The translations under genes were made by a program, and so were the position numbers. 64,000 nt of DNA from Rhizoctonia solani (taxonomy: Eukaryota; Basidiomycota; Agaricomycetes; Cantharellales; Ceratobasidiaceae), in NCBI RefSeq assembly GCF_016906535.1, contig NC_057382.1, forward strand, positions 930,001 through 994,000, read 5' to 3'. A model generated the notes under the pieces. The model had not been told where the DNA came from. It worked only from the letters and a program-made list of their open reading frames with translations, and made no database searches. Shown here one piece after another: positions 1 to 64,000 of the stretch. The number at the start of each line of letters is the position of its first letter. Position 1 is the stretch's first letter.

Positions 1-2
1 CG

Positions 3-1158
3 TCTCTGCTTCGACGTCACACTACTCGACGGGGTGCTGCATCCGCTGATGCCCAGACGCCGTCCTCACCCCACAAGGCCACTTCTCCAAGGTCACCCGC
101 TCGTGAGCCCTCGGACGATATTGCCGGACCGCGTTTCAATCTCGACAAGAACGAGCCCCCAACCGGAGTTGGGACCGCTGGCGATCCATCAGTCTATAAA
201 CTACAGGCGACGGGGACGTCCGGCTTCGAGTCTCCGTTCAAGAATAACATGATTCGCGAACGTGTCTCCACCGCCGGCGTACTCCGTCCGCTCGAGCCCG
301 AGAGCAAACTCGATGCGTGCAAGGTCCCGCTAGAAGCTATCGGTGTGATCAATGCCGCAGCTGTGAAACGGTACTTGGAAGGCCAAGCGTTGTGGGACGC
401 CAAGTTTTCAGGCACTTTGAAGAGTATTGCCAAAACACGCTTGAAGAACTTGGAGCTTGCGAGAAAAGAAGGGAGGAAGAGTATGGGCGCATTGGCGGGT
501 GGACTTGCGAATGGGACATTGAAGGATGGAGAAGGTGGAAAGGAAGAAGCGGACGGGAGTCCATCGAGTAGCGTAACGTTCTTGGGGTCTTCCAATTGGA
601 GCATGAGCTGGGCTCTGGAGGGTGAGAATCCTCCGCCGAGTTCAATTGTAAGCAGGAGAGATACAGCAGAGGCGAGACAGTATGTCACAGTTATTAGTCG
701 GTTTATCAATTTATTGATCGAGTCTCTAGGCTGGCGATTTGTGCGGATCGAGATTTGAGTAATGAAGAGACCAAGATGAGCGGGAATAACTTGTGGAATA
801 TTGTCGTTGGTTCGTATTGGGATTCTATTTTCCCTCCCTAATGCTAACTTGATGTATAGATTTCTTGTCCCAGAATCCAGACCGGAATGCAAAGTCCTCG
901 GACCCGTTGGCGGCAGATCAGGACCTGTTGGCTGGTGATAGTTCCCTCGGTATTCATGTCCAACCTCCAACCCCCTCGTCTCCCGTTCCTCCTCCCATAC
1001 CAACCACTCCACCATCCATATCCAAGCGCATGTCTTCAGGGTTCCTGAAGTTTATGGGTAAAGATCCCGTATCCAATACGACCTCGAATGGTAGACGGCC
1101 CTTGTCATTGGTGATTGATTCATCTCGCAATCCAGGACTTCCTGTCGTGGAGAAATGA
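3..1158 (+). CDS. 3' part of an unrecognised protein gene (5' end outside window)
   Basis: The reading frame is already open at base 3 and continues through three exons: 3-679, 730-809 and 860-1158. The two introns (680-729 and 810-859) are 50 nt each, begin GTATGT and GTTCGT, end in AG, and keep the frame. The visible C-terminal part is about 350 residues. It starts with a low-complexity Ser/Pro/Ala-rich stretch. A basic helical segment follows, with the motif KRYLEGQALWDAKFSGTLK, then an acidic/Ser-rich linker, a short helical piece (NLWNIVVDFLSQNP) and a Pro-rich tail ending ...GLPVVEK. I do not recognise the family. No transmembrane segment or catalytic motif is visible. An AATAAA lies about 100 nt after the stop. 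The next gene is convergent, with only 129 bp between the two stop codons. Confidence 0.7.
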
Positions 1159-1287
1159 TTGCCGCCGTTATTTAGACCATTGTATTGCCACATTCGCTTT
1201 GTAGACGCATTTTGTCTGTCTCGCTTATTATATGCCATATCATCCATTGAATATTTAATAAACTCGATGATACTCTATTCTGTTGAT

Positions 1288-2421
1288 TCAAATCTTACTC
1301 GGGGTTCCCACCCTGGATATTTCAGCTGGGGTACCGGATCCGGGTGTTTGTGCTGGTGTGTCGCCTGCCGGGCCAGGAGATGGGACTGGTTTTCCACCCA
1401 AAACAGGGTCGAAACTCAGGAAGTAGTCCTTGAAAAAGTTTCGCCAGTTGGCCTTGGATGGAACGAAATGGCCTATCAAAAGTGTAAGTGATAGGATATG
1501 CTCACAACCAGGACTCGACTACCTCCTTCGTGTTCTTCGACTCGAGGGTCCTTAGATACATCTACAAGTGTTCTTCCACGCTCAGGAATGACGATTGCAT
1601 CATTTCGGCCCAGGACGTGTAAATTAGGTGTGGTGATCGGGGTAGAGAAGAGAGGACCAAGGTTGTCATCGACGGGCTTGAACCCCGACACCAATACGCA
1701 AAAGTCACTGAGTGAAGAATTAGTGTGCTTTCGAGCAGAGTCGGCATATGCGTACAATGGTGGATGCGGGGTTTCCCATCTACAAGAATTGCTGGGTATG
1801 CCTCTGGTTGTTCAAGCTGGATGTGGAGAATGTTATTAAACTTCAATTCGTCTGATGAAAATGTAAAATACTCGCAATTTTGGTGAGAGCAGCTGCCATC
1901 GACGCCCCTTGACTAAATCCGAAGACACCCTATATGTTTGCTATTGAGAATGTGGCAAGCTCGAGAGGAAGTATTTTTGCTCACGTTAAATCTCTGATCC
2001 TTGAGATAATTCTTCAGGTACTCGATTGTCTCCGGAACGTGGTAATACACCGTTCTGTCCAAATTAGCCCTCCACCAAGCACGAGGCTGAAGTTCGGGCT
2101 CTTCGGGAGGGGCCTTGACTGTGTCGAGGGCCTCTACAGAAGCGAAGCTCTGGGGCAGATCGGCCGGCTGTAGCAAGACCGGTGCATCCAAAAAAACTAG
2201 AACCGCAAGTTTAGATACCGTAGAGTCAATTTAAGAGTAGATCAGAGCGAACCAAACTCGACGTTCTTGCCACAGGCCTTTCTCAGCACCCCCATCTTTA
2301 GGTTACATACATATTCCGCCGATGAGTCGTGCAACTAACTTCTGCAGCTTGGTAAATTCACCTTTTTCTTAAATATCTCCGCCGATTGCGCATACCCATG
2401 GAGCGCAAGAATTCGGATCAT
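1288..2421 (-). CDS. FSH1-family serine hydrolase (alpha/beta hydrolase), frame broken by one base
   Basis: Assembled exons: 2421-2362, 2295-2253, 2196-1985, 1929-1876, 1816-1756, 1707-1523 and 1472-1288. The product begins MIRILALHGYAQSAEIF, the FSH1 N-terminus, and continues NVEFVFLDAPVLLQPADLP. The nucleophile elbow is GFSQGAS, the probable acid is in LHVLGRNDAIV, and the catalytic His is in GGHFVPS. All three triad elements are therefore present. The family hydrolyses small ester or thioester substrates; the physiological substrate is unknown. Intron 1817-1875 starts with GC rather than GT. Exon 1756-1816 reads LEQPEAYPAILVDGKP and then loses frame at a C run (G run at 1768-1771 on the + strand). 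The expected family continuation, beginning HPPF, is one base out of phase. This is either a real one-base deletion or an assembly error. The C-terminus adds a Pro/Thr/Gly-rich tail. Confidence 0.85.
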
Positions 2422-2755
2422 CGTTCCGTGCAGTCACGGGAGAACCTCGATTGTTGTGCTTAGGTTGTGGTTGATTTTACGCAACGTTTTACGGTAACTG
2501 TAATATCGGGAGATGTCGGAAACTTAGCTGGTGTGATCTAAGACACTCTCACCAAACTTGTGCTCCAATCTGACTTGGATCCTACAATATCTCTATCTGC
2601 TCTTGTTCAAACGTCTGATGTGGTTAATTGTACTGAGTGGCAAAACAGGCAATAAACCCCATGAAGAGCATTTTGGTTAATTACATGTTATTCAGCTACC
2701 ATTCAAATTTCAATCAAGTTCATAATTCCTGCTTGTCTTGGGTGCCTTGGACTTA
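2422..2755. other. Intergenic region upstream of the FSH1 gene
   Basis: No coding or RNA gene is supported here. It holds the 5' flank of the minus-strand FSH1 gene and ends at the TA dinucleotide that borders the foldback element. Confidence 0.5.
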
Positions 2756-2757
2756 TA

Positions 2758-3447
2758 CAGTATTGGACAAAACCTCTCACAACATTTTTGAAATTTACTA
2801 GTAGTGCCCATATCTCAGTTGTCCTTGTAGCTAGCAATATGTATATACTACTGAATGAGAGCCAGAGGTTGGAGCTATTTATTGAATGCTCAAACATGTA
2901 AATTAAACAAGCTGTTGGGGAGATATGGGGGAAACAATGTCATGGTAGGGTGTGAGAGGTTTTGTCCCCAGCAGTTCTTAATCTAAAAACTCTACCAGTA
3001 CTTCTCCCCTATGAGGAGCTGAAACAAGGTAGCTATATATTTATTTAAGAATGTATTTTACTATTTTACTACAGAGTATCAGCTTGAGAGCTGCTTTGCC
3101 CATGGCAGGATAGGAAGGGTTGTATTTGGGGACTGAATTATAAGAGTATGCTCTGACAGATGACTGACCACACTTGGGTTGCTACTTAAGCTACTCTGTG
3201 CAGCTAGATGAAGTCTAGGATAACTGTATGATATAGCTTTTAGGACACAGGAACCCCAGTACAGAGTGCTAAAAGCAAGTGAAGGTGCATACACCCAAGG
3301 ATTGATTCATATATTCAGGTGCTACTACCCACAGGAAAAGGATAACCAGTTTAAAAATTCATATATCAAAGCTACCTAATATGTGGGAGATAGGTAAGCT
3401 GCTATCAAGGTAGTGAGTAGCCTCAAAAAGGTTTTAGGGCCAAAATA
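2758..3447 (+). repeat. Left arm of foldback element
   Basis: Inverted copy of 3482-3944 plus 10157-10389. It begins CAGTATTGGACAAAACCTC after a TA and ends at CAAAATA next to the loop. Confidence 0.85.
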
Positions 3448-3481
3448 GTGCATTTTAAGTAGTTTTAGTATGGAATATGGA

Positions 3482-3944
3482 TATTTTGGCCCTAAAACCT
3501 TTTTGAGGCTACTCACTACCTTGATAGCAGCTTACCTATCTCCCACATATTAGGTAGCTTTGATATATGAATTTTTAAACTGGTTATCCTTTTCCTGTGG
3601 GTAGTAGCACCTGAATATATGAATCAATCCTTGGGTGTATGCACCTTCACTTGCTTTTAGCACTCTGTACTGGGGTTCCTGTGTCCTAAAAGCTATATCA
3701 TACAGTTATCCTAGACTTCATCTAGCTGCACAGAGTAGCTTAAGTAGCAACCCAAGTGTGGTCAGTCATCTGTCAGAGCATACTCTTATAATTCAGTCCC
3801 CAAATACAACCCTTCCTATCCTGCCATGGGCAAAGCAGCTCTCAAGCTGATACTCTGTAGTAAAATAGTATAAATACATTCTTAAATAAATATATAGCTA
3901 CCTTGTTTCAGCTCCTCATAGGGGAGAAGTACTGGTAGAGTTTT
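3482..3944 (-). repeat. Inner part of right arm of foldback element
   Basis: Reverse complement of about 2985-3447. It is interrupted at GTTTT (3940-3944), which is the target site of the LTR retrotransposon. The arm resumes at 10157. Confidence 0.85.
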
Positions 3945-4492
3945 TGTTACAACCTCCTTGAATATACCATTAGAATTGCCCGATTTTTCTGTTATTTTTA
4001 GTATTTTTTACGAACTCCATATCTTTTGTTTTTCGATCACGTGACCTCGGCGCTTATTATGCCGAGATGCCGTGCCAAGGGCGCTTAGGAGAAATCCACG
4101 CTTCTACGCAGTCCGCAGCACGCTTCCTTTTTCCAACATGTACTTCTTTTCTCACGCGCACAGACCATGTAGATAGCGCACTTATGTCTATAAATACAGC
4201 AGGGAAATTGCTTGGAAACACCAAGTCAATTTTACCTTGTCTCTTACACATTAGAGAAGGTAGTCAGCCAGCTGAGTAGCCGGCCCCCAGTAGTCTACAG
4301 AAGCTAACCCCCTTACTTGCGCTCACCACCCCTCCTGGGCTAAGCCCCTCTCGCCGACAGTAGTTAGAAGTAGGACGCCTTAAGCGTCATCAGTAGTAGC
4401 CTAGTTAGATTAGATAGACAGTGTCCAGTAGTAGTACGGCCTTAAGCGCCCGCCCTTACCAGCGAGTACCCACCTTACAGTGGTGTACGACA
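3945..4492 (+). repeat. 5' LTR of the chromovirus
   Basis: Runs from TGTTACAACC to GTACGACA, 548 bp. It contains a TATA-like CTATAAATAC around 4190-4200. It is CpG-rich compared with the solo LTR at 14433. Confidence 0.95.
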
Positions 4493-5009
4493 TTGTAAAA
4501 TCGACTTCTAGTAGGCTTGATCGACAAGGAGAAGACCCCCTGTACTAGCACAAGGGAAAACACCAGATCGGACTCGCCTTTCGTCTTTAATAATCAAACA
4601 GACGTTGGTCCCTGGTAGTACCGAATTGCTACAAGGCAGACGGGCTCTAATCCCCCGCATACCCCGAGTTTTGCCGGAACTCAGTAGTCAGCGACCCTAG
4701 ACCGCTGAAATACCCGCTTGCTGAAAACCCGCCCATATCACGACCGCCAGGTCTGTTGATTTGTCGTAGGGACAGTCCAACGCTAGGTACTAGACGCAAG
4801 GGTTTAGCGCCAGTACACTACAGAAAACCGCTCATAAGTCCTGATAAAGGCACTATCACCCCCACACCGTCTCCACCATTCCCTCCACCCGCTCTGGAGT
4901 CCCACACCCCTACTCTCGGCCTCCCTCTCGCTCCTCTCAACGTTCCATTCCATCCCACTCCCAACAGGCCTCTCGCAGCACATCTCTCGCTCCGCGAGAC
5001 TTGCCCAGG
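4493..5009 (+). other. Retrotransposon 5' leader
   Basis: Untranslated stretch between the 5' LTR and gag. An ORF at 4756-5379 overlaps gag in another frame and shows no domain, so I treat it as a shadow. Confidence 0.6.
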
Positions 5010-6194
5010 ATGGAACCAGAGCCGTCCCCTGCCGCTCTCCTCAAGGCTATCACAGCCCTCACAGCCACAGTCGGGTCCCTACAGGACCAAATCCGCGCCC
5101 AAAGCCAGCAAATCACCAAGCTTAGGGCCATATGCAAGGAAACAGCGGACCTCCTTGGGGACAAGGATCAAGGAGCCCCCCAAACCAAGCCTGGCCCATC
5201 GACTGGGCCTATCACCCCTCCTACACATACAGGGGGGGAAGTCCACACTCCAGGCACGGTTAGGCCTGGACTCAAGGCCCCGTTCCGCCCCTCTAGAGGA
5301 ACGGGTTATGACTCAGAAGAGGAGGAGGAACCCAGGCAAGCACCAAAGAAAGAGCCTCGCGGAACGCCTAGGAGCCTAAGCTCTCTTACCCCCTTTGACT
5401 CAGGGTCCAGCATCAAGCAGCCCAAAATGGACCTCCCTGACCCATACAAGGGAGATTCCAGGGGAAGAAAAGCAACCCAGTGGCTAGATCGCATGCTACT
5501 TTGGGTTGCGCTTCATCGAGACCAATTCGATGAAGAAGAGCAGATGGTTGTGTGGATACTATACCACATGACAGACAAGGCAGCCGACTGGGCACTCCCC
5601 CTCATAGGGACTATCATCAAGGGCGAGGGGAACCCCCCTACCACCATCCCGGCCTTAACGGCCAAATTCAAAGAGGCTTTCGATGACCCAGACGCCAAGC
5701 GGGCCGCTGCCAGAAAAATTGCGGCGCTCTCCCAAACCACCACAACCTCCGAGTATGTCACGGAGTTCCGCAACCTTATGGCGGAATTAGACTGGAATGA
5801 GGAGGCCTATATTGCGCAGTTCACACGAGGCCTCCACTGGAAGGTCAAGGAGTTGCTATCAACCAAGGATAGCGTCCCCGATGAACTTGAGGCCATTTTT
5901 GCGGCGTCTATTAAAATTGACAACATCCGCCGCGAAAACAAGGAGAATCGCCCCAAAAAGGTTCCTGCCAAGTCCCCAGTTACCGCAACCACCTCCTCCA
6001 CCACTACAACAAGGGTCCGCCTATCCGAGGACCCCAATTACGTTACCCCGGAGGAAAGGGATTGCCGCCGCGCATTGGGTCTTTGTGTCAAGTGCGGCCA
6101 AAAGGGACATGGCATCAAACAGTGCCCCAATGGCTGGAAGGCAACGATCAAGGAGGTTGCCAAGGTAGCTGAGGATGAATCGGGAAAAGATTGA
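5010..6194 (+). CDS. gag: Retrotransposon Gag polyprotein
   Basis: ORF of 394 residues starting MEPEPSPAALLKAITALTAT. The N-terminal third contains a short coiled coil (VGSLQDQIRAQSQQITKLRA) and an acidic/basic linker. The middle is a capsid-like domain with the motif WLDRMLLWVALHRDQF and the later motif LTAKFKEAFDDPDAK. The C-terminus has a CCHC zinc knuckle (CVKCGQKGHGIKQC) for RNA binding. Gag forms the cytoplasmic particle that packages element RNA. The stop at 6192-6194 overlaps the start of the pol frame at about 6191, so pol is probably made by frameshifting or by re-initiation at the ATG at 6230. No internal stop is present, and gag is the only intact ORF of this copy besides the RNase H-integrase part. 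Confidence 0.9.
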   Translation: MEPEPSPAALLKAITALTATVGSLQDQIRAQSQQITKLRAICKETADLLGDKDQGAPQTKPGPSTGPITPPTHTGGEVHTPGTVRPGLKAPFRPSRGTGYDSEEEEEPRQAPKKEPRGTPRSLSSLTPFDSGSSIKQPKMDLPDPYKGDSRGRKATQWLDRMLLWVALHRDQFDEEEQMVVWILYHMTDKAADWALPLIGTIIKGEGNPPTTIPALTAKFKEAFDDPDAKRAAARKIAALSQTTTTSEYVTEFRNLMAELDWNEEAYIAQFTRGLHWKVKELLSTKDSVPDELEAIFAASIKIDNIRRENKENRPKKVPAKSPVTATTSSTTTTRVRLSEDPNYVTPEERDCRRALGLCVKCGQKGHGIKQCPNGWKATIKEVAKVAEDESGKD

Positions 6195-9100
6195 GGTTGA
6201 GGACTGCTGCCAAGCCCCCGACTCAAAAAATGGACAATCTAGATAGTTTTGAATTTGTATCCCTTGCTCTTGATTCAAATAAAAAACCCTTATTATTCAT
6301 CGATCTATATGTCCAAAATTCCCCGGCAGAACCCCTCAAAACGCTCATAGACTCCGGAGCAACCTCAAACTTCATCTCCCCCTCCGTCGTAGAAAGATTA
6401 AAAATCCCAAAACCCAACTCAAAAATCCACGAGTTGTGAGAATGTTAGATGGTACAATCTCCCAGACTGGTCGCATTTGGCACCAGGTTAATCTCACGGT
6501 CTCGGCCAATGGCCATCCCCACTCCATTCCTTTCCTAGTCTGCCCCATAGGCAATACCCCCGCAATTTTGGGTATGACCTGGCTCATCCAAGAATCACCA
6601 CTCATTGACTGGGCCCTAGGGACTGTCACATTCCCCGATCAGGTGCAAATCGCATCGGAAGAAGAAGCAGACCCCAATCCCTTGGTGGAACTACCCACAC
6701 AGTACCACAAATTTGCCAAGGTGTTTGGGGAAGAAGAATTTAAGGTGCTTCCCCCACATCGGGAATATGATATCTCCATTGATCTGGTCCCTGATGCTAA
6801 ATTAACCCCTGGCCCCATATATGGCATGACTGATGCGGAATCGAAGGCCCTCAAACAGCACATTGATGAGGAGTTAGCCACAGGAAAGATCCGCCCCAGT
6901 ACCTCTTTGGCCGGCGCCCCAGTCATGTTTGTCAAAAAGGCGGATGGTTCCCTCAGACTGGTTGTGGATTATAGAAAACTCAATGACGTCACCCACAAGA
7001 ACGTCTACCCACTACCAAGGCAAGACGATCTCATGGCCAAATTAAGACATGCCAAGTTGTTTACCAAACTGGACTTACGTTGGGGTTACAATAATGTCCG
7101 AGTCAAGGAAGGAGATGAATGGAAAACGGCTTTTAGGACTAAATATGGGCTCTTCGAATACCTAGTAATGCCCTTTGGTCTTACAAATGCCCCGGCCGCT
7201 TTCCAACATTTCATGAACAACCTATTCAGGGACCTTATTGACGTCACAGTGGTCATCTATTTGGACGACATCCTGATCTTTTCGGAGAATCCAGAAGAGC
7301 ACCCGCCCATGTACAAGAAGTCCTATCCAGACTAATGGCAAATCAACTCTTCTGTAAACTTTTGAAATGTCATTTCCATGTAACCACAGTCGACTACCTT
7401 GGCATTGTAATTACCCCGGCAGGATTCTCCATGGATCAGAAAAAGATTGAGGCGGTCACATCATGGCCTCAGCCCAAGACAGTCAAACAGGTCCAGGCTT
7501 TCTAGGGTTCGTAAACTACCTCAGGCGTTTTATTCCCAATTTTAGCACGGTCGCGCGTCCCCTCCACAACCTCACCAAGAAGGAAACCCCTGGTCATGGG
7601 GTAAATTGGAAGAAGACGTGTTTCAGGAATTAAAAGCCCTCGTCACCAGATCCCCGGTCCTCATTCACTCCAACCCCAAACTACCCTATTACCTTGAAAC
7701 AGACGCATCAGGAGTAGCCATGGGGGCCATACTGAGCCAACGAGGGGAGGATAACCGACTTCATCCAATTGCATACATGTCCAAGTCCTTCTCGGGTGCT
7801 GAAGCTAACTATGATACGCATGACAAAGAACTACTAGCTATCATTAAGGCATTAGAGGAATGGCGAATCTTCCTAGAGGCAACGGACAAACCAATCCAGG
7901 TCTTCACAGATCATAGAAACCTGGAGTATTGGATGCAGGCACGGACTTTTAACAGAAGGCACGCGCAATGGCGAATCTTCCTGAGCGACTTCAACTTCGA
8001 GATCCACTATCGTCCAGGGAAACAATCAGGAAAACCGGATGCTCTCTCCAGAAGATCGGATTACAGTGATATGACACCAGAGCCAGAAGTCATGTTGCCT
8101 GCAGAAGTCTTTGCCAACACGTCAGAAGAGGAACTGGAAATTGTCACAGAGATCCGCGCCAAGCTTAGGGAAGACCCATCCCTTGATCCCATTATCCAAT
8201 TCCTCACAGAAGATGCGGACAACGCTCCACCTTCAATTCGTAAGGCATACAAAGATTATGACTGGGAAGAAGACCTCCTCTGGTACCGCGGTAAACTAGT
8301 TGTCCCAGACTCGGAAACCCTGAAGGAACGACTACTCAAGGAATTCCACAACTCACCCCTGGCAGGGCACCCTGGACAGCAAAGAACCCTGGAGCTCCTA
8401 AGCCGCAACTACTGGTGGCCGGGTATGAAGTCATCCGCCAAGGAATGGGTAGAATGTTGTCCTACCTGCCAAGCCAATCGCCGCGCTCACGCCCCTGTCA
8501 TTGCCCTGAAACCCTTAGAAGTTCCCCCCTTCCCGTTCCACACAATTTCCTACGACTTCATCACAGGATTTCCCAAGTCTAACGGGCACGACGCAATCTT
8601 GGTAGTAATCAACTCCTTCTCCAAGTTTGGACATTTTATCCCAACTTCCAAAAAGGTCACCGCAAAGGGTCTTGCTGACTTGTTCATCACTCACGTCTGG
8701 AAACTCCATGGATTGCCTGTCAAAACCATCTCAGATTGGGGAACTACCTTCACAGGAAAATTCTTGAGGGCATTATATCAGCGACTTGGGGTCAGACCAG
8801 CATTCTCCTCGGCTTACCACCCAGAATCAGACGGACAAACGGAAAGGGTCAACCAGTTTATCGAGTTCTACTTGCGCTCATACGTGGCAGCCAACCATTC
8901 TGATTGGGCCGCGTGGCTACCATTGGCAGAATACGCATACAATAATGCCAAACATGCAGCAACCGGGAAATCACCATTTGAGCTTGTCTATGGACAAAAC
9001 CCAGTCATGAACCCGTCCAATGTACCAGCCAACGTTCCAGAAGCAGACGCGGTAGCAGATACACTAGCCCGAGAGTGGAAAGAAGCGGAATCAGCCCTCC

Positions 9101-9597
9101 GAATGAGTAAAGAACGTATGACCAGGAGTCAAGGAGTAATACCAGAGTTTTCAATAGGCAAAAAAGTCTGGTTGGATGGAAAGAACGTGGACCTTAGAAC
9201 CAATTCAAATAAGCTGGACCCAAAACGCCTTGGTCCCTTCAAGGTCACAGAAAAAATCTCCAGCCACGCCTACCGCCTGGAACTACCAGAAACTCTAAAA
9301 ATCCATGACGTGTTCTATGTTGGGCTACTATCAAAAAGCCACAAGTCACCCAGTCAGCCATTTCCAGAACGACCTCCCCCTGAGACAATAGAAGGGGAAG
9401 AAGAATACAAAGTCGAACAAATCATTGACTCTAAACGCCAACGGGGAAAATGGTTCTATTTGATAAAATGGAAAGGATACGGTCCGGAGGACAATTCATG
9501 GGAACCGGAGGAGCTATTGGAACATAGCCAAGAAGAGATCAAGCGCTTCAACCAAGCAAGACTCAGAAAGGCTTGTGACGCCGCCAAAAGCCTTTAA
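6191..9597 (+). pseudogene. pol: Retrotransposon Pol (PR-RT-RH-IN-chromodomain), frame-broken
   Basis: Protease active site [12 protein letters not shown] lies near 6345. RT spans about 6850-7290, with LDLRWGYNN and the catalytic YLDD box (7258-7269). RNase H follows from about 7680 (ETDASGVAMGA, FTDHRNLEYW). The integrase has a zinc-binding HHCC region (8340-8480) and all three DDE acidic residues (SYDFI, ISDWG, SDGQTERVN). It ends with a chromodomain (YKVEQIIDSK...WEPEELLE). The frame changes four times: at about 6434-6438, where the two frames overlap and a short family segment appears to be missing; at the C-rich run 7302-7309; at the T run 7499-7501; and at the C run 7587-7590. The block 7606-9597 is intact. 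As given, the copy could not make a full Pol, although its LTRs say it inserted recently. Confidence 0.9.
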
Positions 9598-9608
9598 GGG
9601 GGGGGCAA

Positions 9609-10156
9609 TGTTACAACCTCCTTGAATATACCATTAGAATTGCCCGATTTTTCTGTTATTTTTAGTATTTTTTACGAACTCCATATCTTTTGTTTTTCGA
9701 TCACGTGACCTCGGCGCTTATTATGCCGAGATGCCGTGCCAAGGGCGCTTAGGAGAAATCCACGCTTCTACGCAGTCCGCAGCACGCTTCCTTTTTCCAA
9801 CATGTACTTCTTTTCTCACGCGCACAGACCATGTAGATAGCGCACTTATGTCTATAAATACAGCAGGGAAATTGCTTGGAAACACCAAGTCAATTTTACC
9901 TTGTCTCTTACACATTAGAGAAGGTAGTCAGCCAGCTGAGTAGCCGGCCCCCAGTAGTCTACAGAAGCTAACCCCCTTACTTGCGCTCACCACCCCTCCT
10001 GGGCTAAGCCCCTCTCGCCGACAGTAGTTAGAAGTAGGACGCCTTAAGCGTCATCAGTAGTAGCCTAGTTAGATTAGATAGACAGTGTCCAGTAGTAGTA
10101 CGGCCTTAAGCGCCCGCCCTTACCAGCGAGTACCCACCTTACAGTGGTGTATGACA
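9609..10156 (+). repeat. 3' LTR of the chromovirus
   Basis: Matches the 5' LTR across 548 bp apart from one visible C/T difference near the end. A G-rich polypurine tract (about 9596-9605) precedes it. Confidence 0.95.
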
Positions 10157-10389
10157 GTTTTTAGATTAAGAACTGCTGGGGACAAAACCTCTCACACCCT
10201 ACCATGACATTGTTTCCCCCATATCTCCCCAACAGCTTGTTTAATTTACATGTTTGAGCATTCAATAAATAGCTCCAACCTCTGGCTCTCATTCAGTAGT
10301 ATATACATATTGCTAGCTACAAGGACAACTGAGATATGGGCACTACTAGTAAATTTCAAAAATGTTGTGAGAGGTTTTGTCCAATACTG
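10157..10389 (-). repeat. Outer part of right arm of foldback element
   Basis: Reverse complement of about 2758-2990. It starts with the second copy of the 5-bp duplication GTTTT (10157-10161) and ends ...CCAATACTG before TA. Confidence 0.85.
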
Positions 10390-10391
10390 TA

Positions 10392-10982
10392 TGTGGGTGA
10401 TAGGGATCAGAACTATAAAACTGCTTTGATGATGATCTACAAGTGCTTATGTGTTTGACTTGGCAAGTTGTTTTTGGATAGTGAATTCCACATGTATTAA
10501 ATGGCTACTGGATGATATGCATAGCTCAACCTATGTATGCCCTTATGGCACACAACAGATTCTCCAGGTCACCCTCAAGCATTGTACTACTTCTTACACT
10601 TGCTTTTCTGATCTTGCTCTCTTGTTCTCTCTTGTCTTGGTCTATGATTGGTTTGTCTAGCTCTTATAATAGTTCTTGAATATAATCCAAAAAGGTACCA
10701 CCATGTGATTGTGTTATTGTTGAATAGGCTATGGCCTACCCCCCCTATTCTTGTTAGGGGGTTATGTATATATATCTGTATTCTGCTTCTACACACATTT
10801 CTCCCACCATTTTTACCCCAACTTGTACCCAGATGCTTCTGTACAAGTGTACAACACCTGGAAAGCACCTTGTGAACCAACACCCTCCCTCTATTTCAGT
10901 ATTTACTTCAATAGAGGCCTTTTGGTATCTTAATCAGTCTATAGTGCTATTATAATGCTACTACCCCACCTACAGCAACACC
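10392..10982. other. CpG-depleted intergenic/relic sequence
   Basis: AT-rich sequence with almost no CG dinucleotides and no convincing ORF. It probably belongs to the decayed repeat landscape that includes the FunK1 relic downstream. Confidence 0.4.
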
Positions 10983-12234
10983 ATGCCTGGACACAGTGGT
11001 CACAGCCATGTGACACATCCTGCAAGCTGTTCCATAACAGACTTGCCATGCTCTGCTTCAACACCTTGTCCATTCCCCATGACACCATCACTACTTGAAA
11101 CCACCAAGCAAAAAAATGAAGACACACTTGCTACTTCTGGGACCAACAAAAGGGCCAAGATACTCAAGCATGCCTCTGCCATCACCATCACTCCTGGTAC
11201 TGATATATTACACAAGCCACCAGTGGGATAAAGCCTTCTATGTTATCTAATGCTCTGGTATGTCCATCCATAACCACTGAATTGGAAGAATGAAAAAGTG
11301 TTAGTTCTGTGCTAACAACTCCTTCACAGGCTGCTTCTGCCACTGTTACTCAATTGCACTACTCTCAATCAATCAGAGGAGTTTTCAGCACACTGCTAAA
11401 GACACATAGCTCAAACATTGACCCAGGCTGCATCCCTCTGTCTGATTCAACCAGCCACAGGAGTGGCCATGCTCCTGGTGCAACAAATATGCATAGTGAA
11501 CAAGCAAATAAATCAGGTGAGGTTGTCAAGGCAAAGCCAAAGGATGTAGGAAATTTACTCAAGAGCAAGCTGAAGGGTGATGTTGGCTTGCACAGCTTGT
11601 TCTTCAGTGAGTTTCTTGTTTCAGTGGCAAAGCAAGAACTAACCATGGATGTACATACCAAAGTGGTCAAACAAGTTTGTGCTCAGAATTATCAAGGGCC
11701 AGCACTTAGGCACAGTAACTATATTGATTACAACAACTCAAGTAACAAATGGACAATTCATACAGCAATAAAGGACCAGAGGGATGAAAACTGGTATACT
11801 TGCCCCTAGCTAAAGCATTGGATGTAGTTGGCCAAGCTGTATTCAATGTGTACCACACCATGTTCCCCCTTGATGCCATCTGCAAAGAGTACTTCCCATT
11901 CACCAATAACAGCAACTATCCTGCACAATATGACTCACCAAGTGGTGGCAATGCAAAGCCCAACTTGATCCAAGGAAGCCTGTGCAATAATCAAGTCCAT
12001 TGGGCTGACATCAAGCTGATTACTGAGTGCAAGCCCACCTCCAAAACCAGTGACTGGAATCTTGCCTACCTCCAGCTTGCTTGTGATGCTTGTATTGTGT
12101 TTGCTCAATAGATCTACCATTTATGTGTCTTTGTCTTCTCCCTCTGCAGCTTGACTGTCAACTTTGTCTGCTTTGATTGGTCTGGCATGCTCAATTCACC
12201 TGATGTTGACCTGTCAAAGCCTGATGGACCATGT
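10983..12234 (+). pseudogene. FunK1-type fungal protein kinase, N-terminal fragment (relic)
   Basis: Pieces in order: an N-terminal segment 10983-about 11249; a probable intron 11250-11333 (GTATGT...CACAG); a helical region to 11806; a frame change near 11800-11809; then 11800-12111; then a piece to about 12234. The diagnostic part is WADIKLITECKPTSKTSDWN followed by AYLQLACDACIVFAQ. It resembles the nuclease-like N-terminal region that precedes the kinase domain in fungal-specific FunK1 proteins. The sequence then stops at ...SKPDGPC, before any kinase motif. The whole stretch is practically devoid of CpG and rich in TG/CA, as expected of a methylated, deaminated repeat copy. Family assignment rests on memory of FunK1 sequences and should be searched. 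Confidence 0.55.
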
Positions 12235-13956
12235 TAAAAGTTGTGTAACCATAGGAGTAAGAATGAATTACTATATACAAGATTATATGAGAATAATCAA
12301 AAACTATTATTAAGTATCAGAATATATGCATAGGATATGTGCACAATATATGCTAAGTTTATCAAGGATAAGCAACTCCTGTTATGGATATGACATTTCT
12401 CCATTAATCTGTACTTATTTTATTATTTACACAAGTAATACTACAGTAAATAAGATGAGATAAAGATGCAAACTAAGGTTTCAAGGTCTCTCTTTCCAAT
12501 TGCAACCTTTGCAAAACCTGTAAGCCTCAGGAATACCCTCAATATGCAATATCTTTTGCATATATGCTTGTCATAAACAGAGGAAAATAGGACTAGCTGG
12601 AATTGAACCAGCTTGACCACTAAGCCATAGAGCCTTATTATTCCTCTGCTGATGTTATAGAGTAGGGTTTTAGGGACTATGTAATTAAGTACAAAATATA
12701 ATAAAGTGATTAATAGATCAGTTATCTATGGATATAAAAGGCAATAGACTAGCTATATAAGGGTAAATTAGGTTAGTAATCAGGGTGATCCCTACACTTA
12801 ACAAGTAATCAAGCGATTACTGCAGATGCAGGTGGTTGGTTATGCTTATACCTATAGTATGAAAGTTAGTATTGAGTCTTAGTTACCTACTACAATTTAT
12901 CTGGATTTGTTAGTAATTTATTTGACTGAGATCGCACTCAGTTAAGGTGTATATGCCGCTCTCAAGGCCTTAAACTCTCCCAACTGACTTACTCAAGAGG
13001 TTCAGGGTCGCCCTAGAGCCTTTCCTAGCTACCCAGTATCTGTTGGGACCTTGCTAGAGGCTATATGCGCCGAGATACCTTACAGGTTAAGTTCAGTGAG
13101 CTTAAGAGGCTAAGAAAGCGAAATAAGACACTCTAAACTAAGTTAAGAAGATCTAATAGATCTTCAAGTTCACACAAGGGGTAAGAATGGGATGAAAAGA
13201 AGGATGTATTCAAAGGGTCTCCCTCAGGGGGTTTATATACCCCAGAGGGAGAACAAATAACTATATACATGATGTACAAAAGAGGAAGTTACATGAGAGG
13301 TACAGTCTGAGCTATTTGATACATAAAGACCAATTAGTCCCAATAAGTCCTAGTGGGATAGACTCAAGGCTATTTACAGAATGTTCTAGAGCATACATGA
13401 CTAAATTACATTAGTGTGAATGCTAAAAATAACCTTGAGGCAAGGTAGGATCTCCTAGAAAAAGCTAGAAACTTAAATGGTTAGTATCTCCATCAATTTG
13501 GCTCAGAATCAGACGATTCCTTTTTAGGAGCTGAGATGCCGGAGCCTCCGACCTATTGGTATTTGTCCGCATAGTAATATGCCTATTTCCCGCCGAGATA
13601 TCGGCGTCGGCGCGCCCCGCCGACCTTTGGCGCTTATTTGCAATTACTAAGCGCCGGCGCTTGCATGCTTACTTGCACTTGTTCTATGGTCTATAAGTAC
13701 CGTTCCTACATATAAATGCATGATACAAAAATGCTATAAATCATAGAAATAATATTATGACCACTTCGCATAATCAGACGTGTATATATGCAAGCGCAAT
13801 GAGGAAATAAAGTATAAAAGGTCTTGTAGCACCGCCAGTTTCCAAATATAGTAATATTCATGCCCATATTTGGATAGAGCAAGTATGATTACCCCAGTTC
13901 GCACTATTCACTATTGGCAATTAGGGGCGCATATGTCTAAATTAGTCATTCCATAA
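12235..13956. repeat. Decayed repeat region, probably including an old LTR-like segment
   Basis: No intact ORF. 12240-12580 is AT-rich. 12940-13150 and 13480-13730 are richer in CG and contain GC-rich palindromic motifs (CGGCGTCGGCGCGCC near 13600), resembling LTR regulatory sequence. Read on the minus strand, the right boundary begins TGTCATGGGTTGTCAG, which could be the start of an LTR. I could not define its other end or a target duplication. Confidence 0.35.
12589..12635 (-). repeat. tRNA-like fragment lacking an anticodon arm (copy 1)
   Basis: Reverse complement of the copy at 15011-15058 with one visible change. It has an A-box-like TGGCTTAGTGG, a B-box-like GGTTCAATTCC and a run of T after the 3' end. 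See copy 2 for the structure. Confidence 0.6.
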
Positions 13957-13957
13957 C

Positions 13958-15000
13958 AGCTGACAACCCATGACACCTGCTACCCCCCAAATTTGGGCTT
14001 GGGCCAGCATGCAACCACTTGTACTGGTCATGTGACTGTGTCCAGGACACCAAGTAGTATAGCCCTAGTTAGAAGTTTTACTTGTAGTAGTATAGCCTTA
14101 AGCACCTGCCACTAGCATGTGACCAACACCACAGTTGGGTCACAACAGTGACACATATGCATGAGTAATGCTGCTGATGTAGCAGGGTTCTTATTTGATA
14201 TAATATTTGTAAATAAACAATGCCTCTGTGTAACATATAAGGAGGGCAATCAACCATGGTAATCCCCAAGTCAATTACCTCTTGTTGCACCTACTCAATG
14301 TACAAGGACCTTAAGTCCAGTAAATACTCAGTAGCTACATAGTCCACACTGTCCAGGACACAGTCACATGACCAGTACAAGTGGTTGCATGCTGGCCCAA
14401 GCCCAAATTTGGGGGGGTAGCAGGTGTAATCATGTTACACTCCCTTGAATTATACCATTGGATTTGCCTGAATTTTCTGATATTTATAGTATTTTTTACA
14501 GACTCAATATCTTTTGTTTTCTGATCACATGATCTTGGCGCTTATTATGCCAAGATGCTGCACCAAGATGCTGTGCCAAGGGCGCTTGGGAGAAATCCAT
14601 GCTTCTGTGCAGCCCACAGCATGCTTCCTTTTTCACATGTAGTCTTCTATTCACACATGCACAGACCACATGTAAATAGTTCTCTTTGACATATATACAG
14701 CAGGAAAATCACTTGGAAACCCCAAGTTGATTTTACCTTGTCTCCCATCTAAGACAGGTACTCAGTAGTCAGCCAGTAGTTTGGACCTTAAGTCCTTCAC
14801 CCACCAGTAGATACTTGGGCCTTATAGCCCCTCACTGCAGAAGCACCCACTTACACTGTAGATAGTAGCCAGTAGACTGCCTTAAGCAGTATTAGATAGC
14901 CTCAGGTAGTTTTGCTTTGTTGTAGTATGGCCACAAGCACCACCCACTAGCAAGTAACCCACCTTACAGTGAGGTTACAACAAATCATGGGTTGTCAGCA
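13958..15000. repeat. Small inverted-repeat element interrupted by a solo LTR
   Basis: About 92 bp at 13959-14050 (beginning GCTGACAACCCATGA, ending GTGTCCAGGACAC) is mirrored by 14346-14432 plus 14983-14999. The inner 300 bp are AT-rich and contain a segment resembling the 3' end of the LTR family (around 14080-14145). No transposase is visible. The right arm is split by the solo LTR at 14433-14982. Confidence 0.6.
14433..14982 (+). repeat. Solo LTR of the same retrotransposon family, CpG-decayed
   Basis: Starts TGTTACACTCCC and ends GGTTACAACA, 550 bp. It is flanked by the 5-bp duplication AATCA (14428-14432 and 14983-14987). It aligns along its length with the intact LTRs at 3945 and 9609 but differs at many sites, most of them CG in the intact copy and TG or CA here. 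The internal region has been lost, presumably by LTR-LTR recombination. Confidence 0.85.
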
Positions 15001-15010
15001 CAGGAATAAT

Positions 15011-15058
15011 AGGGCTCTATGGCTTAGTGGTCAAGCTGGTTCAATTCCAGCTAGTCCT
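15011..15058 (+). repeat. tRNA-like fragment lacking an anticodon arm (copy 2)
   Basis: The ends AGGGCT/AGTCCT can pair as an acceptor-like stem. TGGC-TTAGTG-GTCA forms a 4-bp D-arm. GCTGG-TTCAATT-CCAGC forms a 5-bp T-arm with a 7-nt loop. The D-arm is followed almost directly by the T-arm, so the anticodon arm is missing. A T4 run follows, as in a pol III terminator. Both copies share the flank TTTTCCTCTGTTTATGACA and lie in opposite orientation 2.4 kb apart. This fits a tRNA-derived SINE head better than a working tRNA gene. Confidence 0.6.
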
Positions 15059-15353
15059 ATTTTCCTCTGTTTATGACACATATTCACCTCCTTTCCCAGG
15101 CCTGCCAAGCAGCTTCCTGGAGCTTCTCAGTGCTATTACTTGAGCCCTTCATTTTTGCAACACAATTTTTGAGCAATAACCTCAGTGGTTCAATAGGGTT
15201 GATATTGGGAGAACTGGGGGGGGGGGGTGAGGTAATTACTGGTTGTAGACTTGCTGTAAGGCAGTCTACTTGGTGGTGGGATGGGCACTTAGAGCTGTAT
15301 CTACTACAAGCAAGGTAGCAAAGGTAATCTAACAACTATCTAAGGTTTATACT

Positions 15354-15541
15354 CTGATGAAGACTCCAATGAAGACCTCATTGATGCTCCCAAAGTAGAC
15401 CACAAGTCATGGATGCTCCAACATCATAATTCATATATGGGCCAACCTCACCTGAAAACATTTGAAGCTCTCTTCAAGATGCTTAACAGCCACACCTGCA
15501 TTCTCAAAAAGAAATACAGAGTTGACCTGACCCAGTTGTAA
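15354..15541 (+). pseudogene. Short CpG-free coding relic, family unknown
   Basis: An open frame reads SDEDSNEDLIDAPKVDHKSW and continues to ...KKKYRVDLTQL with a stop at 15539-15541. It has no CpG, no start context and no recognisable domain. It may be the end of a decayed transposon or kinase-like gene. I cannot assign it. Confidence 0.25.
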
Positions 15542-15714
15542 AATCCCACCTATTCATGCATTTTACTTGTTTTAGTATTGTTTGCCCAATGTGGAAACTG
15601 TATCAGCAGTGCCAAAAATTACAAGGATTTTGTAATACAGTAGACACCAGCCAAGAAAGTTAGCAATTTTGATATGCAATTTCCAAGAGCTAAACACCAT
15701 TCTGTAAGGTTTTC

Positions 15715-18700
15715 CTAGTGCCCAGTGCTTCTTCCAATTGCTATACCAGCCCCACTAAGCTCCGGTAACGGAATTCCTTTTCCTGATTCAGGGGCAGATA
15801 AGAAACCAACTCGTACAAGCCATGACAGATACATCCCCATCAAACTTTCGTCCACAGTCATATTCTCAACTGCACCAGCCGCACGCAATAGGCTTGTCGT
15901 GTTCGAATCATCGAGCTCCGCACTCTTAGTGCTCGTGGGTAAGTCGTCAAGAACAAAGTGCAGAAGAGGATACAAGGCGTTGTCTTGAGTTTCGACGACG
16001 TGTTGTTCAAGACGGGTTCGCCAAACGGGATAGTCCACTTGGTTGACTGCATATCCGTACTTAGGCAGCGTATTGAATAGGGCGTTATAACGAACGGTCG
16101 GGCGAGATGTGATATGGAGTACGGGGGCGGCAATTACACCAAGGCTCGGAGCATCGGATGAGGTGGATGGAGGAAATAGGGCGGAAAGTGCTGCACATGT
16201 TGCGACGTGGTCAACCGGAACCATATTGACAGTATTGTTCATGTCCGGTACGAGGCCGAGTTGGATACAACCCTTGACCAGGCGCCAGATAAAGTCATCG
16301 GTATTTGTGACTTCCAACTCACATTAGCACAGATACCTATCGGCAACTAGGAAAACCTACTAGCAAACTTGGAATCACCTACAACGTAACCAGGCCGTAC
16401 GATACGGCAAGAAAGGCCTCTTCGTGCGGCCTCCATCAATACCTTTTCAGATACCCATTTGGTCTGTCCATAACCAGTCTGTAGTCCGGTTCGGGCACCT
16501 TCGAGATCATCTGACTCGAGTACACCCAGCCCCCCCGCAGCGATTGTCGAGTCAGACAGCCGGACATAGTGCTCGGTGTCAAGAGCGGATGTCGAGGAGA
16601 CAAACGACACCATCTTCGCCTTGCCCGTAGACGCAAGTTCAATAACGGAGAGAGTAGATGAGACATTGGCTGCACGAAGTTTAGGATACGGGTATACCCA
16701 ATGCACCTAGGAGTTCCATTTCAGCGAAAGCTTGCGTTCGAGAGAAGTATATGCGTACCATTGCACCGTTGTGTACGACAGCATCAGCCTCCTGAGCTAC
16801 TTTATTCCAAGACGTCTCATCTAAACCAAGTTTTTCTGACTCGAGGTCGCCGGAAACGGCTTCTAATCGACCCTGGGTGACCCAATCCTCGTTCCAAATA
16901 TCTCTGTCAGTCATGCTTTGCTTGAGCCTATCCGCAGCGGCTACCGCATTATTGGCGCGCACATGGCAAATGACCTTTTTGACGCGATCGGTACGCGATA
17001 GTAGGTCTCTGAGAATGAATGACCCTAAAAATCCAGTTCCACCCGTAAGGAATACGGTGACAGCACCCGACGAGAAGGTATCTGGAAGAGGAGCATATTT
17101 GTCCTTAAGTGTTGGAACCAAGATGTCTAAATCGGCTGCATAATTTACCGCCGCCGGCTCCTCGGTAATTGGGGCTTCTTTGGCCACCTGTATCTTATCC
17201 TTAGCTAGACCAAAGTCTTCGCCGCGTAGCAAGTCAATCTCGGTAGCTAGTCCGCGAATGGTAGGTTTGTCGAACACCAGGCCGAGAGGAGCCGGTACAA
17301 CAAACTGTTTGCGGATTTCGAAGACTAGACGAGTGGCTAGGATAGAGTGTCCGCCAATATCAAAGAAATTTTCTTCGAGAGGAATAGAACTAGGTGCGCT
17401 TGGGAGGAGGCTTTTCCAAATGGATTGTAGCTTCGCTTCGGTAGGAGATAACTTGTTTTTGCCTGTACTTCGAGTAGCTGCAGCCTCGACGGTATCAGGG
17501 AAAGGCAGAGCAGGCTTGTCGATTTTTCCATTGGGATTTAGTGGCATTTTGTTGAGGGGAACGAACACTATATATATTCGATAAGCGGCATTTTGTAACC
17601 ACTTCACAGCACTTACAAGAGGGGATGCTGTAACTTGGCAATTTCTTCTTCAGATGTTCTCGGATATTCTTGATGAGTCGGTTGTAGACCTTGAATCCAC
17701 GAGACAAACCCTTCCCAGCGCTATCCTCCTCTTCCCCAGCAGAGCTCATGAAATCGTCCACGCCTTGTCCAGTAGCGGGCACAAAGTAGCTGACCAGCAC
17801 CTTTTCTTCGTTTTTGTCTCGTCGTACTAATGTAACGTTCTCCCGGACATAGGGGTGTTGGCTCAAGTGAGTATCAATCTCGCCGAGCTCAATTCGGAAT
17901 CCTCTAATCTTGACTTGGTCGTCTGCTCGGCCCGTACATTCAACGCGCCCATCGGCATCGTACCGTCCAAGGTCCCCCGTTCGGTACATTCTATCCCGAA
18001 TCCCTTTCCAGAACCTAGCTTCGGGGCCCGTGGCCTTTCCGTTGCGGGGCTGCTTGATCGTATCCTCCCGGGGTGGCTGTCCGACTCCAAACCAATTATC
18101 GACAAACTTTTCTGCCGTCGCTGCAGGGTCAAGGTATCCTTCTGCTAGCCCTCCTGAACGGACGTAGATTTCGCCAATTTCGCCAACAGCACAAGGGATG
18201 TTTCGGTCGTTCCGGTTGACAACGAGCAATTGGACATCGATCATGCCCTCTCCTGCCGGCATAATATCCTTCTGGCTCGCGAGAAAAGCACTATCATCGT
18301 TGACGCTTGGAATCGCAAAATAGGAAACTGCACGCTGTGTTTCTGTGGTCCCGTACATGTTGATGATTCGTACATTAGCTGCGAGGGATTGGAGCCTGAG
18401 GCAGTCACGTTTAGTGAGGATGTCCCCGACGAAGAATGCGTTCTTGAGTGACGGAATTTGGCGGGTTGCTTGTGCAGAGAGAAGCTGGCCCATGGCAGGT
18501 GTGAGATGTGTTACTGTTACATTACTATCGGCCATCCACTCGGCGAGGCGACCTGGGGTACCAATGTCGTCGGCGGTCGGAACATGAAGCTGGGCCCCAA
18601 AGAAGAGAGGCGTAAACACTGTCGTGGCAAGATCAATCATTACATGCAGCGTGCGGTAGCTTACGATTTCACTTACTATCGCGTTGAATCGGGTCGTGTG

Positions 18701-20298
18701 CAATACCACTTAGCATGGTGAATACGCTCTCTTCGGAAAGCCCAAATCTTTCACCCATCCAGGGGAAGAAATGAGTCAGACTGTAATGTCTTCCTTTCAC
18801 GCCCTTGGGAATACCAGTGCTACCGCTGGTGAAACTCAAGGTACCAACGCTATCGGGACCCAGAACGACGTTAGGATCAGTATCTGCCAGGTGTTTAGAC
18901 GACCCCAAAACATCGGTGGGCTCTGCCTCATGAGCGTCACCCCCTGCAATTTCCGGCTTGCCATCTTGCTGTAAAAACTCCAAGGCTGGTACCTCTACTC
19001 GAATGGCGAGTTCGTCCGTAATAAAGTCCCTAACGGTCGAATGAATCGCCCCTGCTCCTTTCAATACAATGAGTCCACGAGGTCGTGCAACCTTGAGATA
19101 GACGGTTTGTCGAGTAGGAGGGTATGCAGGATCTAATGAGTTATAAATAAAAGTCCTCATTCAAGGCAAGAGAATACAAACCAATTACCGAGAAAGTGGC
19201 ACCCGCCTTGAGAATGGCCATGACGGCCACTACCATCTCAACGCTACGATACGCATATACCATTACTACTTCTTCTCTTTGCACCCCGCCCTTGATCAAA
19301 TGGTGTGCCAGAATATTGCTAGCTCGTAGTATATCCGCATAAGTATACACTTGGGTCTGTTGAGGTTTTCCGAACTCGGGGGAAGGTATGCTTTGAACGA
19401 CGCAGGTACGATCGGGGTGTTTGCGAGCGTTGGAGGAAAACACGTCCGTGATAGCGCCTTTCCAGTCGCACCAATTAAGGTCTGCCGTTGGATCAGGCAA
19501 AGAGCGTCGCTGAGACGGTGTGACAAGTGGGACGGAGCCAATAGGACGGAGTGGGTCCGCAGACACTGCTTTCAAAAGCGCGGAGAGTTGGTCAAATAGT
19601 GAATTTATTCTTGCTGATGCAAACAAAAGCGAGTTGTACGAGATTCGCAAACCAAGCTGAGGAACAAGGGGAGCACGCGACGAGATCGGCGGCCGTGTGA
19701 CAAAAACGGTAAGGTCGGAGGTCAAATCGGTAGAGCGTAAGAAAGCGCCCTGCGGAGCATCGGTCTCGTCAAAAAATCGTACTCGGAAAATAGGAGCATT
19801 GGGCGAGCTATCCGAATCTCGGCCTTTTAGTAATTCTTGGACTAAAACGTCAAAAGGTACGATATCTGCCTCGGCAACTTTTTCGACTGCTTGAATTCGC
19901 CGTACGATCGCCCAGAAAGGATCTGTAGGTTCGATGGTAGCTCGAAGGAAGAGAGGATCTGGTGCAGTTGCGGACGACGAGCCAATGATGATGTCAGTGT
20001 CGCCAGTATAGCGATGTAATAAGACTAAAAAGGCAGAAAGCAGTAGCTGGAAAGGAGTAGGGCGCTCCTGGGAATCAGAGTCAGAATCTCCGTTCTGTGA
20101 GACCTCTGGGTCATCTTCATATATGGCGAGCTTCAAGAGGCCGAGAGATGTGTCGTCTGTGAGTTGATAGGTTTGTACCGCTTCGACAAGTCGGTTAGTG
20201 GGCGGCCTTGGATAATCTGTAGGCAAAGCAATAGCAGGCAAGTTTTGGAGTCGCCCGACTACTCGTGCTAATCTGGAAGGATCCACCTGCGCGGACAT
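15715..20298 (-). CDS. LYS2: L-2-aminoadipate reductase (alpha-aminoadipate semialdehyde dehydrogenase)
   Basis: Six exons (20298-19182, 19132-18677, 18618-17617, 17567-16759, 16706-16361, 16310-15715) join in frame to 1441 residues, the normal Lys2 size. Introns are 49-58 nt. The start at 20298 gives [20 protein letters not shown]. Domain order: a condensation-like N-terminal region; an adenylation domain with [12 protein letters not shown] (about residue 472), NMYGTTETQ and [10 protein letters not shown]; a carrier domain with FDIGGHS, whose Ser (about 933) takes phosphopantetheine; and a reductase domain with the NADPH site [11 protein letters not shown] (about 1033) and a YGQTK active-site motif. 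The enzyme reduces 2-aminoadipate to its semialdehyde in fungal lysine biosynthesis and needs a separate phosphopantetheinyl transferase. The gene is intact although its 3' end abuts a transposon graveyard. Confidence 0.97.
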
Positions 20299-21864
20299 TC
20301 TCGCGATGGTCGTTTGTACCAAATTAACCTGATGGGAGTCATCCCCAGAAATGATCTTCGAAGCAAGTCCGAAGCGCCGAAGCGCCGGGCGCTCGAGTAG
20401 AGAGGTGACAAATTCCAAAATATACCACTCGGGGCTATCGCCACAACTCATGAACCTACGGTTCTCTAGAAGCGTCAAAACAATATCCCGGAATTATCAT
20501 GATAGTTCTTATATAAATTTATTCCCACTGGCACCAAATTGTCTGTAAATTCACTTATCAATTTGTAATATTTATGCATAATTGTTGGCGTGACAGCTAA
20601 TAGGTCGTTCCGAATGTTTGGAGACTCCTTCTCAGATGTTGAGCTGAGCATATGCCCATTGGTTGAATTAGAAGTCTCATTGTATTGATGGAAATGAATA
20701 TGTACATAGACTGAAAGTGATTCGACTGGGTATAATGTTTCAATGCGCCCAAACCTAGCATGACTGGGCATAGCCGCTTCCGGGCCTTGGGTGGTATCCC
20801 GTGGCGTGTGACGATATTATTCTGGATCCTAGTGTCGCGCAAAATGGGGAATTTATTGGCGCTGTCGTTAGATTGCCGTGAGCCGAGAGTCAAGAAAGCT
20901 GTTGCATGGGTCCGATTAGCACGATCCTGAGTGAAAGCCCGCCGTAAGACCAGAGTGTGTATATCCAAATGTGAGTCCGGTTCCAGAAATTCTCCCAAGG
21001 TGTCGTGCTCATATACAGCGCCACAGATCTTGCACGATGCGTTCTTCTCTTAATATGCCCAGATCACGAGTGTACATATGGACGCCTGAGTGGCTATCAG
21101 TCATGCTTTCAGTCATAGAGAAATACGACGCTGAAGCATTCGAAATATGGCCCATACTCGGATATGAAGGACGAAAGAAGAGGGAGGATACCCCGGGCAA
21201 GACGATGAAGTAGGATTCGGACCAATTGAAAAACCGAGTGACAGATTTTCAGCTGACCCCGGGTCAGGGGCAAGCTGTCGTAAAAAGACACTCAGCTTCT
21301 GTTTCTGGTATAGTGACCTCTTTTTGGTCTCTGGTCCCCAAAGTTTTGTTTAAATGGCGCATACACAACGTCCTGTGCTCGAAATAGCGATTGACTTGTT
21401 GGCAAGAAAGCTATCTGTATGATTGCTCTCGTCGTCTCCGCTTCACGCCTCGATCTACAATGTCCACCGTTCCCAAAGTTTATTTGTTTAGTTGCTGCAG
21501 GCCAAGTAGGTACCGCATTCAAACTTGCGCAATTGGTCGAATACGCTATTCAATAAGCATGGCCTGAGTACGGCCCCTGGGGAACTTCAGCCCGACCCAT
21601 AGAAAGACTGACCGTCCGACGCAACGGGTGTGTCCGATTTGAATAGGCATGTCGCTTATGCCTGGTATATAATTCACGAACCTCCATCCGAATTCTTATA
21701 AAAGATGTTGGAATCTGACGGTACGGACTAGGTTAAAGAGATCAACCTTGACCGTTACATGCAACATCATTTCCAATTTCATAATCACGGGCGAGTTATG
21801 TGGCCTTCTTGAGGTCACCACACCCTAAAGGGGCTGCAGCATCCTGGCGGAACCATTGGCTCCA
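20299..21864. other. Intergenic region between LYS2 and ALG14 (divergent)
   Basis: 1.57 kb shared upstream region of two divergent genes. Several short ORFs occur on both strands, but none shows a domain or splice-consistent extension. Confidence 0.5.
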
Positions 21865-22794
21865 ATGGCTCTATACGAATCACTTGTCTATGCCTGGACC
21901 ACAACTAGGTCACTATTTGTATACATTTTCTTTCTCTCGCTTGGCGCGTACCTGTTCGTTTTATACCGGCTGTACTCTATTCTTTGCGTCCCTTATGATT
22001 CGAAGCCCCAAAAATACGCAGGTCGATCTAATAGGAGCTTGGCTGTATTTCTTGGATCTGGTGGGTCTAATGCAACGTGAACAGGAAAACCATTTGCCGA
22101 TAATCATCCTTAGGCGGGCATACTACCGAAGCACTCGCTCTGGTCTCGTCTCTTAACTTTGATAAATACTCGCCAAGGACGTACATTATTAGTGAAGGTG
22201 ACACTCTGAGCGCCAAGAAGGCTATTGCTTTGGAACTCTTAAAAAAGGTGTGCGCCAGAACATAATTGATCGAATAAATGATTTTACACTACCCACAGCC
22301 CGGGAATTCAAATTACCGAATACTGACTATGCCACGCGCGAGACGAGTCCATCAGAGCCTAGCTTCGACCCCATTTACCGCCCTCCGTTCATTAGCATGG
22401 ACTTTCCAATCAATGGCTCTTCCCGCCATCCTTTCAAAAAAGGGATTTGCTGACGTGTTATTGATCAATGGACCAGGAACATGTGTGGCATTGGTATTAG
22501 TTGCCTACTTCAATCGAGCAAGTTCGACCATCCCATAAATGCAAAATTACTGATTCTCGTTGTCAGTTTTGGTGGCTAGAGTCTCCGCGCGTGATGTACG
22601 TGGAGTCGTTCGCCCGTGTCAGCAGTTTGAGCCTCTCAGGAAAGCTTGTGAAGCCGTTAGCCGATAGGTAAGAGTTGTGGTCTTGAACTCGGTTCTTGTT
22701 TGCTGAGATGTCTTACAGGTTTCTTGTTCAATGGCCAGACCTTGTTCGGAGCGATGGTCTAGGGACTCCACAATATCGAGGTTGGTTGGTGTAA
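21865..22794 (+). CDS. ALG14: ALG14, membrane anchor subunit of UDP-GlcNAc transferase
   Basis: Five exons (21865-22060, 22114-22247, 22299-22517, 22567-22667, 22719-22794) give 241 residues in frame, close to yeast Alg14. The N-terminus has a transmembrane helix (LFVYIFFLSLGAYLFVLYRL). The glycine loop LAVFLGSGGHTTEAL spans exons 1-2. Later motifs are YIISEGDTLSAKKA, PRARRVHQS, LLINGPGTC and YVESFARVSSLSLSGKL. The protein ends QYRGWLV. Alg14 recruits the catalytic Alg13 to the cytosolic face of the ER to add the second GlcNAc of the lipid-linked oligosaccharide for N-glycosylation. Intron 22518-22566 begins GCAAGT, a GC-AG intron. The next gene is convergent, 128 bp away. Confidence 0.93.
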
Positions 22795-22921
22795 CAGGGT
22801 ATAAACGGCGCAATTATTTGAAACCAAACTAAAATCACCCTAAATAATCAAAGCGTACTCTACAAGGCGCCAGTGCTACAGTCTGTTAGGTGACAAAATA
22901 AGCATACACCAAAATGAGGCC

Positions 22922-24226
22922 CTAAGGGGACCAGGTCCCCTTCAGCAGCCTCCTAGCTACCGAGTATCCAACCACTTTTTCCTTGGGATCCCACAAACCC
23001 CTGCGGACCCAGACATCGGCCCACCACCTCCCAGAGCACAATAGCCATCCCCACGCCCAGCATCTTGTGACCCAGATATTTCCTCCCGATAGAGGTTCAA
23101 TAACGGTTTTTTCCACGAGAAGTGCAAAGGGTTGAGAGAGGAAAAAGAACAAGGTCGAACGGTCCAAGAAAGACGGGTGATGATGGGTATCGGAGATCGG
23201 GAGGCGATACATGAGAAAAAGGTGCAGGGTAGCAGAAAGAGCGAAAATTAAAATAGCGCGTAATGTCTTGCGCAAATGAGAAGGCAGAGGTGCGTGAATC
23301 TTTTCGAGACCATGAATGATCCCGAGCGAAAGTCGGTCGAATACACGACGAAACAGAGAATGCCAACGACTATTTTCAGATCAATTAGTACTTCTTCGTA
23401 GCCATCAACTAGAACCTTACCGGGTCCAAAAATCAGCTAAGGACACCGCTGAGAACGGTGCATCAAACATGGGTGGCCATGCTTCGACTGGAGCACCGCA
23501 TGCAACTGCGAATATAGCCACCATTGTGGCTGGGAAAGAAATGCTCAAAGCTGTGCCCGCGCAGACGGAGAAAGCAAAAGTGAGTTGCTCGAATATGTTG
23601 AGGCCGCCATCGGTGATAGGATGTGGTAGCCGGTTATCCCATATCCGAGATTTGTTGAGTGTATCTAAAGCATCATAAATAAGATATTGCTTGAATAAGG
23701 ACCAGCTCGCCGATGCAAGGAATACTAGGCGTGAGGTTTTCGGGGATGGCATTCGACGTTTGGTCGACGGGACAATCCAATCCCAAGTCGTATTTTTAAA
23801 AATGCTAGTTCCGCGCAATGACAGCAAGTAGTCTATGGAGTATCCCAAGCGCCCAAAAAAGGATGTTGGCAACGGTAGAACTTTGCCATCGACAACCCAC
23901 CTCGGCGGAGTATGAACGCCGACGAGAAGGTCTACTATGCACGTGTCAATCACTCGCATAATTCCATAGAGTCCAACAACGGCCAGCCCTATATCTACTC
24001 CTCTAGTAGGAGTCTCATAGGGATAAAACGCGTAAAGATAAAATATATACCCAGCAGGGATACCGAGTACGATTCGGACGAGAGTAAAAGCTCGTGGATG
24101 AGATGTGATTGTGAGGGTATAAAGTGCAGCAAGAAGAAAATGGATACCAATCGTCAGATGAATATTAGCCTCTGGAGGAACAAGTAGTCCTGGTATAAAA
24201 TCCCCTAGCCGGAGGTCTATCCCCAT
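22922..24226 (-). CDS. Wax-synthase-like membrane-bound O-acyltransferase (MBOAT)
   Basis: Two exons (24226-23421 and 23369-22922) with a 51-nt intron give 417 residues in frame, starting MGIDLRLGDFIPGLLVPPEA. There are several hydrophobic helices, for example HLTIGIHFLLAALYTLTI and RIVLGIPAGYIFYLYAF. The diagnostic block is WPPMFDAPFSAVSLADFW followed by RRWHSLFRR, which matches the wax synthase motif with its conserved FW..RWH histidine. A late motif, ALSATLHLFLMYRLP, contains the second conserved His region. Such fungal proteins transfer acyl or acetyl groups to alcohols, including terpenoids; the substrate here cannot be read from sequence. No biosynthetic cluster partner is evident nearby. 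Confidence 0.85.
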
Positions 24227-24711
24227 GTTGACGTGGTAGAGAGAAAGTGTAGTATGCAGAGGCACGGTCACGGTCACGTGTACGAGCGGTTTGCCTTGTT
24301 TGCATGTAGCTCCTGTTCTCCGCAATAGAAGTGTATTCAAAAAAATCACGGTCACGTGTGTGGCGCTGAAGGCTATACTTCGTCCCTTGATTCGAATGAT
24401 GGCCTCTGATCTGATTGTCGGCCTTGAGCCCGGCACGGACAAAACCACCCGTGGATGGCTCGGGTTTGGTCAATTGACTTAGTTAAGCAGCATGAAGCCC
24501 GCTTCCGACGGGACCCTCCAATTTGATGGAATTTGTGCCATATAGTCTTATCTTCAAGTAGTAGAACCAGGTCGTTTATAACGGGCGTGAACCCCATTTT
24601 TTTTGTCCAGACTTTGCTTCAAGTACTTCAAATTCCCCAGTTTCATAATACACTGATATTCATTTTGTTTCTAACATACAAGATATACGGAGGTAAGGCC
24701 TACTATTGGCC
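24227..24711. other. Intergenic region
   Basis: No gene supported. It contains the 5' flank of the MBOAT gene and the 3' flank of the SDR gene. Confidence 0.5.
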
Positions 24712-26006
24712 TTACTGAGTAGCTCTATAGTTGAGTGTAGCACTCGCCTGGTTGACAGGCAACACATATACCTGGGCCAGATTGACATGTGGTGGTCGTG
24801 CGGCTGCCCAAACAATCTCTTCGGCAATATCTTCAGCCACCACTGGTACAAACAAAACGAAAGATTGCGCAATATTGAGTGATCCCAAATTTTGAGATAT
24901 GCGTCTCGAATACTCACAAGGTTGTAATCCTGCATATACTTTGTCTGCTGCGGTCTTGTCTCCGCGATAGCGAGTGACAGAGAAGTCAGTCTCAACCATT
25001 CCACTGGAATATGTAGCATTAGTTCGGTTCAAGGAGTAGCTGGTATTAGCATACGGTTGAATTTCAGTCACACGAATAGGAGTATCGACAAGTTCACGCA
25101 TCAACGAACCAGTAAATGCACTGACGGCATGCTTCGTAGCGCAACTATTAATCCGATGATCATGAGTGCCTAAATTCCGATAAATAGATACGCGGACCTA
25201 CTAGATTGAACCTCCAACGTAAGGTTCCCTTCCGGCCACAGATCCAATGTTAATAAAGTGTCCCTTCTTGCGCTCCTTGAAATCTGAGATAACTTGTTCC
25301 AGGCCCTGGTCATGGTCGGAGAATCTGACTCACCTTTGATGAGTGCTTGGGTGACCGAGATCAAACCCAAGACATTCGTTGCAAACATAGCCTCAATGTC
25401 ATTGGGATTGATGTCTCCGACTCTCTCCACACCAAGTACGAACCCAGCATTATTGACTATTGATTTTTGCCCTTAAGTCATTTGTTTTCGCGAATATGAA
25501 ATACTCTTACCAAGGATGTCAACGTCCCGTAACTCTTGGGGCACGTCGTTCCAGAGATTTGCGACCGCATTCTTATCGCTCACATCAAGCTTGATCGCGG
25601 CAAATTTTCCTCCGGTTTGAATCCCTGATTCCTTGTAAGCTGTTTCACATGCAGCTTTAACCTTGGCTAAGACTTCGGTTCGACGTGCAGCAAGAATGAC
25701 GTTGGACCCAGCCTTGTAGATTGGATATGAATGCGCACTTAAACTAGTTGATATCGATACCGCATCTTCTTACCTTTGCGAATAGTATTGCGGTTGCCTT
25801 TCAAGTAACAACATTAGTTTAGTTTTGGTTATATGGATCTTCACTAAAATAATCACCTCGCCAATTCCTCCGGAAGCACCTGTAATAAGGACTGTTTTGT
25901 TCTGAAGCCTAGAAGCGTTAAAAACCGACATGTTGCGAGAGTGCGTGAGGTATTGGGTTGTGGGCACGATACGAGAGATGGAATGCGATACTAGACGTCT
26001 AAGCAT
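24712..26006 (-). CDS. Short-chain dehydrogenase/reductase (YdfG/YMR226C-like), possibly mitochondrial
   Basis: Eight exons (26006-25857, 25797-25774, 25712-25511, 25456-25334, 25283-25202, 25144-25055, 25003-24918, 24842-24712) join in frame to 295 residues. The Rossmann glycine motif is TVLITGASGGIG, NNAG follows, and the catalytic YxxxK is SIYCATKHAV, with the Tyr codon split by an intron. Further motifs FINIGSVAGREPY and RVTEIQPGMVETDFS fit the NADP-dependent 3-hydroxy acid/serine dehydrogenase subgroup. The first 25 residues (MLRRLVSHSISRIVPTTQY...) are Arg/Ser-rich without acids, like a mitochondrial presequence. A second Met at residue 26 (MSVFNASRL) is where cytosolic homologues usually start. 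Exon 25797-25774 is only 24 nt. Confidence 0.93.
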
Positions 26007-27946
26007 CCTCGCGAACGTCGCATGGCATCACGTGGTCTAAATCACCGATTCAAACTTCAAATTGTATGCTTCCCATCACCAGTTAATAATATAATCTGTA
26101 TCCAGAAATTCTTGTGATGTAGTTCGCATCCACAGATTCCTGTACTTACAAGTGCCGAGAGCTGATATGTTGCGAATGAGCTTGCAATCAAGGATTTCCT
26201 GTAATTTGGGCAAAATACTAAGTTCAATGTTCATTGGGGAATCAAAAGGATTATTCACTACGTTATCCCTTTCATTTCACAAAATTGCTATCAAGATTCG
26301 CCTGACATAGTTCCGGATCCGTGACGAGCCACCAATAACCGTAGCCACGGTATTCATAGTCTTCGGGAAAGGGCTATCGACGTTGTTCATTATGGGATCA
26401 GGAAGCATTACTCATTTAGCAGAAATCTCGCAAAATCTCTGGCGGCAGCCCAAGTGTCCGGAGATCCTGGATCGGTGCTCTTGTTTATCCAGAGCGAATA
26501 ATTATGCCGCTGCGGTACGCATTGAACCAAGCCAGCTGACCGCTATCTTATGGCATGCATTTTACCTCTGAGGCTATTGCCCTAATTATTCAGCCGATGA
26601 ACAAATACCCCGTAATCAACACTGGTCAAACGCATCAGGGAAAAGGAGCCATCTAATGCTGGCTAATCTAAGTCAGAATCAGCATACTAATAGGCCGTAC
26701 GACTAAAGCAAGCGCCACAATCCAGTTGAACGCTACTTTAGCTTTGTATACTGATTCTGAAGTAGGTTAATTGGCATTGGATAGCCCCTTTTCTCTGGTT
26801 CGGGTTTCCAGAGCTTAGGTATTCTCCGAATCCACTACTTCACTGTTCACTTTCGGATCTCAGGTCCAGTGCTACCTGGGGTACACGCAGATGACACTGC
26901 GCAGACTTAGTAGGGGAGCCCGAGACCGCATCAATGGTAGTCAATCCACATACAAACATTCTGATCTCCGTCGAGAATTACGAATAGTTTTCGCACCACG
27001 GCTGGCTGACATCCAATTAAGGACCTTGAAGGCAAACGTGCGTGTATTTGTGCACTCTTCCGCGGCTCAGACGAACCATTCTTATGCGTACCTTGTACTC
27101 ACAGTGAATGAGCCATGTACCATATTTCATCATCTGCGATGAAACGCTGGTCGTGTTATGAGTCCCCGGACAGTTTTATATCCTATGCCAGTGAGGAATT
27201 AAAACGTCATCAAGTACGTGGGATAAAGGTACGTAATTTAGGTCGCAAGGAGCGTGATTAATTTCTGGTAACTTGTAATGATTTACAATGATTATGACCT
27301 TTGGAAGACTCGATTATTATGGATATTGGCTCCACGTTGGTCAGACATGAGAACGAAGGAACTGGAAGTTCCCCAAAACCTCACATTTCTGTTCTGGACT
27401 GAGATACTTGTAATATCCAAGTGTGATGGCGTGGACACGAGAGTACGTTCAGTTTCACGCACACCCAAATATATGCAACTGCCTTACGGTCAGTGGAGGT
27501 TCTGTCTACTAATATAGTAACTTCTAGAATGTTACAAAGACGTGATTTATATGCTTCTCATGATGTGGTTCGCATACTGATCCAGCGATGTTGCTGTCAG
27601 CTGAGGTGCATACAAGCACCCCAAATGTCAACCACGACCACGAGGGTCTTGGGAGTGGGCGATGGAGTTGAGTAAACGTGTCTGAGAACGTGAAGATATG
27701 GCATCATCGCTTATTCTGAATGGCTAGAGAAAGCTAATGTCACTGAGTTCACGCCATACGTTTGCGGCCATGAGCAGACATGTCGCCATATTACGTGCCG
27801 ATATAGTTAATCGATAGCGCCGACACTCCACCAACCTATAGAGACATAATGTATAAATACTCGGACTGTAGACGCAAAGATGACCCATCACTCACTGAAT
27901 CCCCTCCTACCTTGAGTTTACCCCATACAATTTACTTTTTACCAAA
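26007..27946. other. 1.9-kb region without a supportable gene
   Basis: Short ORFs occur on both strands, but none has a recognisable motif or splice-consistent extension. It ends with the promoter of the first hemopexin-fold gene. Confidence 0.5.
27852..27859 (+). promoter_or_regulatory. TATA-like box of hemopexin-fold gene 1
   Basis: TATAAATA about 95 bp upstream of the inferred 5'-leader intron donor at 27947. The paralogue has TATAAA at a similar distance. Confidence 0.5.
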
Positions 27947-28007
27947 GTTCGTTTTCATTTTCTTAATATAAAGGAACTAGCTGCTTATTTCTTCCTCTTT
28001 CACAGAT

Positions 28008-28682
28008 ATGGTCGGACGCGCTGCTCTCAATATCCCCGGAACCGACGAGACCTACTGGTTCAAGGGCGACAAGTACGTTAGATACAAGTGGACCCCCGGT
28101 ACGACGACCGACTCAGTCACGTACGGTCCCACCGAGTTCGTGAAAGAGTGGGAGTCCCTGAAGGAGAGTGGCTTCAAGCATATTGATGCCATCCTCCCGG
28201 TTCCCGGCCATGACCGCCGTGCCTACTTCTTCAGCGGCGACAAGTACGCGCGCATAGAATATGTCGTAGGCGCGCCAGGTGACAAGATCTTGGTGGAGTT
28301 CGCCCCGATCAAGGGTAACTGGCTTTCTCTCGACAAGGCTGGGTTTTCGACGGTCGATGGGGCCCTGCAGGTCCCTGGGAAGACTGATGAGGCCTACATT
28401 TTCAGCGGCAAACAATACGTGCGCATCAAGTTTACAGAGGGGCAGATCAACGACGAGCTCCTGGACGGACCTAAGGATATCACAACTGGCTGGAGCGCGA
28501 CCAAGTTTGATACGATCGATACAATCATCCCAAGGCCCGGGAACAACCAGAACGCATATTTATTCTCAGGCAACAAATACGTCCAGATCAAGGTCAATGT
28601 CGGGGGGTATGACGAGCTTATCAGCGATCACCGTGAAGTCGCGCCCTACTGGCCTGGACTGCACAAGGCCGGATTTTACTAA
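28008..28682 (+). CDS. Hemopexin-fold (albumin-like) protein, copy 1
   Basis: Uninterrupted ORF of 224 residues, MVGRAALNIPGTDETYWFKG to ...WPGLHKAGFY. It consists of four hemopexin-type repeats. Each has an aromatic strand such as AYFFSGDKYARI, AYIFSGKQYVRI or AYLFSGNKYVQI, and an intervening GFxxxDxxxPxPG segment. The four repeats would form one four-bladed beta-propeller. No signal peptide is visible, so it is probably cytosolic, like the plant seed albumins of this fold. Ligand and role are unknown. A likely intron in the 5' leader (27947-28005) ends 2 nt before the ATG. A paralogue follows at 30088. Confidence 0.85.
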   Translation: MVGRAALNIPGTDETYWFKGDKYVRYKWTPGTTTDSVTYGPTEFVKEWESLKESGFKHIDAILPVPGHDRRAYFFSGDKYARIEYVVGAPGDKILVEFAPIKGNWLSLDKAGFSTVDGALQVPGKTDEAYIFSGKQYVRIKFTEGQINDELLDGPKDITTGWSATKFDTIDTIIPRPGNNQNAYLFSGNKYVQIKVNVGGYDELISDHREVAPYWPGLHKAGFY

Positions 28683-30034
28683 GTACGTTAAATCTCTCTT
28701 GGTAAAATAGGGTGACATTTAATCATTTTTGCTCTACCTAGAAGTGCCAGAGTATCGGTGGCGACTTGAATAGCTTTTGCATAAACTGTAATGGCGATTG
28801 AAATGAAATGAACCCATTTAACTTGTTGGAGTGGACGTGAATCAGGGTGTAATACTTGCGCATCTAAGAACGTATCTGATCACTACCAAAGGGATTGAAT
28901 TGTTCCTTGATGGTATCGATTACTCGTGTGTTCGGCCGATACGAAACCGTGCCTTTCGGTCTTTGATCCAAGCGACTTGGGACGAATTATCACAATTCCA
29001 TCACCTATGTGTCCCAAACTGACCACACACAACACAATGATAACTCGTCATCGGGTGTGCCGAGCGACTTGCATAAAACCTCGATTAAAACCCGATCCAA
29101 GGTATCGTAATTTACAGTATGGGAACCTCCCGGAATGGCCAAGGCCTGGAACACGTATCTATACGATGAGGGTTCAGATAAAGCGCTGTTTGCCCCAAAG
29201 AGCCCTCCCTATACGACTGAATTCACTACGGTGGAGTTAAGATCCAGCCGAGGATCGATATGGGACAATCGAGACCTGGCATCAGATATAGTACATAGCC
29301 ATGCGCATGGAGCTCAAGGCCGCGAATAGAAGCCCAAAATCGCTTGATGGGGTGATCATAATTGGAAACGACGACGTGATTAATTGAACCTTGGGTTAAA
29401 GCGAGGTGTGCTCATGCGCTTTTGTGATCGTAAGCAGCCGATTGACGTCGGCTGGAAATCTAAAATAAAGCGGAATCGAGAACTACCGAGGCCGCCCGTT
29501 CAATATAACGAAGATGAATCCAGCGATGAGATGAGATCAGTCGATCCTCTGGATATGTCAAGCTGCTGTGCGGCCGCAATGAATCATCGGTTTTGAGAGT
29601 GGAAGAACTTACGGACTCTTCTCTTCCCCCGATTTTCGAGGTGGTGAATACACCAAAATGCCGCTCAGTCTGGACGCCGCGGCAAGATCCGAGACGGATG
29701 GAGTGGCCAGCCTGTGTGCATATATCCCCCCAAAACCATGTTGGTGGGAGTGACCACGGAGAATCCCTAAGTCGCTCGTAAGAAGTTGGGCTGCCGAGAC
29801 AGGTATACGCCCCACTCTAGACGTAAGATCTCCCAAAAATAATCGGATAGTCCAAGTAAGGATAGATGACGGGTGGGTAGGATGGCAGATGGATATGATA
29901 TCATTCCGTGGTAGGGATTGCGCTAGTCCTCGTTGCAAACTCCACCTGGGTGGGCAAAAGTATAAAGACGAAGGGATCATGGCCCCATCCCTCCATACTA
30001 CTTTCACACCAACGCAATCTAAATTATCCCAAAA
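28683..30034. other. Intergenic region between the two hemopexin-fold copies
   Basis: No supported gene. It contains the TATA-like TATAAA at 29961-29966 and the leader of copy 2. Confidence 0.5.
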
Positions 30035-30087
30035 GTAAGTCCCGCAATTCCTCAACAAACCATCTTCTGATCGCCCAATGCGCACAG
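30035..30087 (+). other. Probable 5'-leader intron directly abutting the start codon of hemopexin copy 2
   Basis: GTAAGT at 30035 and ...CACAG ending at 30087, immediately before ATG at 30088. Copy 1 has the same arrangement (27947-28005), so the position is conserved between paralogues. Confidence 0.55.
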
Positions 30088-30764
30088 ATGTCCGGAGTCG
30101 CAGCCCTAAACATTGCCAAAAGCAACGAGACCTACTTCTTCCAAGGAGACCGATACGTCAAATTCAAATGGACACCAGGCACGACCGATGACGAAATCAC
30201 CTACGGCCCGACCGAGTTTGCGAAAGAATGGGCGTCGTTGAAGGAGGCCGGGTTCGGCTGGGTGGACGCGATCCTGCCTATTCCGGACACGACCACCGCG
30301 CGTACTTTTTCAGCGGCGACAAGTACGCACGGATCGAGTACGTCCCTGGTGCGCCGGGTGACAAGATTTTGGGTGGAGTTCGCCCGATCAAGGGTAACTG
30401 GCTGTCGCTCGACAAGGCTGGGTTCACCGAGGTCACTGCTGCGTTGCCTGTGCCTGGACGGAGCAACGAGGCGTACATTTTCAGTGGACAGCAGTATTGT
30501 CGCATCAAATACACCGAGGGGAAGATCGACGACGAGCTGCTCGATGGGCCGAAGCCTATCTCGGTTGGCTGGAGCAAGGTCGGATTCACGGATTTCGATA
30601 CGATTTTTGCTCGACCTGGTTCCGAAAACGGGGCCTATGTGTTTAGCGGAAGCGAATATTCTCAGATCAAAGTTAATGTCGGAGGATATGACGAAATTGT
30701 TAGCGATAAGCGTGAGATTGACCAGTACTGGCCGGCACTAGTCAGGCTGGGTTCTACTGAGTGA
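30088..30764 (+). pseudogene. Hemopexin-fold protein, copy 2, frame-broken as given
   Basis: Starts MSGVAALNIAKSNETYFFQG and is clearly homologous to copy 1 throughout, with repeats such as AYFFSGDKYARI, AYIFSGQQYCRI and AYVFSGSEYSQI. Compared with copy 1 there are four single-base differences in frame: a missing G near 30285 (CCGGACAC), an extra G near 30372, a missing C near 30387 (these two compensate each other, changing VEFAP to GGVRP), and a missing G near 30752, which replaces the AGFY terminus. All lie in short G or C runs. Either the copy is a young pseudogene or the assembly has homopolymer errors. With the indels disregarded it would be about the same length as copy 1. Confidence 0.75.
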
Positions 30765-31479
30765 GTGTAATTGCGTCGAGAAGATAGAGTTATCGCTAAT
30801 GTTCCGTTCAGGCAATGGGACCAAATGTGGTTGCATAGTTCTGTATGATGAAATAGAAGAAATACAAACAAAATGAAATATCTAGTAATAGCCCGGTTGT
30901 GGTTACGTCCGGTCGGAAGATAGTTCCATTGAGGATGACGTCATATGGATGTGGGTCGTGGTGCTGAGTAGCCACTGACAATTCAGAGCTGGCACGAGCA
31001 TAGATATATTGGTATCAATTCAAAAGCCACTATGGATTACAATGAGTCCATATGACGAATCAATTTTTTAAATCCAATCGTCGATCTCACGTGCGAGCCA
31101 CTGATGTTCCACGTGCCGAGTGTTGGTCAAACCGACTCTATCCGGTTGTTACCTGCTTTATGTCCGTGGGAAGCGCCCCAGTATATGTCGAGACTATCCG
31201 CGGCCGAGTGTATTATAGGAAAGCATGACAAGGGCTGACTCGTTAATATCGCTTGAGGCTAGCGCCTGGTACGGATGGTTAGCGGGTGATTGCCGGAGAG
31301 GATCGATGAATGGACGGACAGGAAGATAGGCTCATGTGAAGATTCGAAGCTCAATCGAGCTCGAGATGCCTGTTATGGAAGTTGCATGTGGACATGTAGT
31401 TCTCGGTGCTCGGCCCATGCGGGGACACGTCGGTTCTATCTTGTAGTCTCTCTCGACAACGACAAGCCAGGGCACTGGG
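30765..31479. other. Intergenic region
   Basis: No supported gene. Contains the promoter side of the membrane protein gene. Confidence 0.5.
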
Positions 31480-34400
31480 ATGAGACTCGACACTAGCTTT
31501 CTCGTTGGCGTCTGGCTCGAGGCATTGGTCTATGGTTAGTCTATAGTTCCTGGATAATCGACCCTGTACTGATCTTCGTTCCAGGTGTCTATGTTGCCGC
31601 ATTCGCTGTCTGTCTGCGTCTCTTCCGCACCCATGCTCCTGTTGTCGGCCGTGCCCTGCCCATATGGCTCGGTGCTCTCTTTGTGCTAGCGACGGCCCAC
31701 TGTGCACTCTCGCTCAGTGCCATGCTCGATGCGTTTGTGCGAGTGATCTACACTGGGTGAGCGCACTCTCATTTCTGCCTACGTTCGCTGACTTGGCTTT
31801 GGATTTACAGCCCCGTTGCCTCTCCCCCGGCTCCCACATTCTCTCCTGCCCCAAGCGGTGTTCCTCGGCCTCCCCCACAGCAAATGCCATATCAATACCG
31901 TGATGCCACCCGGTACATTGGCAACAGGGCGCTCCCAACAAACCTAGCTGGTCTGGGTGTCTACGCTGGGATCGTCTTGCTTTCAGACCTATGCTCTTGT
32001 ATCGCCTCCTCGTCAAGTACCGCTACCGATTCATTTGGGTCGTCGGTCCAACACTCTTGACCATTGGCTCCTTTGGTAAGCCCCAAATTGCTGAATTCAT
32101 CCGAATCCACCACTGAATACAATAATCCCCAGTCATCTCGATCATCATCGTTGTAAAATACGCCCATATTGATCTGACCGTCAATTACGAGACGCTGCAG
32201 AAGCAACTCGACGCTCTCAACCTGTGGGTCCCACCCGTATACGCCATTTCCTTTCTCGCAAATCTTTCGATAACGGCACTCATGATGGTCAAGGTATGTC
32301 GGAAGCCCAAGGAACATCAGTCATTTTTAATTGATCGTCCCTCTCGGCACGGGATGAAAAAGACTTCATTTGGAGCGCCCAGATTAAATAACAATTCTCT
32401 CCCGGCCTTTGCTACCCGCCGAAGACACACCCACCGCACGACGCTCAGCGCTGATGATGGCTACGTATTCGACATTGACGAGCGCACCGGTCCGGTCCCC
32501 CGACCCCGACCCCCGTGAGGCCCAGAACCATGTCGTGTATGTTGGGTATCCCACTTTGGAATTGCTTATGCACCTTTAGCTAATATGCCGCTTTGCTTTG
32601 TTCAGCCCGATGGGCTCTCTTCGCGGGACTCGTCGAATCCGGTGCATTGGCTCCGGTGTTCATGTTGGCCGCATTGATTCTGTACGTCGCCCAGGATGCA
32701 CAAGAGGTACGCCTCCTTCCCATTCCCCAAAGCATTCATTTCATATCGATATCGAATGCGGCACGATAAGCCAACTGACACTTATCTGAAAACACACGCA
32801 GACGCTTCTCGTTCCGATGCTGGCACCCCTCGCCGCACTCATCCCCACGCTCCAGATTATCCAGCTCCAGCTCGGACTGGACAGCGATGCCCGGAACCGG
32901 CCCGTCTCCAAGGCGTGGTCCGAGTTTGACGAGCACGGCTCGGGACAGGGGAGGAGTCCGTATTTAGTCCCTGCCCCCCGGTACCATGATAGTTCCTCGG
33001 ACGAAGACGAGGAGGAGGGAGTGGTGGATGGTGCCGCTGGGGAGAGGCTGGGTTGGCTCGGGGAGGGGAAAAGTCCCGACGGCCCAATTCGGGATCGGGT
33101 GATGGGCCGGTCAGTCCGACTGCGGCCAAGCGGTTTAGCGCGAGGAATATGTGGGCTTGGCGGGGCGTACGTCTGGCTCTGGTTCTGGTTCTGGTTCTGG
33201 CTCTGGGTCCGGTTCGGGTTCGGGTTTTGGATCTGGATCTGGATCTGGACGGGGCTCGCATGCGCACTCTAATTCTCAATCGAGCGGACGGACCGAGCCA
33301 TTTGTGATGCTCCAGATGAGAGAGCTGACCGGATCGGGAGAGGGCGGCTGGGGAGAACGAAGCCAAGGCTCGTAATGCGGATGGAGACGAGGACGTTTGG
33401 GAACGTATCAAGCTGGACGACTCTAAACCTTTCATCCCCGAACCAAACCCAGTCCCTGCCCCGGTTCCTGTCCCTGCCCCCGCCCCCGCCCCGGCTCCCG
33501 CAAAACGCAGGAGCACGCTCCGAAAAAACAGCATTTCCAAAGACATGATCTCCAAACCCGTCCCGATCGCTGCCGACTTTCCCCCCACGACTGCCAACCT
33601 GCCGAGCACGACCATTGTCCCCGCCCTTCCGAACTTTACCATCAACGCCGAAACGGGCGTCACGGCCCAGAGTGGCGGCGGCGGCGGAGGCGGGGGTAAC
33701 GCTATTGCGAGAAACTCCTCTACGGGGCCGGAGCACAAGTATCATTACCGCGTTCGCCCGCGCGAAAAGACTGCGAGTCCGCTGGCTGCGTATCTGAGCG
33801 CCCAGGCGCTCGCGCAGAGCACGTCCCAAGTGGACGAGCGAGAGAGGCTGTATCACCATCACCATCACCATCAGTCGCCACATCTTCTTCACCATCAGGC
33901 GCCACCATCTTCGTCCGGGCATCAACAGCCCGCATCGTCGACTAGCCATTTAATGTCCCTTCCTTCGACGACTCCCACGTCTCCGGCCTCGGGCTTCACT
34001 TCCCTGAACCCCCATTCGGCAAGTCGGAATCCGTTTAGATACGACGGCCAGTCCGAGTCGTATCATCCGCAATCGATGCACAAGCCTTCCTATTCGGACG
34101 TTCGGCGCGGAGAACCGGGTGCAAGTGGAAGTTTGGGCACAAGCGCAGGTGCAGACACAACCGGCGGGATCGGGATCGGGCTCGAAGGTCCGCGCCGCGC
34201 TCCCCTGACCGTTCCCTTCCCGACAAGCGAGCCCGAGACGACGTTGCCGCGATGGACGCCCATGCCAGGTGCCCCGCGCATCGTCGGCCTCGATACGTTC
34301 TTCCCGCCTGGCCGTCCCGGGCGACACGGAGATGTCGTGGATGTCGAGCGCGACGTCTCGCCTGCGCCTGGCCTCAAACGGGACTATACGCTTGCGAGGG

Positions 34401-34504
34401 AAGAAGTGTTGAGGCGGATGCAAATGGATAAAGGTGCGATGTCGGATGATGAGAGTGTGTATAGCACGCAGTTGTTGGCGAATGTGGGTGTTAGGAGAGG
34501 GTAG
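31480..34504 (+). CDS. Multi-pass membrane protein with long low-complexity cytoplasmic tail (model uncertain, frame-broken)
   Basis: Exons recognised: 31480-31534, 31585-31756, 31811-32075, 32133-32293 (possibly longer), 32606-32706 and from 32802. The N-terminus, MRLDTSFLVGVWLEALVYG then VYVAAFAVCLRLF, resembles the 7-TM proteins common in Agaricomycetes. Later helices include LPIWLGALFVLATAH, LGVYAGIVLLSD, RFIWVVGPTLLTIGSF and WALFAGLVESGALAPVFML. The tail is acidic, then Gly-Ser repetitive, Pro-Ala rich and His-rich, and ends VYSTQLLANVGVRRG. Function is unknown. The frame shifts by one base near 31990, 33060-33072, 33145-33155 and 33350-33360, and the region 32294-32605 could not be modelled. 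The last 319 codons (33545-34504) are open. Confidence 0.55.
33170..33256 (+). repeat. TCTGGT-type microsatellite inside the membrane protein gene
   Basis: Imperfect repeats of TCTGGT/TCGGGT/TCTGGA. In the frame that links best to its neighbours it encodes (Gly-Ser)n; in another frame it encodes Trp/Phe runs. Confidence 0.6.
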
Positions 34505-34813
34505 GCGATTTTTGAATTTTTTACGGACTGTAGTTGCATTGTATTGCTTTTTTGAGCTGTTGTTAGAACCCTGCCTTGAGATTTGGTTTGTGATGCCCAA
34601 TTTCGAGGTACGGTTGCATGTATGTATAAGTAGAAGGCAATGTGCACACCCACAAATATACTGTATTACGCTGATTTGTTTTTGCGGGCCAAGTACAATG
34701 TGATGCATTCATAGTATGAAAAGACAGGTAAAAGACAACAGATCCACTCGTGAGATGTATGGTATATACAAGTACAGACAGAGAAATAGCACACGGGTCG
34801 TAAAGCATCATGA

Positions 34814-36218
34814 TCAGATCAATGTAACACCAATAGGCGCACCATTCTCGTCGCTAGAAACCTTGCGATTAATACCTCTCAATTATGAATGATAAGCAAT
34901 ACGTACACAACTCCATCTACCATAACCGGAATAGGAATAAGGTTGAATTGGACACCGATATGCGCCATGAACCTGTTTAGGTTGCGTTCGCGCACATCGT
35001 GTTCGCGTAGGCCGTAATCCCGAACCAATGCACGTGCTTGGGCACCTGTTCAGAACGTGGATCAGAGTCATCCGTGTGCAAGAACAAACGAAGCTGGCAT
35101 ACTATCGTATGAGAAGAGTTGTCGCAGGGTTTGTGGAGCCAAGGCGGATTCTTCGCCGTTGGCTTTGACGACAGGCGCAAGTGCATCGTCCAAGTTGGTT
35201 GAACGTAGAGTGGCATTCGCCCGACGAGCCTCGCTATGAAACAAGAAAATTAGTTTGGTTGCGAGGAATGCAGGCAAACCAAGCCCGATCTAAGTCCCGG
35301 GTGATCCCGCCAAGGATAAAACGGAGATAACATCCACGCACCTATTGAGCAACGAATTTCGGACCTCAATCAACTGACGTTTACTCTCATCGGCCTGATC
35401 CTGGAGAGACACCGGAAGGTGCTCGGAGATTTGTTCCTTCACAGCGGCTTGGATTTGTTGTCTTAGCTCAAGCCGAATTTGTTCTTGAATTTGAGGGCGC
35501 ATGTGTTCGGCGATCTGTCGTAATTGATCAGGTGAACGCGTAAATGAGAAGTAATCAATGACTTTACCTGTTCTTTGAGAACATCCTTGACAATATGTTT
35601 GATATCTGCAATTCGTGCTTCTTGTTTCTTGTCTTGAGCTCGGAGTTGTCTACCATGTTGTTACAAATGTTATCTAATAATAGGCAGGTATAGGCTTACA
35701 ATCGCAATTTATGGATTTGTGCAGCAGCGTCCTACCAGCATGGCGTCAGTATCACGGGCACGGGTATTTCGAGAACACTCACGGGTGGTGGACCAAGTGC
35801 ATCCACTTCTTTCGCATGGACTGCAAGGGCTTTAAGATTCGAATCTCTGTGTCCAGAGTATTGAATGATCGAGTGCATACCACAGGGATTTGTTTACTCA
35901 CAATTGCTCCCTAATCACAGACAAACAACGCGTTTAACCAAAAAATACGCGTCTCCTTGCAACACACACCACTCACAATGTAGCTGTAAATCCGTTCACA
36001 AGATTGTTGATCGATGTCTGGTCCGGAATGTTGTATCCAGAGCTACTTCGGCCTTGTCTATTGCTCGAACCACCAGCACGAGTCGTCTCTGCTACGCTAA
36101 ATGCGGGTGAAGCAGGTCGGGGAGGTCCACTGGCCGCTATTGGAGTTGTTGGTGTCGTCTCGCCATCCCCAGAGTCTGCTGGAGGCGGGGAAGAGGGAGG
36201 AAGTGCGAGTGGTTCCAT
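34814..36218 (-). CDS. Coiled-coil protein of unknown function with a 9-nt microexon
   Basis: Nine exons (36218-35977, 35910-35902, 35846-35783, 35731-35700, 35649-35568, 35514-35342, 35233-35103, 35045-34909, 34861-34814) give 305 residues with every junction in frame. The N-terminal 80 residues are disordered and Pro/Ser/Ala-rich. The middle is strongly helical with heptad-like pattern (DKKQEARIADIKHIVKDVLK, MRPQIQEQIRLELRQQIQAA). The C-terminus (VRDYGLREHDVRERNLNRFM) ends with a short strand-rich segment and VTLI. Exon 2 (35902-35910) is only 9 nt and encodes Leu-Glu-Gln across its borders. I do not recognise the family. A structural or adaptor role is plausible only because of the coiled coil. 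Confidence 0.8.
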
Positions 36219-36409
36219 TGCTGATGGAGGGAGGAAAGATACTGGACAGTATTTGTTTATTCAACGTGTGGTCAGGGCACGTGTGATGTAACACACTTAG
36301 CTGTCCTAAACTGGCAATTACACGTGACCATAGGTTATCCGATACCCCTCGACGACACTACTTATACTGTAGTCTCTAATCTCAGCTACACGACCCAGGT
36401 GTCTCTGCA

Positions 36410-37160
36410 ATGATCATTCATTTTGGTGAGATATAGATTCGCCATATAAGGCCAGGACACCCATACGCCAATTAGCTTTCCTTGTTTCATTGCGTGACAC
36501 TGGTTGCAAATCCTGATCTACGAAACCCCGCAGTCTTATTCAAACTCAAGAACATACCGGAAGGTATATCGGCGTGTTGAGTATTGGTACCATCCACTGA
36601 CATAATTCTGTTCGAAATATTTCAAAGCCACACAAGAACAACTCGACGCTTTTAAGGAGAAAGCTAAACACGAAATCTCCGGGCACTTGCCAAGGTACCA
36701 GGTAAGCCAGGCACACGGTGTAGCATGTGTCTTCAAGTTTCTCTGTACGTGTCTTGGCCTCTGATACGACTCACCAAAAAACAAGGGCCTTTTGTGCCAA
36801 TGCAGTTTGGCGGACCACTCATCACCGACCGAACGAAGGGCTACGACTTCTGTATGTCATTGTGTTTTCTGCTTCGAGTTCATTCTCATTTGGGCCGATC
36901 TAGCCTTATTCGCACGCTTCAAGGACCGTGCTGCTTTGGATACTTATGCTGCCAACGATGAGCACAGATGGTAGGTACAGCAGTTTAGTGTCGCTAGTTC
37001 TCTTGACTGGGTGATACACAGGGTGATTGATAATGTTATCCGGCCGCATACTGATATTGAAGGTTAGTCGGAGATACCTTGCGCTGATTCGATTACTTGA
37101 CATGATGCTACGACAGAAACCATCGACTATGATCTTGAGATTCCAGACGATGCATGGTGA
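36410..37160 (+). CDS. Dabb (stress-responsive A/B barrel) domain protein
   Basis: Exons 36410-36425, 36534-36563, 36628-36701, 36786-36851, 36904-36970, 37022-37062 and 37117-37160. The start reads MIIHFVLFKLKNIPE, followed by LDAFKEKAKHEISGHLP, GGPLITDRTKGYDF, FARFKDRAALDTYAANDEHR and DYDLEIPDDAW. This order and spacing match the roughly 100-residue Dabb ferredoxin-like domain, which forms dimeric barrels. Its role in fungi is poorly defined. The junction between exons 3 and 4 is off by one base in my model. Either another splice site is used or there is a one-base deletion. The other junctions keep frame. Confidence 0.7.
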
Positions 37161-37903
37161 AACCTTCGTGGGCGCTAAATTGCAAACGTGCCGCTGTGAA
37201 TACAAAACAATAAATCAAGACTTGATGAAAGGATTCCTGCACGAGCTGTCCTTGTAGAGCTATTCGTATCTCATTCTATATTCAACAGCCTGAAGCAGGC
37301 CACTAAACCAAATGTATGCAAACAGCCAAGACTCCCGGATTGAACAGGCTCGCATTCACTCATTACTCACCTGGGTTTTGGCCGCGCATGCAGGCAGAAC
37401 CATGGGTATTGAATCAAGCAACATAAGTGCATAGCGTTAAAACTAATCCATTTGTTAATGGTCAGTGACAGGTTCGGTCGCTGGTTTAGTTTCGAGTGCT
37501 TTATAGCATGGAATACCTACTTCAAACACCTATCGCCTCCGAACTTTATTATGTAGCTTACTGAGGAATCGCCGAAAGAGGCTTTTGGGTGGGCAAGTCA
37601 AGCTCACCTTCGAACCAGGAGGAAAATCACCTACTGATAGCTACCACTACTGGTAGACGACGATTCACTTGCGGACATTGGTTTGACTCCATAGCTTTTA
37701 CCAAACAGGATGCTACCGAGAAAAAATCGATTGAAGGCCAGAAGTGTTCTTTAAGTCTCGTGAAGTTGCGCATAATAAGATAAATATATGTTATTGTAGA
37801 ATGCGAGCACTAAATGTCTAGGAGAGGCACAACAATTGCGGACTACTAGCATAGCTCACATAATTCAAAAGAATAGCTTTACATGTTCTCGAGTTACAAT
37901 TGA
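37161..37903. other. Intergenic region
   Basis: No gene supported between the Dabb gene and NLR A. The two are convergent here. Confidence 0.5.
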
Positions 37904-40900
37904 TTACTTTCGCTCAAGGCTCGGACATAAGACTGACAAACTTATTGAGCAAACGGAATCGTGAGCTGAGAATAAAATAAAATATACCTTCTGCCTCCCT
38001 AAAATACCCTGTCTATGCGCTTCACGATGCCTTCGATCCTGAATTTCTCTCATAAGCCGCCTAACAGAACCAACACATGTATGACCTTCACCGAAGACCC
38101 TAATAAAGTCACCAACATTCAGGCTGAGACTATCTGCCTCCCAAACAAGACCAAGTTTTAAATAAGCATGTGCAAGGTTATTCATGCTTCTCAGTGTATC
38201 CGGATGATCGGTTCCCAGCACTTGCTTCTGTGTGTCTAGCACCTGAGTGTACAGTGCTCTTGCGTCCGCATATCGGCCCAGGTCGGAGTAAGCGTTTGCA
38301 AGGTTGTTCATGGTTGCCAGTGTATCGGGATGATTGGTTCCCAGGGCTTGCTTCCGTGTGTCTAGGACCTGAGTGTGCAGTGCTCTTGCGTCCGCATATC
38401 GGCCCAGGTCGGAGTAAGCGTTTGCAAGGTTATTCATGGTTGTTAGTGTATCGGGATGATCGGTTCCCAGCACTTGCTTCTGTGTGTCTAGCACCTGAGT
38501 GTACAGTGCTCTCGCGTCCTCATATTGGCCAAGGTAGTAGTAAGCGTTTGCAAGGTTGTTCATGGTTCTCATTGTATCGGGATGATTAGCCCCCAGCGCT
38601 TGCTTCCGTGTGTCTAGCACCTGAGTGTGCAGTGCTCTTGCGTCCTCATATCGGCCCAGGTCGGAGTAAGCGATTGCAAGGTTGTTCATGGTTCTCAGTG
38701 TATGGGGATGATCGGTTCCCAGAACTTGCTTCTGTGTGTCTAGCACCTGATTGTACAGTGCTCTTGCGTCCTCATATTGGCCCAGCTTGGAGTAAGCAAT
38801 TGCAAGGTTGTTCATGGTTGTCAGTGTATCAGGATGATTGGTTCCCAGCACTTGCTTTCGTGTGTCTAGCACCTGAGTGTACAGTGCTCTTGCGTCCTCA
38901 TATCGGCCTAGGTCGGAGTAAGCGATTGCAAGGTTGTTCATGGTTGTCAGTGTATCAGGATGATTGGTTCCCAGCACTTGCTTCCGTGTGTCTAGCACCT
39001 GAGTGTACAGTGCTCTTGCGTCCTCATATCGGCCCAGGTCGGAGTAAGCGTTTGCAAGGTTGTTCATGGTTCTCAGTGTATCGGGATGATTGGTTCCCAG
39101 CACTTGCTTCCGTGTGTCTAGCACCTGAGTGTGCAGTGCTCTTGCGTCTTCATATCGGCCCAGGTCGGAGTAAGCAGTTGCAAGGTTGTTCATGGTTGTC
39201 AGTGTATCGGGATGATCGGTTCCCAGCACTTGCTTTCGTGTGTCTAGCACCTGAGTGTGCAGTGCTCTCGCGTCCTCATATCGGCCCAGGTCGGAGTAAG
39301 CGTTTGCAAGGTTGTTCATACTTCCCAATGTATCGGGGTGCTCGTCACCTCGCATTTGTCTAAGTCTTCTTTCGATGTGTTCCTGAAATTGCTCCGCCTT
39401 GTCCCACCGCCCACGACTCATATATATCTCGTAGAAGTGCCGCAGATGGTCTATCCCAGTACTTTCAGTGCATTCCGGAAGTACCCTATCCACATGAAGT
39501 CCAACGCTCATTCGTACCATGACGGACTCTACACTATTGTCCATGCACCCAGAGACTGATATCGAAACTAGTATCTCAGCGCACTTCGCTGCTAGATCAC
39601 TTTCATACGGTATAACTGTACGGACCCAGTCCTGAACAAGTAGATGGATGCGATAAGCCTGATTCATACGATCGTACTCCAGTAGCGAGCATGATGCTAG
39701 CTCGTCGATGACCTGCGTGAATAGAAGTCCGTCCCATCCTCCACTTGAGCTCATGAACGCGCGTAGCGCCTCCTTCAGCTTTTGCTGTGCCAAATCCTCG
39801 AGCTGTGTCATCGGATACTTGGCCTTATATGATACAATAGCAACCGCCGCTCGTCGAAACATGTCGACTGTGATTCCAGTGTAATGCAAGTGGCCAATCA
39901 GCCAGAGCAGCTCCTGAGCACGTGAGCTAAGACCATCGTAGCATACGATCCAGGCGGTATATACAGTATGTCGGTAGTCGTCGGCCTTGATTGCGGCCGG
40001 CAAGTTGCTGTATGCTTCTAGCGCTCTCCGCTGCTCCCGCATGAATAGCGCTCTGTAGTCCGTAAGTGACATGTGTGGTGAGTTTCCTATGAACGACCCC
40101 GCGTGTACGATCCCGAGTGCGAAGTAACCGAGCTCCTGTAGAATCCTTTAGCACGGACGGCTGATTATGCGGTCTTTACGCACCCTAAGTAGGGCATCGG
40201 CACTCTCGGTCTCTTCTAAAGATAGTTCCCGATCATGTAGCCGTGCGCACTTGAGTAGCAATGACATCGCATCGTCCGGGTCCATACTTGATACGCTGCA
40301 CTCAGAGTTTTGCCCCCGCGCAAGTGTAGTCATGCCAGATAGCCGGGTGGTGATTATTACGCTGCCATGATTGCCTCGAGGGATGTAGTCACGAATCGAG
40401 ACCGACGGATCATCCGCACTATCCAACACAAGCAGCCAGGGCTGACGGTATGACTCAAGCCACTGAAGTGTAGATCGATGCGTATCTCCGAGCTTCTTGG
40501 CCGTGGCCACCTCTTGTAGTCCGGCTTCGATGGATTCACGGGTGCTTGAGTCGATGTATATGATCTCCTTCCATTTGCGCCGCGTTGTTTCTATGACCTT
40601 GAGTACTATCTGCGTCTTTCCTGCCCCTCCAAGCCCGTGTACGACGCACACTCTGCGCTCCACATCGCTTCCGACGATACATGACTCCATCCTGTGAAGC
40701 TTGAGCCTGCACCCTGTGAAAATGGAGCTGGGGGACGGGCAGTATTGAGCCACCGACACAACGTTTGGATCCCTAACGTAGGATACTCCAAGCTGGATCT
40801 CGCCATCTGGATGTTAAACACTCAGTCTTGTGCATATCATCAGGATAACGTTCTGATTCACCAATCTGTGCCGTGGATATAGTTGGGTTTCTCACTCGTA

Positions 40901-42070
40901 TCGCTTGTGCTGCTTTGTCGATTGTTTGTATGACTTCGAACATCCTCATGTATGCACGTGTATGCTCCGCTACCTCGCTTGGCTGGTCCCACTTGGACAC
41001 TTCAACGCTTTGCAATCCTTGATCAACGTTGAGTCGAAAGTATACTCCGTCGACTGAGCTGAATCGCCTTGCTATCTCTTCTGCCACCCTCTCTGCATCC
41101 TCTGCGATTCCTTTCATTGCTCCGATCGCAGCCGTTGGTAGAAACTGAAGGAATACCGGTCCATCTGGGATCTGTATCGTACTTGTATGACCGGTGCCTA
41201 TGCTTAGGGTGATTGACACATGTCTTCCTGGGTGTAGTCTCTTTACTTCGGCTAGCACATAAGCAAGGGGGTTGCTGCATCCAAGTCCTGCGTCAACAAA
41301 CGACTGCTTCAGAGGTGGGCTGCCGATGTCGAAGCTCTTGAACAGCTCCGGATGCGCCATGGTCGCGCACACGGTCTCCCATACCGTACACCTGGGGCCT
41401 TCGTTGGCGGTAGCAGGGTACGATCGAAATGCGGTAGGTATACCTGCCCTCATGTTGTGTCTTGACATGGCAAATACTAGGCTATAAAGTGGCATGTTAG
41501 CATCATCGCTATTATTTGGTGGTAGCTGACTTGCGTGCCGCACGGTGTGGTTAGATTTCTTTCCATCATCGGCTCATCCGGGTTTCCGGTTACGGTTTGT
41601 ATGGTGTTTCTGATCGCGTTCTTGAGCTTGGTGGTCCTGAAGGCACCTTTCCCGATCCATTTTCTTTCCGAGAACACCTCTTTCGCAACGCTGGCGTATG
41701 ACTCGATAGCCTCATCTATCCCCATGCGCAACCTTCCTAGCATACAGGCTTGGATGCTTTGTGTGATCATAGGCGTCAGGTTGGGGCTACGATATACCAA
41801 TGGAAGTGACATACGCGCCTGTGCCAGTGCCTGCGATGAGATCAAAGTACTGATGAGGCTTCGGGGGGGAGTCGAGCTTCTCGAGGTGTTGTATCCGCTT
41901 CATTAACTCTTCTAGGATTAAAAGCGCCGATAGCCCTCGCACACCCCCGCCATCTACATGTGATCGCTGACATCAGGGTTCTGTTTGAGGGATAGACTCA
42001 ATGAGGTGATGATACCTATACACAGTATATTCAAGCCTTTAGGAGAGGTACCTGCAGTTGTGTCAGACAT
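37904..42070 (-). CDS. NLR A: patatin - NB-ARC - TPR protein
   Basis: Six exons (42070-42016, 41953-41815, 41756-41535, 41481-40862, 40806-40184, 40135-37904) give 1296 residues in frame. The patatin domain has the oxyanion motif ILCIDGGGVRGLS (from about residue 15). At the nucleophile elbow it reads IAGTGTGA (residues 58-65), with Gly where Ser is expected; the later Asp motif is VDAGLGCSNP. The NB-ARC domain has P-loop GLGGAGKT (403-410), Walker B LVLD (471-474) and SVIITTR. A helical linker follows, then about ten 42-residue kinesin-light-chain-type TPR repeats (about 816-1236), nine of them nearly identical. This is a fungal STAND/NLR architecture: a TPR sensor, a nucleotide switch and a patatin effector. 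Intron 41482-41534 begins GCAAGT. It lies 779 bp downstream of MLKL-like gene A on the same strand. Confidence 0.92.
38092..39349 (-). repeat. 126-bp tandem repeats encoding KLC-type TPRs of NLR A
   Basis: Ten units of 42 codons, consensus HPDTL-TTMNNLANAYSDLGRY then EDARALHTQVLDTRKQVLG. Units differ at only a few positions (T/R, H/Y, N/I), and the last is divergent. The periodicity also creates long antisense ORFs on the + strand, which are not genes. Confidence 0.9.
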
Positions 42071-42849
42071 GCTTGTGTTATGATTCCTTGCAGCGAATGA
42101 AAGGGAAGACAAGGGGTGGTTAGCAGGAGTGAACGATCAAAGAGTCAAAGTTGAGTTCCGGACACGAGGCATCGGCGCTATTTGAACACCGCTTAACCGG
42201 ACACATGTGGTATTGTTGTGGAATTTCAACGAGTCTCCATAATCTCTACCTCCAGACTTTATCTCTCACTAATCGTTCAATTCATATAGTTTCGCAGGAA
42301 GTGAAGCGAAAAAGGTGTGCGAATTGCTAATTCGAGGTAGAAGAAACTATAAGAATCAAAGTTACAGGCACGCAAGGGAAGCAAAATCCATTTGGTCCTG
42401 TAAAGTACGCCTGTAGTAAGCGCCGAATACCAGACGGTATGATAGAAATCACCGACCGCGGTCGTAAGATTCCGGATGCTACATGGTGGATTATTCATGC
42501 GTACTCGATTGCAAGCTTCGCATTATAACTGCAAAATGATGAACTATGACATAATTAGAGACTGTCCGCGCGACTCCCTTTGAAGGCTTGTTCATGCCCC
42601 CTCTGTATCCGGCTACCTGAACCCGGCGCATTATTTCGTTGTGTCCAGACAGAATAAGATATGGGGTTGAACTAATCTGCATTCATTCACTGTTCGCATG
42701 CGTTCCAACTACGCATGCAATCATCACAACTCTCCAATACATACCCCACCGACACCACTCTCATACATAGCATCATTCAAGCTCAACTAACATACACAGC
42801 ATTAGTACATCCACATTCACGCATTGTATATCCACAACGAAACTCCATC
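42071..42849. other. Intergenic region between MLKL-like gene A and NLR A
   Basis: No gene supported. It is the promo­ter side of NLR A and the 3' flank of pseudokinase A (same strand). Confidence 0.5.
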
Positions 42850-45504
42850 TTATCCACTCTTACTACCTTCTGCCTCGGGCATCTTCGCAATCCGCTTCAG
42901 CTCGACCAGAACCTCATCAATACTCGGACGCTCCGACGGCTCCATGGCCCAGCACTTTTCCAACAGCGCCCACATCTCGTCCGGCCTGTATGCGTACTCT
43001 TCGAACTTGGCGTGGTGCTCTCGCCGGGGCGGTCCCTTGCTGATTTGGAGAATGATCGTCATCGCTTGTTTGTGCGTGTGGTAGGGGATTGACCCGCTGA
43101 TGATCTGTAAAGGTCGTTTTGTAAGATAGGCCACTTCCATGCAGTTTGTTCGCTATTGCTTACCTCGAGCGCGGCCATTGCCCTACAAAGTGAGAATATG
43201 CATAAACGGTGAAGGAGATACAAGTAGAAATACGACCTACCACCCCCAAACATCACACGGCGTTTCCAGTGGTGGGTCGTCAACAAACATTTCAGGTGCC
43301 TAGAACAGATAATCACTAATTGACAAAACAAAAATTAACCGACGAATGAAACGTACCATCCATCGCTGGGATTCGGTCTTGCCTGTCATCACCGCAGGCG
43401 GAATTTTGTTGTTCCCCACACTCTCGAGCGCCTATAATGGTAAAAATCAGATGCAAATTTATGAGATGGGCGACTCCATTAACTGTTACCTTCGTAAGCC
43501 CGAATCCTCCCAGGATACCTCCCTCACTATCTGTGATCAGTATATTATCCCCTCTCATCCCAGAATGCACCACCGGCGGATCTCGGTTATGCAGATACTG
43601 GAGGCCCTTGGCAGCGTCCGTAATCTAGAGCGTGAAGTTCGGGATGAGTCGAGCCAGAGTCGTGTAGGGGTCAAGGGCTACTTACGATACGAAGCATGCC
43701 CCTTTTCATGCCCTGATTATTCCTGTACTGCTTCAGGAACGATATCTAAAGCACACACGCATCAGGACGAGGAACTCCAATTAAAATCGTTTATACACAC
43801 TGCGTCAAAGTTCTTCATCAACGGCGACACCATATACCTATGACCAATTCGATTCAGTATAGCCCATAGTCCGAAGTTTGACAACTTACAGCTGAAAATG
43901 GTTGTCACCCTCAAACGACTCCATCCCTATACCATAGAACGGCAGCGTATAGTCCGAACGAAACTCGGACCACAAGTTGGCAATTCGCAAGAACCGCGTC
44001 GCATACTTCTCCACATATTCCTTGTCCGACATTCCGATCCTGAACACCTTCTTCGCCACCTTCTCTCCGCCCAAGAACGAGGCCTGGTAGATGTCGCACG
44101 TAATTCCAGTCTTGATCGGGATCGGCGCATCAAGGTTACATTGTTTGCCGAGAAGAAGCTTGGGCGGCAGTTGAAGCTTCGTGACTGATAGAATGGTGCG
44201 CACGAGCTGCTGGGCATCTACATACGTAGCTACTGTCGTGGTTGACTGGTCTTGAAGGATCTACAACCCAAAGTCAGCTCGACTGGCATTAACATGATGG
44301 CACTTGGACGAGGCGTACCATAGACTTGTCGTTCAGCACTTGCTGCAAGGCGTCAACCATCCTGTTTGTCTTTTCCAGTAGTTCGCCTTGGTTCGAGCGT
44401 AGTGCATCAAAGTTGACGTTCATCTTCTCGAGCTCTCCTCTCAGGCGCTGGAGTTCACTCGATTCGCGCCTCTGAACGGCCTGATATTCGCCTGTCCATT
44501 GGTCTTGAGCCACTTCGGCCGTGAACTATGAACAAATTCAGAATGGCTGCCAGATATCGGAAGAAGCACTTACATTGAACAACGACAAGCACGCATCCAG
44601 ATCAGCAAAGAGCATGCGAATCTCGTCACTGATCGATTGGTAAAGCACCAACGCGATCAGCTCGTTCATTTCGTTGTAGTATCGTGCGCGTTCTTCGATT
44701 CGATTCAGAGTCCTGCCAATATTCCATGCGTGAGTATCAATAAGAGAGACATGAATATGCCACCTTACTCTTGGAGGACCGCTGCTGCCTCGTCCAGGTT
44801 AGGGTACTGTTCCTTCCCATAGTTATCGACATGTGCTCCTGCGATGCGCATAACCATCACGCATCGACCTCGCAGTAGCTTCCATTGGTCCCTGTCTGAG
44901 CATGAGCCACTCGGCTAGCATTGACCAACAGATTCACACACTTGTTAACCTTTGATCGCTCTACGGCTTGGAACACCTGCTTCAGGCAGCCACATAGCGG
45001 GCCAATGGCAGGTATAGGCGCAATCTCCTTGGTGACTTCGGAGAGTGTGAGTGCACACTGGGTGGCCAGCGATGATAGGGCCCGGTTCTCATTTTCGGGT
45101 ACGGGCGGAACATAAGATGATGTGCGAGTGCGAGAGTGCGAATTTCGGCGTGCGTGTGACGGCTCGGGGGTTAGTCTGGAAGATGCTGTCGAAGTGGTGC
45201 CAGTGGGCATAGGGACTGGCATAGACGCCGGTCGGGACTGAGATGAGTTGGTTCCATCTGTCATGTCTACATCTTGTTGGACGCCTTGCTGGGTGGCCAC
45301 TTGGGGAACATTTACTTGTGGGACAGCCAAGTTCACAGTCGATTCAGGGCGGGAACCTCCACGGGAAGGAGGGCGATCACTATTACTGGCCGATGGCGAT
45401 CCGGCTAAGGAAAGTAGTTAAATCATATCAATATTATCAAGCCAAATTAATAACATACAGAAAATGCTCCTTAACGACTGGCGAAAGCCTCCTTTCGAGC
45501 TCAT
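42850..45504 (-). CDS. MLKL-like protein A: N-terminal helical bundle + pseudokinase
   Basis: Thirteen exons (45504-45459, 45404-44942, 44891-44769, 44712-44574, 44525-44319, 44260-43890, 43837-43801, 43745-43686, 43624-43490, 43431-43357, 43299-43241, 43182-43164, 43104-42850) give 662 residues in frame. N-terminus MSSKGGFRQSLRSIF, then a disordered Ser/Pro linker. Residues about 123-257 form a helical bundle (VTKEIAPIPAIGPLCGCLKQ, WKLLRGRCVMVMRIAG) and 258-326 a helical brace. This resembles the MLKL N-terminal domain plus brace. The kinase fold (327-662) keeps the beta-3 Lys (VAKKVF), the catalytic-loop Asn and the APE motif. It has HSG instead of HRD (G504) and GFG instead of DFG (G522). 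It should therefore be catalytically dead and work as a switch for the bundle. Confidence 0.9.
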
Positions 45505-46793
45505 GGCGTCGACACGAAATGCTGGTGAAGGTTGTGGAGGGATTGGGTCGGCTGGACGATACAGTGATGTACATTGCTTGAGCGAAAGTATGCACAGCCA
45601 TGGCGGCGTGTATACCGTCCAGTTGTCTGGATGACAATCCCTTCTAAAGGAAGTTAAGAGGCAAAGGGCAGTGTTTGCGAATTGGAACCAGACATCGGCG
45701 TTTGTCACTTTTCCGAGCACTGCTTAGTAATCATATAACATCATCCCTGCTGGACCTTGCCACATCGTGCGCCACATGACGGATTCCTGCCGACGAAACA
45801 ACCAGTATACTGCAGACTTGTATCTTTGTTCCCTCAGATGTATATTCGCCGAGTGGTTCTAGACATAGGGGCTATGGGACATTTACTCGTTGCCATCAGT
45901 CGTTCACTTCAGCTGTCTATGCCATACGATCGCATAATTAATTTCCATGTCAAAAAAACCAGAAAAATCCATGAGTATTATTTTTGGAGAAATAAAGCCT
46001 GATGCCAGTGGGTGATCTTTCGTACTGGGTTCGCACACACAGCTCAGCGCAGAAAGGCAAGATTAGGACACTTGATCCCATGAGACTGTGAACTAGGGAA
46101 CCTTCCTGGAATCGAAATACGATTGGGCATTGAAACAGTGCAAAACTATCCTGCCACGTATTCTGTATGTAGCTAGACGAAGGTCTCCTGTTGGAGGAAC
46201 GTGTGGACCAGCGCGCGTATTATTCGTGCTGCCCCATAAAAAAGAAAGTTTTAGGGGTTTTGTTTGCTTTCGCCTTATTCACAAATGATGATAGTTTAGC
46301 ATATATGAAAGGCGGAACTTCGAATTGACTTGGTGAGATCCAATGAACAATCGTCGGCGACAGCTATAGTAGGCATCTGAACGGGTGAAGGTATATCATT
46401 GGAATTCCGAGGGTACGTTACGAATCGGGGCAAGGAAGTAACAAAGAGATAGAACATGGTCAGGCGGGTATACATTATTAGAGAGCGTGGAGACTGAAAG
46501 GTAAGATGAGACACTGCGCTTTTTGGTTATTGATCCGGTCTGTACCATTCGAAAGGATACTTTTACGAATCCTGAAGTTAACTCGAAGGGGACCCACGTT
46601 CGCTAAAGGCCTGGATGTAAGATTAAAGAATCTGGTAAGTGACTCGAACCATAAACTTGAAAAGACGACATACAGCGGCATCGGTGGTGTCAAAAAGATA
46701 AAATAAGGGAGGGGGAATGCGAGAGAGAAATCAAGAAGAAAGGAAAGAGGGAGGAAGAATAAGGGACGGGGATAGGAAACTGGGCAAGTCTAG
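45505..46793. other. Intergenic region between NLR B and MLKL-like gene A
   Basis: 1.29 kb without a supported gene. It is the boundary between the two tandem modules. Confidence 0.5.
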
Positions 46794-49700
46794 CTAATGA
46801 GTTCCGCGAAGCGGCGGATGGCTTTGGCGTAATGTGTTTGTGGTTGTTAGTGTGTCGGGATGGTCGCTGCCCGGCACTTGCTTCCGTGTGTTTAGCACCT
46901 GGGCGCTCAGTGCTCTTGGGTCATCGTACCGGCCTAGATGAGAGCAGGCCTTTGCAAGCTTATTCATAGTCGACAGTGTATCACGGTGGTCGCTGCCTAG
47001 CACTCGCTTCCGCGCATCTAGCACCTGGGCATAAAGTGCTCTTGCATCATTGTATCGACCCAGGTTGGAGTAAGCGTTTGCAAGGTTATTCATGGTTGCC
47101 AGTGTATCGGGATGGTCGCTGCCGAGCACTCGCTCCCGTCTTTGTAATACCTGGATGTACAGTGCTCTTGCGTCCCCGTATCGGCCCGGCCCGATGTAAG
47201 AATTCGCAAGGTTGTTCATGCTTCTCAGTGTGTCGGGATGATCTCTGCCCAGCACCCGCTCCCGTCTGCGTAGCACTTGGGCATGTAGCGCCCTTGCGTC
47301 CTCGTGTCGTCCCAGGTATGAATAAGCGTTTGCGAGGTTGTTCATGGTTGCTAGTGTATCGGGATGGTCTCTGCCTAGTACTCGCTCGCGCCTGTGTCGC
47401 ACCTGGGTGTGCAATGCTCTCGCGTCCTCGTATCTGCCCAGGTAGGAATAAGCGATTGCAATGTTATTCATGGTTGCCAGTGTATCGGGATGATCGCTGC
47501 CCAGCACTCGTCTCCGCTTGTGTAGCACCTGGACATGCAATGCTCTTGCGTCCTCGCTTCGGCCTAGGTGAGAGTAAGCAATCGCAAGGTTGTTCATGGT
47601 TTCCAGTGTATCGAGATGGTCGCTGCCTAGCACTCTTTTTCGTATGCGTAGCACCTGGGCATGAATTGCTCTTGCATCTTCGTATTGCCCCATATGCGAG
47701 CGAGCTCGTCCCACTTCATGCATGGACGTCAGTGTATCCGGGTGCTCGTCACCCAAAGCCTGCCTGAGAGCCTTTTGAGCGATGATCTGTAGCTGCTCGG
47801 CCTGCCTCCACTGTCCTCTACTCGCATACACCCTAGAGAAATTTAATGCGTGCTCTACCCCAACCCTTTCAAGGCTACTCCAAACTACTTTGTCGATATG
47901 AAGTCCAATACTCATTCGGAATACAATGGCATCCATAGTGTCATCCGTACACCCACCGACCGATATCGAGAGCAACATCTCCGCACATTTTGCTGCCAGA
48001 TCGTGTTCATATGGTACTACCGTGCGGACCCAGTCTTGCACAAGTGCATGAATGCGATAAGCTTGATTCATACGGTCGTACTCCAGTAGCGAGCGCGATA
48101 CGATCTCGTGGATAACCTGTGCGAATAGGAGTTCTTCCCATTCACCTTCCGAGTTTATGAATGCGCCTAAAAACTTTTGTAGCTTCTTTTGTGCTAAATT
48201 TTCAAGCTTGGTAGTGGGTAGCCTAGGATTATATGCCACGATACTGATGGCCGCTCTTCGAAAAATGTCGACGGTGATTCCGGTGTGATGCAAGTGCGCA
48301 ATTAGCCACAGAAGTTGTTGAGAAAGAGGTCCGATGCCATTGTAGCACATCAGCCAGGCTGTATACACCGTGTGTCCATAGCTGTCGGCCTTGACTGCGG
48401 CAGGTAGTTTGCGATAGGCTTCTAGTGCGCTTCGTTGTTCACCCCCAAGCAGAGACCTGTATCTGGTGATTGACATATGAGGCGAATGCCCGATAAAAGA
48501 CCCAGCCTGTACTATTGCAAGTGCAAAGTAGCCAAGCTCCTGCCAATGCCATTAATATCGGTACCCGAGCACAGTAGCCTCACTTACTTTAACCAGCTCT
48601 CTGGAGCTCTCTTCTTCTTTCGGCGATAGCTTCTGGTCATTTAGACGCGCACACTTGAGCAGCAAATTTAGCGCATCTTCCGGGTCCATACTTGATATGT
48701 TGCACTCAGAGTTTTGCCCTCGTGCAAGTGTAGCCATGCCAGATAGCCGGGTGGTGATGATTACGCTACCGTGATTGCCTCGAGGGATGTAGTCACGAAT
48801 CGAGACCGATGGGTTATCTGCGTTGTCGAGCACAAGCAGCCATGGCTCACGGTACGACTCAAGCCACTGAAGTGTAGATCGATGCGTGTCTCCGAGCTTC
48901 TTGGCCGTGGCCACCTCTTGTAGTCCGGCTTCGATGGATTCACGGGTGCTTGCGTCGATGTATATGATCTCTTTCCATTTGTCATACGTCCTTTCGATCA
49001 CTTTGAGTACCATCTGTGTCTTGCCAGCCCCTCCAAGCCCATGAACGATGCAAACCTTGAGCTCCCTGCCAGCTCCCATGATACACGACTCGGTCATGCG
49101 CAGCTTATGCTCGCACCCCGCAAACATGGGCGACGGTGCCGGGCAACGTCGAATAGTGGAGAGGGTGCCAGGACCTTCGGCGCGCTGTATTGCGACTTGG
49201 ATCTCGCCATCTACGAATCAGTAAGATAGCTGACCTCATGGTGAGTTAAAAACTTTAGCTTACTTATCTGAACCGCAGGTAAATTGTTCCTCCTTAGGTG
49301 TATTGATTCCGCTGCTTTATCGATTGTTTGCGTAACTGTTTGTATCTTCATGTATGCGTGGGTATGTTCTGCCACCTCGTCCAATTGGTCCCATTTGTCT
49401 ACCTCAATACTCTGCAGTCCCTGATCAACGCTAAGTCGAAAATAAATGCCATCCGTCGAGTTGAACCGCTTTGCCATCTCCTCCGCCACCTTCTCTGCAT
49501 CCTCTGTGATTCCCTTCATTGCCCCGATCGCAGCTGTCGGTAGGAATTGGCGGAATACTGACCCATCTGGGATCTGTATCGTACTTGTATGACCGGTGCC
49601 TATGCTTAGGATGGTTGATACATGTCGTCCTGGGTGTAGTCTCTTTACTTCTTCCAGAACATGAGCAAGAGGGTTGTTGCATCCGAACCCTGCGTCAATA

Positions 49701-50467
49701 AACGACTGTTTCAGAATTGGACCGCCGATGTCGAAGCTCTTGAACAGTTCCGGATGGGCCATGGTCGCGCATAAACTCTCCCATATAGTGCACTGCGGTC
49801 CTTCGTTGGCAGTAGAAATAAGATCGAAAGGCTGTGGGAATGCCGCCCCTCATGTTATGCCTTGACATGGCGAAAACCAAGCTGGGAGGCTATGTCTTAG
49901 AGTTGATTATATTTATTAGTGGACATTGACTTACGTGCCACACGGTGCGGTCGAGTCACTATCCATCATCGGTTCATCCGAATTTCCGGTCACGTCGTGT
50001 ATAGTGTTCTTGAGCGACTCCTTGAGCTTGGTCGTCCTGAAGGTGCCTTGCCCAATCCACTTTCTTTCCGAAAACACCTCTTTTGCGAGCTTGGCATATG
50101 AATCGATAGCCTCATGTACTGACATGTGCAGCCTTCCTAGCATACACGCTTGGATGCTTCATATGCTCATAAGTGTCAATGGTATTCTCTAGATACTGAA
50201 TGGATACCACATACGCGCCCGTGCCCGACCCAGCTATGAGATCAAAATACTGATGGGGTTTTGGGGGAGAATCAAGTTTCTCAATGTGCTGCAACCGCAT
50301 CATTAGCTCTTTCAAGAGCAAGAGGGCCGATAGCCCTCTCACGCCTCCGCCATCTACGCGTGGACGCTAGCATCAGGATTCTACCCGAAAGGTGAATACG
50401 ATGGGAAAATACCTATACACAGTATATTCAGGCCTTTTATATGGGCGCTAGCACTAGCACCAGACAT
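46794..50467 (-). pseudogene. NLR B: patatin - NB-ARC - TPR protein, paralogue of NLR A, frame-broken in patatin domain
   Basis: Same six-exon plan as NLR A: 50467-50413, 50353-50215, 50156-49935, 49881-49264, 49210-48588, 48539-46794. Exons 1, 2, 3 and 5 have exactly the same lengths as in A (55, 139, 222, 623). Exon 4 is 618 nt instead of 620, and the frame is lost near 49813-49821 after PTAFRSY. Elsewhere the frame is open, with ILCIDGGGVRGLS, IAGSGTGA (nucleophile Ser again replaced by Gly), DAGFGCNNP, P-loop GLGGAGKT and LLVLDNADN. About seven 42-residue TPRs follow that are less uniform than in A, ending in a shortened last unit. A 2-nt deletion or an assembly error separates the patatin half from the NB-ARC-TPR half. 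Confidence 0.85.
46850..47750 (-). repeat. 126-bp tandem repeats encoding TPRs of NLR B
   Basis: About seven units with consensus DHPDTLATMNNLANAYS-LGR and EDARALHAQVL-RRERVLG. They are more divergent from each other than the units of NLR A. The antisense ORF at 46976-47767 is a by-product. Confidence 0.85.
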
Positions 50468-51345
50468 CTTATGGGCTTATTCTTCCGTAGTGAACGAACT
50501 GGAAAGTAAGAGGGTAGTGGTACGAATGAATGACGAGGCCCAGGGCTTAATTTCGGGCCTCCACTATAGATATCAGCGCTGCCTAGCCAATGACATCACT
50601 CCTCTACAAAAGACCCTGTGGTTCGTGAGCGCCTGGGGGGGCATGGTTCTCCGTACACTCGCCAAGCTCCACAGAACCTTGGCTAGATGGAGTTTATGCT
50701 ATTTTGGTAGAATTATCAATCCAGCTTAGGTAAGGCACTTGATGATTAAGCCAATCGTGCTGTGAGCCTCGGTGAGCGTATGGAGTATCATGGGCGCTCG
50801 TGAATGCTCGCGAACCCCAGAGGTTTTTGTAGAAATCTCCTCGGGTCCAGACAGTTTTGATGACCCTTGTTTTTCTTCCTTTCTTTTCGGTGCACACAAC
50901 CTCCTGGCCCTGAGACACCGTGTAAAAGCTCTTTCGCTGCAGATATTTGAATTTTATTAGTATACACTATCTTATCGTTTCTTGCCAGCACATATGCGCG
51001 CTTGACCCTGTGCGACGCATCCCGGAGTAGAATAAACACCTAATACATATATTCCAGTAACCTTTACGTGCAAGCGGCTAAAGTTATATCGAGTGGGCTG
51101 ATCCACTTTGCTCTATGAGTGAGCCCTGAAAGGTGGGATACACAACACATGAAGTAGTTGAATTTGTGCTTTATTGCCTATGTATGCATGCATAATATTA
51201 ATACATGGACTTTAAAACCTGGTTCTGAAAGCGAAAGTAGTCAACTGCGACACGACAAAATAATGCTAAAACTCAAAACAAATCGTATAGTAGACTTGGG
51301 TATATCCACACCTCTCCGTGAGCCCAGCTACCTCAGAAAACGCAT
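50468..51345. other. Intergenic region between MLKL-like gene B and NLR B
   Basis: 878 bp, no gene supported. Similar in size to the 779-bp spacer of module A. Confidence 0.5.
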
Positions 51346-53871
51346 CTAGGCCCTCCGTTCCTCCATCCCTCCTATCTTCTTTAGGTCTGCAACTACCTCG
51401 TCCATACTTGGCCTGTTCTCAGGTTCTTTCGCCCAACACCTTTCTAGCAGCGTCCACATTTCGTCAGGTCGATACGCGTATATGTCGAATCCCGGATGGT
51501 CTCTGCGCCTTGGCGGACCTTGGTTGACCTTTAGAATGATGTTCATAGCTTGCTTGTGCATATGATATGGTATGCTGCCGCTGACGATCTTTGGAAAGTG
51601 ATGAGAAAACCGTTCGCAATTATATATACTAAGCACGTACCTCAAGAGCAGCCATAGCCCTACAAAAGCGAATTGCTAGTTAGCTTTTTCCAACATGAGC
51701 TCATGTTTCGACTCACCATCCCCACACATCACAAGGTGTCCTCAGCGGAGGGTCATCCTCGAACATCTCTGGCGCCTGCAACAACCGGTTTATTATACAT
51801 TTATAATCGCCTTGCTTTACTCACCAGCCAGCGCTGCGACTCGGTCCTGCCCGTCATGACAGCCGGAGGAAGGCTGGTATTCTCAACACTTTCCAACGCC
51901 TGTGGACATACTTGTTAGCGGAAGCTTTTGAAAATTAGAGACTCGCCACGCACCTTTGTAAGTCCAAATCCGCCAAGAACTGCACCTCCACTGTCCGTGA
52001 TCAGTACGTTATCTCCCCTCATTCCGGAGTGAACAACCGGCGGGCTACGGTTATGTAAATATTGAAGCCCCTTGGCTGCGTCGGTGATCTAAAAGAGTCG
52101 GTAAGCTAAATTATATGTAGTTGAGCTGGTAACTTACTATTCGTAGTATGTTCTTCTTCATTCCTGCGTTGTTTCTGTACTTGCTAAGGTACGTCATCTA
52201 ACCACCAAATAAATTAGCTATAATCCATGGATGTATAGGGTATATGCATACAGCATCAAAGTTTTTCATCAGCGGCGACACCATATACCTATCATTTGTT
52301 GTCAACTCGGTGGTGTTCGCGCTAACTGATAAACATTGCTTACAACTGGAAGTGATCATTCTGCTCAAACGACTCCATCCCAATTCCGTAGAATGGCAAC
52401 GTATAGTCCGACCGGAGGTCAGACCATAGACTTGCAATCCGCAAGAACCGCGTCGCATACTTTTGGACATATGCCTTGTCCGACATCCCAATCCTGAACA
52501 CCTTCTTCGCTACTTTCTCTCCCACGAGAAATGACGCCAAGTAGACGTCACAAGTGATCCCAGTTTTGATCGGGATGTTAGTGTCGGGTATACATTGTCG
52601 GCCGAGCAGGAGCTTGGGAGGTAGCTGGAGCTTGGTGACTGCAAGGATAGTACGAACGATGCGTTGTGCGTCGTCGAATGTGGCGGCAGTGGTTGTAGCT
52701 GGGGCTTGCAGAATCTTGAGGAAATACGTTCAATGGGTACCGTCTTGGAATCAACGAGCTGACTACTCACCGAAGACTTGTCGTCGAGTACTCGCTGGAG
52801 AGCATCGACCACCTTGCTTGTGTTCTGTAGTATTTGCTCAGAGCTTCTTCCGATCGTATCTATCTTCATGTCCATTCTTCCCAGTTCATTTTTGAGATGT
52901 TCGAGCTGCTGCGACTCCTGCTTTTGCACCGCTCGAAACTCTGAAATCCATTGGGATTGGGCAATGTCAGTCGCATACTGCCGATGTCATGTCAGTATTC
53001 TCGCAGTGTTCGGGATTTTAGGAAACTCACAGAGAACATGCCAAGGCACGCGTCAAGGTCACCAAACAGCGACTGGATTTCGTCGCTAATGTCTTGATAT
53101 AATAGGAAATTGAGAACCTCATTCATTTGGTTGTAGTGTTGAGCGCGTTCTTCGATCTTGTTGAGAGTTCTATTTAGTCAAAAGAGTAAAGTCAGTATCA
53201 GAAATATATCAAAACTATGCGGCCTACTCTTCGAGTAGTTTCGCAGCTTCTTCAAGCCCAGGATAGTGATGATGTCCGTTATTCATTACTTGCGCTCCGG
53301 CAATACGCATTACCATCACACATCTGCCCTGTAACAGTTTCCATTGATCCCTATTCGGAGTACATGGCTTGAGTCTTAAATATTCGAAGAAAATAAATCT
53401 GCTCACTTGTTTACTCGTGTGCGCTCCACAGCCTGAAATACAGCAGTCAAGCATCCTACTAACGATCCAATACAAGGCACAGGTGCAATCTCGGCCACCG
53501 CTTGCGCCAAAGAGAGCGTGCATTGCACACCGAGCGAGGCAAGCGCCCGAGTTTCGTTCTCGGGAGTAGGGACGTGGGATGCAGATGACGCACGGGAACG
53601 AGACGGTTGGGCTGGAAGCGACTCGGAGCTTGCCGCGTGGACTTCGATAGCTGGTACCCCTCCACCAGAAGGATTCGTGGGTACAACGCGACCATCGCCT
53701 GAGTGTGATGGTGTGGTGGAATGAGAAACAAGCGAGGATGGCCGTGGAGGACTACTGGTTTTGGAAGAGGAAGAGGATTTGCCACCTGTGGATCATCGTT
53801 AATAGAACCCACCAAAGCCGTTGAATACACATACCAAATAACTTGCTTATTCTTTTGCGTATCCGATGCAT
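51346..53871 (-). CDS. MLKL-like protein B: N-terminal helical bundle + pseudokinase
   Basis: Thirteen exons (53871-53835, 53785-53407, 53350-53228, 53169-53031, 52977-52771, 52714-52344, 52288-52252, 52197-52138, 52088-51954, 51899-51825, 51775-51717, 51659-51641, 51588-51346) give 627 residues in frame. Exons 3-12 have exactly the same lengths as in gene A (123, 139, 207, 371, 37, 60, 135, 75, 59, 19). The N-terminus MHRIRKRISKLFG is very basic and could contact membranes. The bundle, brace and kinase fold align with A throughout. VAKKVF is kept. HRD is HSG (G473) and DFG is GFG (G491), the same two catalytic losses as in A. APE and the C-lobe (DEMWTLLERCWAKEPENRPS) are normal. Confidence 0.9.
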
Positions 53872-55264
53872 TGTCTTAAAATGAGCCAAACGCTGGGTGG
53901 TAGGAAGTGGCGGAAGTTGTTGCCCCACCTCTCGATATATAAATACACAACCATTACCTGTGAGGAACAGGAAGGGTTGTCATTTCCAGAACTAGATAAA
54001 GGAAGCGCATCCGGCACCTATTCTGTGACAATTATGCTGTGTTGTTGTGATTGGGATATTTAAGGAGATAGTTGTCAGTGGAGGCAAAGGGATGATCGAT
54101 TAGTCATTCTTGCCAAACATTGGTGGCACTCTCGGCGTTTACCCCAAGGGCCGAGGGATGGGCTCCAAGCTGGCAAGCATACGATTGTCAACGCACCCTC
54201 CCCCCCATAATAATCAAATGATACTAGGTTCGAGTCAATTGGCGCCGTATGAGTCCCAGAATATCAATGTGTCCCCTGGATATCTTTCAAGGTGCGTCTG
54301 TTGGGTTACAGTGAAGTTGGCAAGAACCCTGACAACTGCACTTTAGGCATCACAGCCGCTCTATCAATTCATGCACTTATTGACAGCCACACACTCACTG
54401 CCACGAACCAGTCCTTCACAACTCTTTTACACAGCTATTCACGTGCGCATATGATGGCCTTCTATGACGATTATGGGATTTATTTCGCAACTGAAATAGT
54501 ATATACCTAATATGAATCAGGTTCGTTTTGGAACAAATTCGACGCAAGTTCATCTTTTTAGTCTTCCTCCTCTCTCCCTATTTCCTTCGACAGTTTATCG
54601 AGAGCAGTACCATATCACCCATTTATTCTCGTTGGCCATCTGCGGACTATACGATGAACTTTTATATGATTCATATATAGAGGCTTATTCGTTCGATGAA
54701 AACACTGGATGAGTATATCCCTCAAAGATGCATATAAACATGTACTCCTGCCTCGTCTAGATTTTTTGGTTCAAGGACCAAGTTCAAACACCGATACTAA
54801 CTTCCACCCTGAACACACGCCGGGACTTCAGGCTATCATCATCTCATAGTACAGCTGACGCACTGGTCCGAATTTCTCATGCAGTGATCGACTGTCATGA
54901 ATTCGTGTACCAGATTTACCTCGAGTCCCCCGTAATCCAGCTTAGGACGAAAGTTTGCTTTAATCGAGGGCAATGCAGTACACTGGATCGCACAATCTTT
55001 GGGATTATCCGACCTCACGACTTACGTTTCAAGCTCCGGTTCTGGGGTGGATGTAGCCAGAGGAGGGGTCGCTGATGTGCGTTAGTGAGTCGATGGGTAT
55101 TTTCCAGCGACCAACGGACTGGCTCTCACCGTTTGTGTCGCTATTGGTACCATAGCGGTTCTTATAAAAATGGTTCCATTACGCAAAAAGTCAGTTAGAA
55201 TCGCTAAAGTTGTAGAGTTATTTCGGAGTTAACGTTCGGACTCTTAAATATGATTTTATACTAG
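53872..55264. other. Intergenic region between divergent MLKL-like gene B and the kinase array
   Basis: No gene supported. It probably contains the missing 5' exon(s) of the plus-strand kinase gene, which I could not place. Confidence 0.5.
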
Positions 55265-56505
55265 GTAGCGATCAAATCAGTTCGACTCGAGGTTCACGGC
55301 GCCGCCAGTTCACTGTTGGTCGCAAAAGTCCAAAAGGCACGGGAACGCACTATGCATTTTGTCATCAGCTCGTCTCATTTCTCAATTTCATAGAAAATAT
55401 ACCGAGAACTAGATATATGGAAAACTCTACAGGCTCAGCAGCGTCATCCAAATATACTAGAACTACTCGGTATCGTTGAGACCAGCCTTGAAGGTGCACC
55501 CCGAAATCTCATATTTCCATCTTCGGTTAGCGAGCTCTGCAAAGGAAACTTATCCGAGGTGGGTGCATTACTCATTTATGAATATCTTTTTCTTTTTAAT
55601 TTCCCTGATTCTGATAGTATATGACTTTGCCTGAGGCTCGGTCTCGGAGGATTCAGTTGGTAAGACGGAAGATAGTAACAATCATGAAACTATGCACCCA
55701 TATCTTCATGGTGCATATATGCAGCTTATAGATACTCTGGAGGGCCTATCTCACATGCATAAGCTGGGCGTTGTACATGGCGACCTGAAAGCGGTTCGTC
55801 AGTCTAGAGATAAAAGCAACGTATCCCCTAATCCAATATTCGCTAGCCCAACGTCCTGGTCACAGAGGAAGGCATAGCTAAACTTTGCGATTTCGGACAT
55901 TCGCGTTTCGTGGATACCGTACCCTCTTATACAGAACCGACCGATTCGTCTTCCACATTTCAAGCAACCACAAGGTACATGAGTCCAGAATTATTCACGG
56001 AACTAGTCGCTCGACCCTCTTGTCCATCGGATATTTGGGCTTTTGGCTGTGTTGCACTCGAGGCAAGTATTTGAGTTTTATCTGATGATCGTTGGAACGG
56101 CAGGAGGCTAAACGATCCACAATCTGGGGCTTTTTTTTTTTTCTTTAAGATTCTCAGTAAACTCCGCCCGTATCATGTCATAGCCAGCGAGCATCGGGTT
56201 TCTGTGGCTATAATACAGGGGAGAACACCGAGTACACGTCCAGAGCCCCCTTACGCGGCTGGCTGTCTTAACGATAGTCTCTGGGCCGTGGTCAAAGCTT
56301 GTTGGAGCATAGACTACCGAAACCGTCCGACGGCTGCGCTTTTACTAGAGCGAATCAAGGGGATGATTCGACAAGGATTGATATCGACCAATGCTGCGAC
56401 GCCACTCCGCCCGACCACTGATATCGCATCAGCAAATGTGGAGTGGCCAGAGAGCTTGGAGGATTACTCGGGAAGTTTGACAAACTACTCAAAAAGTTGA
56501 TTTCA
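55265..56505 (+). CDS. Protein kinase domain 1 of a plus-strand kinase array (motifs intact)
   Basis: Exons recognised: 55265-about 55340 (VAIKSVRLEVHGAASSLL, with the beta-3 Lys); from about 55391 (KIYRELDIWKTLQ...HPNILELLGIVE); an exon ending MTLPEARSRRIQL; 55730-55795 (LIDTLEGLSHMHKLGVVHGD then LKA); 55852-56062 (NVLVTEEGIAKLCDFGHSRF, TTRYMSPELF, SDIWAFGCVALE); and 56150-56505 (ILSKLRPYHV to the C-lobe RNRPTAALLLERI). VAIK, HGD and DFG are all present, so it is likely an active TKL-like Ser/Thr kinase. The 5' start was not found. Intron 56063-56149 begins GCAAGT. The frame ends at 56498-56500 unless a further intron joins it to domain 2. Confidence 0.7.
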
Positions 56506-56589
56506 AGCAAAAATATGGCAGATATATGGATGTGGGTCTTTGAAGCTGATTGGCCGTGGCTTAGGTTGATCTGTCTTCAAAAGATACCG

Positions 56590-57832
56590 CATCCAAGGAG
56601 ATTCGGCTCCGACTTTTCTTCAAACGGACGAACGCAGGAGATTCGATATGGTAAAAACTGATGATCGTTTAAAGAGATTTGTGGTCAAAGTTCCACGTTT
56701 ACCCGGTGGGCTCTCTACCACCTCGCCTGAAGATGATCAATTCCGTCAGGTTCAGAAGCCAATTTCATGTATCAGCTATAATGTATGACTAATATTCTTC
56801 CAGTTCCTTCGTATCGCAGCGAAAGAACGATTCGAACTAGACCACGAGAACTTGGTTGATTTAATTGGGCTTGATAAGAGCTACGGGAGATACCCTGGTA
56901 TTGTTCTAGAGTATTGCCCCTACGGAGATCTAACCCATGTAAGTCACTATAGCGTGTGGTATACTATAGCTGACTTTGTGGCTTTGCTAAACGATTGACC
57001 GTCGACTAACAGTACAAGGGACTAATAGTTCCATATGAACGGGACCACCAACGATACGTGAGCTTAGTCAAGATTCTATCGAGCATATCTATTCTTAGTA
57101 GCCAAAGTTAGGGAAATTAGTCAAGGACTTCAATATCTTCATAATCTATCATCGGCCCTAGTGCATGGGGACCTGACGCCGGTTAGTGACTTCAATTCCG
57201 TAAATACGAATTCATATACTACTTGGATATCTAGGATAATATTAGTCGATGGACAAGGAACATTGAAACTTAGTATCATCAGCTTCGCACGCGTTGCGGC
57301 AAGTTTGCCCGTAAATACCCAAGTAGCCGCTCGCCCTGAAAGCGCTATCTCTGCCCGGTATACAGTCCTGAGTTATTGGTGGATAATCCCGAAGCCAGTC
57401 CTGAGTCCGATATGTGGTCGTTTGGATGTGTGGCGTTCTGGGTAAACATTGTAATTGATCTCGATACTTATGCATAGGCTAACAGTGTGATAGATTTACA
57501 CAGATTTACACCCATATCCAAACCTGAAAAAGGAATATGATATCGTAAGAGCAATCGAAAGTGGAACGCTCCCAAATGATATGGACAGCATTCGAAATAT
57601 CGAAGCTCTTGGTTCTCATCTTAAGACCGGAGCGGACTCACCTTGGATAACCAACGGTACCCTTTCTCATATCCTTCGTTGCTGGGACTCCCAAGCCAAG
57701 GCCAGGCCCTCGGCCAAGGATATCATCAAACATTTGGATCTATTGCCAAATACAGGCGTAGTGAGATGGAGGCCACCTTCGGGCGTGCCGGATCTTACCG
57801 GGCCGTTCAAACTCCGGGGGGTAGGAGCATAA
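56590..57832 (+). pseudogene. Kinase-like domain 2 (degenerate activation motif, frame-broken)
   Basis: Pieces: TDERRRFDMVKTDDRLKRFV to ...DQFRQ; FLRIAAKERFELDHENLVDL to EYCPYGDLTH; YKGLIVPYERDHQRY; VREISQGLQYLHNLSSALVH with HGDLTP; then DNILVDGQGTLKL. The DFG position reads ISF, so metal binding should be lost, although HGD is kept. Near 57358-57362 the frame shifts by an apparent TA duplication between ...ISARY and SPELLVDNPEAS...DMWSFGCVAFW. The C-lobe 57508-57832 (DLHPYPNLKKEYDIVRAIES, CWDSQAKARPSAKDIIK) is open. It may be a separate gene or the middle part of a three-kinase protein. Confidence 0.6.
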
Positions 57833-58099
57833 TTGGATGGTCAGCCGGAACCTGGCGGTGAGTCGAAACTAGCTCTATAGTATTATTAAAACTATTTAAG
57901 TAACACATGCTAGGCGCATATATACTCGTAGGGCACAAGGTAAAACTCCGGATATTATCAAGCTGTGGTGGTGGAAGTAAGTCTATATACACTATAGGGT
58001 ACACCTCGTCATTTAGTTAAACGTTCTTTCCCGTGTACAAAAGGGGGGTTTACTCACGTGGCTTCTTCCGCAAAAACCTGGATGTATGTTCTAAACTAT

Positions 58100-59196
58100 G
58101 CTTGAGCTTTTACCTTATTCAATATATGTTTTTCTCGGGCAGGTAACCGTGAAGTCCGCAAAATCGGATAAAGGCGAATTCGAAGACCCGGTACAGCAGG
58201 TAGACGTTTGGTCACATTCCTTCGCCAATAGTTATATCTGACATAGCTTTCTGTAGGTATATCGACATGAATAACTCTGCTGAACCAAATGAAACATACA
58301 AACGTTATTTCAATACTGGGCTTCACCACAGATCCCACTCACCTTGGGTCTCACCTAAAGGTCCCGGCGCTAATTACAGAGTATTGCGCAAATGGAAGAC
58401 TACGTGAAGTAAGTATTAATTCTTTACATTCGCCAGTTTTGATGGATTCTATGCCCTTACCGCTTTGTTCTAATAGTATTGTCCAGCCAATAATGAAACT
58501 ATGACTGGTATCGAACGAATAGCCATAGTAGGTCCTTTTCTTTAACCTGCCACAAACCTGGAGATGGCAAATATGCTACCTAGATTCGAGGAATTGCTCA
58601 AGCGCTAAAATATATTCACGACGATATCCCCGAAGGCTCGATAGTTCATGGGAATCTTTCAATGGTATCATATCTTACTTTATCTTTCAAATTGATTGCC
58701 CATTCATCGAGGACTCAGGACTCTGTGTTGTAGATACTACTGGAACACCGAAGTTGACCAATTTTGAGTTTGGCTGCCAGTACCAACACACAGACAACCC
58801 CGTAAAGGCTCAGGTGTTGAATGCTCCCCCTTTGGCATCCCACCCCACAAGATGGGACGCACCCGAACTCTTTCAAGACGTATCTGATTCTCGTGCGCCG
58901 TTTCCAACCCGCTATACCGATCTGTGGTCATTTGGATCATTGATTATGTTTGTAAGTTTAATCGTATTTGACCAAAAGTAACATACTACGACTAATTCAT
59001 AGATTTATTCTTGTAAACTTCCTTATGCTCAGAGTGAACTCCCTGGAGCAATCGCTCGCCTCGTAAGCGGTGAAAAGCCCTACGCGGAGGACGACTGCGC
59101 CTATGAAATTAGGAGTCTGGCTAGTTCATTATGGGAGGACATTCCATATCAAAGATCCTCGGCTTCCAAAGTTCTGGAAATGATTGAGGTCTTATA
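58100..59196 (+). pseudogene. Kinase-like domain 3 (pseudokinase, frame-broken)
   Basis: Recognised parts: LNQMKHTNVISILGFTTDPT to EYCANGRLRE; YCPANNETMTGIERIAI; IRGIAQALKYIHDDIPEGSI with VHGNLSM; DTTGTPKLTNFEFGCQYQ; WDAPELFQDVS; TDLWSFGSLIMF; and a C-lobe ending VLEMIEVL with stop 59194-59196. The HRD position is HGN and the DFG position is NFE, so both catalytic Asp residues are gone. Just upstream of LNQMKHTNV the frame meets a TGA (near 58270), as if one base were missing in the preceding codons. It shares the domain layout of domains 1 and 2, suggesting local duplication followed by decay. Confidence 0.6.
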
Positions 59197-59661
59197 ATCT
59201 GTCATTTTACATTCACCTTTTATAGCATATTGGTACTATATAGATCCTAAAATCACATTCACCAGAACGGTGACAAATCATTTGCAGATCCTTCTGACAC
59301 ATGCCACCACAGGTCGCTTATGGTTCCAAACAGTTCTTAGTGTCTTGCTATTGCCGGCTATGAATCAAGCGCGAGGCTCTCATCATGTGAACTACATCTA
59401 GTAGGCTCTAGAACCTTTGTCCAGCACACAAGCGGCCAACTCGGTTGAATACTCACGTTCTCACACCCTGGCAAATCTATGTAGATCAACCGAGAACAAC
59501 AGTTTATTTTTTGCTGGCTCGTCAAAGACTCACACGTGTGCTGGCTCAAGTATTTAACGAGCCCAAGGTCCTGTAACCTAGTGTTCGAGAACAAACTACC
59601 TGTCTTGCCCGAGAACCTACCTATCCATATTTTAGCCACCCCCCCCCCCGCAACTTGCATA
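59197..59661. other. Intergenic region
   Basis: No gene supported. Contains a C10-type homopolymer around 59641-59649 close to the start of the next gene. Confidence 0.5.
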
Positions 59662-61010
59662 ATGCGTATGTCATATATTCAACTATAAGATTTTTTTAGA
59701 CTTAGATCATCTCTCAGGTCTGATCATTCGTGACGATCTGCTGTACGTATTTTGAGCGTTTATTCGATGGAGGTGGGTCGTAATGCATGTTTCAGGCCGT
59801 GGGAGAATACATCGGAAAATACATTGCTCAAAGGTATTCGCATTTCATTAGAGCCAGTTTTTTTATATTGAAACGGAATAAATATAGAATCAATGACTTC
59901 GAGCCAACCCCCGAGAAACCATTTGTTCTTGGACTTCCAACCGGCTCAAGTCCGATACCGACATACAAATACTTGATTAAGCTGGTCAAGGAGGGGAAAC
60001 TTAGGTATGCTTTTCTACTGACTGATTGAGTATCTTGTTTTTTCTGATTTAACAATATAGCTTCAAAAATGTGGTGACTTTCAATATGGATGAATATGTT
60101 GGGTTACCCGAGGATCACCCTGAGTCATACCACACCTTCATGTGAGTCATCACGTTACTTCCTATCATTTTATCCTTCGAGATCATGACGAACGTTGACA
60201 CTAGGTTCCGAGAGTTCTTCTCTCATGGTGGGTCGATTTGTATTCTCAGATTCTTGTCTCACGGCTAACAGGAGGATTGGACAGTTGATATTGATCCCAA
60301 AAACGTCCATATTCTCGACGGAAATGCTCCCGACCTCATTAAAGAATGTAAAGCATACGAAGAGGCTATTAAGAAGGCTGGCGGAATTGAGCTCTTCTTG
60401 GGCGGAATCGGAGAAGACGGTCATATTGCATTCAACGAGCCAGGTATATATCCAATCTTACCCTTCCACAGTATTCTGACTACTCTACAACCCATAGGTT
60501 CTTCTTTGGCGTCTCGTACCCGGATCAAGACTCTTGCATACGATACTATTCTGGCCAATTCTCGCTTCTTCGGGAATGACCTATCTAAGGTGCCGAGGAT
60601 GGCCCTAACTGTTGGTGTGGCTACTGTATTGGAATCTCGTGAAGTCGTGGTTGTTGTCACAGGACTTAGGAAAAGCTTGGCACTGAGCAAGGCGATTGGT
60701 GCGTGTTTCTAGAATTCTACTCCCTGTTTGGACTGATTTGTTTGTGTAAATTTGTTTCAGAGGAGGGTGTGAATCATTTGGTGAGTTGCCCGTCCAAGGC
60801 ATTCTCATAAAACTGGCTTAACGAATGATACAGTGGACTTTGTCTGCTCTACAAATGCACCCATGGTCTTTGATTGTCTGTGATGAAGATGCAACAGCTG
60901 AATTGCATGTCAAGACGGTCAAATACTTCAAGTCCATTGAGATGGTACAACAAGAAGTAGAAAAGGCACATGCCAAGGACGAGGCTCAAGGGGTTGGTAA
61001 CATGGAGTGA
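59662..61010 (+). CDS. NAG1: Glucosamine-6-phosphate deaminase
   Basis: Exons: 59662-59665 (ATGC), 59718-about 59743, 59796-59833, 59888-60004, 60061-60141, 60205-60227, 60285-60443, 60498-60698, 60761-60780, 60834-61010. The product begins MRLIIRDDL and continues [20 protein letters not shown]. The substrate loop is [15 protein letters not shown]. The catalytic region [20 protein letters not shown] and the active-site motif [19 protein letters not shown] carry the Asp/His/Glu set. The enzyme converts glucosamine-6-phosphate to fructose-6-phosphate and ammonia in chitin/GlcNAc catabolism. The junction of exons 2 and 3 (near 59743/59796) is one base off in my model; the others keep frame. The 4-nt first exon and exons of 20 and 23 nt are unusually short. 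The C-terminus is about 30 residues longer than bacterial NagB. Confidence 0.9.
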
Positions 61011-62106
61011 GCCATGGCAGGATTGTTCTCTATCAAAGCTCCCTTATTCAGTCTGGCTTGCTGATCAACTGGTGTAGCATGGTTTATTCCCATATTGAAT
61101 ATAAAGTATTTTCAAAATTCATGTCGCATTGACACGCCGTGTAACCTGTTCTTCTCATGTCTCATCTCCCTTGCGTCAGCGTCGGCTAGCCCTATTCCGT
61201 GGCATTCCGTGCCCATGTGTCACGCCTTGGTTGGGGTAGCGCCCTCGGCCCGCTAGGACCCTCAGAACTAGCGCCAGGTCGACATATCGCGTGGAATCAA
61301 TGCTGGATAGCATGCTTTCCGGAAACATTGCACGATTTGGTGTGTAATCTCGGGGAACATGCCGGTTTCATGTATTCGCTCATGTTTCTATCAGACGGTG
61401 GCTATTTCAAGGTCTTTCATTTCGACGGCCAAGAAAAAGGCTCGTATATTTGATTTTGTGGATATTACCGCAACGGTCAAACTTCTCACAACCACTACCG
61501 AAATCATGATGACTACTGACGTCGCGTTCGCCGTGGCTCAATCAGAGGTTCGGTGATAACGTCCGTCGACACCCGAACTGCGCTTCGGCTGGTGGGCCAA
61601 GATAGACCATGCGCATCGAACCAACGTGTACGGAATCCTCGTGGTGTGTAGGCAAAAGTATCTCGGCGCGTACCTTGACAGATTTTCCGATAAACGCTCG
61701 GAGCCCGATTTGTCCTACGTGTTCCCGCGGAAAACACATCAAACAAAGCTGTGCAATTGCCGATTGGTCACAGCGTGGGATGGTTCATAAAGAGGCATCT
61801 GATCCCGGCCTGGTATATTGTCCCCCGCCTATCTTGGCTCAATCCCGAAACCATCAATAGCCCACGGAAGATAAAAGAGGGGAGCTCCCGGGTACCTCGA
61901 TCCCTCTCAGATATTACGTTGGTTGATTGTAGGTGACGTCGATGACCCCACTCTCACTATTTATTGACCATTGACCCCCACAGTTTCGCTAAATTGACTT
62001 TGTTCGACCTCACACTTTGGTTTGTAGGTATGCAGCAGGATGAGTCTGTACCTTGACTGCTTCTTACTCGTTTGTACAGCCTTTTCCCCTGGTTTTTCTT
62101 TCAGTG
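61011..62106. other. Region without a supportable gene
   Basis: Short ORFs such as 61199-61453 have no recognisable domain. The last part is the promoter of the F-box gene. Confidence 0.45.
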
Positions 62107-63792
62107 ATGATCCACATAAACTCGCTCCCCTCTGAGGTCCTGGCCCATATCTTTGAACTTGGGACTGCTTCACCAGAAAATGACTTTGGTCAAGAAAATT
62201 TCCCTTCGCTGGTCTCTCTTGTATGTCAATCATGGCGCACACTTGCTCTTGATACGCCTACATTATGGAACAACCTTACTCTCGACTCAAAGGAATTGCC
62301 TCCGTTTACAAAAACCCGGACATATATCACTCGCTCCAAGGGTACCCCGTTGAACGTTTATCTTGATTTCTCTTCTCGCGCACAACCAGACCTCGTGAAA
62401 GCAGTCCTGGACGTAATCCTACCCGAAATTGCGCGCTGGCGCCACCTCATCATTGTGGTGCCGAATTTTGACATTATGTACTCAGCAGTAGAAATGATAG
62501 GCGATGCATTCAAACCCTACAAAACCATGGCACCCAATCTCGAAGTTTTGAGGCTCTATGGGCCGCCCGAGTTCGACCCAACACAGCCCGAACCCCGCGA
62601 TCTACCCCCGCCCATCTCCATCTTTGGACCCACTCATGTTGATCCGGACGACGAAGACGAGTTCGACCCTACTCCCCGCTTACGTGACGTTGTGTTTTGC
62701 GGGATACCCGTCAATTGGGGGACATTCCTTCCTTCCAACCTCGAACAACTACAACTTTCCCTTCATTCAGGATCTCGTCAGCCCACGTTCACCCAATTCG
62801 CGCGCCTCGTCACTGGGTCTCCCAAGTTACATACATTGATACTCAATGCCAGTGGTCCAACGATTCTACCTCACGGCCACACCGAGCCTTTGAGAGTAGA
62901 TTTACCGTATCTCAAGTCCCTGACTCTGGATTGTTTCGATCCGGAGTACGTCGAACGTCTCCTGGCTCGCGTGTGCACGCCCTCGCTTGACGAACTTTCG
63001 CTGGCTGATGCTTCAGGTGATTCAAGTAGGGTGTTCGAAATGCTTGCTATTGGGCGGGGGTCGAACACCGACGCCGTTGGTCGTAGTGTAGGCGTAGGAG
63101 CCCATAATTGGGCAGCTCAAGCATCGACGCTATCTATGGTTGCTGGATCGACGTTATCTCTCAACGGTTATCTTGGGTCAACTTTCTCCGTAGTGGGCGC
63201 AGGATCGAGTGCCTCGATCGACAGCACCTCTTCTGCATCCTCGACTGCTGCCTTTCCTCGCCTTACCACCCTCAAAATTAGTTCGGTCGAATGCACCCCG
63301 GCCGCTTTCCGCCAGTTAGTTCGCGGTCTGCCTAACCTCACCAACGTGAAGTTAGATGCACGGGACGCGGACCCGGAAGTACTCTGCACTCTGGCAGAGA
63401 CCGAGAGCGACAATGAGAGCGAAATCGACCCGGAAGATATGGTGCCGCCCCGTCCCACGTTCCATCCCACGTTTCCAAACATGAGGGGATCTGCTCTCGA
63501 ACGCATTTGCCCACGCCTCCAAACTATCAGCTGCACAGGCGTTCCTGGTAGAGTGATCCGTGAGTTTGTGGCTCGACGAATCAAGGCTCGTGTGCCGATC
63601 CGCAAAGTGCGAGTGTGCGTTGCTTCTAGCGGCGATGGAGATGAGGAAAACCCTGAGCCTGCGGTAGAAGGTGGACACTGGTTGAGCGCCGAGGACCGAG
63701 AGTGGCTCGAACGACACGTTGAGCTTGAATTTTTTGATGAAGACGAAGAAGAAGATATTGACGGGGGTGCATGGTGGTCTACCTGGGATTAG
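62107..63792 (+). CDS. F-box protein
   Basis: Single-exon ORF of 561 residues from ATG 62107, MIHINSLPSEVLAHIFELG. An F-box follows at once and ends LVCQSWRTLALDTPTLW, a very common layout in Agaricomycetes. The rest is a leucine-rich, solenoid-like region (LPYLKSLTLDCFDPEY, PSLDELSLADASG, FPRLTTLKISSVECTP, LPNLTNVKLDARDAD) interrupted by a Ser-rich insertion. It ends in an acidic tail (LEFFDEDEEEDIDGG). The F-box should bind Skp1 in an SCF ubiquitin ligase, and the LRR-like part would select the target, which is unknown. An upstream in-frame TTG exists, but ATG 62107 places the F-box directly at the N-terminus, as in relatives. Confidence 0.88.
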   Translation: MIHINSLPSEVLAHIFELGTASPENDFGQENFPSLVSLVCQSWRTLALDTPTLWNNLTLDSKELPPFTKTRTYITRSKGTPLNVYLDFSSRAQPDLVKAVLDVILPEIARWRHLIIVVPNFDIMYSAVEMIGDAFKPYKTMAPNLEVLRLYGPPEFDPTQPEPRDLPPPISIFGPTHVDPDDEDEFDPTPRLRDVVFCGIPVNWGTFLPSNLEQLQLSLHSGSRQPTFTQFARLVTGSPKLHTLILNASGPTILPHGHTEPLRVDLPYLKSLTLDCFDPEYVERLLARVCTPSLDELSLADASGDSSRVFEMLAIGRGSNTDAVGRSVGVGAHNWAAQASTLSMVAGSTLSLNGYLGSTFSVVGAGSSASIDSTSSASSTAAFPRLTTLKISSVECTPAAFRQLVRGLPNLTNVKLDARDADPEVLCTLAETESDNESEIDPEDMVPPRPTFHPTFPNMRGSALERICPRLQTISCTGVPGRVIREFVARRIKARVPIRKVRVCVASSGDGDEENPEPAVEGGHWLSAEDREWLERHVELEFFDEDEEEDIDGGAWWSTWD

Positions 63793-64000
63793 GGGGCTGG
63801 TTCCCAAATTCTATTTTGGGCGAGCTGGGCGAGCTTGCTGAAGCCGATTTACCGGTGGTTGTGTATACGCAGGACGTTTTTGATCGATCTTTCGCCTTTT
63901 TGCTGTTGTGAATCCAAATTATCGCGCATGAAAAGTGCTTCCGCATTTGTATAGTAGCCATACACAAGGACATAAATGTATCATTTGACGTTCTGGACTA
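63793..64000. other. 3' flank of the F-box gene
   Basis: No feature recognised apart from untranslated 3' sequence. Confidence 0.5.

Follow-up and report, generated by a model that had tools for sequence, protein, structure and literature searches.

Metazoan MLKL consists of an N-terminal helical bundle, a brace and a TKL pseudokinase with a conserved Thr/Ser before the APE motif, and this pseudokinase keeps the VAIK lysine and has lost the HRD and DFG aspartates. Two- and three-gene NLR/effector clusters are already known in fungi and HELL domains occur on kinase or pseudokinase proteins (PMC12881547), so that the parts of the locus described here are not themselves new. In HET-S/NWD2 and HELLP/PNT1 an NLR gene adjoins the gene of a bundle-type effector, and the characterised NLR/bundle-effector pairs reviewed here signal by amyloid (PMC12881547, PMC10197012). 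PLP-1 of Neurospora has the order patatin-NB-ARC-TPR and its cell death needs patatin activity (PMC12881547). The BaMLKL domains of basidiomycete NLRs form an MLKL_NTD-like bundle with extra N-terminal helices (PMC9815663). Somatic incompatibility in basidiomycetes has been called poorly understood (PMC8229728).

The window analysed here is a stretch of 64,000 nt from contig C13 of a Rhizoctonia solani genome (40.7 Mb, 16 contigs). Splice models give two pseudokinase genes (PKu and PKl) and two NLR genes (NLRu and NLRl), in the minus-strand order PKu, NLRu, PKl, NLRl, and confirm that the two gene types alternate, as the first-pass annotation had stated. The features used below are the following.

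55216..56500 (limits approximate), plus strand: divergent kinase-like gene (Pfam Pkinase 2.3e-11 on one exon)
51346..53871, minus strand: PKu, MLKL-like pseudokinase of 627 aa encoded in 13 exons (splice model)
46794..50467, minus strand: NLRu, patatin-NB-ARC-TPR, frame lost in patatin exon 4 (splice model, NB-ARC match)
50223..50225, minus strand: Gly codon of NLRu where the catalytic Ser would be, GSGTG (reading, family alignment)
42850..45504, minus strand: PKl, MLKL-like pseudokinase of 662 aa encoded in 13 exons (splice model, AlphaFold2 model of P0001)
37904..42070, minus strand: NLRl, patatin-NB-ARC-TPR receptor of 1296 aa encoded in 6 exons with an unbroken frame (splice model, Pfam)
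41823..41825, minus strand: Gly codon of NLRl where the catalytic Ser would be, GTGTG (reading, alignment to CapV 8zr9, family alignment)

The exons measure 37, 379, 123, 139, 207, 371, 37, 60, 135, 75, 59, 19 and 243 nt in PKu and 46, 463, 123, 139, 207, 371, 37, 60, 135, 75, 59, 19 and 255 nt in PKl. The identical lengths of exons 3-12 reported earlier are therefore reproduced by the splice models, as are those of NLR exons 1, 2, 3 and 5 (55, 139, 222 and 623 nt in both genes) and, from the modelled coordinates, the PK-NLR spacers of 878 and 779 bp. PKl corresponds to the public R. solani protein P0001 (662 aa) with one residue different, and PKu to P0020 (627 aa, 99.8% identity). PKu, PKl and NLRl have open models. 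NLRu is not intact: either exon-4 acceptor that we tried leads to an early stop at a site that is open in the relatives P0121 and P0129. The gene module is in this sense partly confirmed.

Pfam finds a kinase domain in both PKs. Each protein has a helical bundle, a brace and a TKL pseudokinase in which the VAIK lysine is kept, the HRD and DFG aspartates are missing and a conserved Thr/Ser of the activation loop precedes APE. The AlphaFold2 model of P0001 (pLDDT 80) has the bundle-and-brace layout, and the folded N-terminal domain of a relative of the PKs, P0098, placed MLKL at ranks 1-4 among the solved structures compared, although for a helical bundle the Z-values by themselves do not decide the matter. 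When the full P0001 model was aligned to structures, ordinary kinases filled the top matches and the bundle was not probed. A sequence search with the pseudokinase listed TNNI3K, B-Raf, RIPK1, RIPK2 and MLKL among the best 60 of 74 matches. The MLKL layout proposed for these genes is thus upheld by the model, the structure comparison and the sequence matches. The Pfam profile MLKL_N (PF22215; cut-off 27 bits) gave a score below cut-off for PKu (23.2 bits), no match for full-length PKl and 13 bits for its N-terminal piece; precomputed annotation assigns the domain to relatives such as P0021 and P0027. The same profile had zero matches in a search of the own genome, probably because each exon is searched separately and these exons are short. 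Unlike metazoan MLKL, the PKs have a long disordered leader and extra short helices before the bundle, belong to a multigene family, adjoin NLR genes and have no known kinase activator. They share the extra helices with BaMLKL, which sits at the N-terminus of the NLR (PMC9815663), whereas here the bundle is on a separate pseudokinase protein, and no amyloid motif was seen by reading.

In the first 900 aa of NLRl, Pfam reports a patatin domain (2.5e-16), an NB-ARC domain (9.2e-6) and TPRs. The patatin score (PF01734, 60.9 bits, cut-off 27.7) places it in the patatin fold family; NB-ARC reaches 25.5 bits (cut-off 23.5), TPR_12 is also matched, and the P-loop reads as intact (GLGGAGKT). In NLRu the patatin domain is found in the first 160 aa and NB-ARC is above cut-off at the locus. 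The assignment of the neighbour to the STAND NLRs therefore stands, on the NB-ARC, P-loop and TPR repeats of NLRl. The stretch of NLRl that was read holds nine 42-aa TPRs with a mean pairwise identity of 0.86, and NLRu has seven (67%). In PMC4986451, repeats of fungal NLRs count as highly conserved at 85% internal identity, and such repeats are reported to be under positive selection in Podospora.

The closest solved relative of the NLRl patatin by sequence is CapV, a CBASS phospholipase effector (8zr9, E 5.5e-9). CapV keeps the catalytic Ser, unlike NLRl, in which the aligned residue is Gly. The GxSxG nucleophile motif of active patatin-like phospholipases is accordingly absent from both NLRl (GTGTG) and NLRu (GSGTG). 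We aligned the two proteins with the best 120 of 212 relatives; the Ser column holds Gly in 120 of the 122 sequences, Ser in one (P0204) and a gap in one, and at the position of the dyad Asp 39 sequences have Asp and 77 have Gly. NLRl itself retains the patatin fold, the glycine-rich loop and the dyad Asp. We counted as patatin-NLR loci of the own genome those patatin loci that have NB-ARC/TPR-type homology, and 8/8 lack the catalytic Ser: Gly stands in its place in both C13 copies and at C1:1705k, C6:763k, C7:349k, C7:363k and C9:1377k, and Glu at the eighth, C7:1751k, which is degenerate with stops in the stretch. The other patatins read in this genome keep the Ser (6/6: C11:74k, C1:1665k, C3:2316k, C12:850k and two at C16:2482k), and no NB-ARC/TPR match was found around them (3 kb each, 20 kb at C16). 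As judged from these alignments, the patatin domain of the NLR family is a predicted pseudoenzyme, and its loss of the Ser alters how patatin-NLRs of the NLRl family should be annotated. NLRl and PLP-1 have the same domain order, but since PLP-1 requires its patatin activity, these Ser-less NLRs cannot work quite like PLP-1. A receptor with a dead effector would need a partner, for which the adjoining MLKL-like protein is the best candidate; this suggests that the NLRs may kill through the adjoining PKs.

The best explanation that we can offer, and we offer it tentatively, is a self/non-self or antiviral death locus with NLRl as sensor and PKl and PKu as MLKL-type executioners. The near-identical TPRs of NLRl would read a ligand, with NB-ARC as the switch, and its patatin domain, incapable of lipid hydrolysis by the usual Ser-Asp mechanism, would act in docking or oligomerisation instead. 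At rest the pseudokinase of PKl or PKu would keep the N-terminal bundle inactive via the brace. The bundle would be freed once the PK meets the assembled NLR, or once the conserved Thr/Ser in its activation loop is phosphorylated, and would then permeabilise the membrane. The protein architectures, the substitutions in pseudokinase and pseudo-patatin, and the adjacency here and in one other record were computed directly; from them we infer that the NLR activates the PK, that the PK acts on membranes and causes death, and what the biological trigger is. Like HET-S/NWD2 and HELLP/PNT1, the C13 pair joins an NLR gene to a bundle-type effector gene, but here the effector carries a pseudokinase and neither protein has an obvious place for an amyloid motif (PMC12881547, PMC10197012). 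By reading, patatin starts about 14 residues into the NLR and the PK ends right after the kinase fold, and on this architecture an amyloid route seems unlikely. The novelty lies in the combination of parts and in the pseudo-patatin; in the titles and abstract openings covered by our literature search there was neither, that is, no dead patatin domain in fungal NLRs and no MLKL-like pseudokinase of Rhizoctonia. If the reading is true, a full MLKL architecture together with a dead NLR effector would constitute an animal-like switch in fungi, and the C13 pair would be a concrete candidate for basidiomycete somatic incompatibility. A broader version is more doubtful: an amyloid-free two-component necroptosis-like system in basidiomycetes, in which an NLR clade with a dead docking patatin delegates killing to an MLKL-type pseudokinase, a possible adjoining active kinase is the counterpart of RIPK3, and Rhizoctonia hyphal killing may follow from it.

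The same genes could also be two independent immune-type families in one fast-evolving cluster, with the NLR signalling elsewhere and the PK having its own activator. We regard this as just as probable as the explanation above, short of an even chance. In the own genome four PK genes match closely (E at most 4e-59) and three further matches are weak. Pairing was found for 2/4 close PKs and 2/8 patatin-NLR loci, all in the C13 cluster, which leaves 2/4 PKs and 6/8 patatin-NLRs unlinked. The other NLR contigs C1, C7 and C9 have no close PK, and some 250 kb separate the C6 NLR from the closer of the C6 PKs. Flanks of about 4 kb or more per side contained zero NLR matches at the other two PKs and zero PK matches at five other NLR loci. 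The chance that a random point is no more than 6 kb away from a patatin-NLR is 0.002 (7 loci), a value to be read with the two C13 pairs as not independent. Against two independent families, a PK directly adjoins an NLR on the same strand both in this cluster and in a second R. solani record. There, the NLR model P0120 (about 70% identical) starts with MFDDDPPLRTPCDVWGWAMAALE joined to the patatin start, and MFDDDPPLRTPCDVWGWAMAALE is the peptide of PK exons 11-12, 96% identical to PKu. The corresponding stretch of P0009, which belongs to the PKl clade, is different, and P0120 and P0009 are each on a contig of 126424 bp. From this chimeric model a PK is read directly upstream of an NLR on the same strand in the second record; if the genes are orthologous, this arrangement predates the split of these lineages. 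Both kinds of gene are also present on contigs of 1712930 and 1407196 bp, where the linkage is by contig only. On the other side, P0120 is the only such PK-NLR chimera among the 120 NLR models listed, and two PKs are each on a contig of 7341 bp, which leaves too little room between them for a whole NLR. A length-shifted protein search (5 matches) returned no PK-NLR fusion protein; its only match with a close PK was P0235 (1584 aa, R. solani), whose N-terminal part is different. The repeated co-location from which the first-pass annotation had linked the NLR to an MLKL-like protein is therefore found here and in the P0120 record, and in the own genome in the C13 cluster only, and the linked reading is supported in part.

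The history of the two pairs also favours separate families. The earlier proposal of a joint duplication of the pair finds no support, and we set it aside. PKu and PKl have reached saturation at synonymous sites (pS 0.82), whereas NLRu and NLRl have pS 0.42-0.67 in four stretches, so the PK duplication looks older than that of the NLRs. The NB-ARC of the NLR pair contains tracts with pS 0.06-0.16, which look like gene conversion; conversion could also make the NLR pair seem younger. A quick tree, built without bootstrap, puts PKu and PKl in separate clades, one of 14 rows (13 from R. solani or this window and one from Ceratobasidium, P0022) and one of 13 rows, R. solani only. NLRu and NLRl fall in two sister clades (100/99), and P0120 branches next to them (84/53). 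Alignments of the spacers, upstream and downstream stretches were no better than those of shuffles, 37, 22 and 30 of 100 of which reached the observed score. Taken together, the age mismatch, the separate clades and the lack of homology between the spacers leave joint duplication without support. Shared exon lengths do not mark a recent duplication either, since they recur in unlinked paralogues: 5/6 of the lengths looked for in the PK at C6:512k (123, 139, 207, 371, 75), 2/6 in the PK at C6:2113k (123, 139) and 2/4 in the NLR at C6:763k (139, 222), with none of 139, 222 and 623 at the other three NLR loci examined. Two relatives of the PKs, P0082 and P0094, are fused to subtilase domains, which hint at other activators. 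The dead patatin weighs the other way, since no other part of the NLR is an obvious effector.

Plant NLRs sense kinase decoys, and the pseudokinase could likewise be what a foreign effector or an allelic partner acts on, as bait or as guarded protein, the NLR sensing its change and the PK being no killer. Its position next to the receptor agrees with this, as does the better conservation between PKu and PKl of the kinase-like part than of the bundle (dN 0.147 vs 0.319). The family has retained the whole MLKL-like bundle and brace, however, which a bait would not need, and we consider this explanation unlikely.

It is far less probable that the divergent kinase next to PKu is a RIPK3-like activator and the NLR a bystander. 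By reading, the first domain of this plus-strand gene is active-looking (VAIK, HGDLK and DFG); the gene becomes readable some 1.3 kb away from the start of PKu. The PK at C6:2113k also has kinase-like matches upstream of it, on the other strand. The genome nevertheless has at least 146 exon-level kinase matches, which makes chance neighbours plausible, the neighbours at PKu and C6:2113k are only about 26-28% identical in one stretch, and none was seen at the other close PKs. The two copies are no close relatives and divergent kinases are thus set aside as a conserved partner; the gene near PKu may be an extra component. Finally, little credence can be given to a patatin still active through another residue, with NLRl killing alone like PLP-1, because for all the fold, loop and dyad Asp that NLRl retains, the nucleophile position is Gly almost throughout the alignment and the dyad position is Asp in fewer than half of its sequences.

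In both patatin-NB-ARC-TPR genes that adjoin the MLKL-like pseudokinase genes, tracts within the NB-ARC region (40184-40806 in NLRl, 48588-49210 in NLRu) are near-identical between the two copies at synonymous sites, and this pattern is likely the result of gene conversion. At the position of the catalytic Ser of the patatin domain, only the relative P0204 retains Ser, with the motif GTSTG, in an alignment of 122 NLRs that comprises NLRl, NLRu and 120 of the 212 relatives found. A degenerate locus of the same type and further genes of the window are as follows.

C7:1751k, about 270-2540 of the fetched stretch L039: degenerate patatin-NLR locus, Glu at the Ser position, frames with stops
Window 4651-9597, +: gag-pol LTR retrotransposon ORFs, by reading only (reverse transcriptase, integrase, chromodomain-like end)
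Window 15715-20493, -: adenylate-forming reductase candidate
Window 27981-30764, +: two similar hemopexin-repeat ORFs, the first from the domain scan, the second by reading
Window 55216-59200, +: kinase-like domain gene or genes facing the pseudokinase gene PKu, by reading and Pfam

The product of 15715-20493 looks like an adenylate-forming reductase, with matches to AMP-binding and NAD_binding_4. In 55216-59200, the first kinase-like domain retains VAIK, HGDLK and DFG by reading and looks active by these motifs. The subsequent kinase-like stretches look degenerate when read, and the Pfam scan returned no match for them. The unlinked pseudokinase paralogue C6:2113k likewise has kinase-like matches on its upstream side, on the opposite strand (about 430-2220 of L020).

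Among the relatives of the pseudokinase proteins, P0082 and P0094 (Ceratobasidium, R. solani) carry a subtilase (S8) domain and the MLKL-like pseudokinase within a single gene model, and this shared model hints at proteolytic activation. In the Ceratobasidium gene model P0090, TPR-like repeats are joined to the pseudokinase, which represents either a true fusion or neighbouring genes merged in the model.
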